Positions 1 through 64,000 of a DNA stretch of 64,000 bases are shown here, in pieces. Under the pieces are notes generated by a model. That model ran no database searches, was not told where the DNA came from, and was given only the letters and a program-made list of their open reading frames with translations. This stretch comes from Leuctra nigra (taxonomy: Eukaryota > Arthropoda > Insecta > Plecoptera > Leuctridae). The stretch spans positions 41,316,672-41,380,671 of the forward strand of contig OW203763.1 of assembly GCA_934045905.1 (NCBI GenBank), in the 5' to 3' direction. The number at the start of each line of letters is the position of its first letter. Position 1 is the first letter of the stretch. The translations under genes and the position numbers were made by a program.

Positions 1-900
1 ATATCTATTTGAAAGTATAAAGTGGCGAATTTAGTGTCATTTAGCATATTTATGACGTAATTTAGCATATTTATGACGTAATTTCCGGTATAGGTAATAA
101 GAAAACAATCTAGTTGATACTTCATGAACGAGCATCTTAATTCATAATCCCTATATTTCCATAAAATCGGTCATGCCGTTTGTAATATATGACGTCACTT
201 CCGGTTTCATTTAGTGGTTCCTGCCGCCATTTCCGGTACCGTTAATTTGTTATTCATTTTTCACAATTGATTTTTCAAATAAATTGCAGAATGAATACGC
301 AGGAGCTAGTTCAGTTGCAATCGGTACAGGCGTTTTAGATATATGACGTCACTTCCGGTTTCATGAATGGCGGCCGAGAACTCTGCAACCTTGAATTTAT
401 CAATTGTATTGTCTATGTTACAATGTAAGTTAATTATGTATGTATTTTAAGTATAATTTGTTGAAATAAGTTAAATATTGCGTATTTATGACGTCACTTC
501 CGGTTTAGAAAATAAGAAAATAATTATTTTTTTATTGATACTTCATATAGATGACCATCTAAATCGAATGGCGCTAATTTCGTTCCAATCGGTCTAGACG
601 TTTTTGAGATATGACGTCACTTTCGGTTTAAAAATGGCGGCACAAAAAATCACAAGAGGCAAGGTATTATCAGACGCCAAAAGTGCATATGTGTTTAAAA
701 TTTCAGGTTGATCGGTTCAGCCGTTTAGGCTGTGGCGGTGACGGGGACTTTTTCGGGAATCAGAATCATCATCATCATCATCATCTGAAGAAGAAAGCGG
801 TGTAATTTCATGATTTTCACTGCCCTCTAGTTCGTAAACGGCATGACTGGTTGTTGTCGCGTGATGTATATGTTGTCAGGTGGGCCATAACTCAAAATTA
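1..900. repeat. Degenerate tandem modules with TGACGTCA/TTCCGG
   Basis: No gene is visible. At least three diverged modules repeat here. Each has a line resembling TTCCAATCGGTCTAGACG, then TATGACGTCACTTCCGG, then an ATGGCGGC core. Palindromic TGACGTCA lies at 190-197, 344-351, 489-496 and 612-619, with decayed versions near 56 and 77. The same combination (TGACGTCAC followed by ATGGCGGCC) recurs at 7435-7470 inside a MITE, so these look like fragments of an interspersed DNA-element family rather than a promoter. A short ATC microsatellite lies at 764-785. An open frame at 908-1198 on the minus strand matches nothing I recognise and is not called as a gene. Confidence 0.5.
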
Positions 901-1212
901 AGACATTTCACAACAATGAGAGATTTTCCATTGTTGAGATCCAGTAGGTCGAAAATGCTAGGTTGTTGCTTACAGTAAAAGTAGTTGGTCTGCTCCTCAG
1001 TTTATATAGGCATTTACGGTATGTTGAGTGACTGTGAGTGTACGGTACGACTTGGCTGAGTGGAGCGACCGCTCCACTAGATACGGACGTCTCCTTGGGT
1101 TTAGTTTGTCCGATTTGATTGGTCCGGTCCCTTACTCGCTGTGATCGAGCAGATTTAGATTTCAATGTCTCAGCAGTAATTATCTTGCTGTGACTCAAAA
1201 GTGGTAAGTTAC

Positions 1213-3035
1213 ATGATTGATTGATTGATTTTATTAGTTACAAATTGTATGGCATACAGGTGGTAACATTTTTAAGATAAGTTAAGATTAATGTTAATAA
1301 TAATATTAGGACAAGATAACCATAGTAACAATGTTATGGTATAATATAATAAAAACTAAAATTAAAACTAAAACTAGATCTAATTAATTTAAAGGAACAT
1401 TATTTAAGGAACTATGGTTGTCCTAGTCTTTACTATTCTAATGTCCTTAAGTCACTCATTTTGATTTGTGCTTTATCAGTCTTACTTTAAATTCCTGTAC
1501 TGCCTCTGGTAACGGCGTAATAACATCCCCACTCAATGTATTCCAGTCACATATCGTTCTTCTCACAAATGAATACTTCCCTACATCTCTCCTTGATTCT
1601 ACTAGTCTCACTTTTTCCGCGTGGTCCTTCCGCCCCAGATAATTCGGTTTCTTAATCCTATGTGCAATTTCGTCCCAACCAACACGCCCTGTGTACGCTC
1701 TGAAAAAATTGCAGAGTCTCATTTCCCTTCTTCTTTCCTTTAACGACTTCCATCCCAGCTCCTTAATCATTTCCGTGACACTCTCCGGCACTCTCTTTAG
1801 TCTTATGTTTATTCCTTCTCCCTTTCTATCTTGAATGATCCACTTCCTTCTCCTTAGCTTTCCTGTTACCCTCCTGGCTGCCCACCTTTGTCCCCTTTAA
1901 CTTTCTTTATCTGTCCTATTTTATGTGGGTCCCACACCGCCCCTGCGTATTCCGCCACTGGCCTTATTAGTGTCAAGTACGCTTTTTCCTTCACTTCGGT
2001 TGTCGCTCCTTCTAAACTTCTCATCACGAAATTCAGATTTCTTGTCGCCTTTGTTGTTACTGCATCCACTTGATCATTCCAATTTAGTCTCTTGTCTAAC
2101 ACTACACCTAGATATTTGTATTTGGTCATATTTTGAAGTCTATTACCTCCCATCTCATAGTTAGGTTCTTCTCCTTGTTTCCTGTTTGTATATCTGACTA
2201 TCTGACATTTGTTTACATTAAATTTCATTCCATTCTTAGCTGCCCATTCCCACAGAGTATTTAGGTCTTTCTGTAATGAGTCCTCATCTTCTTTACTCTC
2301 CGCCTTTCTATATACAACTGCATCATCTGCAAACAATCTTATCTTATTATCCAGTTTATTTCCTATATCGTTTATGTAGATTATAAACAGAAGTGGACCT
2401 AAGACACTCCCCTGTGGGACTCCTGATGTGACTTGTATCTCATTTGAAAGCTGGTCTCCCACTCTTACTCTCTGCTTCCTGCCCTTAAGGAAATCCCGAA
2501 CCCATGAGACAACCTTCCTATCTATGCCTATGTCGGCTAATTTATTTAGTAGATTCCCATGTGGGACTTTGTCGAACGCCTTTTCAAAATCCAGAAAGGC
2601 CGCGTCCACTACACTTCCCTCGTCAATCAGGTCAATTAGGTCCTGCGTTAGTCCAGCCAGTTGTGATTCGCAGGAAAACCCTTCCCTTAAGCCATGCTGC
2701 TCTCTCACCAGCCACACTTTCTTTCTAATACTTTTCTGATATATTTCCCTATAAGTCCTTCCATTAATTTACACACACAGCTAGTTAGGCTAACTGGTCT
2801 GTAGTTTTTTACTCTACACCTCTCCCCACTCTTGAATATCGGCACAACAGTTGCTTCCTTCCATTGGTTTGGTAGTACACCTCTATATAGTGAAGTTAAG
2901 AAAATGTGTAGCAGGTACGACTCCATTGGCTTGTTTGGTAGCTTTAGTAGTTCGCTTGTAATATCATCTGGTCCTGGCGCCTTCCTACTGACCTTCTTCG
3001 GCCTCCTTGTTTTCGTCGTATCATCTGTAAAATAG
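1213..3035 (-). mobile_element. LINE A, 5'-truncated CR1/Jockey-like retrotransposon
   Basis: This is a minus-strand non-LTR retrotransposon containing only the RT half and the 3' end. The 3' end is marked by a short AATC repeat tail at about 1213-1232, written as GATTGATTGATT on the plus strand, after a ~240-bp 3'UTR. The 5' truncation lies near 3035, just upstream of the conserved RT entry motif. No endonuclease domain is present. The overall design (RT, thumb, C-terminal W-x-GDVI domain, simple tail) is that of CR1/Jockey-group LINEs; the exact clade is not certain. I could not identify a target-site duplication. Confidence 0.8.
1459..3030 (-). pseudogene. LINE A reverse transcriptase, two frameshifts
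   Basis: Reading from 3030 downward, the RT begins with a KAPGPDDI motif, then NYRPVSLTS, AFLDFEKAFDKVPH (palm, first catalytic Asp), GVPQGSVLGPLLF, and the catalytic FADDAVVY box at about 2320-2340. Next come KYLGVVLDKRLNW and a C-terminal domain with LGWKSLKERRR and CDWNTLSGDVI ending at 1459. The frame shifts near 2710 and again near 1885; once both are allowed for, the RT is continuous. Catalytic residues are retained, so decay is mild. It polymerises cDNA on the nicked target in target-primed retrotransposition; this copy cannot encode an intact protein. Confidence 0.85.
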
Positions 3036-3629
3036 TAAAGGTATATTGGTTTATGTCAAGATTGACAGGACAAAAGCCTGCAGTGTATAATACCTACCTA
3101 GTACCACTAACCTCTTTTATTTCAGTACAGAAGAAACATTAAAGAAAACACATGCACAGATACTAGATACATCTAATTAAATTAGGTAGTGAAGTATAAG
3201 TCTCGCTGTGAGTCAAATGCTGGTATAGGTACTAGGGGGTGTATCGATGTCGATATGGTACACCTAAGTAAAACCTAGTTAATGCCCACTGATTTTGTCA
3301 TGTGGCAAGCTCGAGGTTTCGAGTCAGATCGGCCAGCGAATCCTACTTCCACGTCCGCGGCGTGACTCCCGGGCAATGCATGGCGGCCAATGGGTGGTCG
3401 TCATGTAGCAAACGGAAGAGGGTGAATGGCAGCCCTCCGGCGCCATCTAACCGGAACAACTCGACTAAGGGAGATAACCCCAACAGAAAAATCCTGGTCC
3501 TCCAAGTCTGGGGGTTTAGCTACGGGTTAGTAGCTCACAATTGTAAAACCTTAATGTACTCAAGAACCAGATGACAGGCCTCTGATGCAGGACGGACATA
3601 ATCGACGACGACTTTTGGCAAGAAAATGG

Positions 3630-5040
3630 AACATGAATTTTGGAACCTGGAACGTTCAAGGCATAAATACCAAACAGAGGGAAGTCTTCCAACAATTAGA
3701 AAAGTACCAGATGGATGTAGTGGTCCTTACGGAAACAAAGAAAAAATGAGACGGTAACGAAGAAATTGGCAGTTATACATTTTTACAACGGAGTACCCAA
3801 GTGTAGACGGGCAAAGGCGGGAGTGTCAATAGTATTGCATAAGCAGTTAAGGAAATTCATTCGTAACTGGGAGGAAGTAGATGAAAGAATGATGAAGATG
3901 GAATTGGAGATTCGTGGACAAAATATTGTAATAGTTGGAGTGTATGTCCCTACAGATGATGCTTCTGCGAACATGAAGGATGATTTTGAGCATAAATTGA
4001 CGAGACTTCTAAGTGGCATCAACCACAGAAAAGAAATTTTTGTAATGGGAGACCTAAATGCCAGAATTGGGAAGAGGATCAAGGACGACGTGGTGGGACG
4101 GTTTGGAGAGGATTTGGTGAATGACAATGGGTTGCGACTTATTAGTATGTGTGAGACTTTTTCATTAAAGGGGGGCAACGGTCAGAAATTAAAATTTTAC
4201 CATAATTACACATCAAACTATTAATGTCTGTAAGACATATAATAAGGTACCAATCCGGTTGTGATAGTGAGAGCAGCAAATCGAAAAACGTGATTTTAAT
4301 CGAAAGTATGCAAAGAATTTTAGTCCCATAAGGAATAAGCTGGACGCAAAATGTCTATTGGGAACGTAGGAGAACCAAAATAGATAGGAATAAAAGAAGC
4401 TCTGCTACAGTGTATTCTTCATTTTATCTCTTTTAAAATTTTCTGTGAATTGAACCGTTTAGCTGCAAATAAATATAAAAACAAATCGCTAAGCTGTTTT
4501 ATACACCAAGAAGGTTCCATATTTTTAGTCCAGAAGGTACATTCCTGCAGATCTCCCGCCCACTCTCTGTAACTGGAGCCAGTTTGTTTATACTACGTGC
4601 CGTGGTGACACTTGAAATAGTAATAAAGTAGCCATAAACTAAACAATTTCATGCATCATCATAACACAACACATTAAATATCTATTACAGTCTGCTCAAA
4701 GAATGTTGATACCATAAGACAAATCTCATGTGAACTAATATGCAATACAGTCAATAATTATTATTAATTATTACAATACCGTTGGCACATTTGCACTTAT
4801 CAATTATCTATTAACATGACAAGATGAAATGATGGTAATTTTTCATATTCTGACTGTTGTCGCCCTTTAAAGGTGTGTAATGGATTTTTTCCACACAAAG
4901 ATATTAATAAGTACACATGGGCACAACCGACATTGCAGCGTAGATCAATTCTAGATTACGTAATCCAGAGGCAAACCTCTTTAATCAGAACCATGGACGT
5001 CAGGGTTTATCGGGGTGCAGAATGTAGCACTTCTGCACTT
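3630..5040 (+). pseudogene. LINE R AP-endonuclease domain, split by a transposon
   Basis: The domain opens with FGTWNVQGI at about 3640 and continues with VVVLTETKKK, GVSIVLH, VGVYVPTDD and the catalytic MGDLNARIG block near 4050. At 4165 the frame enters an inserted element and resumes at 4871 without loss of phase, reading FSLKVCNGFF across the repaired junction. It then reaches LDYVIQRQ and DVRVYRGAEC near 4960-5020. The enzyme nicks the target DNA to prime reverse transcription. A small frameshift near 3750 and stops near 5040 make it non-functional. Confidence 0.8.
4169..4866. mobile_element. 698-bp TTAA-flanked element, Kolobok-like MITE
   Basis: Perfect TTAA copies flank the element at 4165-4168 and 4867-4870. 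The ends are inverted repeats: left AGGGGGGCAACGGTCAGAA, right (reverse complement) AGGGCGACAACAGTCAGAA, followed by AAAATTTTACCAT-like sequence on both sides. Excision leaving one TTAA restores the endonuclease reading frame of LINE R exactly, which proves the borders. TTAA duplications with AGGG ends fit Kolobok better than piggyBac, whose ends start CCY; this assignment is inference. The interior is AT-rich and has no coding capacity I can see. Confidence 0.85.
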
Positions 5041-5045
5041 ACTTA

Positions 5046-7356
5046 GTGAGATCATGTGTAAACGTGAAGCCCAGGAGCCATACAGTTGCAGTGGCTCGTT
5101 CTCAAGGCGGAGTTCGCGTGGATGACCTGAAGCTTCAATTAGATGCTTTAAGAGACGACTCTACTAAGTTTTTGTATAAGCTACGACTTGCGCAGAAAGT
5201 GAGTGACAAGTTTAGTGATCGGTGGAAGGAAGATGATCCCGAGGAACTATATGCTACACTAAAGATGGTGATCTTGGAAGCAGCAATAGAGGCATTAGGA
5301 GAGACAGGAAGAGATCGGGAAAAGAGTGATTGGTGGAACAAGGAGGTCGAAATATTAGTGACTAGCAAACGGGAAGCGTATCACAAATGGCTTTTAACAG
5401 GAGATCTAGAGGATCGAAAACAGTATGCCCGGCTGAGTAGAGAAGTGAAGGAACGGTCAAGAAAACGAAGAGCGACATGTGGGAAAGGAAGTGTGAAGAA
5501 GTCGGTAGGTGCTTGATGGACACGAGACAGAGAGAGGCATGGAAAGTTGTTAGAAGCCTGCGACAAGATCATCGAAGTTCAACGAAGATCCAGATGATCC
5601 AGATGGATACATGGGTGGAATACTACCGAGACATGCTGAATGAAGACCGGGATGAGTATAAGAATGGGTTAGGGGATGTGCTAAAGAGTAATATGTCAGA
5701 AGAGACAGTCAGACCAATAACTACAGAAGAGATAAGAGTAGCCATGAAGGGTGTGAAGAATGGCAGAAGCCCAGGCCCTGGAGGCATTCACATCGAGCTA
5801 GTCAAGTATGCTCCTGATGTCGTGATAGAGATGCTGCCAGTTATATTTAACAAGTGCCTGAATGATGAGAAGGATATCCCAAAGGAATGGAAGCAGGCGC
5901 ATATTGTTTCCATATTCAAAAAGGGTTCGCGACAAGAGTGTAAGAATTACAGGGGAATAAGTGTGACTTCTTCGGTGGGAAGGCTATATGGGCGTATAAT
6001 TAAAAAGCGCATTGAAGAACAAGTGGACATTGATATGGAGCAAGGTGGCTTTACAGCTGGGCGATCGTGCACTGACAACATTTTCTCTATTAGACAAGTT
6101 ATTGCGAAAAGGCAAGCAAGAAACACGGATACCCATCTTATATTTATTGATCTAGAAAAAGCCTATGATACAGTACCCTTAAAGAACCTCTTTCGTGTCT
6201 TGGAGAACACAGGTATTAGTGCCAAGTATATTAACACCATTAAGCGGATGTACCATAACCAGGAAAGTGCGGTGAAAAGTCGCAAGGAGTTATCACGCCC
6301 ATTTTTAACATCGAAGGGATTGGGACAAGGATGTTGTCTTTCACCCACACTGCAGGGGTATGGGTATCGAGGTGAATGGCGACCTTCTACACACTCTCCT
6401 GTTTGCAGACGACCAGGTTATATTGGCTGCCGATGAATACGACATTGAGTATATGTTGAGAAAACTCAATGATGCGTACGAAGAGGCTGGGTTGAAGATT
6501 AATGTTGAGAAAACAAAGTACCTGGTTGTTGGTGACGGAGATAGCCAAGATCTAGATTTAAATGGGAAGATTTTTGGAAGTTGTGGACAGTACAGGTATT
6601 TGGGAACGGTGATTGACAGGGAAGGCAGTTGGGAAGGCAGCAGCATTGTGCAGGCGAGACAAGCAATTCATAGGTTGAATTCACTACTTTGGTCAGAAAT
6701 GATACGGAAAAAGACAAAAAAAATGCTGTTTGAGACAATTGTTCAGAGTATTTTATTGTATGGGGCAGAGACTTGGGAAGTTACTCGGAGAGATAGGCTG
6801 AGGCTTGAAGCTGTAGAAATGGATCATCTGAGAAGGAGCTGCCGAGTCTCCAGGATCGAACACATCAGAAATGAAGAGATTAGGAGAAGAATGAAGGTTG
6901 AAACCAAAGTTACGGATACCTTGAACGAAAGGAGACTGGTTTGGTATGGCCATGTACACCCGACAATTCATAAAACGGTATTTGAACGAAACAGATTGGC
7001 TGCTGGTAAGGTTCATTGACAATCAATCCTTGTTATTATCAATGAAATCAGAGCTCACCTACTAGAGGTAGATGACGAGTAAGTATAGACTTCATAAGAT
7101 GATGCCATCACATTTTTTTCAGGCAATCCATTTATTTCAAATACCGTTTTATGAATTGTCGAGTGTACAAAGGATGGTAGAAGAGAGATGGCCGAAAAGG
7201 ATAAACGAGTGGACACCTCCAGGACGAAGAAGGAGAGGACGACCTAGAGAGGAATGGAAGCGGCAGGTCAGGTCGGACATGGAGGCAAGAGGCTTGGAAG
7301 ACGATGATTGTATGGATAGGAAGAGGTGGCATCTGGAATGTGGGAAACGGCCGTAG
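5046..7356 (+). pseudogene. LINE R connector, reverse transcriptase and C-terminal tail
   Basis: The connector (5046-5516) overlaps the RT frame at 5477. The RT shows GRSPGPGGIHIELVK, NYRGISVTSSVG, GGFTAGRSCTDNIF, LIFIDLEKAYDTVP and GLGQGCCLSPTL. At about 6352 a frameshift and an apparent ~60-bp deletion remove the stretch before GIEVNG. The frame then continues through LLFADDQVILAADE (catalytic Asp pair near 6400), YRYLGTVIDREG and LYGAETWEVT to WYGHV. There a MITE is inserted at 6957. Coding resumes at 7168 with QRMVEERWPKRI and PPGRRRRGRP, ending at 7356. Confidence 0.82.
6957..7165. mobile_element. 209-bp TA-flanked MITE, copy 1
   Basis: Inverted repeats of about 32 bp, with one mismatch, bound the element: left CACCCGACAATTCATAAAAC, right complement CACTCGACAATTCATAAAAC. 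TA dinucleotides flank it at 6955-6956 and 7166-7167. Removal with one TA joins WYGHV to QRMVEE in LINE R with no frame change. The size, TA target and lack of ORFs fit a Tc1/mariner-type MITE. A second member of the family lies at 60693-60903 and shares the interior TTGTTATTATCA and CACCTACTAGA blocks. Confidence 0.88.
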
Positions 7357-7388
7357 TTGCTGTAAAAAACTCACTTTATAAGTATAAG

Positions 7389-7809
7389 CTACGATCACCA
7401 CACTTTACAGGGATTGGAAACCGTCTGCGTATTGTGACGTCACTCCCATAAGACCAATGCTAAATGATGGCGGCCGAGTGCTTGGGCCGCCGATTTGCAC
7501 CTGATGACTTCCTGCACCCGTTTACTTCCGGCCGGTGACCCGCGAAATTTAAAAAAAGTACGCTTTTGGAGTGTTTAAATTTGATTCACACAATTGCCGC
7601 TAGGTTTGAACGAGCTTCTCAAACTTGCCGCTGCTAAAGATGATAGCGCATTGTCGAATATTTGAATTCTGTTCTGGCGGGAGATAAAGACATGTGTCAC
7701 GTGAGCGACATCACAGCCGCTTGTTCTATGATTGTTGTGTTCAAGGTGACCAAGCACATGGCCAGCAAGTCAGACAGTTACCGATCCCTGTAAAGTGTGG
7801 TGATCGTAG
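7389..7809. mobile_element. 421-bp MITE with 7-bp target duplication
   Basis: Terminal inverted repeats of about 29 bp, CTACGATCACCACACTTTAC then AGGGATYGG, differ at one site between ends. A GTATAAG duplication flanks the element at 7382-7388 and 7810-7816. Inside are TGACGTCAC and ATGGCGGCC motifs shared with 1-900 and a GC-rich stretch, but no ORF of note. A 7-8 bp duplication would fit P-element- or hAT-like transposases; the adjacent THAP exon makes the P/THAP side attractive but does not prove a link. Confidence 0.8.
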
Positions 7810-7822
7810 GTATAAGTCTTAC

Positions 7823-8060
7823 CAAAATAAAAGAAGTCTTCACGTTGAAAATGAGCACTGAAAACAAACATGTATTTCGACACTTTCTTGCCTATCTTGC
7901 ATGCATGAACCCACTTGTTCTGCATGACGGCATTCTTGGAGAACAAGTGCATAGATAAGTTATTTTGAGCTTTATTTTTACATTGAGGAACAGAACAATA
8001 TCTGTTATCAACTTGTGTTGCAGAGTTTATTACATACGAATGGTCAGAATTACTTCCCAT
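7823..8060 (-). pseudogene. THAP zinc-finger exon with a lost zinc ligand
   Basis: The open frame from a Met at 8060 reads into a THAP-type C2CH domain. It has CSVPQC (first Cys pair), then HLFSK, KWVHAC, and FSAHFQREDFF, the usual C-x-x-H-F block. In this copy the third zinc ligand is Phe instead of Cys, so DNA binding is probably lost. The exon ends in a good splice donor (TG|GTAAGA, GT at 7822-7821), directly beside the MITE at 7389-7809. THAP domains occur in host regulators and in P-element and Kolobok transposases; this one cannot be assigned. Upstream coding at 8061-8334 is open but unrecognised. Confidence 0.6.
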
Positions 8061-9358
8061 TATGAATAAAACAAGAATAAATCCAATAAAAAACACACAT
8101 TAGGCCGCCATTATTGTTGTGGCGATACGATTTTGCCAAGTTCAGTAGTTGACCGCCAAGTGCCACCCACTTCACCGTTAAACGCGAATAGCGAGGTTTC
8201 AATTTATTGCCTTCCGAGAATGAACAAAACTGAAACACAGGAGGTATAGGGAAATCATCTAGTTTTTGGTTGATAACTTTGTAAATAGCACACGTTGGTA
8301 TTGTTTTCAATTTTTTTCCTAATAGAATGTCCAACTAATCAGGTTTTTGAAAAACGTTAAACCTCAGTAAAATTCAAAATTCAAAAATAGCATGGAAATC
8401 GTCATGATTTTCATGACCTAGATAAGACATGTTAAAAAAACTACAATGTCTCAAAAGCTAGACACGAGAAGTTGTTAATATTTCACAGTATCGTGTAAAC
8501 AGTGCTTATTGATACCTCTGTCAAAAATAAGATCATTTGGAAGATGTGACTTAACTGATGAGCCCCCTTAAAGGACCAGTGAACCCAAAAATCAAAATTT
8601 TACGATCATTGATGTTCGGGGATTTTAGCACATTGACGCAATGTTGAAGCATCCAGTCTAACGCGTATGTACAGTGTGTACATGGACAGTGTTACATAGA
8701 TTTCCATCTTCAAATATTCGGTGTGAAATATTCGGATTAAGCATTTGATGAAATAACAAACAAATCTTCCCATTCCTTAACATATTTTATTCAAAATTAT
8801 ATTATCATTTACCTGCAATTAATAAAATATCTTATTAAGCTCCACTTTATATTTTACCAGCTGGTACTTGAGAGTGTAAATACCGCGTTTTGTTATGAAT
8901 TCAACATACTCACAACCTCTTGACCCCGCCTTAGCCTGGGAATTAGTTACGCCAACCCACCCTTTCAAAGAATTTCAGGGCATTAAAGTCAACATAGATG
9001 AATTTACGATCGAAATAAGATCCCTTTTGAAGGTATTTACACATACATTATGATGACCGTCAACGACACAATGTTAGTATTTTAAATGTACATTCAATGA
9101 ATCGAAAAATAGCACACAAAGTTATTCTTTTCAAACACAATTTTCAAGTTTATAAATATTTTTTTATAATTTTGTGCTAATCACAAATCAAATATTAATG
9201 ACGAATACTGGTACTGATTAGTGTCAGGTACGATTAGAAAAAATATGGTGTCCAGGTTAACAGGGGCTTTAAATACCAACTATACTTAAATATTCTTGGA
9301 ACGTCTACACGGTATATTTAACAATCATGTAAATAAATAATGCACGCTACCTGGTGAT
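8061..9358. other. No gene seen; AT-rich spacer
   Basis: The stretch is AT-rich, with short ORFs only. The minus-strand ORF at 8050-8334 has no recognisable domain, and its codon pattern gives no reason to believe it. There is a small inverted motif near 8398-8418 (ATCGTCATGATTTTCATGAC). No promoter or RNA gene could be supported. Confidence 0.4.
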
Positions 9359-9363
9359 AAAAG

Positions 9364-9493
9364 TGTCATGTACTGTCGTGAACTGTTAGTTGCCCGAGTG
9401 GCCGCTACTAGCGCGCCACCCCAGTTCCGGATACGAGCCCTCATGTCTGGGACACTTCACCTTGAGCTACAGTCGCGATCAGACCTACTTCCC
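9364..9493 (+). repeat. Gypsy-1 5' LTR, truncated
   Basis: It starts TGTCATGTACTG like the 3' LTR. It shares CCAGTTCCGGATACGAGC and the GTCGCGATCAGACCTACTTC segment with 13302-13365, then breaks off into RT coding sequence. It contains about 36 bp (around 9382-9418) that the 3' LTR lacks. Confidence 0.85.
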
Positions 9494-10603
9494 TATGAAG
9501 TGATTGGATCTAAGCTACTCACATTAAACACCCAGAAGGGACTGTATCAGGTCCATCGTTTGCAGTTTGTGGTTTCGACGGCACCAGCTATTTTTCAAAG
9601 AGCGATGTATTCTCTCTTGGCAGGTGCCGAGGGAGCGAAGACATAATATCTAGATGATATCGTAGTATCCGGACGGACGCAGGCAGAACACGATGAACGT
9701 CTGCGGGAAGTGCTTCGTCGGATCAAGACCGCAGGGCTGAGGCTGATTAGAGACAAGTGTCTTTTGCGGTAAAAGAGTTAGGGTTCCTGGGATTCCGCGT
9801 GTCGGAGAAATGAATTCATCCTACTAGAAAGAAAGTGAGAGCTGTGTACGAAGCTGCGACTCCAGAGAACAAACAGCAGTTGCAGGCATTTTCGGGGCTT
9901 ATGAACTTTACGCTTGTTTCCTCAAAATACAGGGCATCTGTGTTGGAACAATTTCATCGTCTGTTCGACAAGGATGCCAACTATCAGTGGACCAGAAAGC
10001 ATGCAGAAGCCTTCACAGTAGCTAAAGGATTGCTACAAACGAGTGATGACCTAGCTCACTATGACGAGAGACGCCCATTGACGATAGTATGCGACGCGTC
10101 ACCCTACGGCGTGGGAGCAGTGCTGAGTCATCCGAATCAAGACGATAAGGAACAACCAATCGCCTTCGCTTCGAGGACGTTGACGAGCGCCGAGAGGAAC
10201 TACTCGCAACTGGACAAGGAGGCTCTCGCAGTAGTGTTTGGTGTTACCAAGTTTCACCAATACGAATATGGTCGGAAAGTTGACATTTTCACAGACTACA
10301 AGCCGCTGCTGGCATTACTGCACCATGCCAATAGCATGTCAAATGTGATTTCTCCGAGAATGCTACGGTAGAGCTTGATGCTGGGAGCTTACCAATATGA
10401 GTTGCATTTTAGACCGGGCAAAGAGGTCTCGAATGCCAAAGCACTGAGCCGCCTTCCGCTGCTAACCGGTGGGGAGGAGGTGGCATCGGCTTCAGAGATA
10501 TTACTCCTGGAGACACAAGACAGCCCGTTGAGCGCCGACGAGATAGCAACGCTGACCACGAAGGACCTGCTCTGTCAAGGGTGAGACTATGGCTATGACT
10601 ATG

Positions 10604-11575
10604 ACTATGGTCTCCAAAATCCAAAGCAGCTGCTTCTTGCTACGTCGCCTTAAGCCCATTGTTAATCCCCATTCTCTAAAACTAGTCTACTACGCTCATC
10701 TCCATTCCCATCTCTCCTACGGACTCCTATTCTGGGGCACCTCTCCGGCCGCCAACCGCATCTTCATTCTCCAAAAGCAGGCTATTCGCATCATCGCTGG
10801 CATTGCTCGCCGCAAATCTGCCAAACCTGAATTCATCAAACTACGTATCCTGACTCTTACCTGCTCCTTGATACGTATTGCCAGCTCCTTCGCTCGCGAG
10901 CACCCCAACCTCTTCCCCCTTAACTCCTCTGTTCATCATCATGCCACTCCTGGGATCCACACCATACGCCTCCCCACCCACTCTCACTCCTCCTTCACCA
11001 GCAGCCCTCACTACATTTGCACTATCATCTATAACAAGCTCCCTCAGCACATCATCACCTCCTCCACCTGGGCCAGCTTCCAATCTAGTCTCATCGCCTA
11101 CCTTCTTCTAACCCCTTTCTACAGTCTACAGGAATTCCTTAACTCTGAATGTTCTCATTGGATTCTCTTCTGATATTTTTATTCCTATTCCCCTAACCTT
11201 ACTTTTGCATTAACTAATTTAGCTTCAACTGAGCTGATGCGTCCTTGACTTTAATTATTTGATTATTTATAATTAGTTTTTAATTATTTTAATGTTGTCA
11301 GTACCTTTACAGTCTCTTTTTTATCCTTTTCATCTTGACTGACGTGCTGTAGACTGAGCTGTTGTCTCAGATAACCTACGATTCTTCATTTGTTCATTTG
11401 ATTATTTATTATTAATGTTTTAAGGATTTATTAGTATTAATATTATCTTTATTTAGTTTTATTTTTACCTACCAGTTTTATCTTGTTGTATTTACTATAA
11501 TATGTTTAAATTATCATAATTATTATTACAACTGACGATACCCAAGTCTACGGGAAAATAAAACAAATACTGCAC
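10604..11575 (+). mobile_element. 5'-truncated L2-like LINE fragment inside Gypsy-1
   Basis: This is the C-terminal RT region and 3'UTR of the same LINE family as 38418-41544. It starts at VSKIQSSCFLLRRLKPIV and runs through HLSYGLLFWGTSPAANRIF and PHYICTIIYNKLPQH. The 3' end carries GACGATACCCAAGTCTACGGG, then AAAATAAAAC. A short CTATGA repeat precedes it (10589-10603). It sits between RNase H and integrase of Gypsy-1; pol resumes right after it at ATACTGCACGG. Confidence 0.82.
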
Positions 11576-11592
11576 GGATTTCCAGAGAGGAC

Positions 11593-12042
11593 CCCCCGAC
11601 GGCTGTCACCTTATCGCGGTGGTGGGGTTTGTGTTGGCAAATGATCCATTGCAGCTACGCCGGCGAGCATATGCTCATGTGTAAGGGTTACCCATGCCGG
11701 ACAGATCAGTGGTGAGGCCCAGACCAAGAGCAGCCAGGGTCGGCCTTACCATGCCCTCCCTTGAATTTGCGGTCCCCTCGGACCGGCCTTCCCCCTCGAG
11801 ATGGTGATCCCCCTGAAATCGGGTTCAGCCGGCCCGAATCCTCACACACCCTGGTCCGTCCCCATTCCGGCCTTGCCTTCCCACCAGTGCTGGACTCCCC
11901 CGGATCGGGCCCGTTAGGTCGACCCCCTCCCCTTGCCCTCCAATTATGATCAACAAAGTTAAATAAAACAATTAATGTGCGCAATATAACCTCGTCGTTG
12001 ACGCGCCATTAAACCAAACTAATCTTATCTAATCTAATCTAA
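11593..12042 (+). mobile_element. R450 retroposed repeat, copy 1
   Basis: A ~450-bp element begins CCCCCCGACGGCTGTCACC and ends in a TCTAA/TAATC microsatellite tail. A 12-bp target duplication TCCAGAGAGGAC flanks it (11581-11592 and 12043-12054). Three other copies occur in the window, all with their own duplication. The long duplication and simple tail indicate target-primed retroposition, as for a SINE or an internally deleted LINE. Open frames of 60-105 codons inside are GC-rich shadows and vary in frame between copies, so none is called. This copy interrupts integrase-proximal coding of Gypsy-1. Confidence 0.9.
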
Positions 12043-13274
12043 TCCAGAGAGGACGCCAGCGGAACATTTCAAACCTTTTTTCAGTAGAAAGGATGAACTG
12101 TCGATACACAAAAACTGCATCCTGTGGGGAAGCAGGAACCAGCTCGGGAACAGTGTCTACTCATGCTACATTCAACGCATCCAGGTATCGTGAATATGAA
12201 GCATTTGGCCAGGAGCTATTTATGGTGGCCGAAGATAGACGCAGACACTGAAGAAGTTGTACGCAAGTGCATAATTTGTCAACAGTCGCGGCCAGCAGAA
12301 GCACGAGCTCCGTTACATCCATCGGAGTGGACACAGAACCCTTGGCGTCGGTTACATTTGGATTTTGCAGGTCCATTGGAGGGAAAGACATACTTGATAG
12401 TCATGGATGCTCCTTCAAAATGGCTAGAAGTATTACTCGTAACGTATCCCACTTCAGCAACAGTAATTTCAGCATTACGCAGACTGAGTGCGAAACACGG
12501 ACTTCCGGAGGTACTAGTCACTGATAACGCTCAGGCTTTTGTATCAAGGAAGTTTCAGGTGTATGCCAAGAGTAACAACATCCGGCTGGTCACCACGGCA
12601 GTCTACCATCCCTCTTCGAACGGACAGGCAGAGCGTATGGTGCAGATGGCTAAGGCAGCCATCAAGAGGATGATGAAGGAGGACTGCTTCGAGCTACAGC
12701 TGTCCAGATTCCTGCTGCGTCAACATGTGACACCGAGTGCCACGACCGGCAAGAGCCCAGCTGAGCTACTGATGAAGAGACGGCTGCACACGATTCAAGA
12801 CTGCGTGCACCCCGACCTCCACGCTGATGTCCAGCGTATGCAGGAGGAAGCGGCGACGAGCAGCGTTGCAACATCCCGGCCATCCCGGCGGGAGGGTATC
12901 CGGGGGGCAGGGGGGGGGTTGCAGAGGGGGACCAGGTACTCGCTCGCAACTACTCGCAACAGGGAGCACGATGGGTGCAGGCGAGCATCGTGGAGCCAAC
13001 TGGACCAGTGTCGTACAAAGTACGGACCCACGACAACCAGGTCCTACGACGACACGTGGACCAGCTCAGGAGAAGCTACGCCGAGAGCCAGGCTGTCCCA
13101 GGCAGAACAGCCGCGGAAGAACCGCCACAACTAGCAGCACCGGAGTCAGCAGCGGAGGTTCTGGAGGAATCTTCGCCGGCAGTCCTCGGAAGAACCGAAG
13201 CGATGGAGGAACCGCGACTCAACCCAGACAGGGATCGCAGACGACCTCACCGCTACCGATAGGGTGGGAAGGGA

Positions 13275-13489
13275 TGTCATGTACTGACGTGACCCCAGTT
13301 CCGGATACGAGCCCTCGTCTCTGGGACACTTCACCTCGAGCTGCAGTCGCGATCAGACCTACTTCATCCCTCGACTGGTTTTGCTACTATTTGACCATGT
13401 GTTTTGTAATAACTTATTAGTAATGTCTATATCAACTTATACTTGTGTATCAATCTTCATTGAATAAATATATACTCAAATATATAACA
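13275..13489 (+). repeat. Gypsy-1 3' LTR
   Basis: The 215-bp LTR starts TGTCATGTACTGACGTG and ends TATATAACA. It carries an AATAAA polyadenylation signal near 13463. It follows the purine-rich primer tract at 13261-13274. Confidence 0.88.
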
Positions 13490-13749
13490 AAAAGTATGAA
13501 TTGTCACTACTACCTTCAATACATAGAATTTCTCGTGAAAAAACGAGAAGGCACTGTGGCGCCATTTACCTAAAAAGTGTATCGTATTTCAGCCATGGAT
13601 TTATTTCGTTCTTTCATATCTTCATGCATTTAAGCAAGTATAATAGTTGTTTATTTCTGTAGAAGAATCTTCTCGATCATACTTCTCACTCTTCTCGGAC
13701 ATATCAAAATTCATACGACCGCTTTGCTTCCCGTGTGATTGGATGAGGA

Positions 13750-14190
13750 TTAGATTAGATTAGTGTGGTTTAATGGCGCGTCAACGACGAGGTTATATTG
13801 CGCACATTAATTGTTATATTTAACTTTGTTGATCAAAATTGGAGGGCAAGGGGAGGGGGTCGACCTAACGGGCCCGATCCGGGGGAGTCCAGCACTGATG
13901 GGAAGGCCAGGCCGGAATGGGGGCGGACCGGGGGGTGTGAGGATTCGGGCCGGCTGAACCCGATTTCAGGGGGATCACCATCTCGAGGGGGGAGGCCGGC
14001 CCGAGGGGACCACAAATTCAAGGGAGGGCATGGTTAGGCCGACCCTGGCTGCTCTTGGTCTGGGCCTCACCACTGATCTGTCCGGCATGGGTAACCCTTA
14101 CACATGAGCATATGCTCGCCGGCGTAGCTGCAATGGATCATTGGCCAACACAAACCCCACCACCACGATAAGGTGACATCCGTCGGGGGG
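13750..14190 (-). mobile_element. R450 retroposed repeat, copy 2
   Basis: This is the reverse complement of the R450 family. The GATTAGATTAG tail is at 13750 and the CCGACGG head is at 14190. An 11-bp duplication TTGGATGAGGA lies at 13739-13749 and 14191-14201. The internal sequence is near-identical to copy 1 by eye. Confidence 0.9.
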
Positions 14191-14343
14191 TTGGATGAGG
14201 AAATGGCATCCATTGAAATCTCGTGTTCAAGGTTAAATACATACTTATGTAGGGTCCCGAGGTTTTACATAAGTACTTAAGATGATGGAAACATGGTGAC
14301 GTCTGGAAACAGTAATGCAATTCTCCGAACAATCCTAAGCTGA

Positions 14344-14870
14344 AGAATAATGAAGATTAAGTGAATACCGACGCTGAAAATGGGAATCATCTTAAATCAT
14401 CAAAGTGTGGTGGTTGTGCAAGAGGCGATGAGGTAGGCTGTGATTACATCTTCCTTGAAGGAGCGTGTGAGAGGTGGTTCAATCGCAAGTGTGTGTGGTT
14501 ATCTGAGCAAGAATATAAACTTTTAAAGAAATTTAAAAATGTCCAATGGTTTTGTAAGAAGTGTCTGGGCAAGTCAAAGCAGGAAAGTGTTGTGGAATCA
14601 AACAAAGAAATTTTAGAGATGAAAGTGAAACTTCAGAGTTTGGAAAATAAAATTGAACACATTTGCAAGTTCATGACATCTTTGAAGGAAATAGGGAACC
14701 GTTAGTAGTTCAAAACGAATATGTTAATAACATAAATGTAGCATCCAGTTTGTCATCAGGGCAGTGGTAAAAACTAGACAGAGTGGGATGATCCGCATCG
14801 CATTCTCCTCATGGGGGACAGTCAATTGAGAGACTGCCGTGTGATTTTGGAGAAAAAAAAACTTAAACGT
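14344..14870 (+). pseudogene. LINE E ORF1: PHD-like finger, coiled coil and start of esterase
   Basis: The frame carries a PHD-type zinc finger: CGGCARGDEVGC, then CERWFNRKC (Asn where the usual His sits), then WFCKKC. A charged coiled-coil follows (LEMKVKLQSLENKIEHI). After a stop at 14705, a short segment at about 14808-14850 reads MGDSQLRDCRVILEKK, the N-terminal GDS block of an SGNH hydrolase. This PHD, coiled-coil, esterase order matches LINE D ORF1 at 31797-32760, so I assign it to the same CR1-like LINE family. The rest of the esterase is lost to the AT-rich stretch that follows. Confidence 0.7.
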
Positions 14871-15815
14871 GCTTCTATTTTGTGTGAATATCAATATTTT
14901 ATATCAATTTGATTGAATATCAATACATGAGTCACCAATAGATCAAAACACAAAAGTTTGTCTCCCGGCCCTTGTAGAGAAAATGAGCCTCAAATGAACC
15001 AAATTTAATATTGCAATTTTAACATTAATTTTTATTATTACGCAACACAGAAATGCTTGCCATTTCTACATAAAGCCGAAATACAAAACGAAACTCTCAG
15101 GGATTGAATACCAATATATGAGCTACTAATCGCGCACAAACTCAATATTTTGGTACTGTGCCCTCTTGGGGAAACATGGGGTTAAAAGGTACCAATTTGA
15201 CTATTTTGCATTTTTTCAAGATTTTTTTTATGTTTGAGGGCATAAAAATAACTAAACAAATTAAGGTTATTATCTACACCATATATACGTAGAAGATTCA
15301 CAAAAATAATTGGCTTGTAATTTTTAACCCTTTAGTTGTAAATCGAGCGTCAAAAATAGTGTAAATTGGAAAAATTAACTCAATATTCAACCCCTGATTT
15401 GAAGGTCACGCAGAGGGTGTACGACAAACATTATGAAAACCAAAATGATAGACGGGCATGTGTTGAAGAGAACTACGTTTACTGGAATCCGCTATCATAT
15501 TTCATTTGGAAATAACAGCGACTTTTGCAGTAGCTTAGACGAGCCATTTTTACCACTCAGGCCAATGTTCAAGGTCATGTAACTTGAGAAGGGTGAATTT
15601 GAAAAATGTGCAAAAATTAATTTGAACTCATCTAGTATCAAGTTACAATATAGTAAAATTTGAAAATTATCAAAAATCATGCCGCAACGAATTTTTCGGG
15701 ATTTGGCGTTTTTTAATGGAACGAGCCATTTTTTAAATTGTAATTTATAGGTAAATTTGATATTTCCAGACACTCTATATTAGAGTCTATATTAACCTCC
15801 ATGTAATTGTATTTC
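14870..15815. other. AT-rich insert with two diverged ~190-bp repeats
   Basis: No coding region is supported. Two diverged units, beginning near 14915 (ATTGAATATCAATACATGAG) and 15105 (ATTGAATACCAATATATGAG), suggest an old tandem pair of about 190 bp. The stretch separates LINE E ORF1 from its minisatellite, so it is probably an inserted and decayed element, but I could not find its ends. Confidence 0.4.
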
Positions 15816-15887
15816 ATTGTATTTCAATGTCATGTACGTGTTATGTTATGGAAATAAGGCGATATTATTATTATTATTATGTCTGCC

Positions 15888-16167
15888 ACCCGAGTCTAGC
15901 GTTGGTCAGTCTCAAAATGATCATCTGCCGCCCCGGACCAACAATGGTCAACCGCATAATGGTCGACTGCCACCCGTGGCCACCATTCGTCAATCCCAGA
16001 ATGGTCGTCTACCATCCGAGACCAGCATTGGTCATTCTCAAAATGGTCATTTGCCATCCCAGACCAGCATTGGTCAGTCGCAGGTTGGTCGGCCGTATGC
16101 AAATTTTTTAGGACATTGCCCACCCATATGGCAAAATCAATACCAGTATCTGTACAGCCAAGTTTAG
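15888..16167 (+). repeat. 42-bp minisatellite and C-terminus of LINE E ORF1
   Basis: Five units of 42 bp (15888-16095) encode 14-residue repeats of the type RLPSETSIGHSQNG. They are followed by NFLGHCPPIWQN and the end of the frame at 16167. The tail resembles the end of LINE D ORF1 (HFLGYHPTVWPN at about 43580), which also follows a minisatellite, but one with a longer unit. So the ORF1 of this LINE family appears to carry a tandem-repeat segment between esterase and C-terminus. Confidence 0.65.
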
Positions 16168-16215
16168 AGTCACGTAAAATGCCAAGACAAATCTAAACTA
16201 GCCAAAATTACGCAC

Positions 16216-16555
16216 GATAGCAATAATTTTGCAGACAATAGGCGATTAATTATTGCATTGTTGCATTGTTCGTTATCATTCTTGTGAAGGCCCAGTCGTG
16301 TAACACCTGAAAATCCATTGTCTGAAGAAACTGACAATAATATTGCAGTTCCTGGCTCTAGTATTGAATACAGGTAAGTCACCGATAGCAATAATTTTGC
16401 AGACAAAAGGCGAATAATTATTGCATTGTTGTATTGACCGTTATCATTATTGTGAAGGCCCAGTCGTGTAACACCTGAAAATACATTGTCTGAAGAAACT
16501 GACAATAATATTACAGTTCCTGGCTCTAGTATTGAACACAGGTAGGTACCGATAG
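16216..16555. repeat. Tandem duplication, two ~168-bp units
   Basis: The unit starts GATAGCAATAATTTTGCAGA at 16216 and 16384, and a partial third start lies at 16551. Each unit contains GAAGGCCCAGTCGTGTAACA and CAGTTCCTGGCTCTAGTATT. No coding potential is convincing on either strand. Confidence 0.75.
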
Positions 16556-16805
16556 CAATGATTGAGATTTTTTTAAATTGATATATTGTCAATCCTTGAC
16601 AATATTGTAAATTCTTTATGATATTTATGTCATAAAGTTCATAACTTATTTCATTAACAAAAATCAAACTAATTGATAGGCACATTGATAGTTCTCCGTT
16701 ACTACAGAAAAAATACATTATTTAGCATTGTTTAGCAAATTATTGTTGATTTGGAGCTTTTAGCCCAGATTTTCTTATCACTCTCTTTCAAGCTGAATAT
16801 ACTAT

Positions 16806-18292
16806 TTGTTTCTTGTAATGTTGTGTTCGTTGTCTGAAAGAGAAGTTAGTGATGCCATACGGAAAATGAAGTTGGGTAAAGCGATAGGGCCCGATGGAAT
16901 TCCGATTGATGCCTTTAAATCTCTGGGCAGAACTGGCATTAAGTACATGACCACTTTCTTCAATAGAATCCTGGAAGAGGCGAGAATTCCGGACGCTTGG
17001 AGGTCTAGTTGTATAGTTCCCATCTATAAACCGAAGGGAGACGTGCAAGACTGCAGCAACTACAGACCGATTAAACTAATGAGTCACTGCATGAAATGGA
17101 TGGAGAGGGTGATTGAGGGGCGTCTACGTATTAGTTTGGAAGGAGATATAAGTGACAACCAAAGAGGCTTCATGAAGGGAAGGGGAACCATGGATGCAAT
17201 TTTTGCTGCAAGGATGATGCTGGAAAGGTGCAGAGAACATCAAAGACCACTACATTGTACTTTCATTGATTTGGAAAAAGCGTACGATCGTGTGCCACGA
17301 GATTTGGTGTGGTACAGCTTGTGGAAGAAACATGCAGCGAAGCCATATGTGAGTCTCATTCAGAACATGTATGCTGGAAGTGAGTCCTATGTACGCAGCG
17401 CAGCAGGAGTGAGTGTCAAGTTTCCAGTCAGAGTGGGACTTCATCAAGGGTCAGCCCTTAGCCCATTTCTATTCATCCTGGTTATGGACACGGTCACACG
17501 GGACATCCAACGAGCAACTCCGCAGAACATCCTATTTGCAGATGACATCTTTCTGTGCGACCACAGTAGAGCTCAAGTTCAGGAAGATTTCACCAACTGG
17601 GCCATAGCACTTGAGCGGCATGGTTTAAAGATCAACCGGACCAAAACTGAATACATGCCTTGCTTTGATGATCCTGGAGAAGGTATCAAAATCGGAGGTC
17701 TTGAACTCAAGCAGGCCGAAAAGTTCAGGTATCTCGGGTCGACACTCCAGTCGGACGGTGGGATCGGAGCGGTTGTGAGGGCCAGAGTTCAAGCCGTCTG
17801 GGCGAAGTGGAGGGACATGACAGGGGTGCTTTGCGACAAAAAGATGCCTTTGAAGCTGAAGTCCCGAATATATAATCAGGTTGTGCGGCCCTGCATGATG
17901 TATGGTTCAGAGTGCTGGGCTCTAAAGAAGAAGGAAGAGACTCTGTTACATGTGACTGAGATGCGGATGCTGCGGTGGTCACTTGGAGTTACCCGGAAAG
18001 ACAGGATTAGGAATGAAGTGATAAGAGGAATGATGAAGACTGCGCCAATAGTTTCAAAACTTCAGGAAAATCGACTTCGCTGGTGGGGACATGTGGAAAG
18101 GCGTGAGGAAGAGCACATGTGCCGATAAGTTTTGAAACAGGAGATTCAAGGAAAGAGAAGGAGGGGGAGGCCAGCGTTGACTTTGGAGAGGAAGGTTAAG
18201 GAGGATATGCGGGAGCTCGGCCTCACAGTTGCAGACTGTCAGGATAGGAGTAAATGGAGGAGACTGTGTCGTGTCGCCGACCCCACTTTGTG
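16806..18292 (+). pseudogene. RTE-like LINE reverse transcriptase, nearly open
   Basis: One continuous frame of 440 codons covers almost the whole RT: KAIGPDGIPIDAFKS, NYRPIKLMSH, TFIDLEKAYDRVPRD, GLHQGSALSPFLF, and FADDIFLCDHS near 17540 (catalytic Asp pair). It continues with FRYLGSTLQSDGG, SECWALKKKEE and LRWWGHVERRE. A TAA at 18126-18128 stops it; the same frame then goes on with GKRRRGRPALT and ends near 18292. The 5' truncation is at about 16815, so there is no endonuclease. It is a different RTE-like family from LINE R: it shares the WGHV and GRP tail but not the sequence between. The simple tail AAAGAAAAGAAGAAGAA follows at 18308. Confidence 0.85.
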
Positions 18293-18319
18293 AGAAAAGG
18301 CTGAAGATAAAGAAAAGAA

Positions 18320-18695
18320 GAAGAATGCTGTGATTCTTGGTATTTCCACTATTCGCTGTCAAATAAATGATATCGATTATTCTTTTATTAGTCGTCGACA
18401 AAGAAATTCAGTTTCACAATGAAAACGAGATGGCAGTGTATCAATTCAAAAACATTTAGGAGCAATCGTATCCATACTTATTGCAGGAAGATTGGGGTAG
18501 GGGTTTATTTAAAATAATTAAAATAAAAAATCTTTTTAGCAAAAAGCAGAGCGCACGCAGGATAGAGCGGAAATTCTTAGCGGGCCGCCGTGTTGTAAAT
18601 CTAAGCTACTTTTTAAAAGCTCTGAGAGGCACGAGAAGACACTCGCCCTGTGACTGCTCATATATTGATATGCAGCCTGTCAAAGAGTAGCCACA
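18320..18695. other. No gene seen
   Basis: This is spacer between the RTE-like copy and the Mutator-like gene. A short frame at 18481-18690 has no recognisable domain. The last ~50 bases may be the intron or the start of the Mutator-like exon. Confidence 0.3.
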
Positions 18696-18699
18696 TGGA

Positions 18700-20115
18700 T
18701 TGTGGAGTAGCATTTCATTTAAATGTGTCTTTTGCAACAAGGTGCAAGTAATCAGCACAGAAGATCCCGACACGCGAGTGAGTACATGGACATCAACACA
18801 GCCGCCGTGTCGGGAATGGTGTCCACAGGGGGAGGCTATTCCCAGCTCAAGGAGTTGGTGTCTGTGCTCGACATGCCGTGCATGGCCAAGGAAACATGGC
18901 AGAAACACCACCGAATTGTCGGTAAAGCCATGAAAGAGTTGGCTATGCAGACAATGCTGGAAGCTGGTCGGGAAGAGTCACGATTGGCCATTCAACGTGG
19001 AGATGTTGGAGAGGACAATGTTCCTTCAATATCTGTGGTCGCAGACGGTGCTTCGGCTAAACGCTTCTATAAGACGAACTATAACTCGGCATCTGGAGTG
19101 GTATGTAATACACACAAAAAACGCTCGGTATAAAACGTTGATGAGCGAGCGCCGATGTTTAAAATTTCGAACTTGAATTCAGTAACGCACAGAAAACATA
19201 TTTACATTGGATTAAAATATGATAAGTTCATCAACAAAAAAGTGCTAGTTCTTCATTGAAACTGAGAATAGCCATCATTCACTTTGGTACATAAAGAAAT
19301 CAGGTCCGGTTGCATTAGAATTCCCATTTCTATCTATCACTTTTCTGAAAAATTTTAAGTTTTTCTGAGTATTTTAATTTTTCAGCCAATCAGGAGAAAT
19401 GTATTTTAATTTTAACCAAACAAGAGATTTCTATTAAATGTTTCATCCTTAAACTACCAATATAGTCAACAGAATTATTTCACGTAGGCATGCTATCACA
19501 TTAGTACAAGTTAATGTTTTTTTAGACATTAATTACAAACAAATTGTGTTGCAGATGGCTATTGTGGGATACCACACCCGGAAGTTGCTTTTTTACGGGG
19601 TTAGAAATAAGTACTTATTGCTCTTATTGCGCATACCCCAAGAGGCGAAATCCCGGTTCCGCAGTCCCCAGTCATAGCTGCTGCAAAAACTGGAGTGGAT
19701 CATCAACAGTCATGGAGGCCGACGGGGTCGTGGAAGGCTTCAAGCTGAGCATGTCAATGCACAATGTCAGATATGGAAAGCTAATAGGTGACGGGGTCAG
19801 CAGTGTCCACATGAGGCTGATGGAGGCTCTACCTTACGGGCCCGAGAAACTCGTGCTCAAGGTAGAATGCAGGAATCATCTCCTGCGCAATTACAGCCGA
19901 AAATTGCGAGAACTTGTTTCGAACAGGAAAATTGGTAATGTTTGTTTGCGCAGTAATCTTCGGGTTAGCCAAAGGAGACTCCGATACGCTATTAGCTATT
20001 AGCTACAGAAAAGTTCAAGACGGTCCAGAATACATCCGAATCCGAAAACTTATCACGGATATTCTCAACGGTCCCCGTCACTGTTCGGAGACCATCAGAG
20101 ATGCATATCGAAGCC
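18700..20115 (+). pseudogene. Mutator-like transposase, two exons, frameshifted
   Basis: The protein matches the Mutator-like transposase domain family common in arthropods and other invertebrates (recollection). An N-terminal FKCVFCNK zinc pair is followed, after a frameshift near 18775, by MDINTAAVSG and SVVADGASAKRFYKTNYN, which holds the first catalytic Asp. Exon 1 ends at 19100 with a GTATGT donor and exon 2 begins at 19555 after TTGCAG; the join reads SGVMAIVGYHTRKLLFYGVRN. A frameshift near 19612 leads into CSYCAYPKR, SSTVMEADGVVEGF, KLIGDGVSSVHMRL (second Asp) and ECRNHLLRNY. Coding is recognisable to about 20110 (ITDILNGPRHC), with more frameshifts. The rest is cut off by LINE B1. 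Confidence 0.82.
19101..19554 (+). other. Intron of the Mutator-like gene with an embedded Helentron-like end
   Basis: The 454-bp intron has GTATGT and CAG borders and keeps phase 0. Just inside the 5' end (about 19112-19155) lies AACGCTCGGT...GATGAGCGAGCGCC, which is the reversed 3' terminus of the repeat family seen at 25735, 56026, 56673 and 58192. The remainder is AT-rich. Confidence 0.65.
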
Positions 20116-20159
20116 AGGCGAGACAAACCTCGTGTCAGAAATGAAGGAAACTGGCATCT

Positions 20160-21815
20160 AGAGATCACTACAAGATTACAAGATGGCGGCGCCGTGCTAG
20201 TTCATGTGTCAGTATCGCTCTGATTTTATTGGATTTTCTGTACTGATTGCTGTTAAATTAATAAGTTGTGATCAGGGAGTGTGATAATAGTGTTCTTTTC
20301 TTCATGGATGATGTTAGATACAGTTCCTGATGAGGTATGCAATACATTGAAGTGGTTTCACAAACTAAGAACCTCTAACCTTACAAGACACGGTAGGCAT
20401 GATGGCTGGAGAAGAGGCGATCATTTCTAGTAATCTTAGCAAAAACAGACACAGAAGTTGAAAGTGAAATTGAATGTGGAAGATGCAAAAAAGGAGAAGA
20501 CATCAAAGCTGATTGGATACAATGTGAGGGTTTCTGCGGCCGGCCATTGGTTCCACAGACAGTGTGCCTGGATGAATGAAAGTGAATATAAAATTATAAA
20601 AAAAAAATGAATAACATCATGTGGTATTGTAAGCAGTGTTTTGTTAAATCTAAGAAAGTTATGCCAATGGGTTTGAACTTTGAAATAAGAAGTAAACTAA
20701 TCAACATTGAAAGTAATTTAGAGGATATCTCAATGTCGTTGAGGAAAAAGATTATGTGTCAAGAAGAGCTGAATGGTGAAAAGGAGGTCGAGGTGGTAGA
20801 ATTGGAAAAGAAAGTGGAAGATCATCACAACAAAGGTACTTATAGTGCAGTATTACAGAAGAAAGAAAAAAGAAGAAAGAAAGTGAAAAATGGTGATTAT
20901 AACGCCGAAAGTTGGGAACAAAGTGGAAGAAACTATAAAAGTACTGAAGGAGAGCATCAATCCATCAGAACTTGGAGTGGGAATAGCACAGGTTAAAAGA
21001 ATAGGTAGGGGGGAAGTGGTTGTAAGTTGTGAGAATGAATCTGAAATGAAAACATTTCTGGATGAGGCAACTAATAGGATGGGTGAATCGTTCAATGTTC
21101 ATAAACACAATAGAAATGATAAGGCTAAAGTGATGGTTATTGGAGTTGTCAAAAAGGAGAGACAGCAAAGTAAAGAGGAATTGAATGAGGAAATTAAAAA
21201 AACAAAATGGTTTCAGCACCTGTAGAATTATTTATATAAAAAGTAATTATCATAGTAAAACTGTGAATGTGATCCTTGAAGTGGAGGAGAAGATTTAAGA
21301 GAATTTGTTGACAAAGAGGATCAAAATGGGATGGGAAATATGTAAAGTTGTGGAACATTTGAACATAATAAGATGTTACCGGTGCTGTGGATTCGGTCAT
21401 ATCAGTTATGTATGTAAAATGAAGTAGCATGTGGTTTCTGTGCAGGGCCACATATATATGAGAATTGTTCAGCAGATTATAGTGAGTGTGCAAATTGTAG
21501 AAATGCTAATACGCGTTATGGATGTAATTTAATCCATAAACATGGCTCGAGGAACAAAAATTGTCCGATTATTGTAGCAAAGAAAGAAAAGGAGTACTAT
21601 AAAATGGATATTGGTTATGTATTCAAACGAAGTAATCTTGATAGTACAGGTGGTGAGAGTGGAAATGAAGTGAATGACGAACCCGCATACGATCTTTTTG
21701 AGGATTAGCAATTACAGGTGAAACATGGGCTATAACAACGGAAAAAGATGCATACACATATCTCGTATGTTATAAATATGAACTGTCAAGGTCTTACCTC
21801 ACAGATCCAAAATCA
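20160..21815 (+). pseudogene. LINE B1: 5'UTR, ORF1 with PHD, RRM-like domain and zinc knuckles
   Basis: After a short 5'UTR, ORF1 encodes a PHD finger: CGRCKKGEDI, a frameshift, HWFHRQCAWMNESEYK, then MWYCKQCF at 20620. A lysine-rich coiled coil follows, then, after a frameshift near 20890, an RRM-like gag domain (SELGVGIAQVKRIGRGEVVV). CCHC knuckles follow (CYRCCGFGHISYVC at about 21375, CANCRNANTRYGC at about 21490). At about 21770 the endonuclease start MNCQGLTSQI appears and then breaks off. This layout is a gag-like ORF1 of a CR1/Jockey-group LINE. Confidence 0.7.
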
Positions 21816-23450
21816 AGCCGGGGGAATTGGAAGCTGGAGTCCACATACTGAAGCCTGTGAAAGAGGGAGGTGTTGTTATTCAGTGTGATGTGAGTAATAA
21901 AGGGGAGTGTGTGTAAAAGAGACTATTGCTAAAGCAATGGGCGATGATTACGAAGTGATTATTCCAGAGATTCAGAATCCTAGAATAAAAATATATGATG
22001 TAGATTTGTCTTGGTACAACTCAGATGAGGAATTGGCTGGCGATATAATTGAGCATATTGCGAGAAAAGAACCTGACCGGGTCGACATCTTTATTAAAAT
22101 TGTCTATAAAAGACTAAACAATAGTACTAAGCTTAATATGGAGGTGTGCGAGGTTGATGCAACCACGTATGCAAATCTTATGTTGGCTGGCTATGTGTAC
22201 ATTAGATGGAGCAGGTGTAAAGTACTTGAGCACGTATTTGTGAAAAGATGTTACAAGTGTGCCGCGTTTGGTCACTATACAAAGGAGTGTAAAAGTACGG
22301 AGGTATGCAGCCACTGTGTTGGGAGACACCGGTCAACAAAATGTAAGGCTGATTATGAAATGTATGTAAACTGTAAAAAGTTCAATAAAAAGTATAAGCT
22401 AGATTTAAACGTGTATCATTGTGCTTGGTCACCTGATTGTCCATGTCGCAAAAGAATTGTGGACCTGAGGAAGTGGGGTGCATCATGGCAATTAGGGACT
22501 CGTGGACTGAGTGCGGTGTATGCAAATGTCCAGGGGTATAATGCACACAAAGATGAACTTGTCCAAACCATTGCTGATTTTAAACCTGCAGTCGGCTTAA
22601 GTGAAACGCATGTCACAAGCGATTTCTTAAAATGTGAACTAGATATAATTGGGTACACTAATGAAACATGTTTTTCATCTAGTAGGCACACAGTGGGTGT
22701 GATGATGTATATACGAGACGATATTAGGTACAAGGTGTGCTTGAAGTATTCACTTGATAAAAATGTGTGGGTACTCGCAGTCAAAGTATTGACTAAAGGA
22801 ATGGAGTGTTATGTTGCTGTTCTATATAATTCGCCGAATAGTTCGCAAGCACAGTTCCTGAACTATTTGGAGACATGGCTGGAAGACCTTTCAATGCAGG
22901 AGACTGGAAATATAGTGATAGTAGGAGTTTGTAATATTAATGTAGCTAAGGAGTCCACGTATAGTACTAGACTCATGAACATCATAAGTGTGTCAGGATT
23001 TTCTCAACGAGTTAAGACACACACTCGAGTAACTCACGCCAGTGCGACCATGATAGATTTAGTAATTAGAAATATAGACCGTGTAACAGTGGACGTGCGA
23101 TCTTGCCATCAGATATCAGACCATAAAACAGTAATAATCTGTGTGCCAATGCTCAACATCAATAGCAATAACCAATGCGGTATAAATAAATCTCCAATAT
23201 ATGGAAGACAGAAGTTAACAGATGAAGACTTTCGGTTATTGAGCGATGCTTTATCGAAGACAGAATGGTTACATGACCCGACAGATGTCAACGATATAGC
23301 CGAGAACTTCGTTGCCAATGTGGTTGAGGTTATTAATAAAAGAGCTCCAATTCAAGAAATCAAATCTAATAGAAGTAATGGTAATATCTGGTTCACTGAA
23401 ACTCTACGCGAACTTCAAACAGACAGCGTCAAAAGTTATACCCATTTAAT

Positions 23451-24935
23451 CCCACTGCCCCATTAATGGGGCAGTGCCCCATCCCACTGCCCCATATAAT
23501 ATTTTTTTTTAACCTAAGTTTGAATTCTTGGCGGTATGCAAGACTTTTTTCTCTAGTAGAATGGTAATACGAGGTTGAGAATTCATAAGTTGGCCTTCCT
23601 GCGATTCCACAGCCTTTTATAGATGCATCGAAAAAAAGGCTAAAAATTTGCAACATGTCATCTCGCACAAGGTGAGTAATTCTATCAATATTACAATCAA
23701 TAGAAACTGGTAAATGCATTTATTACGAAGCTAAGTAACGATAGTACATGTGCAAATGTTACTTCTGCTCCTTTGACACAGAATTACATAAAATACTTAT
23801 GCATCTATATTGCTGCCCCATTAATGGGGCAGTGGGAATGAATGCCATGGGTGTTTATCTAACCTCACTTTTTATTTTTTAGATTACCTGGCCTAAATTT
23901 GAACGACATAATTGATTTACTTGAAAATAATAAAGAACTATTAGATGCTAATGTCGTATTGAGCCCTCCCCAAAATCATTTGATGAGTGACGAGGACAGC
24001 GGCAGCGAAGACGACACAATCGGAGACTCCGCCGCACTTCACCGGGAATCAACATTTGTCGGAGGCCGAATTGACTTACAGGGATGTAAACGAAGATAGT
24101 ATTATAAATGTTTATCGTGGCAGTCTTTATATATCATCGAGTGAAGATGAAGAAGAGGCGGCCGCTCCCGTTGTTGTTCCGCAGCCCCGACGGACTGTCG
24201 CTAAAAGGTGCATCGTAAGTGGAGTAAAGTTGATATTGTTGCAAAACAACAGAGAACATGGGATTTGCCTGACTGGATTAGACAAGACTTTGGTCCTGTA
24301 GAGCTTTTCAATATTTTTACGATGAAGAAGTTGTTGACTTTATTGTTGGTAGCTCGAATTTATATGCTCAAAGCAAGAATCGAACGACTTTCAATACAAA
24401 CTGGGATGAAATTTGAGTACTTCTAGCCATATTGCTATTGAGTGGATACCACAGCGTTCCAAGGTACATAATGTATTGGGAAGAACCCTCTGATACACAT
24501 AACGAAGCCGTTTCTCGGTCCTGCAAAGCAGGCGAAGAAGAGGATTCCAGCCGAGGTTCGTCTCGACAGAAGAGACCATATTATCAAGAGGGTAACGCAA
24601 ATTCGGTGTGGCCAATGTCATCAAAATGCACCCAAGAAATGTAAGAAATGTTGTGTAGGTGTCCATGCTAACTGCTTTGAGGCATTTCATTCATAAAACA
24701 TTATAAAACTAGGTGCATTTCATATATTATCATTCATTTTTCACTCTATTTTGTATGGTTTCAAAATAATTTCTTGTTAATGTTTGCTTTAATTTACACC
24801 AGATCTTACTTTATTGAAGTAATAGCATTAAAAAGCATATGTACTGTTGAAATCAATAATAAAATTAATATAAATTGAAAATTATGTAACATAAAAACAC
24901 CCATGCCTCTCAATCCCACTGCCCCATTAATGGGG
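23451..24935. repeat. Recurring palindrome inside piggyBac
   Basis: The sequence CACTGCCCCATTAATGGGGC, with dyad symmetry around ATTAAT, occurs at about 23453-23473, 23814-23835 and 24912-24931. A half-site CCCACTGCCCCAT lies at about 23481. The first copy forms part of the left terminus. The arrangement looks like subterminal transposase-binding repeats; that role is inference. Confidence 0.7.
23890..24693 (+). pseudogene. piggyBac transposase remnant
   Basis: The N-terminal part has a leucine-rich start (NDIIDLLENNKELLDA) and an acidic stretch (SDEDSGSEDD). After frameshifts comes a region typical of the start of the DDE_Tnp_1_7 domain (WDLPDWIRQDFGPVELFN at about 24258, GYHSVPRYIMYWEEPSDTHN at about 24435). 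The DDE core is missing. The last part, from about 24534, is the Cys-rich C-terminal finger: CGQCHQNAPKKCKKCC, then HANCFEAFH, with a stop near 24693. Lack of the core makes the element non-autonomous. Confidence 0.82.
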
Positions 24936-25734
24936 CACCAAATTTTGGCAAAACTAGGAACCATAATTTTTTTCCATTGATTGTATATCATTTCATAGCA
25001 TCTAGCAAGACCCTGTGTGAAATTTTAGCAAAAAAATAAAAAAAAAATAAGTTGGGAACAGAAGGGTTAAAGCTCAATTTACTGAAATATATAAGGACTG
25101 GGAAGAATATAAAAGGAAAAGGAACCGCTTTCTAACCAAGCTCAGACTTGCCAAAAGGGACTTCTATGACCAGCAGATCGACAAGCAAAAGGGCGACAGT
25201 AAGAAGATGTGGAAATCTTTAAAGAACATTGTTAGCAACAGTAATGTTGCTAGTACAGGTGAGGTGATCTTTGAAGATGGAGATATTCTGTATAGTGGAA
25301 ATGAAGCAGAAAATTTTAACCAGTATTTTGTACATAGTATAGACAAGATTTTTAACTCGATTGACAACAGTGATTCCATAATTAACTATGATGCTATATA
25401 CAATCTTAACATATTGAACAGTAACTTTCATGAGTTCAAGCCTTTGAAAATCGACGAATTTAAAAAGATTATTTTTAATTTAAAGAACAAGAATGGTACG
25501 GATGAAGGTGTTTCCACAGAAATATTGAAAAAAACGTTTAATCAGATTGGATTACCACTGCTTTTTGTAATTAACATGTCGTTGTCAAAGGGTATATTCC
25601 CGGAACAATTGAAGGTAGCGGTTATTGTGCCTATTTCTAAAGTAGCTGGAACTAAACTAGCTAAAGAGTTAAGGCCTATTAACATGTTGCCTGTATATGA
25701 AAAGGTACTTGAGAAAGCAGTCCATAAGCAACTA

Positions 25735-26741
25735 CTAGGAAAACGCTCAGTGTAACGCGTTGATGAGCGAGCACAGAACATGCAACATCCCCATAGTAAC
25801 GATGCACGACCCGGCACAAGACGATTTTCTCTTCAATTTTTCAATCTCCATACTACTCTGGATGAAAAACAGATCCATTGTGTCGTGAAGTCTTACCTAC
25901 ATACCTTCTCCAGAAATCTCGTGTGACATCCCATACTAAACTCGTAAAATTACAATTAATACTTGACTGATTGGACTTACAATATGTAAAATTTATATTA
26001 AGTTGGTCTTGATCACCATGCAAAATTTGAACTTAATGTGAACATTTTTATTGTCGACCAATCAGAAGACATTATTTAAACTTAAACCAAGTAGACGATT
26101 TGGCCTTCGTACTGCATTCGATTTTATGCGCTAGCTCAAAAATGCTTTCATTTTACTGTACATTGTGGATAGCTTGGCTGCTCTACAGGCCTTGCCTTGG
26201 AACAGAAGCTTAAAGAAGGCAGGGATGACAATTTAGTATACATTTTTCAAGATTATGGAATAAAATTACCTTAAAATGACAAAACTTTTGAAAATAACGA
26301 CAGATTAGACTAAAAATTAGCAAAAATACCTAACATGTTGGTACCAATGACCACGCAAAGTTTTAAGTTGATCGGTCAATCTGTTCTAGTTTAAATGTCA
26401 AAAATCACATGAAAAATGGTTTTAAATTTGAACCAATAGGAGGATTTGGCTGAAACTTTTTATGATTGGGTACAATGTTGGTTGCAATGTTTTTGCTAAA
26501 TTTCAAATTGATCGAAGCATACAATCGAAAGATAATTTTTTTAAAATTTGAACCAATCACGGGAGCCCATTCAAAAACGATCCCAGGGACCGCATAGAGT
26601 ACGTTAGTATGTGTACAAAATTTCAGATCGATTGCTTGAGCGGTTTGACCTGGGCTGTGACCACAAAAAAAACAAACAAACAAACAAACACACAGAGAAA
26701 GTGCCATAAGAGTACCGTGGTGACGCTCGCTACGCTCGCTC
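25735..26741 (-). mobile_element. Helentron/HINE-like element, copy A
   Basis: Read on the minus strand, the element starts GAGCGAGCGTAGCGAGCG (26741 downward) and ends with GCTCGCTCATCAACGCG, a short hairpin (AACGC...GCGTT) and TTTTCCTAG at 25735. An AAAC repeat lies at 26672-26692. It splits LINE B2 between the RT entry and the VNQSGFR motif. I see no target duplication. Subterminal GAGCGAGC and GCTCGCTC placed asymmetrically, a 3' hairpin and no duplication match non-autonomous Helentrons. The class call is inference. Confidence 0.55.
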
Positions 26742-26840
26742 AATTAGACCATTGCAATGTTAATAAGTTACTCTATGTTAATCAATCAGGTTTTAGAGAC
26801 AGTCATTCATGTGAGACTGCAGTACAGCTACTAATGTCAA

Positions 26841-27286
26841 GATTAGATTAGATTAATAGGGTTTAACGGCGCGCCAACGACGAGGTTATATTGCGCACGT
26901 TAATTATTTTACTTTAAACTTTGTTGAATTAAGTGGAGGACATTGGGAGGGGGTTGACCTAACGGGCCCGATCCAGGGGAGTCCAGCACTGGTGGGAAGG
27001 CCAGGCCGCAATGGGGACGGATCGGGGGGTGTGTGGATTCGGGCCGGCGGAACCCGATTTCAGGGGGATCACCATCTCGAGGGGGAAGGCCGGCCCGATG
27101 GGGACCGCAAATTCAAGGGAGGACATGGTTAGGCCAACCCTGGCTGCTCTTTGTCTGGACCTCACCACTGACCTGTCCGGCATGGGTAGCCCTTACACAT
27201 GAGCATATGCTCGCCGGCGTAGCTGCAATGGATCATTGGCCAACACAAACCCCACCACCACGATAAGGTGGCAGCCGTCGGTGGGG
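26841..27286 (-). mobile_element. R450 retroposed repeat, copy 3
   Basis: The GATTAGATTAGATTAA tail is at the left and the CCGACGG-type head at the right. A 12-bp duplication TACTAATGTCAA lies at 26829-26840 and 27287-27298. It splits the RT of LINE B2 right after SCETAVQLLMS. Confidence 0.9.
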
Positions 27287-28498
27287 TACTAATGTCAAAG
27301 TGGATGGAAAATCTGGATACTTATTGTATTACAGGGGCAGTTTTTATTGATTTCCAAAGAGCGTTTGAAACCATAGACCGAGTTATTTTATTAAAAACAA
27401 GTTAGAAGCTTATGGATTGGGTAATACAGTGTTTTCATGGTTTGAAAGTTATCTCTTAAATAGAAGGCAGAAAACCAAATATAAAAATAACGTCTCTAAA
27501 GAGGCAGTGAACAATCATGGTGTGCCACAGGGGTCTGTCCTTGGGCCCTTGCTTTTTATTATTTATATAAATGACATGTATTTTAATATGCACAATATAT
27601 TTTTAAATGTTTTTGCAGACGATACGTTAGTATTATGTTCGGGTAATTCATATGTGGAAGTTTGTAGAGTATTAAACAGCCAGATGCGAAGTATGAGTGA
27701 ATGGTTGAAAGCTAACAAGTTAAAACTACATATTAACAAGACTAATTGTATGGTACTGACATATAACCATAAATACAAGGTTATAATGGAAAGCTTGGAT
27801 GTATTAGGAAGTATAATGATTGATGATAAAATTGTAGAGCTTGTCGAGGAATTTAAGTATTTGGGTGTTGTCATTGACAGGAATTTAAATCTTAAGAATC
27901 ATGTTCAGCACATTGCCAAGAAGATTAAAAAAACTGGCTTTTTGGCAAGAGTGGGCTCCTTCTTCTCACCCTGGGTAAGATAACTAATTTATAAGACAAT
28001 TGTATCCCCTTATACAGATTTTTGTGTTATTCGTGTTATTTTAAGATGTAATAAATATACAAGGATAGGTCTTATGTTGGAGACGCTTCGATTTTTAACT
28101 GTACGGCAAAGAATTGCTTTAAGTGTTTTAATCTTTTTTTTTAAAATGACAAATGGATCCATGCCGGAGTATTTAAATAAATTGATTGGATATCCTGCTG
28201 CTAAACATAATCATAATACCAGAAATTGTACAATCAACCTCGAAGTAGAGAGAAAAAATAAAACTTGTAATCAGAGAGGCATCTTCTTTTCCGGATTTAG
28301 ATTATACAACATGTTGGACGCAAGTGTCAAAGCTGAAGATCGTATTGAATGTTTTAAAGGAGGTTGTATTAAGTTTGTTAAACAGAAGTATTATTTGTAA
28401 TTTGTTTTTTCAATTTGTAATTTCATATATGTCTGTAAAATAGCAATGAGCTAAATAAACATATTAATATTATATATTACATATTAGAAATTAAGGAT

Positions 28499-28855
28499 AT
28501 GATTCAGAGACTCAATGAACCAGAGGTGGTTGCTCTTACAGATACGCATATAACTGATAAAATATACGAACAAGAAATGGAGATTATGAATTATGAATTA
28601 ATTAAATGTTTATCACACTCTAGACATACAGGTGGAGTAGTCGCTTATGTTAGAAAAGATATTAATTATGAGATTATATGTAATGAAGGTAACAAGAAGT
28701 CGGGCTTTTGGATTTTAGCTATAAAAACAATATTAAGTGGAGGGTATGTCTCTTTATATAAGATGTATGTTTCTCCTAATGCTAAGAAAGGACAGTTCAT
28801 GGATTGCTTAGAAACTATATTGGTAAAGAGTCTACGTATCAAAGTACGATTTTAA
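28499..28855 (+). pseudogene. LINE endonuclease fragment
   Basis: A single frame encodes the first half of a LINE AP endonuclease: EPEVVALTDTHIT, SRHTGGVVAYVRKDI and FWILAIKT. It resembles LINE B2 (GLSETHV, SSRHTVGVMMYIRDDI) and is probably another copy of that family. It ends before the GDFN block, near 28880. Confidence 0.65.
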
Positions 28856-28877
28856 TATGTGGTGACTTGATTTTTTA

Positions 28878-29589
28878 ACTCTTGGAGGGATCGGGCACAA
28901 TTAAAACGATACCCTGTTCCGCATTACGGTTATGAAATTGACCAAATGTTACAAAAAAATTATCAATTATTTCATTTATACTAAATTAACATTATCTTCT
29001 CCTAGAGCTGTTTTAGCGACATTTTGGCCCTCCTTCCTCCTGCGCGCAGCCTGCTTTTTTTCTTCTGCTAACGCCTGAGCTTGTATGATGTACTCTGGGT
29101 TTCGGATAGGACGATATCTCTCTCGCCTAGAATCCACAATTTCAGGGAGCAGGTAGAATTTGGTTAGTTTGCATTCCATTTTGACCCAGAACTGGTCGCA
29201 ACGTTCAATACGTTGAACAAAAATGTCCTGCAGAGTCCAGATAACAAAAAATAAACATTTCTTCTTGTGACGTGCAACTGGCCCTGGACCTGGTAGATGT
29301 AGCTGTCGTCAGGCTTGAGAGTCATCATGCCGGCGCAATGCCGAGCAATGCCCCAGTCGGTGTGCTTATTGCCCCTGAAGACCTCGTAGCGGATCGACTC
29401 GACGAGTCCGGCGCAAGATGTTGTTGGCCGCATCTAGGAATATCAATATAATATATATAATAATTATAACAAGAATTGCAATGTAATTAATTGTTGCTTT
29501 TTTATGTAGACTGTAGTGTACTTCACCAATAACTCTTGGGAGGGATCGGGCACAATTATTACGAAACACTGTTCCGCATTACGGTTGTG
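28878..29589. repeat. 57-bp direct repeat flanking a YqaJ remnant
   Basis: The segment AACTCTTGGAGGGATCGGGC and what follows, through TGTTCCGCATTACGGTT, occurs at 28878-28934 and again in the same orientation at 29531-29589, with a handful of differences. The YqaJ-like sequence lies between them on the minus strand. Direct orientation rules out a simple TIR pair. It may be a duplicated fragment or the ends of two neighbouring elements. Confidence 0.7.
28976..29440 (-). pseudogene. YqaJ-type nuclease remnant, core deleted
   Basis: Minus-strand coding begins after an acceptor-like TAG at about 29434. It reads RYEVFRGNKHTDWGIARHCA, matching the N-terminal part of YqaJ viral-recombinase domains, then jumps to YIYQVQGQLHVTRRNVYF. 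After a frameshift near 29180 it continues with KLTKFYLLPEIVDSRRERY and a basic coiled tail to 28976. The section that normally carries the catalytic Asp and Glu-x-Lys is missing. In animal genomes YqaJ proteins often travel with large DNA transposons (recollection). The fragment cannot be a working exonuclease. Confidence 0.7.
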
Positions 29590-29999
29590 CCAACCGTGAG
29601 TCTAAATGTTCAAAACTTTTAAATGTTTCGACGAAGAAGTAGCTTTATTCATAAAAAGGTGGATTCAGTAATAATTTAACTATAGGTACTGCAGTAGAAT
29701 TAGATCGTTAGATACAATAGGTACATCACAATCTCACCTGAAATTTGTTTTCCACCATTGAAACCAAAGCTTTGCTTTACAATTTGGAGAAATGGAACAC
29801 ATTAAATGATTTACCTACCTAGTTCATTGGAGCACATTATGAACCAAAAATCAATCCACATCATCTTGAATGGAACTTTAAAACACTTAGTGTGTATAAA
29901 TAAAATAATGTGTAATGTTTGCTTGGCATTTCTTGAGGTTCCTCCAAATAAAACATATGGACCTACTTACGAAATTAAACTGACACTCATGTTTGATTC

Positions 30000-30443
30000 A
30001 CTAACAAGACATATGTAGATGAAGTGGTGGCCGAGGAGGTGATTGCTGTAGCTGGCTCTTCGAATATGCCGCATGCCATCATCGGGGAATTCGCATATGA
30101 TATCCCGGACAACGGAAGCCGATCCAGCCAACAGAAAGAGCACGAGGACGAAGAAGAATGTAAAGAACGTACTGTTACACCCAAAAAGGCTCCCCGTGAG
30201 AAATTTCCTCGGCTTGCAGCGGCCGATAAGCTGTTGATGAAGACTGAGGAGGCTACAAAGAAGATTTGTAACCTTTATGTCGAGCGCCTCACTCTGAAAA
30301 AGGAACAAAAAATGCTTATTAGGGAGAAGCAAAAAACAAAGGAGAAGGCAATAGCTCTGAAAGAAATTGAGCTAAAAGTAAGAGAACGACAAGCAGTGGC
30401 CTTAGAGCTAATTGCCAAAGCCATTGAAATGTATACCAAGTAG
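30000..30443 (+). CDS. Charged coiled-coil ORF, partial, function unknown
   Basis: An open frame (YVDEVVAEEVIAVAGSS onward) runs to 30443. It is strongly charged, with a long predicted coiled coil (ERLTLKKEQKMLIREKQKTK). It has no start codon that looks convincing and may begin at an intron border near 30018. Such acidic-then-coiled tails are typical of the Myb/SANT-like accessory proteins of Harbinger elements, but there is no Myb domain in view, so the assignment is only a suggestion. Confidence 0.4.
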   Translation, partial: TNKTYVDEVVAEEVIAVAGSSNMPHAIIGEFAYDIPDNGSRSSQQKEHEDEEECKERTVTPKKAPREKFPRLAAADKLLMKTEEATKKICNLYVERLTLKKEQKMLIREKQKTKEKAIALKEIELKVRERQAVALELIAKAIEMYTK

Positions 30444-31796
30444 GTACCTACCTACCTAAAGATATAGTTGGTAAAGGTATACCTAGTTTTACCAACTTGG
30501 TACATATCCATTTCAATTTCAATTGCATTTCTATTGTTTCAAATTAGTAGGTTTACCTAAAATTGTAAAAAACATTTTAATTGCTTCAAGGCGATTGTGT
30601 GGCTGTGTATTTAAGACTACCTATTGAAATGTGGAAGTAAAATCTTTACTCAATACAATTTCCAGGTAAAAGATCTAGAGACTAGATGCAATTTTAATTT
30701 TTTATACCTAGGTTACCTACACCTAATGCAATATAAAAGAAGGATACATGTATTTCACTATCAAATTAACACAATGAATTATTAATTATTATTGTGAAAT
30801 TAAAAAAAAAAAATGGCTTAGGTTGAAAACATGAAAACAAACATGAAAATAAAACATAACCACACTCAGTAAAAAGGATCAAGTATTCAGTTGCAACCAT
30901 ACACCTATCTCATATTATACATCATGATTTCCTGAATATATTTATTAAATAATACAATTATTCCTACATGCCAAATTTGTGACATATTTCCCATTTTTAT
31001 TGACAATCATAATATTATCCTTCTGATCGATTGCCGCCATGTTTGTTTACTTCAAAACGTATACGTTTTGGCCATCTCGCAACCTTTTTAGAGGCGAGTG
31101 AAAACGTTCCCTCAAAACGCATTGCGGGATGCGGTTTGAAGTTGGAGAATAGGTTTTTCTCAACACGTATGCGTAATCGTGGTCAGGTGGTACATATCCC
31201 GCATGCGGGTTAACTCACTTCAATTCGAAAATCGGGTCCCTGATGTGTCTAAACGACCGCGAAATCGTTTTTATTGATAAAAACAATAACAATAATCTGA
31301 CGGAGAAGCATCGGATCATCAACAAGGACGGTGTCCAAGCCAAGGCACTATTATTACTCGGGAATTATTACTCGGGAATGTAGAGGTGGAGCCGATCCCA
31401 ACAAAAGCAATCAAAACAAAGTAAGCCTCGAAATGCAACTAAATCACCTGAAGATCAACAAGAGAGGAGGCCCCGATTGAGCATACTAATAGCGAGGCCC
31501 CGACCGATCATACTGATAGAATATCGGACCCAAATCGGACTCTGGATACGGTTTCACGATCGTAACGAGTAAGTCTTCTCGCAAGTCGAATATCATTATA
31601 TAGATGTAGATATAGATCTCAAGACGGTGGAGTGTCCTGAGCGGAAGTTTTGGCTTCATGTGTGCCGCCTTCATACTGACGTCACGGAAGTTCATTTCCT
31701 CGAAGCCAAGCATCCAGATAGCAGCTTCATGTGCGAACAGCTGAGCGTCCGAGGCAACTACAGCTCGTTTAAAATTGGAGCTGCACTGAAGTGCAA
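30444..31796. other. No gene seen; AT-rich, with one perfect palindrome
   Basis: Mostly AT-rich spacer. An 18-bp perfect palindrome, CAAAACGTATACGTTTTG, lies at 31053-31070, in a more GC-balanced block (31030-31215). A 14-bp duplication ATTATTACTCGGGA is at about 31355-31382. A frame at 31627-31796 (WLHVCRLHTDV, then RGNYSSFKIGAAL) resembles a LINE ORF1 nucleic-acid-binding domain and may be the end of another truncated copy. Confidence 0.4.
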
Positions 31797-32860
31797 GATG
31801 GCGGCTGCGACGACAGGTCAGGCAGAGAGCTCCTCAATAATTAAAGCAATTAGCACGTATCTTTGTGTAAAATGTAATTAGAAGGTTCAAAAATCAGTCC
31901 TGTGAGTCGTGTGTGAATTTACTAAACATGCGGCTTGTTCAACGTCTGAAATAGTAAACAACAAAGTGATTTGGACTTGCGGTGAGTGTGCGCTCAACAT
32001 TGCAGCAAATACGCCCATACCGAGTGTTCTCTAATCAAGACTGGTGACGCATTAGTAATGGACAATGTAGAAGCATTAGTTTGTGAAGTAAACGTATTAA
32101 AGAAAGCTGTAATTGACATATTTAGTGAAATGAAGATTCTTAAACTAAATAATTTGAATGCGGCTAGTTTGACTGTTCAAGGTCAAAGAAATGTCAAGCT
32201 AAAAAGTGTAGCCAACACTTGCTCCTAATAGGAGATAGCTACTTGAGAGATTGCCGTGCGATTATTGAAAAGAAATTGCCAAGTGCATTTGTGTCATGTT
32301 TGCTCATGCCACACGCAACTTCAGAACATATTCTTGTGAACTTGAAAGCGAATCTGGAACCTAATCTCTCCCTCGTCCAGATGTTGTAGTCGTGGCTTGC
32401 AGTACGAACAATTTTACCCAGCCTTTTAATAAAAGTGAAAATAGGCTTTCTTTAGTGACATTAGAAACATTATTAAATATGCAGGTAAGGATCGTCGTGA
32501 CATCATAACGAACATTCCTTTCAGATTCGATCTGCCATTTCTCAATAACACGTTTCATAACATAAATACCACGTTAAATAAACTTTTACAAGAATTTCAA
32601 AACATGTCCTTGGTAAATATGACGAATATAATGCCATACAACTATACACGTCATGGCCTCCACTTCAATCGAGACGGTAAGCGACGATTCTGTGATAAAA
32701 TTATTGCATCCCTACTAGATGAGGTATATTCTGTGCCGCACATCTGTCAACCTGTCGACAGAGCTCAAAACAAAGGCCCAACAACAGCCCAAGATAGACA
32801 GAAACAGGAATATCGACAAATACCTTCGGTGCAGCCTCCAAATGGCTTAATCCTGGGGGG
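31797..32860 (+). pseudogene. LINE D ORF1: PHD-like finger, coiled coil, SGNH esterase
   Basis: It starts MAAATTGQAESSS at 31797. A zinc finger follows: YLCVKC, CESC after an early stop, KHAACST, WTCGEC. A coiled coil lies at about 32060-32160. The esterase begins with LLIGDSYLRDCRAIIEKK at about 32224 (Ser nucleophile block). It continues with VVVACSTNNF near 32385, IPFRFDLPFLNN, and HGLHFNRDGKRRFCDKII at about 32652 (catalytic His block). A Pro/Gln-rich tail enters the minisatellite. Esterase-bearing ORF1 is known in CR1-clade LINEs. Several stops and frameshifts are present. Confidence 0.72.
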
Positions 32861-32867
32861 AAGCCAG

Positions 32868-33264
32868 TATAACGTTTGCCCCTTCTTAACGGTGGAGTGG
32901 GGTGGGTGGGGAACGCTGGCGGACGGGGATGGGCGCCACGTGCTTCTGGGGCACGAAGAAGCACGAAGCTCGTCCAACAAAACACCTTGAACACAATCAC
33001 ACTTGAACAATACTTTTAATAACTCTTAATCCCACAGCACAAGTCGTCGTAAGACAGTCCGACAAATAATAATGATCAACACTCTTTCTCTGTACAAAAA
33101 TTAGTTGCCTGCGTCGGCTTCTAGAAACGTCTCTCTGACAACACACAACACAACCAGTTCCGTCGCTGGCCGGTCAACAACTCCCGAGCCCCTGCTCGAG
33201 CGCGTGAGGGGTTGTATGACCGGTTGACCTCGGGAGGCCGCCCTCCCTCAGTTTACATGTTACA
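32868..33264 (-). repeat. Gypsy-2 3' LTR
   Basis: This is the left copy on the plus strand and the 3' LTR in element sense. It carries the ACGTTTGCCCCTTCTTAACG segment shared with the right copy at about 37839. Next to it, the minus strand reads AAAAGAGGAAAAGGTGGAG (about 33268-33290), the polypurine tract used to prime plus-strand DNA. Confidence 0.9.
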
Positions 33265-33296
33265 AACTCCACCTTTTCCTCTTTTAAGAATTTATT

Positions 33297-36200
33297 TTAT
33301 AAATTATCTTCTGCTTCGGGCGTCGCATCCGGCTTGAGATCTTGTACGTGCCACATGGTTGGAAGTACTCGCCCATCTTCCTCCCGCAGCTCGTAGACTA
33401 GGTTGAACACCCGCTTTTGGATGAAGCACCGCGTATACTTCGGTGCTAACTTCGCCCTGAAGTAGCGCGCGGCATCTGATTGGGGAAAAGTCTTTCTCCA
33501 AACAACGTCTCCTGGTTGAAATTGCAGTGGACGGCGCCGGAGGTTGTAGATCCGGCTGTTCTTCTCGTGGGCTCTTTGGAGTCTATCAGTAACCTCGGCG
33601 TAGAGTGTGGGTAGTTCCTTTAATAGTCCGGCCCGAGGTTCACGTGGACCCATCCTCGGAGCGTAACCATCTTCTTCCAACTTGCGGTACGACGTCCCTG
33701 ACAAGTATAGTTCTCGGCTAAAGTTGAGAAAAGCAGGTGTGAAACCCGTCGCTTCGTGTGTCGCCGTACAGATGGCGTGCCTCAACTGTGGTAAATTCTT
33801 GTCCCAACTCCGATGGTTGTTATTCACGTAAGACGCTATCATCGTCTTCAGGACGCGATTGATTCTCTCTGTCGGGTTCGCTTGCGGGTGGTAATTTGGA
33901 TTGTAAAGGATTTTCCCCCCATAGTCGGTAACTTTATTCACAAACTGTTTACTGGTGTACTGAGTTCCGTTGTCGCAGATCACATATTGGGGAGCTCCAT
34001 ACACGAGAAACACTTCATGCTCCATGATTTGGGCTATCTTCTCTGCAGTTGCAGTTCGTAGCGGAAAGAGTAAGGTATATTTGGTGAAACAGTCTGCAAT
34101 CACTAACAGGAACCGGTTTTCTTTAGAGGACACAGGGAAAGAGCCCATCAAATCTGTGGAGATCATTTGCCAAGGATTAGTGACTTCCCGTTGGCTTCCC
34201 ATCAATCCCGCTGGTAGTTGTTGCACCGGCTTGAGGGATTGGCAGACAGAGCACTGCTGAACATAACGACTGATGTCGGCGGCCATGCCTGGCCAGTAGT
34301 GCGTTTCCGATATCCGCTTGATTGTCTTGTATGTTCCCAGGTGTCCCGCTGTCGGCCGATCATGGTACTCTTCTAGGATACTTCTCCGAAGTGATCTCGG
34401 GACTACCATTCTCCAGCCTTCGTCTTCTGGAGTAAGCAGGAACTGTTTTTTTCTTCGTAGTAACCGCTTCCACAACTTGTCGTCTTCGCCCTTCCAGTTA
34501 GGATAATTTTGAGGACTATCCAGGACTTTCTTGAGTTGTGCCGTATACCAGTCATCGTGGTCGTCCTTGGTGATTTCAATCGACTCCAGAAGTCCCACGG
34601 ATCTAGACAAGGCATCCGGTACAGCATGGTTCCTCCCGGGTCTCTGCAGAATTTCGAACGAGTACTGTTGCAGTCTTATTGCCCAACGAGCGAGCCGTCC
34701 TCTCGGGTCTTTGAGATTGTGAAGCCAGATTAAGGAATGATGGTCCGTGATGACTGTGAATGGAGAGCCTTCCACATACGGTCTAAATTTCTCTACTGCC
34801 CAGACCACCGCTAAGCACTCCAATTCCGTGGTGGTGTAGACCCGTTCACTCTTCGTCAATGACCGGCTGGCATACGCAATGACCTTTTCTCCATCTTCAA
34901 ACTCTTGTGAGATAACTGCTCCCAGACCCACTTCTAAAGCGTTAGTTTGTATCAGAAATGGCCGGTTGAAGTCGGGACAGGTAAGGAGTGGAGCTTCTAC
35001 TAAATGACTCTTGATTTGTCGAAAAGCCAACTCATGCTTTTCCTCCCACTTCCAGGGCGGATTCCTTTGGCCCTTTCGCACCCCTTTAGTCAACTCATTT
35101 AGTGGCACCATTTTCGTGGCGAAATCTGGTACGAATCGTCGGTACCAACTTGCCAGTCCAATGAAACGTCTAACTTCATTAACATTCTTGGGCGTCGGGT
35201 AGTTAATCATCGCCGCAACCTTTTCAGTGTTCACGCGTAAACCCCCCTCATCAACCATGTACCCAAGGTACTTCAACTCTGACCGGCCAAATTGACATTT
35301 GTCCTTATTTTATGTCAGACCCGCCGCCTTCAACTTCTGCAACACCTTCTGTAGAACCTCGAAGTGTGCTTCAAAAGTAGGAGTCACAATTATCACGTCA
35401 TCTAGATACACAAATACGTGGGGATCTAGTTCTGGGCCCAATACTCGGTCTATTAAACGTTGCCACGTTGCTGGAGAGGCATGCGCCGGATTTGGAAAAG
35501 ACCCCGGCCCGCCACTGCAAATGCCGTCTTTTCCTTGCTCTCTTCTTCCAGGGGCACTTGCCAATACGCCGTTTTCAGGTCGAGGGAGGACATGTACCTT
35601 GCATTCCTTAACCGGTCCAAGATAGCTGACACGTACGGCAAAGGATATGCGTCACGTTTGGTCACTGCATTCACTCTTCTGAAGTCTATGCATACCCTAT
35701 AGGCCTTGGAATCTGGTTTCTCTACTAGCATAATAGGCGAACTCCATGCACTGGTTGAAGGTTCGAATACTCCGTCCCTTAACATTTCGTCGAGTTCCTT
35801 ATTAATCTGCTTCTGTATGACCGGTGAATAAGGGTAGTACCGCTGTTTGATGGGAGCAGCATCTCCTGTATCTATCTTATGATGCACTAAACCGGTTACC
35901 CCTAGCTTATCCTGTGGGAGAGCCATCAAATCTGTCACCATCTTCTCCAACTGACTTCTTTCCTTGGGTGAGAGTCTGTCCTTGATTTGAGTACACTCGG
36001 CTACCCGGGGTATTTCTCCACTGTCACTAAAGGTCCAGGTACCCTGCGCTACATCGGGGACAAACCTCATTGTCTTCCAAAAGTCGATCCCTAAGTATAG
36101 GGCACGCTCCAGGGATGGGACTACTAGAATTGGTAAAACTTTTACTCTCCCATCTAATTCAATCGGCAGATCAGTCTCTCCTAACACTTGACAAGAACGT

Positions 36201-36427
36201 CCATCAGCAACGCGCACCATACCTGCTTCCATTTTCCGAAGAGGAGGATGAAGTGATTCGATCTTCTCCCAGCCGCCCCGACCAAGAATCGTTCTTGATG
36301 CTCCGGAATCCAGAAGACCCTGCATGGCTATCCCCAACACGTGTACCTTCAGGCTAGGCCGACTATCATTCCCTGCCGATGCCAAGATATGGTCCAGCTT
36401 GGCTCGAATACTAAGATTGGCTACCAC
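33297..36427 (-). pseudogene. Gypsy-2 pol: protease, RT, RNase H, integrase
   Basis: Read from 36427 down, the protease has LLDSGASRTILG. RT has VCIDFRRVNAVTKRDAYPLP and SSLDLKTAYWQVPL. A frameshift near 35480 separates this from PATWQRLID and VFVYLDDVIIV (catalytic pair). A TAA at 35312-35310 then breaks the frame; from 35276 a 659-codon frame continues with RNase H (IQTNALEVGLGAVISQ; TELECLAVVWAV) and integrase. The integrase HHCC motif has CSVCQSLK, and the DDE residues sit in ISTDLMGSF, VICDNGTQ and NPTERINR. A GPY-like C-terminal end follows (PGDVVWRKT). Two lesions block expression. Confidence 0.92.
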
Positions 36428-36492
36428 GTCTAACCAGTCACACCACTCTTCGTTTGGAGGCGAACATATCAGCTTTGCATGAGAAGTCCGCC

Positions 36493-37801
36493 TTACCCTC
36501 GACCCGCTGCTGCTTTTCCCGTACGTTCACGGCCAGGGATACAATTTGGCTTCAAAACGTTCGCTGCACCACAACCATAACAGAACACTGACCATTCTGC
36601 CAAACAGTCGCGATAGGTGTGGTCGGTACCTTGACAGTTCCAACATGGCCCTCTGCTGCCTCTCGAGGTCGCTGTGGAGACGTCCGCTAGATTCTCTTCC
36701 TGCACCGCTCCGACGGTTGGACCTGGACGATCTGGGAGTCGTCGGCGTCCATGGTAGGCCAGGTCAGGTTCGATAGAATCCTTCTGCTGCACGGGATGCT
36801 GAAATTTGCGAACCCGTTGCCGGCTGTACTCCAGCTTCCGTCCCAGGCTAAGAAGGTCAGACACGGACTCGATCTGTTGCAAACTTAACCTGTCTACATA
36901 AAACGGGTCCAAGTTCTTCCGAATTATACTTAGCTGGATGGATTCGGCCAAAGGTGTCTGCAGCCGCGCCATGTAGTTCCTCATGAAGGCGATGTAGATT
37001 CCGATGGTTTCCTCCGGTCCTTGAGTTCGCTTCTTAATTTCGTCGAGTAACTCCTCGTCATAGTCGGGTGATAGGAACTCTTTTCGTAGTTTTTGCGTGA
37101 GATCTGCCCAAGAGCCGAGCTGCCGCCATATTGGATCGGTACCATACTAATGCTGAGCCGTCGAATAAATCCATTGCTTCCACTAGTAAGTCTTCCTTCG
37201 ATCGTAGTCTGGACTCACATAATTCTTCTATGCGTTCCAGGAAGGCGCTTACACTCAACCCTCGGCCGTCCCCAGTAAAGGTAACTCCCCAGTCTCTGGC
37301 TGGAACATACTTTTTCCTAGCACTGGTCTCGCCGGTCGCTAACTTAGCCAAGGCATCTGACAAAGTTTTATTGGCCGCCAATATCGCTAACGGATCTGAC
37401 AGCAGTTTTTCCTTAAGCTTGTCCCCGCACTTGGCTGCTTCCTCTATCAGCTCCGTTCGTCTCTTACACACGTCCGCGATGAGTCCACTCACCCTTCCAA
37501 GCCGGCGCAAGATATGTCCCAAACGTGTTTCTATTCGTTTGTATTCCGAATCCGCCTTGGACGAACCGCTGTAGTTGGTAATCGCTGTATTCAGGTCCGC
37601 TAATTTTATCTTGCACGTTTCTAGCTCCTCTTCCGGATCCAGAGTGGTTTCTTGCGGGCAGGTGCTCTTCCCCTCCTTCTCGGCCTTGAGGGCCTGGGCG
37701 AGGACAGGTTTCATGTCGGCAACGGTGGTCAGTCCCTCGCCTAGTCCGCGTATCTTCAACTCATACTCAATTTCGTCACGCGTCAGTCGTGTATAGTCCA
37801 T
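36493..37801 (-). pseudogene. Gypsy-2 gag with CCHC zinc knuckle
   Basis: Gag starts at 37801 with MDYTRLTRDEIEYELKIRG, a few bases inside the primer site. It has a coiled, charged matrix-like region, a capsid-like segment (LFDGSALVWY, LRKEFLSPDYDEELL) and a C-terminal knuckle CWNCQGTDHTYRDC, followed by CYGCGAANVLKPNC. A frameshift near 37110 splits it. The open frame extending upstream to 37966 is LTR read-through, not the true start. Confidence 0.85.
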
Positions 37802-37813
37802 TTTCAAAATTTT

Positions 37814-37831
37814 GCCCCACGTTGGGCGCCA
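37814..37831 (-). promoter_or_regulatory. Gypsy-2 primer-binding site for tRNA-Lys
   Basis: The minus strand reads TGGCGCCCAACGTGGGGC directly after the 5' LTR. This is an 18-nt exact complement of the 3' end of the fly tRNA-Lys(CTT) as I remember it, including CCA. It primes minus-strand cDNA. Confidence 0.85.
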
Positions 37832-38230
37832 GTTATAACGTTTGCCCCTTCTTAACGGTGGAGTGGGGTGGGTGGGGAACGCTGGCGGACGGGGATGGGC
37901 GCCACGTGCTTCTGGGGCACGAGGAAGCACGAAGCTCGTCAAACAAAACACCTTGAACACAATCACACTTGAACAATACTTTTAATAACTCTTAATCCCA
38001 CAGCACAAGTCGTCGTAAGACAGTCCGACAAATAATAATGATCAACACTCTTTCTCTGTACAAAAATCAGTTGCCTGCGTCGGCTTCTAGAAACGTCTCT
38101 CTAACAACACACAACACAACCAGTTCCGTCGCTGGCCGGTCAACAACTCCCGAGCCCCTGCTCGAGCGCGTGAGGGGTTGTATGACCGGTTGACCTCGGG
38201 AGGCCGCCCTCCCTCAGTTTACATGTAACA
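37832..38230 (-). repeat. Gypsy-2 5' LTR
   Basis: This is the right copy on the plus strand and the 5' LTR in element sense. It begins TGTTACATGTAAACTGAGG on the minus strand and ends CGTTATAAC before the primer site. It holds the promoter and polyadenylation signals by family convention; I could not pick out a TATA box with confidence. Confidence 0.88.
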
Positions 38231-38417
38231 CCAGCCATCTTCCAACATCGGACAACGTCAGGGGGAGCTATCAACATCCTCGATGCAGCCGCCGTGTGTT
38301 TGTATCCTACCATTCAACACAAATGAATCGCGCCTCGGGGGAAGCCAGCCATCTGCCAACATGGGACAACGCCAGGGGGGGGGGGGGGGGGCGATAAACA
38401 TCTTCGATGCAGCCGAA
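38231..38417 (+). repeat. LINE D ORF1 minisatellite, left part
   Basis: About one and a half units continue the array across Gypsy-2 (CCAGCCATCTTCCAACATCG, then ATCAACATCCTCGATGCAGC). A run of 17 G lies at 38375-38391. The array is broken at GATGCAGCCG (about 38417) by the L2-like LINE and resumes at 42361 with GCCGCCGGGTG. Confidence 0.82.
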
Positions 38418-41195
38418 GATCGACACTATCGATACTACGATCGATACTTCGATACTAAATCACTCTACATGGACTTTCATTCACTTTCAGTCGAGCCCAC
38501 GTCTAGCTATCTCATTAGACTTGAAGGCCGCACTGTTGCTTGGGCCACCACTACTAAATTCCTTGGGGTAATCATCCATTCTTTCTGTATAGATAAAGTG
38601 TTTGAATGCACTGGTGTGACTTGGAAGCATTCTACCTCGTCCTCGTCCACCATGGTGGTCCTCTCCACATATCGTTCCCCTTCAGCAGACGCGGCAACCT
38701 TCCTCAGTATCCTAGAGCGTGTTCTTATCAGTGTGACCAAACAGTTCCCAAAAGCTCACCTTACGGTCTGCGGTGACTTCAACATCGACATACTGGTACC
38801 TTCCAAGATCACCACAACGTTCCTGGATCTTCTCCACTCCTTCCATCTCACAGAAACCATTGCCTCCCCCACTCGGATCACTCTGAGCACCTCCACCCTT
38901 ATAGACAATATATTCACCACTCTCAACCAGTCCGCCTACTCCGCTTTCCTATTTGACAGCGGACTCTCAGACCATATGGCCCTTACCCTTTCTCTTAACA
39001 TACCGCCTTCTCTAGACGAACCGGATCATAAAATCCAGAAGAGAATCTTCTCCGAGGCCAATTCCAACAAATTTCACTCCCTACTCCAAGAAGAAGCCTG
39101 GGAACACCTCTCCTCGTCCCCGGATGTCAATGACATGTACTCCACTTTCATCGACACGTTCCTATCCCACTTCAATCAGGCCTTTCCCTTCAAAAAGACG
39201 AAAAAATCTCCCAATCCCACAAAGAGATGGATCACTGCTGAAATCCTTCAGACGGCAGACGAGCTTCGTAGCCTACATCTCCTCCTCAGAACCAATCCTA
39301 GCTGCCATATCCTGAAGTCCAAAGATCACTCCCTTAAGAAATCCCACAGCAAAAACATCCGTCTCACCAAGCGCCTATTCTTTGACAATCTCATTGAAGC
39401 CTCCAACAATAGATCCAAAACCTCCTGGAACATTATCAAAACTCTTTCCACGCCAACTCAACATCCCACTAACCTCATGCTTCTCATCAATGGCAAAGAG
39501 ACAACTGAGCCACTCACCCTGGCCAATCAACTGAACGACTTCTTTGCCCGTCGACTTCTTTGCCCGTGACGTTGCCCCTCTTGTCCACAGCCATTCTGTC
39601 CCATCTACCGCCGGTGACCAGCTCCACTTGTCGCCTACCTCTCTCCCTCCGTCCCACTACGCCGTACGAACTGATTCATCTGGCCAAATCCATGCGTGCT
39701 AAGTTCTCCAGTGGTCCAGATGGTGTTCCTGGTTCTGTGCTAGCAAGATGCATGGCTCATGTTGCTGAGCCTCTCTCCCACATTATCAACCTCTCACTCT
39801 CCTCTGGCATCTTCCCCGATCAACTCAAAAAGTCTCACATCATCCCTATCCATAAAAAGGGAAAGAAATCTGACATTAACAACTATCGACCCATATCTCT
39901 CCTCTCTTCTTTCTCCAAAATCATTGAAAAAGTCATCCTAGACCGTCTGACCTCCTATCTCTCAGACCACTCCATCCTTGCCGACTGCCAACATGGCTTC
40001 CAAAAACGTAAATCTACAGGTACGGCAATATACCAATTCCTCACCACACTCCATGCTGCACTCGACAAGGGGGACCACTCAATAGGCCTCTTCTATGACT
40101 TGTCGAAGGCATTCGACACCATCGACCACTGCCTCCTCCTTCACAAGCTGGAGCTCTGTGGCATAACGGGTCTGGCCAATCGACTGATATCCTCTTTCCT
40201 AACCAACCGCTCGCAGACAGTGATCATCCCTTCCAATAAACCGCGCTCTCCATCTCTCATCACCTCCTCCTCTAAACTAATTCGCTGCGGTGTCCCTCAA
40301 GGTTCCGTTCTTGCTCCAACACTCTTCCTCGTCTATGTGAACGACCTCACTGACCTCATCACCAACGGCAACCTCTTTCAGTTCGCTGATGATACGAACC
40401 ACCTCCTTACAGCTCCTAAATCCAAATCATTCCTTTCCCTCATCGAGACAGCCAATGAGCAGGCAGCAATCATGTCATCTTACCGCTCTCCAACCCTCCA
40501 AAACAACCTTCATCAACTTCCACACTCAATCCCACAAGCCGTCTATCTCTCCCCTAATCCGCATCAATGACCACATTATTCCGAGCACCCCATCCATAAA
40601 ATTCCTGGGCATCCATCTAACTGCTACCCTCAATTGGTCTACGCACATCCAACACACGGTCTCCAAAATCCAGAGTAGCTGCTTCCTACTACGCCGACTC
40701 AAGCCCATAGTTAACGCCCATTCCCTCAAACTGGTCTACCACGCTCATTGCCATTCCCATCTCTCCTATGGACTCCTCTTCTGGGGCACCTCTCCCGGTG
40801 CCAACCGCATTTTCATCCTGCAGAAACAGGCAGTCCGCATTATTGCCGGCATCGCTCGCCGCAAGTCTGCCAAACCGGAGTTCATTAAGTTCATCCTGAC
40901 TCTCACCTACACTCTCATCCGTATTGCCAGCTCCTTTGCTCGTGAGCACCCAACCCTCTTCCCCCTAAACTCGTCAGTTCATCAATATGGCACTCGAGGG
41001 GGAAACTCCATACGTATCCCCACTCACTCTCACTCCTCATTCACTAGCAGCCCCCACTATATATGCACAATTATCTATAATAAGCTACCCCAGCACATCA
41101 CCACCTCTTCCACCTGGGCCAGCTTCCAATCCAGTCTCAATGCCTACCTCTTCCTAAACCAATTCAACAGCCTGCAGGAATTTCTAGACTCATAA
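38418..41195 (+). pseudogene. L2-like LINE ORF2, two frame breaks
   Basis: Segment 1 (to about 39551) holds the endonuclease: VVLSTYRSPSADA, TVCGDFNIDILV, SGLSDHMALTL. It continues into the RT connector (SKTSWNIIKTL). A 16-bp tandem duplication (39536-39567) shifts the frame; without it the protein runs on as LNDFFARDVAPLV. Segment 2 (39568-40500) is RT: SGPDGVPGSVL, NYRPISLLSSFSK, FYDLSKAFDTIDH, CGVPQGSVLAPTLF, QFADDTNHLL. A second frameshift near 40500 leads to segment 3, ending HYICTIIYNKLPQH...LQEFLDS at 41195. All catalytic motifs survive. Confidence 0.88.
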
Positions 41196-41544
41196 CTGTA
41201 CCAGCACTTCAGTGTCAATCATCTTAACCTCAAGCACTCTCGTTCCATTGTTCTTCCTATTCAACTATCGGCCACGTACTACACGGCATTGTCTTAGCCT
41301 AGGCGATTTATTCATTTATTTATATTTATTCTATGTAATCATTTTTATTTTTATTTTTCTTAGGTATAAATATTACTATTATTAGTTTTAATATTTACTG
41401 TACATATAACTGTCATTGTAAACATTGTGACTTGTAAATATTTCTGACTTTGTCATAACTTGTACATACATTCTTGACGATACCCATACATGTATTATGT
41501 ACTTGTCCACGGGATGATAATAAAATACAATACAATACAATACA
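38418..41544 (+). mobile_element. L2-like LINE, nearly full coding region
   Basis: The element has endonuclease, RT and C-terminal domain, a ~350-bp 3'UTR, and an AATAC repeat tail at about 41522-41544 after CACGGGATGATAATAAAAT. It is 5'-truncated in the endonuclease. It sits inside the LINE D minisatellite and is the best-preserved LINE in the window. A fragment of the same family is in Gypsy-1 at 10604-11575. Confidence 0.85.
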
Positions 41545-42360
41545 GCGATCACCTTGACTGGACACCCCATATTAAACAGGTTGCCTCTCGCCTAGCTAGT
41601 GGATGCTTCATGATTCGTAGATTGAAATCCATCGTTAGCCACTCAACTCTCCTCACAGTATACCATTCACATGTGCACTCTCACATCTCTTATGGCATCC
41701 TATTCTGTGGCCAGTCCAATCACTTTGAAAGAATATTTATACTTCAAAAACGAGCGGTGCGCCTAATTGCAGGACTTTCACGACGGGTATCATGCAGGAC
41801 TTACTTCGCCAACCTTGGCATCTTAACAGTTGCAAGTACGCTGATCCTAGAGGCAGCCTCCTATGTGCAAAACCATCCTTCTCAATTTGTTGTGAATTCT
41901 GCTATTCATGAGCACACCACCAGGACCATTAACAGTCTGCATGTACCAAGGCACAACCTGTCGCTGTATAAAAAGAGTCCACACTATATGTGCATTACTA
42001 TTTACAACAAATTCCAGCAGCTTGGCTTTAAAATCCTACTTGCAGACAAAATAATTTTATAGTGTGGGTGATTTCTTAATGTCATAAACTGCTAACTGTC
42101 AACCCTTTATCTCATGTTATGCATAACTTTGTGAAGTGATGATTTGTCTTGAACTCTAGTTGTGTGAATATCTTTTTACCCCCAATCAATTGTGTGTAAT
42201 GTTGTTGTTGTTGTTGTTGATTTGTATTATGTTTATTATTGAATCATTGTATCAATAATTTGTGAGTGTATTTATATTTTGTACTGTAACGCAATGAACG
42301 CTGCCCATATCAACACTCTGTGTTGGTCTACGGGAAATAATAAAATCTAATATAATCTAA
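41545..42360 (+). mobile_element. Second L2-like LINE 3' end
   Basis: This is the C-terminal RT domain of a related but distinct family: LDWTPHIKQVASRLASGCF, HSHISYGILFCGQSNHFER, SPHYMCITIYNKFQQL, ending at 42061. A 3'UTR follows with a GTT microsatellite (42198-42219), then CTACGGGAAATAATAAAATC and a TAATATAATCTAA tail at 42360. It is 5'-truncated exactly where the previous LINE tail ends. Confidence 0.8.
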
Positions 42361-43430
42361 GCCGCCGGGTGTTGGTATCCTACCATTCAACACAAATGAA
42401 CCGCGCCTGGGGCGAAGCCAGCCATCATCCAACATCGGACCACGTCAGGGGGGGGGGCCTATCAACATCCTCGATGCAGCCTCCAAATGGCTTTATGCCA
42501 CAATCCAACACAAATGAACCGCGCCTGGGGCGAAGCCAGCCATCATTCAACATCAGACAACGTCAGGGGGGGGGCTATCAACATCCTCGATGCAGCCTCC
42601 AAATGGCTTTATCCCACCATCCAACACAAATGAACCGCGCCTGGGGCGAAGCCAGCCATCATCCAACTTTGGACAACGTTAGGGGGGGGGGGGCTATCAA
42701 CATCCTCGATGCAGCCTCCAAATGGCTTTATCCCACCATCCAACACAAATGTACCGCGCCTGGGGCGAAGCCAGCCATCATCCAACATCGGACAACGTCA
42801 GGGGCGGGGGGGGGCTATCAACATCCTCGATGCAGCCTCCAAATGGCTTTATCCCACCATCCAACACAAATGAACCGCGCCTGGGGCGAAGCCAGCCATC
42901 ATCCAACATCGGACAACGTCAGGGGCGGGGGGGGGGCTATCAACATCCTCGATGCAGCCTCCAAATGGCTTTATCCCACCATCCAACACAAATGAACCGC
43001 GCCTGGGGCGAAGCCAGCCATCATCCAACATCGGACAACGTCAGGGGGGGGGGCTATCAACATCCTCGATGCAGCCTCCAAATGGCTTTATCCCACCATC
43101 CAACACAAATGAACCGCGCCTGGGGCGAAGCCAGCCATCATCTAACATCGGACAACGTCAGGGGGGGGGGCTATCAACATCCTCGATGCAGCCTCCAAAT
43201 GGCTTTATCCCACCATCCAACACAAATGAACCGCGCCTGGGGCGAAGCCAGCCATCATCTAACATCGGACAACGTCAGGGGGGGGGCTATCAACATCCTC
43301 GATGCAGCCTCCAAATGGCTTTATCCCACCATCCAACACAAATGAACCGCGCCTGGGTCGAAGCCAGCCTTTATCCAACATCGGAGACAGGGTCGGCGAG
43401 AGCGACCAACATCTTCGATCCGGCCTACGG
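42361..43430 (+). repeat. LINE D ORF1 minisatellite, nine ~118-bp units
   Basis: About nine units, each with TGAACCGCGCCTGGGGCGAA, GCCAGCCATCATCCAACATC and CTCGATGCAGCCTCCAAATG, plus a G-run of 7-13. Translated, a unit reads QPPNGFIPPSNTNEPRLGRS then QPSSNIGQRQGGG. Changes in G-run length alter the frame, so the long frames at 42369-42995, 42722-43345 and 42952-43434 are parts of the same array in different phases. They are not separate genes. Confidence 0.88.
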
Positions 43431-43436
43431 GTGATT

Positions 43437-44260
43437 TTTTTCCAACATTCCAACCTCCATGGTCAGTACCAGGGAGATAGCTCATTTTCATCGCCAGTCA
43501 TTATAGGGAATTTACATTTTCATTCATTGCCAGCTAATAATTCAATTGACAATCTCCAAATGCGAGAGCGTAACCATTTTTTAGGGTATCACCCAACAGT
43601 ATGGCCAAACCCATTTCTAAATCAAATAAATCTCGAACTTGCAACTTACGTCTTAATAAAGATTTGACAAAAGTAAACATTTTACACCAAAATATTCAAA
43701 GCCTAATTAGCTCAAAAACAAATCAGGAAGTGTTTCTTGATGAACAGTTTAATCTTTCAGAAAAAAAATGATGTATTATGCTTATCTGAGCATTGGCTTA
43801 GGGAGTTTGAAATAAATCTAGTTAACATTAATAATTACAAAAGCATAAATTCATATTGTAGGTTATATTTAAAACATGTGGGAGTGGCTATCTATATACA
43901 TGAAAATAACCAATTCAAGGTTAAACCTATTGGATATTAATAAATGTAGTGTGGAAGGAGTTATAGAAATAACGGGCGTAGATTTAGTTATTGAAAACAG
44001 GGGAAACAAAAATAGCAATATTAAAGTAAAGTAACTGATTATTGCCCTGTACCGACCACCTTCAGGAAATATTGATGAATTTGTTAATATTCTCCACGCT
44101 ATTCTGGAAAAGAATGTGAAATCTTTGAGTGAAATAATAATCCTTGGTGATTTCAATGTTAACACCATGACTGAATCAGAAAATAACTTTAAATTAGTCG
44201 GCCTACTTGAATCATTTAATATTATCCTAACTATAAAGTCTCCAACAGAATAGATTCACA
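43437..44260 (+). pseudogene. LINE D ORF1 C-terminus and endonuclease start
   Basis: ORF1 ends with RERNHFLGYHPTVWPNPF and a stop near 43667. The endonuclease follows at about 43672 (KVNILHQNIQSLISS), with frameshifts near 43740, 43790 and 43930. It then reads LYRPPSGNIDEFVN at about 44050 and LGDFNVNTMT (metal-binding block) at about 44145. It stops at about 44250 in KSPTE, before the second half of the domain. The same order of minisatellite and FLG(Y/H) tail is seen in LINE E. Confidence 0.68.
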
Positions 44261-44289
44261 TTTTAAAACAGCATCAATCATAGATCACA

Positions 44290-44612
44290 GTCGTCAGACC
44301 AAATCGTCCGTCTAAGATCATCGTGCAGTTGTCAAAGGAAGATACGTAATTAGTTCATTGCCAAGAAGCGTATTGTTGTTCCGAACGGCCATCTCATTGG
44401 TGGATCTACTTCTGTACAGCGTGTTTATATAAACGAAAATTTGTCGCTGTTCAATCGTGAGTTGTAGTGGAGAACGAAACAGCGAGCGAAGGTCGTGGGC
44501 TACAAGTTCGTTTGGTGTAAACAAGGGAACATCTTTGTGCGGAAGGACGAATCATCCCCAACTGCTATTCACATTGCAGCGTTCCCTGACATTGAATCCA
44601 AATTAGTCTAGT
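44290..44612 (+). pseudogene. LINE C ORF1 C-terminal domain
   Basis: In the plus-strand frame starting near 44362 the sequence reads RIVVPNGHLIGGSTSVQRVY, then VGYKFVWCKQGNIFVRKDES and AAFPDIESKLV. This is the conserved C-terminal motif of ORF1 proteins of PHD/coiled-coil type LINEs (V-Y-I-N-E and K-x-G-x-I-F-V-R-K, recollection). One stop lies inside. The minus-strand frame over the same bases is a shadow. Confidence 0.6.
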
Positions 44613-44739
44613 GGTTGTTATTCTCTTGGCCCGTTCTTGTTGATGAATAAAAGTTTATAGTCCGATAATGATGTTGACGTTGACGTAGGTGATGTATGAG
44701 TATAATTGTGTAATAATTGATTATCTGGATGTTTGGTTT

Positions 44740-45800
44740 CAGAAAAGTAAAGGTTTGTCATTCATACACATTAATATTCGTTCAATTAGAAAATATTGGA
44801 ATGAGCTTCAGGTTTCTCTATTTAATTATGTGGGTAAATTTGATGTATTATTATTGAGTGAGGTGGGAGTAACGGACCTTGATCCGATTTAATGTATTGA
44901 TGGTTAGGTTACGTCATCGTTACAGGGGAGGTGGTTTAGTTATATTTGTCAGGGATGTTTATAAGTTTTCTATTGTTGATACTAATTTTGAATTTTTTGA
45001 AGGTATTTGTGGTGAGTTAATGTTGCAAAATGGTTCTGTTATTTCAATTTTGGCAGTTTATAGACCACCTAACTTGAGTAAGATCAGTTTTTTCGGTGAA
45101 TTGGAAACTTTAACTGTTAATAAAAAGTTAAAAAATAATGTTATCTTTGGTGACATTAATTTGGATTTATGTGATCAGAATGATAACTGTATTCAGCCGT
45201 ATGAGAGTGTATTGGCTGCAAATGGTTTCTATAGTTGTATTCGAGATTATACAAGAGAGGAGATGCGAGCCGATATCTTAACTAAATTTTGCATAGATCA
45301 CATCCTTGTGAAATGTCATCCAATCTGTTTAAGAGGGCTTGGTAGTGAGTTTGACCTTGAAGAGTTTTTTAATCGATTTTTATCAATATCTTTTTCCAGT
45401 GTAATTGTTAACAAAATAGGGCTATGGACGTGAATTTAGAACAGTTCAATGAAAATAATTCCATAGCTTGTAATTGTTTATTAGATATACTTTGTCCTAC
45501 AGGTGTTTAGAACCCGAAAATTTAGTAATTTTCGGGTTCTAAAAACCTGTTGGACACAATAAAACTAATAGCTTATTCCAAACTATGAAATTATTTTTAT
45601 TGAACTGTTCTGAATTCACGTCCATAGCCCTATTTTGTTAACAATTATACTGGAAAAAGATATTAATAAAAATCGATTAAAAAACTCGTCAAGGCCACGC
45701 TCACTACCAAGCCCTCTTAATTAAATCAGCTATCTTTACAACTAAAATAACAGATCACTACAATGTACATGGTTCTTGCTGAGATAAATTTTTGTGAAAA
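44740..45800 (+). pseudogene. LINE C endonuclease, split by a foldback element
   Basis: The domain starts KGLSFIHINIRSIRK at about 44751, then DVLLLSEVGVTD. After a frameshift near 44888 come GGGLVIFVRD, AVYRPPNLSKISFF and VIFGDINLDLCD (catalytic block), and then CIDHILVKCHPICL at about 45290-45331. A 384-bp palindromic element follows, after which IKSAIFTTKITDHY completes the endonuclease with the expected Asp-His pair. The frame across the repaired TTAA is exact. Without the insert and the one frameshift it would be intact. Confidence 0.85.
45333..45716. mobile_element. 384-bp palindromic (foldback) MITE with TTAA duplication
   Basis: The whole element is one inverted repeat centred at 45524/45525, with arms of about 190 bp. 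Ends read GAGGGCTTGGTAGTGAG on the left, with the complement at the right. The centre is AGAACCCGAAAATTTAGTAA, then TTTTCGGGTTCT. TTAA flanks it at 45329-45332 and 45717-45720. Dropping the element and one TTAA restores the LINE C endonuclease frame. The arms differ most between 45450 and 45500. It could form a near-complete hairpin in single-stranded DNA or RNA. Confidence 0.88.
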
Positions 45801-45809
45801 TATTCTAAT

Positions 45810-46632
45810 TTGGGGCCATTGTCCGCCCCATTTATAAGAAGGGTGAACATAATAGTTTTTCTAATTATCGTCCAATAGCGATTTTGTCAATCATAGATAA
45901 AATAATGGAGCGTTGCATATCTTCAAATATCTAACCGTATAGAGAAATTTAATATTATTAGTAACTTACAGTTTGGTTTTCAAAGGAATAAAGATACTAA
46001 TTACCTCCTGTTGCAATTTACAAATTTTGTGAATACAAAACTGAATAATAATGAGATTGTTTTGGCTCTGTTTATTGACTTCTTTAAGGTGTTTGATACT
46101 ATTAACCATAATCTCATTATTTTACTTGAAAAAATTGGCGTTAGAGGTCCTATGTTAACTTGGTTTATAGATTATTTGCATGAACGATTAATGAAACGAT
46201 TAATGAACGATTACTGTTGAATTAAAATATATCTTAAGTGTTTTAATGCCTGTAAATTCGGGTGTACCGCAAGGTTCAATTTTAGGACCCCTTTTGTATC
46301 AATATGCTCCTTTGTCTAGAGAAGTGCCATATATTTATGTATGCTGATGACATATTAATTTTATCATCCAACTTTAACTTCGATGTTGCAGTATCTTCCT
46401 TGCAGTCTGGTTTCAACCAACTTTTAAAGCTGTCACATGATCGGGACTTAATTTTTAATGCTGATAAGACCAAGATCTTGCACATTTGTACACCTCTAAA
46501 TCAGTTTAGAGACAGTTCTGTCAATATAATTTGTCACTCGGCGACACGTTTGCACACTTTGCAGTACAGCAATCCTTTTCTAATTTGTGATTGTGTTATT
46601 AAAATTAGTGTTGTTGAGCAGATTGTTCATCT
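45810..46632 (+). pseudogene. LINE C reverse transcriptase, first part
   Basis: Fragments in changing frames: RPIYKKGEHNSFSNYRPIAI at about 45825, LQFGFQRNKDTNYLLL, ALFIDFFKVFDTINHNLIIL (palm, one Asp), GVPQGSILGPLLY at about 46262, and MYADDILILSSN at about 46337 (catalytic pair). It continues with NADKTKILHI. A small duplication, ATGAAACGATTA, lies at about 46191-46207. The sequence is cut at 46634 by the TIR element and resumes at 54573. Confidence 0.78.
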
Positions 46633-46634
46633 TA

Positions 46635-48180
46635 GTCCAGCTGCTAAGTGCCATTTTACATCACAATTCGGGGTTTAGTGATAAAAGCGTGGATTTTGGA
46701 TATGTTGTAAAAAAATAAAAACTATTCGATTTGACTCGAGAGGAAACTTCATAACTACCCCGTTCGGGGGTGGCAAGGGTTCAAAGTTTTGGGGATGATT
46801 TCATATAAATATTAATTTAAATGAACTGTACACATGTAATATATCAATTAACATGCGATAAATTGTAAAAAGGTTCAAATAATATATAAAAAATTTAATA
46901 TTGCACGAAATGTGTAGAGGGGTGATAATTTTTTACCCTTTGCCTAATATTTACTATCTTCCACATTTATGAAGCGATTTCAAGTTTTAAGCATTCAATC
47001 GATACATAAAATTACATAGATTCATGTTATGATATTTGATTTTGATTTGCAACGACCTACCCCCGCTAGGAGGTGGCAAGAGTTCAAATTTAGGGGGATG
47101 ATTTAATTTTAATTTTAATTTACAATGAATAGTACAAATAATGATGTTACTTAACATGCAATTAATTGTAACAAGGTCCAAATTATATACAAAAAATTTA
47201 AAACTGACCAAAAATATTAAGGGTTTGCCAAAATTCCACCCCTTGCTCTATATTTACTATCTTCCACAATTATGATGCGATTTACTGCTTTAAGGATTCA
47301 ATCGATAGATAAAAATACATAGATTCATGTTATGATATTTGTTTTGTATATTGGAATGACCTACCCCCCGACGGCTGTCACCTTATCGCGGTGGTGGGGT
47401 TTGTGTTGGCCAATGATCCATTGCAGCTACGCCGGCGAGCATATGCTCATGTGTAAGGGCTACCCATGCCGGACAGATCAGTGGTGAGGCCCAGACCAAG
47501 AGCAGCCAGAGTCGGCCTTACCATGCCCTCCCTTGAATTTGCGGTCCCCCCCCCCCCCTCGGGCCGGCCTCCCCCTCGAGATGGTGATCCCCCTGAAATC
47601 GGGTTCAGCCGGCCCGTATCCTCACACCCCCCGGTCCGTCCCCATTCCGTCCTGGCCTTCCCACCAGTGCTGGACTCCCCCGGATCGGGCCCGTTAGGTC
47701 GACCCCCTCCCATTGCCCTCCAATTATGATCAACAAAGTTGAATATAACAAATAATGTGCGCAATATAACCTCGTCGTTGACGCGCCATTAAACCAAACT
47801 TATCTTATCTATCTTGGAATGACCTATCCCTGCTAGGGGTGGTATGGGCTTAAAAATTGGGGGATGATTTCACTTAAATATTAATTCTAATGCATTGTAC
47901 AAATAATGTTTGCCTCTTTAAATTGTAACAAGGTCCACATAACATGTACACAATTTACAATTTCATATTGACCAAAAAGTGTAAGAGGGTGGTAAAAATC
48001 TACCCCTTCGCTCCTTGTTTTTCTTCAACTTCCTCATTTGTGGACCGATTTCAAGTTTTGAGCATTCAATCTATAGATAAAATTAAATAGATTCATAAAA
48101 TGATGTTTGTTTTATGTTTTGAGTGACCTTGTGATATTTGGATTACACCCTCTTACTAGTTTAGGGGTGAAAATGTGCTA
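46635..48180. repeat. Left TIR of the long-TIR element, three ~303-bp units
   Basis: Three diverged tandem units make up the arm. Each has a GGGGATGATTTCA block (about 46791, 47093 and, across the R450 insertion, 47859), a TTTACTATCTTCCACA block, and ATAGATTCATGTTATGATAT. The arm is interrupted by R450 at 47364-47813. It ends in AGTGACCTTGTGATATTTGG and CTAGTTTAGGGGTG. Confidence 0.85.
47364..47813 (+). mobile_element. R450 retroposed repeat, copy 4
   Basis: It has the same head and tail as copy 1. The 13-bp duplication TTGGAATGACCTA lies at 47351-47363 and 47814-47826. It inserted into the left TIR arm; the right arm lacks it, so it came after the element had two matching arms. A C-run of about 10 at 47547-47557 is specific to this copy. 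Confidence 0.92.
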
Positions 48181-48675
48181 TATTTTCCTTTTTACCATAA
48201 CCATAATTTTTCAGTTGTCTCCTGACTTCTGCTATGTGCTATAACGCCCAGCAATGAGAATATAAACCTACTTGAATTCGAATTACTGGTCGAATATGCA
48301 GAAAGATCTGCTATAATCTCGACCCTTGTATTAGATTGTTTGACAGCGCTATATACGCTAGCGGAGATGCCGGAATTAATCGTCAAGTATCGTTAAGTGC
48401 TGTCAACGGCATGAGCTGTCATATGCCAATTTTTAGGTTATGTATTGTGTAGTGAGTATAATAAGTAAGTGAAAACACCAAATTAACACGTTAATTATAA
48501 AAACTAGTAAATTAAACACACTTTGTATCATATTGTGAACTCTTTTCTTTCATTTGATCGTTATCAGATGTTCTTAATTATAATTGTTTACATGTGATTG
48601 TGAACTATGGTTACACGCTAAACGCCCGATCCAGTTTAGACGTCTGAGTGTGATACCAACATTGATTTTGCAAAT

Positions 48676-51600
48676 ATGGATCCTTCTGGTGGTACTAATT
48701 GGACTAAATGTGTTTTATGTCAAGATACAACTACCGAAAAGTTAGTGTGTCCAATTCAAAATCCTATTGCAAATACGGCTTCTGGATTCGTATTTCTTGG
48801 TGACGACCTGATTAATTTTCACAAGGCTGGACGTTTGCCGATATCTTTGAATATCAGTCGTCTCAATGATGGCAGTGGAATCCATGAGACATTGCGTAAA
48901 AACTCTGCCAAATGGCATAAGAACTGTCGTCGCAAGTTCCATAACAGTTTTTTTAATAATAAGAGAGCCTTGCAGAGTTCGCAGTGTATCGCGCTGCCAA
49001 GTACTTCTGATGAGACAGAGGATGGTCCAACGTCAACAAAAAGGGCATCGACCAGGTCAGAAGTTTCAAATGTGAACGCAATGACGAATGTTTTTTTATG
49101 TGTGGTGCGGCAGATCCTTCTGATCATTTACATCTCGCAATGACTCTCAAAATCCATCATAAAGTTCTAGCATGTGCAAAAGAACTAAATGACGAGAGGA
49201 TTATTGCAGCCCTAAGCGCAGGCGATATGGTTGCGATTGATGCCAAGTATCATAAGAAGTGTTTGGTACATTTTTATAATCGCCGACGTGCCCTTGTAAA
49301 TGACATGAAGAAGAAAGAACACGCGAAAGTTTTGCTCTGGCTGAGCTCTTTTCGTTTATTGAGAATAAGAAATCGAACCCAGAAATATCACCGGTCTTTA
49401 AACTGACTGATCTTGGATGCACCTATTCCAAAATATTAGAACAATTTGGGATTGTGTCCAAAATGCGAAACACAGATCTTAAAGATAAAATTCTTGCTCA
49501 TTTTCCCGGAATAGACTCATTTAAATCGGGAAGAGAAATCCTTCTGGCGTTTAAAGATTCTGTGGGCAGTGTTTTGCACGACGCGTATGGCAAAGATTAT
49601 ACCAAGGAAGCTGTACTGATTGTTAAAGCTGCTGCAAAGATTCGCCGAGACATTCTTCAAAAAGAAATACAATTCTCTGGCAAATTTGATGAGAAAACTC
49701 GAAAGGAATCTGTGAAAGAATCACTTCTATACTTTCTTTCTTTGATTCATAAAGGACCCAGCTATGAAAACCAAGTTCAAACCGAGGCAACTCAGATTGA
49801 AGCTGTTAGCTCCATTGGACAATTGATAGTGTTCAATTGTAATGTTGATCGACGCCGGTGTTTGCGACGAGAACCGCTCCTGCCAGCTTAAATTGGACTA
49901 TCAATGCATTCTCCAACTCGGAAGAGGCGAATCATTGACTCACTTTCCAGGCTTGGACTTTCCATCACCTATGACAGAGTCCTGGACATCTCGACCCGTC
50001 TCGGTGTTAGCATTAGTAACATGTACAAGGAGGATAATGTTGTGTGCCCTCGACATCTTCTACGCGGTGTTTTCATCACAGGGGCGGCGGACAACGCCGA
50101 CCTGACCACAATCCGTCCTCTACAACATCCAAGGAGTCTTTCCATGGAACTGTGATTCAACTGAGCTCACATCCCAGCATTACCAACCCTGGAGTACAAC
50201 GAGAAGCAATTTACCTCGATAGAAATTCTTTGACTTCGAAGTGCATTCCGCATCTACCAGAGTTTTACACAGATATAACTCCATTGATGAAACTTTTTGA
50301 TAAACCAGCACCTGGAGTGAAGTTTACATTGCCCGATGTTCAAGCTGAGGTTTTAACTCTAAGGGAGAATGAATGGCTTCGTCACGTGTCAAATGTGTTG
50401 GAAGTTGAGGGCGCTGACACTAACGTGTCTTGGTCAGCATTCAATGCTCTCCAGATTCCTTGGAGCCAATGACAATTTGCGGGATGTTACCAATATTTGA
50501 AGAACAAGCCCACAACTCAGCCATGATCCGTCATGCTATGAATGTCATCAAATCAGCAACCAGTTAACTCAATCCCAACCAAACTCCAGTCATAACACTT
50601 GATCAACCTCTCTTTGCCATAGCCAAACAACTTCAGTGGAATTTTCCTGATTTGTACGGAGAGGACAGGTTTGTTGTGATGTTCGGAGGACTTCATATTG
50701 AGATGGGCATCTTAAAAATGCTAGGATGCCTGCTTGATGGCAGTGGCTGGGTGGAAGCGATTACCAAGGCTGACATTGCTCACCATGGAACAGCCGATTC
50801 TTTCATCCGTGCGGTTCATGTAACGAAAACAAGAAGAGCCCATCAAATCACTTCCGCAGCTCTGTACATTCTGCAACAACACGCATATGCCGAGAGCAGT
50901 GCCTTCGATGAAATCAGCTTTGAAGATTGGTGTCAACAAAGAGAGAGTGAATCTCCTCAGTTCAAATTCTGGTCAATGATTTTGAGGCTGCAACTTCTCC
51001 TCTTTGCATTCATTCGATCCATTCGTGAGGGTGATTTTAGTTCCTACAAAGAAACGCTACCCTTAATCGTCCCGTGGTGTTTTGCCACGAATCGAGTCAA
51101 CTACTCCAGATGGTTAACAATTCATCTGTGAGATATGTTGGCTCTGCAAGTCACAAGTCCCTCGACTTATCAAGAGTTCTGTAATGGAAACTTTGTAGTA
51201 AGAAAGTCTAAAAACCCCTTCTCAGCAATGTCGATTGACCAGGCACTCGAACAGACCAACGCAATAATCAAAGGCGATGGTGGAGCAATCGGGATTTTAC
51301 AAGCGCCCAATGCCCTGCGGCGCTGGATGGTTGTGGGACCAGAGATAACAAACATGTTGACACAGTACGAGGCAACTACCACTGACAGTCATCATCATCA
51401 TCACGAACAGAATCTGAGCTTTCAAAAATCCTTCTCAAGTGATATCAACAACCTGATAAGTACTATGAGAGAATTTGGAAATCCGTTTGAAGAAACCAGC
51501 AATGATCTATTTCGCATTCACAACAAAGAAATAATGTCTGAGCCAACTGTACAGACAATAGCGACCCTTGAGTGTATTGGCAGAGTCAAGATGAATGAAT

Positions 51601-53145
51601 ATATCACCACACGTCTCCAAGAAACCAATCCTCTTCCTGTATCAGCGGTCATTAAAAAAACGAAACTCCAGCTTTTCGGTACCGCTACTAAAAGAAGAGC
51701 ATCAAAGCAGCAGCTTCAAGTGACGTCTCTGAAAACGGATTGTGCTCTCTTTGCCAAGTTTTACATTGGCTGCCAAACAAGGAATGGAGACTTGGATAAG
51801 TTTTTCCAATATGAAAACAACCCGTGTCCACCATCGATCTCGCACGACGGTGAGCTCAGAAGCGGCAAGAAGTCCTACATCATCAATTGCCTTGAGATGC
51901 TTCAAAAGTGTGAAGAAATCAGATCAATGGAACCTGAAGCAGTGTTGCTGGATGGAGCTGCTATTGTTAACATGGTGAAGCCCCAACAACATCTGAAGAC
52001 CTTTGGAGAGTATGCCAACCATGTATTTCTTCCTTTTATAGAGGCCCAGCTGAAGAAGGCTGCAAGGATAGACTTAATCTGGGACGTTTATCTGAAGAAT
52101 TCGCTGAAGTGCTGCACTCGACAAAAGCGAGGCAAGGGTGTCAGGCGAAGGGTTGAACCATCAAACTCCCTCCCAAGAAATTGGCAGGAGTTCCTACGAA
52201 CTGATGAAAACAAGACGGAACTGTTTGCAATGCTCGGTGATTTCGTTGAGAAGCTTGACCTATCACTGGGTGTTGTTGTTGTAACGAGCATTTAGTAACG
52301 ACCCAAATCTCAGCTTGGATACCATATCTCCCTGCACACACGAGGAGGCGGACACCCGCTTGGTTCTACATTTAGAACATGTTCTTCGTGGCACAGGAAC
52401 GGAGGTGATCGTTCGAACCGTTGACTCAGACGTCTTAGTACTGTGTGTGGTTGCTGCCAGTCGACATATCTCCACGAAAATATGGCTGAAATTTGGAGTA
52501 GGAAAGTCAGCGCGTGTCATTGCTGCTCATGAGATCTTCAGGACTCTAGGTCCCGAAAAAACAGAAGCCCTACCATTCTTCCATGCATTCACTGGAAGTG
52601 ATACTTGCTCTGCTTTTGCAGGCAAGGGCAAGAAGTCTGCATGGAAGGTATGGAATATCATGCCAGATATAACATCTGTATTTTCAGCCCTCTCCGGACC
52701 CATTGACGCTGTCGACGATGAAATGCACGCTATGATTGAGAAATTCGTTGTTACTTTGTACGACCGAACCACGACTCTAACATCCATCAACCTCTGCAGA
52801 CGCGAGCTTTTTACGCAGAAGAGTAAGCCAATGGAGTCTCTTCCCCCGACAAAAGACGCGTTAACGCTGCATACACTGAGAGCGACGCTGCAAGCGGGGT
52901 TAATCTGGGGGTCGGCTGCAATCGCGTCTCCACCACCTCCCAATCCAGCTGTCTGGGGCTGGATGAAGAACGAAGATGAGCTTTGGGAGCCAAAGTGGAC
53001 AACTCTTCCAGACTCCATACGCTCGTGTGCAGAAGTCATCATCTGTAAATGCAAGATCAACTGCAGAGGCGAAGAGTGTCCATGCATGATCAGCAACCAG
53101 TCCTGCTGTGCATCCTGCAAATGCCGAGGGGATTGCAGCATGTAA
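48676..53145 (+). pseudogene. Candidate transposase of the long-TIR element (uncharacterized metazoan family)
   Basis: One gene of ~1,490 codons can be followed through five frameshifts (about 49080, 49335, 50100, 50465, 52290) and three stops (TAA 49889-49891, TAA 50565-50567, TGA 51129-51131). The N-terminus has CVLC and WHKNCRRKFHN, a zinc-finger-like pattern, then a second CFFMCG...KYHKKCLVHFYNR pair. The middle shows MHSPTRKRRIIDSL, HNPSSTTSKESFHGT, TLDQPLFAIAK, MFGGLHIEMGILKMLG and NPFSAMSIDQALEQTNA. The C-terminal third has LLDGAAIVNM, RIDLIWDVYLKNSL, EEADTRLVLH, TVDSDVLVL and FHAFTGSDT. It ends in a Cys-rich tail (CKCKINCRGEECPCM...CKCRGDC). From memory, this protein is common in cnidarians, molluscs, echinoderms and arthropods as uncharacterized. 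Its place between TIRs suggests a transposase; no DDE triad is proven. Confidence 0.8.
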
Positions 53146-53499
53146 CAGGAAACTGAAAAAATTTCGTCAACCTCCTATACAGTTTGTTCAAATTTTCTGT
53201 ACAATGATTATGGTGGTGAAGATGGCAACGAAAATGATGTACTACGCTAGCACCAACACAACAAAATGAAAATCAGCTAGAACTAGGTGGCACATTCAAG
53301 TTAGCGGATTTTATTTGGATAGTTTAGGTTGGCAAAGTGTGAATTCAGATGGAAAGTCTGGATGGTGCTGCTTATTTACACCCTAACGGCGTTGTAAGCG
53401 TAAATTGAACAGCCTATACGTACTGTGCACCACTTATGAAACTTCATCAATGTTCTCGATTTTTTGGTTGGCAATGCCCATGTCGATAGGAAATAAATG

Positions 53500-54572
53500 T
53501 GGCATATTTACACCCCCAAACTAGTCAGAGGGTGTCATCCTAATATCACAAGGTCACTCAAAACATGAAACAAATATCGTTGTATAAATCTATTTAATTT
53601 TTTCTATCGATTGAATGCTCAAAACTTGAAATCGGTCCACAATTTTGGAAGTTAAAGAAAAAAAAGGAGCGAAGGGGTAGATTTTTACCACCCTCTTACA
53701 CTTTTTGGTCAATATGAAATTGTAAATTGTGTACATGTTATGTGCACCTTGTTACAATTTAAAGAGGCAAACATTATTTGTACAATGCATTAGAATTAAT
53801 ATTTAAGTGAAATCATCCCCCAATTTTTAAGCCCATACCACCCCTAGCAGGGATAGGTCATTCCAATATACAAAACAAATATCATAACATGAATCTATGT
53901 ATTTTTATCTATCGATTGAATCCTTAAAGCAGTAAATCGCATCATAATTGTGGAAGATAGTAAATATAGAGCAAGGGGTGGAATTTTGGCAAACCCTTAA
54001 TATTTTTGGTCAGTTTTAAATTTTTTGTATATAATTTGGACCTTGTTACAATGAATTGCATGTTAAGTAACATCATTATTTGTACTATTCATTGTAAATT
54101 AACATTTAAATGAAATCATCCCCCTAAATTTGAACTCTTGCCACCCCCTAGCGGGGGTAAGTCGTTGCAAATCAAAATCAAATATCATAACATGAATCTA
54201 TGTAATTTTATGTATCGATTGAATGCTTAAAACTTGAAATCGCTTCATAAATGTGGAAGATAGTAAATATTAGGCAGGGGGTAAAAAATTACCACCCCCT
54301 ACACATTTCGTGCAATATTAAATTTTTTTAATATTATTTTAACCTTTTTACAATTAATCGCTTGTTAATTGATATATTACATGTGTACAGTTCATTTAAA
54401 TTAATATTAATATGAAATCATCCTCAAAACTTTGAACCCTTGCCACCCCCGAACGGGGGTAGTTATGAAGTTTCCCCTCGAGTCAAATCGAATAGTTTTT
54501 ATTTCTCTACAACATATCCAAAATCAACGCTTTTATCACTAAACCCCGAATATTTAGACTTAGCAGCCCGAC
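53500..54572. repeat. Right TIR of the long-TIR element
   Basis: This is the inverted copy of the left arm without the R450 insertion. The same three ~303-bp units and the same tips are present. Differences from the left arm are scattered single bases and short indels. Confidence 0.87.
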
Positions 54573-55092
54573 TATCTTGGGTTAACTGTGGATAGATTTT
54601 CCACCTGGAGGCCCCACATCGAGAAGGTTTGTAGTAAAATTAGATCTTGCGCGTTCTCCATTTATCGCCTGCAATTTTTTTTGCCTTTTAATTTATTACG
54701 TTCAGTGTATTCCGCACTTGTTGAATCGTACTTGTTATATGGGTTGTTAGCTTGGGGAAATGCTTCTGATTATTTCGTCTACATTATTGTCGCTTTGCAA
54801 GATAAAATTATTAGTACAATTGTTCCTAATCTCCTAAAACTCAATTTAGATTATAATATTTCCAGATATTATTTAGAATAATTTTCTACCAGTGCAATTA
54901 CTTCACAAAAAATTACAAAATCACCCAGTTAATACTCGCTTAGCATTGCTTCAAAAGTATTATATTCTTCCTTGGTGCAACAAGAATGGCAAATGTAGAC
55001 TTGATTATATTGTACCTATTACTTTCAACTTACTTCCTGATAATCAAAGATCTCATGAATCCTTCTCTAAACTTAAAATGTCTCTGAAATAA
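54573..55092 (+). pseudogene. LINE C RT C-terminal region
   Basis: Coding resumes after the TIR element with YLGLTVDRFSTWRPHIEKVC and continues ALVESYLLYGLLAWGNASDY. After a frameshift near 54880 it reads LLHKKLQNHPVNTRLALLQK, then YYILPWCNKNGKCRLDYIVP, and ends at 55092. It is the thumb and C-terminal region of the CR1-like RT begun at 45810. Confidence 0.8.
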
Positions 55093-55218
55093 TGGTTTTT
55101 TCTCGACTATGTCTACTGATTAGTTTAATTTTGTATGATTTAATTATGAGTGTGTATTTTGGTTAAATTGTTATATTTAAAGAATTCGCCCACTTCTAAT
55201 TTTAAAACCTGATTAATA

Positions 55219-56026
55219 GAGCGAGCGAAGCGTGCGTCTCCTTTTGGCTCTTTTGGCACGGACCTCTGTTTTTTTTTGTTTTTTTTTGTTACCTGACGAT
55301 ATAAAGATCAGAGTTTTTCTTCGATCGAGCTGAAATTTTGCACACATGTGGAGACAACCTTTTCTGTTTGCAGACCCCAAAATTTTTTGAAATCCATTCT
55401 TTGGCTAAAATTTAAATAAACATCTCCTGATGGTAGGTTGAAAAATGACAATGGTCTTCGATAAAACTGATAAAACTCATATTTTGGCTATACAGGTAAG
55501 TTTTTCTTCGATCGAGCTGAAATTTTGCACACATGTAGAGACAACCTTTTCTGTTTCAAGAACCTAATTTTTTTGAAATCCATTAATTGGTTAAAATTTA
55601 AATAAATATCTCCTGATAGGCTGAAAAATGAAAACGGTCTTCGATAATTCTGATCAAACTCATATTTTGCATGATCATTAAGACCAACATTGTCTCTTAT
55701 TTTACAAAATGTCATCCCAATCAGTTAAGAACGTATGACCTTATTGAAATTTTTGATATCTGTCAGTAATGAAGTATCGAAATGAATGTTTTCCAGTGCC
55801 AATTTTAATGAATCATCTGATTTTACTATATTAACCAGGGTGCTTAGATGCTATTTTCAAGTTTCGATGAAAAGTATTAAATACTTTTATGTTGATTTAG
55901 TGATCAAATTTCTATTCAATATGGATATGGATATATGTTTTCTGTGCGTTGTGTACGCATTTCCGGTTCGAGAATTTGCACGTACCCGTGCTCGCTCATC
56001 AACGCGTAACACTGAGCGTTTTCCTA
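55219..56026 (+). mobile_element. Helentron/HINE-like element, copy E1
   Basis: It starts GAGCGAGCGAAGCGTGCG, then TCTCCTTTTGGCTCTTTTGG and a T-rich run, and ends GCTCGCTCATCAACGCG, a hairpin (AACGC...GCGTT) and TTTTCCTAG. Inside, a ~187-bp module beginning TTCTTCGATCGAGCTGAAAT is tandemly repeated (about 55315 and 55502). No duplication is seen at the borders. It lies in the LINE C 3'UTR. ORFs in it are not real. Confidence 0.55.
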
Positions 56027-56069
56027 GTTTATTGTTATTTGCTATTTTTGTTACATTAACTGTGTTTTT

Positions 56070-56673
56070 GAGCGAGCGAAGCGAGCTTCTTCTTTTGGCT
56101 CTTTTGGCACATACATCTGTTTTTTTTGTATCTTTTCTGTTACCTGAGGGTATACAGGGCAGAGTTTTTCTTCGATCGAGCTGAAATTTTGCACACATGT
56201 AAAACCAACCTTCTCTGTTTGCAGGCCCTAATTTTTTTGAAATCCAATCATTGGTTAAAATTTAATAAAATATCTCCTGATAGGCTGAAAAATGAAAACG
56301 GTCTTCGATATTTCTGATCAAACTCATATTTTGCATGATCATTAAGACCAACATTGTCTATTATTTTACAAAATGTCATCCCAATCAGTTAAGGACGTAT
56401 GAACTTATTGAAATTTTTAATACCTGTCAGTAATGAAGTATCGAAATGAATGTTTTCCAGTGCCAATTGAATTGAATCTGATTTGCTATATTTACCAGGG
56501 TGCTTCGATGCTATTTTCAAGTTTCGATGATAATATATACTTTTATGTTGAGTGATCATATTTCAATTCATTATGGATGTATATGTTTTCTGTGCGTTGT
56601 GTACGCATTTCCGGTTCGAGAATTTGCACGTACCCGTGCTCGCTCGTCAACGCGTTACACTGAGCGTTTTCCC
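56070..56673 (+). mobile_element. Helentron/HINE-like element, copy E2
   Basis: Same family as E1, with one internal module instead of two. Left end GAGCGAGCGAAGCGAGCTTC, right end CTCGCTCGTCAACGCGTTAC then GAGCGTTTTCC. The gap between E1 and E2 (56027-56069) and the sequence after E2 look like LINE C 3'UTR, which ends at about 56868. Confidence 0.55.
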
Positions 56674-57356
56674 TGTTTTATAATACTATAATGTGTGTTT
56701 TTTCCTTTTTTCTTATAGATTTGTTTGGAACTCTGTGAATGCGTTCTATTGTACTGTTTTTATTTGTTTGAATCATCTCCACAGATGAGCTACTTGTAGC
56801 TTTGTGGAATTATGTATTTGTATTATTTTTTAGTTATCAATAAAGGAGTTTCAAAAAAAAATTGTCGCTGACCTCAATTATAAATATGATGTGAAAGTAA
56901 TTGAAAGTAACCTCTCTGATAATTTTTCTCAACTTATATCAGTCAATATAAAGGCGTCCACAATGATTCGATGTGGGTTCATAAACGTCAGTTCAATAAG
57001 ACAAATCGTATCATATTTAATGACATTTTGGCTGATACAAATTGGGACAAAGCTTACACTACTTTAAGTGCTAATGACAAATTGAAATGAGTGTTTCCCA
57101 AAAAAGCGAGTTCGTATAAACAAAAAGTACTTGCCTCAATCATGGATAACATCAGGTATAAAAGCATCTAGATTAAATTTAAAATCCTTATATCCTTATA
57201 TAAATTAAAGAGTCATTTTAACCATTCTTTTTTGACTAACTATTATTAAGTATATAAGAAGCAATATGATAGAATTATAAAGGCGGCAAAAGGCAAAGTA
57301 TTTATTGTAAAATAAATAGTAGTTATAATAAATCTAAAACTACATGGAATATTATT

Positions 57357-57406
57357 GAGCGAGCGAAGCGAGCGTCTCCTTTTGACTCTTTTGACACGGA
57401 CCTCTG

Positions 57407-57440
<34 letters not shown>

Positions 57441-58192
57441 GGCTGCTATCTGGAGCAATAGAAGTCGCACCGTTTCACCTATCGATCTGAAATTTTGCAC
57501 ACATGTAGAGACAACCTTTTCTGTTTGCTGACCCAAATTTTTTTTGAAATCCATTGATTGGTTAAAATTTAAATAAACATCTCCTGATAGGCTGAAAAAT
57601 GAAAATGGTCTTCGACAAATGTGATCAACCTTATATTTTGCATGGTCATTAAGACCAACATTGTCTCTTATTTTACAAATTTTCAGCCAAATCCTCCCAT
57701 TGGTTAAAAATTAAAAAAATATTTCATGTGCTTTTTGAAATTTAAACCAGAACTGTATGACCGATCAACTTAAAAATTTGCATGGTCATTGGGTTCAACA
57801 TTATCAGTATTTTTGACAATTTTCAGACTAAACTGTGTTTAAATTCAAAAGTTATTGACAGTTTACGGATATTTTGCGTGTTGGCTGTCATATTTCTCTA
57901 ATTTCACATTTCACGGCATCTTCGAATCTTCAGTTCAAGGTTGTTAGAGCAGAAACTTTCAAACGTATATGAAACTGATGACCGTTTAAAACGAGATCCT
58001 GTGATTTTTGAAAATTAACAAGGAATCGTTCAATCCCAAAGGTTTAATCGATCAACTTAAGTTAAAACATTGCGTGGTTATTGGGACCAATATTTTAGGA
58101 ATTGGGACATTTTCGATAAACAGAATTTCGGTTCGAGGTGTTGCGCGTATCCGTGCTCGCTCATCAACGCGTTACTCAGAGCGTTTTCCTAG
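57357..58192 (+). mobile_element. Helentron/HINE-like element, copy E3
   Basis: Left end GAGCGAGCGAAGCGAGCG, a run of about 32 T at 57403-57434, internal modules with GAAATTTTGCACACATGTAG, and right end GCTCGCTCATCAACGCG, then GAGCGTTTTCCTAG. It splits LINE F right after TTWNII. Confidence 0.55.
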
Positions 58193-58199
58193 TACATCA

Positions 58200-59403
58200 T
58201 CATACCAGTAAAGTTTCATGCCAGAAGATAAATAAAGCTATCAAGATAAAGAGTGAAAATGGAGATAATATTATTAAGGATCAACTTCTTGTAGCAGAAG
58301 AATTCAATAGGTATTTCTCGACTATTGTAACAAACCTAACTCAGAATACTCCTATTAATGATTCAGACCATGATTCAGACATACAAAAATATCTTGCAAA
58401 AATGAAGTTTGAGAGATGCAATTCTATATTTTTCTTTCCAACAATGGCCTCAGACATCATCAAAGTTGTACCGAGTTAAAAAAATAAATGTTCTACTGGT
58501 GTGGATGATATTTCGGTTTCCTTGATCAAGAAATGTATTAATGTTTCCACTTTCCGGATAGGCTCAAAATTGCTAAAATAATACCGTTATATAAGAAAAG
58601 TGATAAGCTTCAATTAGGTAATTATCGACTAATTTCTCTGCTCCCAGCCTTTTCGAAAATTTTCGAAGAGATTACTTGTCGAAATACACTTTTTTTGGTC
58701 AAGTTTAGCATTTTATCTGATCGTCAAAATGGTTTTAGACAAAATAGATCTACTAGTTCCACAATTCACAATTGTATGCAACTGATAACGGATGCGCTTG
58801 TTAATTATGAGCACCAGTTAGGTGTATTTTGCGACTTGACTAAAGCGTTCTCTTGCGTTGACCATAAAATATTAATAACTGAACATAATCATTATGGTTT
58901 CCAGGGAAATACACTGCACCTAATGGAATCATATCTAACTGATAGATCTCGTATCACTGAAATAAAGTCTTTTGATGATGAAAATATGGAAAGTATTTAT
59001 GCGTCTAAACCGGCGAATATCACTTGCGGGGTACTGCAAGGCTCGATTTTAGGTCTACTGTTGTTCATCATATTCAAAATGACCTTCCGTTTAGCATTGA
59101 TAACTCAGAGCTTTTTGCAGATGACACCAGCATACTCATCAAAGAGTCTACTTTTGAAAAACTTATAGATAGCGCCGAAAAAAGTATCATAGAAACAAGT
59201 ATTTGGCTTAAAACGAACAAATTAATCTTAAACACCGACAAAACAAATTTCATACAATTTTATACAACGCAGAAAAGCAAAAGTAATAGGGTTACTTCAG
59301 TAAAAAATACATTGAATATGACGAATATTTTATCAGTTTGTCATACAAAATTTTTAGGTTTGACCATTGATGAGAATTTAAGCTGGTCGCGACATTGCAG
59401 TAG
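58200..59403 (+). pseudogene. LINE F reverse transcriptase
   Basis: Connector INKAIKIKSENGDNI and EEFNRYFSTIVTNL come first. After stops and frameshifts the RT reads LSDRQNGFRQNRSTSSTIHN, LGVFCDLTKAFSCVDHKIL, CGVLQGSILGLLLF and, after a frameshift near 59070, LFADDTSILIKEST at about 59110 (catalytic pair). It continues NTDKTNFIQFYTTQ and FLGLTIDENLSWSRHC. At 59404 another sequence is inserted. Confidence 0.75.
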
Positions 59404-60285
59404 GAGTGAAGTAGGAGTGCAAAGGAAGAGGAGTGGAAATGTTCAGAGAGACACCAAAGGCCAACAAGTGGATTTACACCAAGGAGGGGCTGTCATCATC
59501 ACAGTGGACTAACTGTATCAAGATGTCTGTCAACCTCGCCGCTGTTCGTGCCGTTCCAGGCAGAAGCTTCGAGAGCACCCGTTGCCGTCAACCTGACTAC
59601 GCGGAGTATGAAACCCTACCCCATGTTCTCGGGGCCTGCCGGAAAGGTGAACTGCTGCGTAACAACAGACAATATGCAGTGAGGACGCTGCTGGCTGACG
59701 CATTTCGCCAACGTCACTGGGAGGTGCATGAAGAGATTGCATGCGTCTCTGAAACTGGTTCTTCCAAGAGAGTTGACATCATCGCGATCAGAAAAGACAA
59801 GCAAAAAGTTCTCATACTTGACCCTACAATTCGCTTTGAGCTTGGACGAAATCAGGCGGATGATGTTAATGACGAGAAGAAGAGCCACTACGTTCCGTGC
59901 ATCCCAGATCTTGCCAAGAGATATAACATTGATAAAAAATATTGGACTGTGGTTGGCTTACTCTTGGGAGCTCGTTCAGCAATTCCGAAGTTTTTTTATA
60001 GACTTTATCAAATCATATTCCATTTCATGTTCAATAGTTGATCAATTAGTTTTATCTATGCTTAAAGATTCCAATAGCATACTTCATAATCATCTTTATA
60101 ATAATTAGTATTAATTCAAAGATTTCTTACTTAATGATTCACTTTGTAAATTCTAATATTATATATTCTTAACCATAAGTATTACTATTACGTATATTAA
60201 GCTGGATCCCGGAAGTCACCCATATTGTGTGGTCAGCTGTCATTTTATTTATTTCAATAAAGTGAATTTTTCTCTAGCAAATTAA
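59404..60285 (+). mobile_element. R2-like LINE tail inserted in LINE F
   Basis: The frame at 59433-60000 matches the C-terminus of R2/NeSL-type retrotransposons: a C-x-C/H-x-C-like region (ETLPHVLGACRKGELLRNN) followed by a PD-(D/E)XK-type block (SKRVDIIAIRKDK, then VLILDPTIRFELG) and VVGLLLGARSAIPKFF. This is a restriction-like endonuclease domain unlike the AP endonuclease of the host LINE. The copy is 5'-truncated; a likely 3'UTR runs to TTTCAATAAAGTGAATTTTT at about 60270. LINE F coding resumes at about 60287 with KLNSACFAIRTIKSL. No duplication was found. Confidence 0.68.
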
Positions 60286-60286
60286 A

Positions 60287-61030
60287 TTCGGCGTGCTTTG
60301 CTATCAGAACTATTAAATCATTATCTGACATAAAAACTGCTAAATAGTCTATCACTCTAACTTTGAAACACACCTCCGGTATGGCATTGAATTTTTGGGA
60401 TTATCCCCACATGCCCACAAGTTATTAATCATTCAAAAGAGAACTCTCCGATCAATGTGTGGGGCTAGGACCAAGGACAATGTCATACCACATTGTAAGG
60501 AGCTCTTCCAAGTACACAATATTTTTACATTTTATTGCCTTTACTTACTAGAAGCAATTTCATTAATCAAACGTAAGATCACCACACAGGTTTTTAGTAA
60601 TTCCGTTCATAATTATGATACTCGAAATAATGATAATATTCATACCAAAGGATATAATCTGTCTATTTCTCAAAAAAAACTCAACGTATGTACACTCGGC
60701 CAAACAAAAATTGAACATTGAACAAATTTGAATAACTGCTGGTCATGTCCCACAACCAATCAAAGCTTGTTATTATCATTGAAATGTGAGGTCACCTACT
60801 AGAGTGAGACAATGAGATCGCTTAGACTGACTTCTGATGGTTCGATCTTACATTTATCAGCCTATCGGATTTATTGAACGTTCAATTTTTGTTTGGCCAA
60901 GTGTACATAAATGCAAAATTTTACAATAGAGTACCAATTAGAATTAAAACTATAGAAAATTTAAGCACTTTAAATTAAGCATTACAATGAACTCAAAACT
61001 TTATTAACCAAGAAAGCTTACTACTCAATT
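60287..61030 (+). pseudogene. LINE F RT C-terminal region
   Basis: It reads FAIRTIKSLSDIKTAK, a stop, and then GLSPHAHKLLIIQKRTLRSM, PHCKELFQVHNIFTFYCLYL and NYDTRNNDNIHTKGYNLSI, before the MITE at 60693. After the MITE comes NAKFYNRVPIRIKTIENL. Joined, this is the usual C-terminal domain of CR1/L2-like RTs. Confidence 0.75.
60693..60903. mobile_element. 211-bp TA-flanked MITE, copy 2
   Basis: Inverted ends CACTCGGCCAAACAAAAATT and, as right complement, CACTTGGCCAAACAAAAATT. TA flanks it at 60691-60692 and 60904-60905. Interior blocks TTGTTATTATCATTGAAAT and TCACCTACTAGAG match the MITE at 6957-7165, and the length is nearly the same, while the terminal repeats differ in their inner half. 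Confidence 0.85.
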
Positions 61031-61229
61031 AATGAATCTATAGAGGAGAGGATATATCTTTATTGTATATCTTGAATTGTTATTGTAATTTTTTTATTGT
61101 TGGACTATTTAAATAGATATTGTAAATACATTTTTAGTTATTAGTGTTTTTGTAATTGTGTAATGTATATTTTGTACTGTACCTGTACAAACCTGTACTG
61201 TACCTGCCGAAACGAGTGCCGAGTGCATT

Positions 61230-61400
61230 GCGTTTTTTCGATTTAATAGTTTTGGCATAGAGATTTTGCATTTTTATCATGATTAAGTAAATCGAGTTTG
61301 GGACTAAGAAATTGACACATTTATGTAAAAAGAACTATAACTAACTACTAGGTAACTAATTTGCAGACAATTTTATTTAGGGGACGCGCTTATCATCGCC
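61230..61400. other. Spacer, no gene seen
   Basis: A short AT-rich stretch between the LINE F 3'UTR and the hAT remnant. Nothing is recognisable. Confidence 0.3.
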
Positions 61401-61459
61401 CACTCCTGGGTTCATAAGCCGTGTGAAAGTGTTATTGTTGATGATATAGTGAAATATTA

Positions 61460-62720
61460 TTTTCTCAGATTGTTCACTTATCGCAACTTTCAAAGCTGGA
61501 TAGTGCAAAGAAGAGGAAGGCCACTGAAGAAACCGAAGGCTCCGAGAGAGAAAAGCGACAAGCTTCCATGCTGGATTTTCAAAGTGGGAGGCCTGTTTCC
61601 CCAGCTGTCTGACCCACTCTTGGTTCATTTTTCTTGTAAAAGATTTGCACCCCTATTCTATTGTCGAAGCCATAGAATTCAGAGATATGATGAAGGGAGC
61701 AGCACCAGACAAAAAAAATCATGTGCAGGTCGACCTTGATAATCAGAATACAGAAAGGTGTCAATGATCTAACCACCAAGTTGTACGACATAACATTAAA
61801 AGTAAGATTATGTCGCAACGAACGCACACAGCTGTAAGATATTTAAATGGTATGCTTAGCGATTTGATTTAAACAACGCTGAGCTTTTGACAACAATGTG
61901 GGAATTTACTTATAATAACGTATTGTTCTAGGAGCTATCTCGGTGCAACTATCCATTGGCTGGATGCTGCAACTCTTGCCCGAAAGATGACCGTATTAGC
62001 CTGACGACGCGTTGTTGGGTCGCAGACGTATGACGATTTGGGGACAATTATGTCTGATGTATATAAGCAGTACAGCATCCACAACAAGGTTATTGCCACC
62101 ACAACGGACAATTGTGCAAATTTCGTCAAAGCTTTTCGGTATGTGTTCTTCAACAATTGTGTTAATACAAATTATTATTATATACTTATTTATTGTTTTG
62201 TTTTAGTATTTGGGTTGACTGTTGCTGTAACATTTTTTTTTATTTTCACAGCGTCCACGGCCAACCGGAACCAGAATCGGACGACAAAGATAAGGAAAAG
62301 GATGACGACTAGGAAGAAGCAGATGCAGAGTTCGAGGAAATTGATTCGATTTTGGCCGATAGGTTGGATTCGGTAGAGATTGTTCTTCCCCCCCTCCCTC
62401 ACCCACCAAAGATGTGAAGCACACACAATGAACTTCATCGCCACGAAGGATTCGGAGAAAGCGTACCTGGACAAAACTGACAATAGGGAGGCCAGATCAA
62501 CTCTAGCGCTGTGCTAGGGCCTGTGGAACAAGCAGAACACCAGCGGTCCACATGGGGATTGGATTAAGAACATTATAGGAATCTATTTAATCACCAAACG
62601 CAACGAGGTGGAACTCAAGAGATCTGCAAACCTCTAGTCGCAGCAATAGTAGCTGGGATTGACAAGCGCTTCTCTGAGCAGTGTTTCCATCGAGACTTTG
62701 AGCTTGTCAGGCGTCAACGG
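61460..62720 (+). pseudogene. hAT-superfamily transposase remnant, three exons
   Basis: Exon 1 (to about 61835) has KKRKATEETEGSEREKR, VKDLHPYSIVEAIEFRDMMK and, after a frameshift in an A-run near 61715, STLIIRIQKGVNDLTTKLYD. Exon 2 (61932-62138) follows a TTCTAG acceptor: YLGATIHWLDAATLARK, GSQTYDDLGTIM, TTTDNCANFVKAFR. It has a TGA at 62002-62004. A 113-bp intron (62139-62251, GTATGT to CACAG) joins in phase to VHGQPEPESDDKD. A TAG follows at 62310-62312, then LPPPPTHQRCEAHTMNFIA and CQGLWNKQ-like sequence. The motif set is typical of hAT transposases. The dimerisation domain is absent. Confidence 0.75.
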
Positions 62721-62949
62721 CCATTCATTTTATAATTTATTTTAATAATTTCATTTCGATTTTAGGTCGGTGTATGTCGTCGTTGTCAAAGCGTTTCTTT
62801 ACATGTCTTTTTGAAGGATTTACTTGTTGCTACATGTAGGTATTTGTTATTATTAGGTTTTTACGGAATTTCTATAAGTTTTGATGGTAAGTTTTATATT
62901 CATTCATTATAAAATGGCGGCTGAGTGACAGTGCATGTGTTTCTACTCC

Positions 62950-63190
62950 CCAGGTAACACGGGAGGTCCTATGGAGGTCCTGAATTTAGGACCATCCCTC
63001 GCAGTGAGGGAGATCCTAATGGACCTCCATAGTACCTCGCAAATTGGGATGTAAAGACAGATGTCAGAGCGGCCATTTTATCCTTTTTTGGGATATCCAT
63101 GGGACCTCCACTCCGTAGTACCTCGCAAATTGGGAGGTAAAGACAGATGTCAGAGCGGCCATTTTTATCCTTTTTTGGGATGGGACCTCA
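62950..63190. repeat. Direct and inverted short repeats around GGAGGTCC
   Basis: Two direct units of about 85 bp start GTACCTCGCAAATTGGGA at about 63031 and 63118, each followed by GTAAAGACAGATGTCAGAGC and GGCCATTTT. Before them, TATGGAGGTCC (about 62970) and GGACCTCCATA (about 63020) form an inverted pair around AGGACCATCCCTCGCAGTGA. It may be the end of a small DNA element; no duplication or partner end was found. Confidence 0.55.
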
Positions 63191-64000
63191 ATAAGATATT
63201 CTACCGTAGTGGTATATTAAAGTCGACTTTCATATAATAATGTTTTTACAATAAAAATATGAAATATACACAATTTTACACGGTTGAATTTTCGATATGT
63301 GGTTTGTGCACATTTATCGTACTATGTTGTACCTACGCTATTTATAAATGATATTTTTGCAATTAGTTATTGTTTTGACTTTGGACAATCAAGTGCAGCA
63401 TTTCCGATTCCGGTCCGCGAACTATCTACTACCTTAGTCGCCATTTCTAATGTTTCATGTGAGAGTTGTTTTTCTATATTTTTATCATCAATCAACGGCA
63501 GATAGTGCAGCTTAAACGTAAGTATAACATACTTTTATTGCATCATATAATATGATAAACGTTTGTGGATATAAATTGCTTTGCTTAGTTTCTTTTATTT
63601 AAGATATCCGATTTTATCAAATGTTACACTACATAACCCTAAAAATGTACAGGTCTGTTCCTTGTTTTGGAAGATTTTACGGTCAGGGACACTCTTCGTC
63701 TATTACTATAGCTTTGCAGTTTTTATTTAAAAATTTTCCATTAATTAGGTAGGTAGGTACCTACTAAACTGGGTTCGATATTTTCAAATGTAAAGACCTT
63801 TTTAGTAAGTACTACATTGTATAGAGTGATTTCACAGTCACGATGTTAATTCATAATTGGAAATATATCTCCTTAAATGATCATTCTAAACTGGTTTATG
63901 AGTAAGGATCAGTGTTGCCTATTCACACATATAATTTGTTTAAATATCTTTCTTGCACAACTTTATCTAAACTACGAAAACAATCGCCCTAAACACACGC
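63190..64000. other. No gene seen
   Basis: AT-rich sequence. The frame at 63284-63505 lacks a start context or domain. A short TAGGTAGGTAGGTACC run lies at about 63747-63763. No RNA gene or regulatory site can be supported. Confidence 0.35.

What the first reader, a model, noticed from the sequence alone, without database searches (positions are those of the whole stretch)
46635..54572. 7.9-kb long-TIR transposon carrying a widespread but uncharacterized metazoan protein
The sequence shows ~1.1-kb inverted arms with matching tips (GTCCAGCTGCTAAGT / GTCGGGCTGCTAAGT), TA on each side, and LINE C reverse transcriptase coding cut off at one tip and resuming at the other. A single decayed ~1,490-codon gene lies between the arms. 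From memory, the encoded protein (HNPSSTTSKESFHGT, FGGLHIEM, RIDLIWDVYLKNSL, EEADTRLVLH and the Cys-rich tail) is present in many copies in cnidarians, molluscs, echinoderms and arthropods under the label uncharacterized protein. Finding it as the only gene between transposon ends gives a concrete reason for that spread: it is likely the mobility protein of a DNA transposon lineage. I cannot tie it to a named superfamily.
Basis: partly seen in the sequence, partly recalled or inferred. Interest (0 to 1): 0.9.

Follow-up and report, generated by a model that had tools for sequence, protein, structure and literature searches.

The report
Decayed Academ-type DNA transposon, full length
This is a broken full-length copy of a jumping gene whose single large protein joins a transposase to a DNA-flap-type nuclease, which would explain why the same 'uncharacterized' protein turns up in so many animals; it fits an already described group called Academ (AcademX).

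Summary
The element is 46633-54574 (7,942 bp), its repeats begin TAGTCC/TAGTCG, and its target duplication is 3 bp (TCT), not TA: removing it with one TCT restores one open LINE frame, a TA duplication does not. The host genome gave 40 tip matches; of the 20 best fetched, 17 have both ends, all 17 with exact 3-bp duplications of varied sequence. Of these, 14 are 3.1-3.4 kb, internally deleted; 16 keep part of the gene's 3' end. Five further gene copies (24-35% identical proteins; 5 of about 14 other places found) also lie between inverted repeats with TAGT tips and 3-bp duplications. A contig that is probably mussel DNA shows the same. By conserved residues and predicted structure the ~1,480-aa protein is a DDE transposase (P element, Transib and Hermes are the top structural matches) fused to an EXO1/FEN1/XPG-type 5' nuclease. 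DDE plus nuclease plus 3-bp duplication is the published profile of AcademX, so the 'unnamed superfamily' is most likely Academ; no reference Academ sequence was available to test this. Ordinary in kind, but it names a widespread unannotated animal protein family.

The parts
46630..46632 (.). left copy of 3-bp target site duplication, TCT
46633..48185 (+). left terminal inverted repeat arm (tip TAGTCCAGCTGCTA), ~1.1 kb plus a 446-bp nested insertion
47351..47830 (+). nested SINE-like repeat (body about 47368-47813) with 17-bp flanking duplication TTGGAATGACCTAYCCC, inside the left arm
48676..53145 (+). decayed single gene, about 1,478 codons, five frame changes and three in-frame stops in the read-through; DDE transposase + XPG-type nuclease
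48709..49262 (+). N-terminal CxxC...HxxC and C...YHxxC cysteine/histidine clusters (putative DNA-binding zinc fingers)
   Evidence: function inferred
50090..51260 (+). DDE/RNase H-like transposase core: D at DNAD (50090-50092), D in LDQPL (50598-50612), E in DQALEQTN (51237-51260)
51945..52605 (+). XPG/FEN1-type nuclease acidic motifs LLDGAA, IWDVY, HEEADTR, VDSDV, TGSDT
53044..53145 (+). C-terminal Cys-rich tail (CXC / Tesmin-TSO1-like in part of the relatives)
53495..54574 (-). right terminal inverted repeat arm (tip TAGTCGGGCTGCTA read inward), ~1.08 kb, three ~303-bp repeats
54575..54577 (.). right copy of 3-bp target site duplication, TCT
45906..46632 (+). upstream part of the host LINE reverse-transcriptase coding, interrupted by the element
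   Evidence: RVT_1 E 2.6e-5 (24.5 bits, below its cut-off 29.6) on the part upstream of the junction
54578..54881 (+). downstream part of the same LINE frame

Best explanation
It is a decayed full-length (formerly autonomous) class II DNA transposon of the Academ superfamily, AcademX type. One protein of about 1,480 residues binds the long repeated terminal arms through N-terminal zinc clusters (inferred), nicks and joins the transposon ends with a DDE active site (triad and predicted fold shown, activity inferred), integrates with a 3-bp stagger (shown from 3-bp duplications), and uses its second, XPG/FEN1-type nuclease domain to process the 5' strands or flaps at the junction (predicted fold and active-site residues shown, role inferred). 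Internally deleted derivatives, mostly ~3.4 kb, that keep the arms have multiplied recently, presumably moved in trans.
Confidence: 0.85

Rival explanations
1. It is a DNA transposon with this protein as transposase, but from an undescribed superfamily that merely resembles AcademX (DDE + 5' nuclease arrived independently).
For: No reference Academ sequence was available; Pfam calls the DDE region at best DUF6589, not a named transposase.
Against: Three AcademX traits (DDE transposase, nuclease, 3-4 bp TSD) coincide. I recall no other named superfamily with that combination.
Confidence: 0.1
2. Tc1/mariner-like element with TA target duplication, as the first reader's flanking TA suggested.
For: TA stands next to both GTC tips.
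Against: TA is part of the element end in 17 of 17 two-ended copies; the real duplication is the 3 bp outside it and varies (TCG, CTT, ACA, CAA ...). A TA duplication would leave the LINE out of frame.
Confidence: 0.01
3. The gene is a host gene captured by a transposon whose own transposase lies elsewhere.
For: The protein family is large and appears as ordinary gene models in many animals.
Against: Diverged gene copies (24-35% identical to the window) are each bounded by TIRs and 3-bp TSDs, and this gene gives the only frames over 300 codons inside those elements on the strands examined; the protein has a DDE triad and transposase-like predicted fold.
Confidence: 0.03
4. KDZ, Kolobok, Zator, PIF/Harbinger or CACTA element.
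For: Zator, Harbinger and some CACTA elements also make 3-bp TSDs (recalled). One of 29 second-clade members has a sub-threshold match to TNP-like_RNaseH_C (E 0.17).
Against: No other match to a named transposase model in the proteins scanned; TSDs are not restricted to TWA (Harbinger, recalled) or TTAA (Kolobok, recalled); none is known to me to carry an XPG-type nuclease (recalled).
Confidence: 0.03

Closest known systems
Academ superfamily, AcademX lineage
   Same: DDE transposase, associated nuclease, 3-4 bp TSD (PMC10045372 passages), TIRs, animal hosts
   Different: Not compared by sequence; long ~1.1-kb arms with ~303-bp internal repeats may be particular to this family
AcademH lineage
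   Same: Same superfamily by name
   Different: Associated with a helicase and 9-10 bp TSDs (PMC10045372 passages); here a nuclease and 3 bp
P element / Transib / Hermes transposases
   Same: RNase H-like DDE core with helical insertion before the last E; best structural matches of the DDE part
   Different: No such nuclease domain and TSD lengths of 8, 5 and 8 bp (recalled)
XPG/FEN1/EXO1 (and XRN) 5' nucleases
   Same: Predicted fold over ~260 residues and seven acidic positions
   Different: Here fused behind a transposase; no Pfam XPG match in the proteins scanned
DUF6589 (PF20231)
   Same: Overlaps the DDE/insertion region: 12 of 29 second-clade members at E up to 1 (best 2e-8); 3 of 6 proteins at E up to 5, P0195 above cut-off
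   Different: Not annotated as transposase; no paper in the held library contains the name

Membership tests
Academ (AcademX) | terminal inverted repeats bounding the coding gene | tested here: met
   window and 5 of 5 gene copies fetched with both ends; L041 tips share only TAGTG and were placed by extending the arm alignment
Academ (AcademX) | 3- or 4-bp target site duplication | tested here: met
   3 bp in window, 17 of 17 two-ended tip copies, 5 of 5 gene copies, L002 by eye; definition from PMC10045372 and PMC5199201 passages
Academ (AcademX) | DDE transposase | tested here: met
   triad conservation, VIA-align matches; moderate model confidence, Foldseek alone not significant
Academ (AcademX) | encodes a nuclease ('nuclease' in PMC10045372; XPG recalled) | tested here: met
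Academ (AcademX) | sequence similarity to reference Academ transposases | not testable with these tools
   Kojima 2020 not held; Repbase not among the tools
AcademH | 9-10 bp TSD | tested here: not met
   TSD is 3 bp
AcademH | helicase | tested here: inconclusive
   no helicase match among the proteins scanned with Pfam
Tc1/mariner | TA target site duplication | tested here: not met
KDZ | KDZ transposase domain | tested here: inconclusive
   no Pfam match; a missing profile match is not exclusion

The most novel reading that the evidence does not exclude
The XPG/FEN1-type domain is the second-strand cutter of a split reaction: the DDE site nicks and transfers the 3' ends, host gap filling displaces the donor flank as a 5' flap at each transposon end, and the built-in flap nuclease removes it. 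This would be a eukaryotic one-protein counterpart of the two-enzyme division seen in Tn7 (TnsA/TnsB, recalled), would explain why AcademH can use a helicase in its place, and would make DUF6589 part of the catalytic core of Academ transposases.
Probability: 0.2. Interest if true: 0.65.

Novelty: new member of a known kind. Interest (0 to 1): 0.42.

Why it matters
A large protein family labelled 'uncharacterized', 'hypothetical' or 'CXC domain-containing' (145 sequences including the window in the tree, named sources from sponge to fish) would be transposases of one DNA transposon group, so they should not be counted as host genes. The DDE-plus-5'-nuclease fusion gives a testable idea for how this group cuts its second strand, and this genome has young derivatives and long-framed relatives side by side.

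Tried and rejected
Viral contigs as a source of relatives: three scans gave none. Phage and plasmid records: no match with one piece each. Pfam/NCBIfam for XPG, PIN, KDZ, Kolobok or other transposases: nothing beyond DUF6589 and CXC that I trust; a weak DNA_gyraseB hit on window 49304-49891 (E 0.0036, below cut-off) and TNP-like_RNaseH_C in 1 of 29 (E 0.17) were taken as chance or uninformative. PDB by sequence profile: nothing. Foldseek alone on the DDE part: nothing significant. The idea that derivatives encode a repressor peptide: the retained 3' gene piece has stop codons in 8 of 16 loci, and five of the other eight (L014, L015, L018, L020, L025) match only as two separate pieces, so it was not pursued; L013, L016 and L017 have no stop in it. 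Further copies of the arms elsewhere in the window: only chance-level hits; the pattern was badly made, as it does not match the element's own tips, and says nothing. DUF6589 search of the genome: not completed.

Papers: PMC10045372, PMC10294476, PMC9587614, PMC10799480, PMC5199201 and PMC9783078 were seen as found passages only; PMC12730594 had no occurrence of the term; others were seen as search listings; Kojima 2020 (PMC7165386) is not held and was seen only as a citation. Literature searches.

Full report
Observation. Repeat finding on 46000-55500 gives collinear inverted arms (449 nt at 98%, 381 nt at 94%, 181 nt at 92%, 105 nt at 92%) and direct repeats of ~303 bp inside each arm. Aligning the arms shows a right arm of ~1.08 kb and a left arm of the same make-up carrying one extra 446-bp insert, flanked by a 17-bp duplication with one mismatch. 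That insert has three more copies in the window, 89-95% identical, with TAATC-type tails and their own flanking duplications (by eye): a SINE-like nested insertion. Between the arms lies one decayed gene, 48676-53145, read through with five frame changes and three in-frame stops.

Boundaries. Two results decide this. If the element is TAGTCC...GACTA (46633-54574) with duplication TCT, joining the flanks gives a single open LINE frame (...VVEQIVHLGLTVDRFSTWRPHIEKV...); with TA as duplication the frame shifts. Pfam sees RVT_1 on that frame (E 2.6e-5, below its cut-off) but only upstream of the junction, so it does not itself test the join. Second, a search of the whole genome with the tip scored 40 of 244 candidate places and listed 40 matches; at least five pairs among them are the two ends of one element, so this is not 40 copies. 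I fetched the 20 best after the window. 17 of 20 have the facing tip, at element lengths of 3.1-4.9 kb; three (L011, L027, L029) do not within the stretch fetched. All 17 have exact 3-bp duplications outside the tips, of many sequences (CTT, TAT, ATA, TAA, TCG, CTA, TAC, ACA, TTA, TTT, TAG, CAA); L012 and L020 have identical flanks and count as one insertion.

Derivatives. 14 of the 17 are 3.1-3.4 kb, the others 3.9, 4.2 and 4.9 kb. In the two-ended loci compared in detail (L012, L018, L024, L025) the arms are full and about 87-89% identical to the window arms in their best-matching stretches. 16 of 17 keep part of the gene's last ~295 codons, in most at 94-97% protein identity (pieces range 85-97%); in L019 none was seen. 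Seven compared pairwise are 97.3-99.4% identical, L021-L024 99.2-99.4%, so they spread recently. The retained piece has stop codons in 8 of 16 loci and matches only in two separate pieces in five of the other eight, so these are best read as non-autonomous. The window is the only place found with the queried part of the gene at high identity.

The gene elsewhere in the same genome. A protein search with window 51132-52295 gave 17 matching stretches: the window itself and about 14 other places at 25-61% identity, several in frames open for 896-1,571 codons. I fetched five of these places with room for both ends: L037, L038, L039+L040, L041+L042 (34-35% identity over most of the protein) and L036 (24%). 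All five are bounded by inverted repeats: ~1.09 kb at 97.6-97.8% (L037, L038), 726 nt at 97% (L039), 943 nt at 95% (L041), and in L036 only shorter degenerate repeats (67 nt at 78%, 27 nt at 89%). Tips are TAGTGGAGT (L037, L038, L039), TAGTG with little further match (L041, placed by extending the arm alignment), and TAGTCAGGGAACA (L036). All five have exact 3-bp duplications: TTG, TGT, GAA, AAT, CAA. For L036, where the arms are weakest, 200 shuffles of the flanks gave 124 TAG-starting 9-mer pairs, one of them with a matching 3-bp duplication. In L041 a tip scan also gave one unrelated pair with equal flanks (TAGCTTTCT, TTT), which does not lie at the arm ends. The long frames are not shown to be working genes: those of L036, L037 and L039 end before the CXC tail, and in L037 and L039 similarity runs on past the frame end; L038 and L041 each have a stop inside.

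Other hosts. Two contigs in the prokaryote genome collection encode relatives: L002, filed under a Bathymodiolus gill symbiont and probably mussel DNA, has inverted tips TAGTAGGGTGCCC with duplication TTA, read by eye; its inner repeat scores 46 against a maximum of 30 in 300 shuffles. L001, filed under a Planctomycetota MAG, is 83% identical to a sea cucumber protein and cannot be tested because the contig starts inside the gene. Homologs, 265, 336 and 91 at E up to 0.001 in three searches (the first two list only the best 120), are mostly unnamed. Named full-length or nearly full-length ones come from Branchiostoma, Capitella, a carp-like fish, Apostichopus, Strongylocentrotus, Patiria, Styela, Sycon and Nymphon; shorter ones from Mytilus, Patella, hagfish, an octocoral, Ptychodera, Palaemon and others. 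One is named as a bacterial MAG protein (P0303). A midpoint-rooted tree of 145 proteins (the window included) splits into 91 and 54; the window falls with Branchiostoma in the first.

Naming. The literature passages available say that AcademX makes 3 or 4 bp duplications and AcademH 9 or 10, related to their nuclease and helicase (PMC10045372), and that Academ makes 3-bp duplications (PMC5199201). What was measured here fits AcademX. That its nuclease is XPG is recalled from Kojima 2020, which is not held. Direct sequence comparison with reference Academ proteins could not be done.

Mechanism. Shown: TIR-bounded DNA element, 3-bp integration stagger, DDE and XPG-type residues with matching predicted folds, recent spread of deletion derivatives. 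Inferred: the zinc clusters bind the repeated arm units, the DDE site nicks and joins ends, the XPG-type domain removes the 5' strand or flap at the junctions, derivatives move in trans.

Verdict. The element is a new family in a known superfamily rather than a new kind; its value lies in naming a common unannotated animal protein and in the DDE-nuclease fusion.

Noticed in passing
11596-12031 (+), 13751-14186 (-), 26839-27281 (-), 47368-47813 (+): Four copies of a ~445-bp SINE-like repeat; the other three are 89-95% identical to the one in the arm, with TAATC-type tails and short flanking duplications.
   Followed up: partly
L001 and L002: Animal-like transposon DNA (sea cucumber-like, probably mussel) filed as contigs of a Planctomycetota MAG and a gill symbiont in the prokaryote genome collection; P0303 is likewise named as a Thiodiazotropha MAG protein.
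   Followed up: no
L012 and L020 (G000 C9 about 318 kb and 563 kb): Two derivative copies share identical flanks, pointing to a duplication of the surrounding segment.
   Followed up: no
L036, 7539-9605 in gene orientation: The diverged second-clade element also sits beside a 689-codon frame that looks like a reverse transcriptase by eye; like the window copy it may have landed in a LINE.
   Followed up: no
46633-48185 and 53495-54574: Inner parts of the two arms are nearly identical (449 nt at 98%) while the outer ~300 bp are 92% and the gene is decayed; gene conversion between arms or late mobilisation in trans could explain it.
   Followed up: no
32000-44000: G+C content rises to 0.455-0.507 per 4-kb block, against 0.37 and 0.36 in the blocks on either side.
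   Followed up: no
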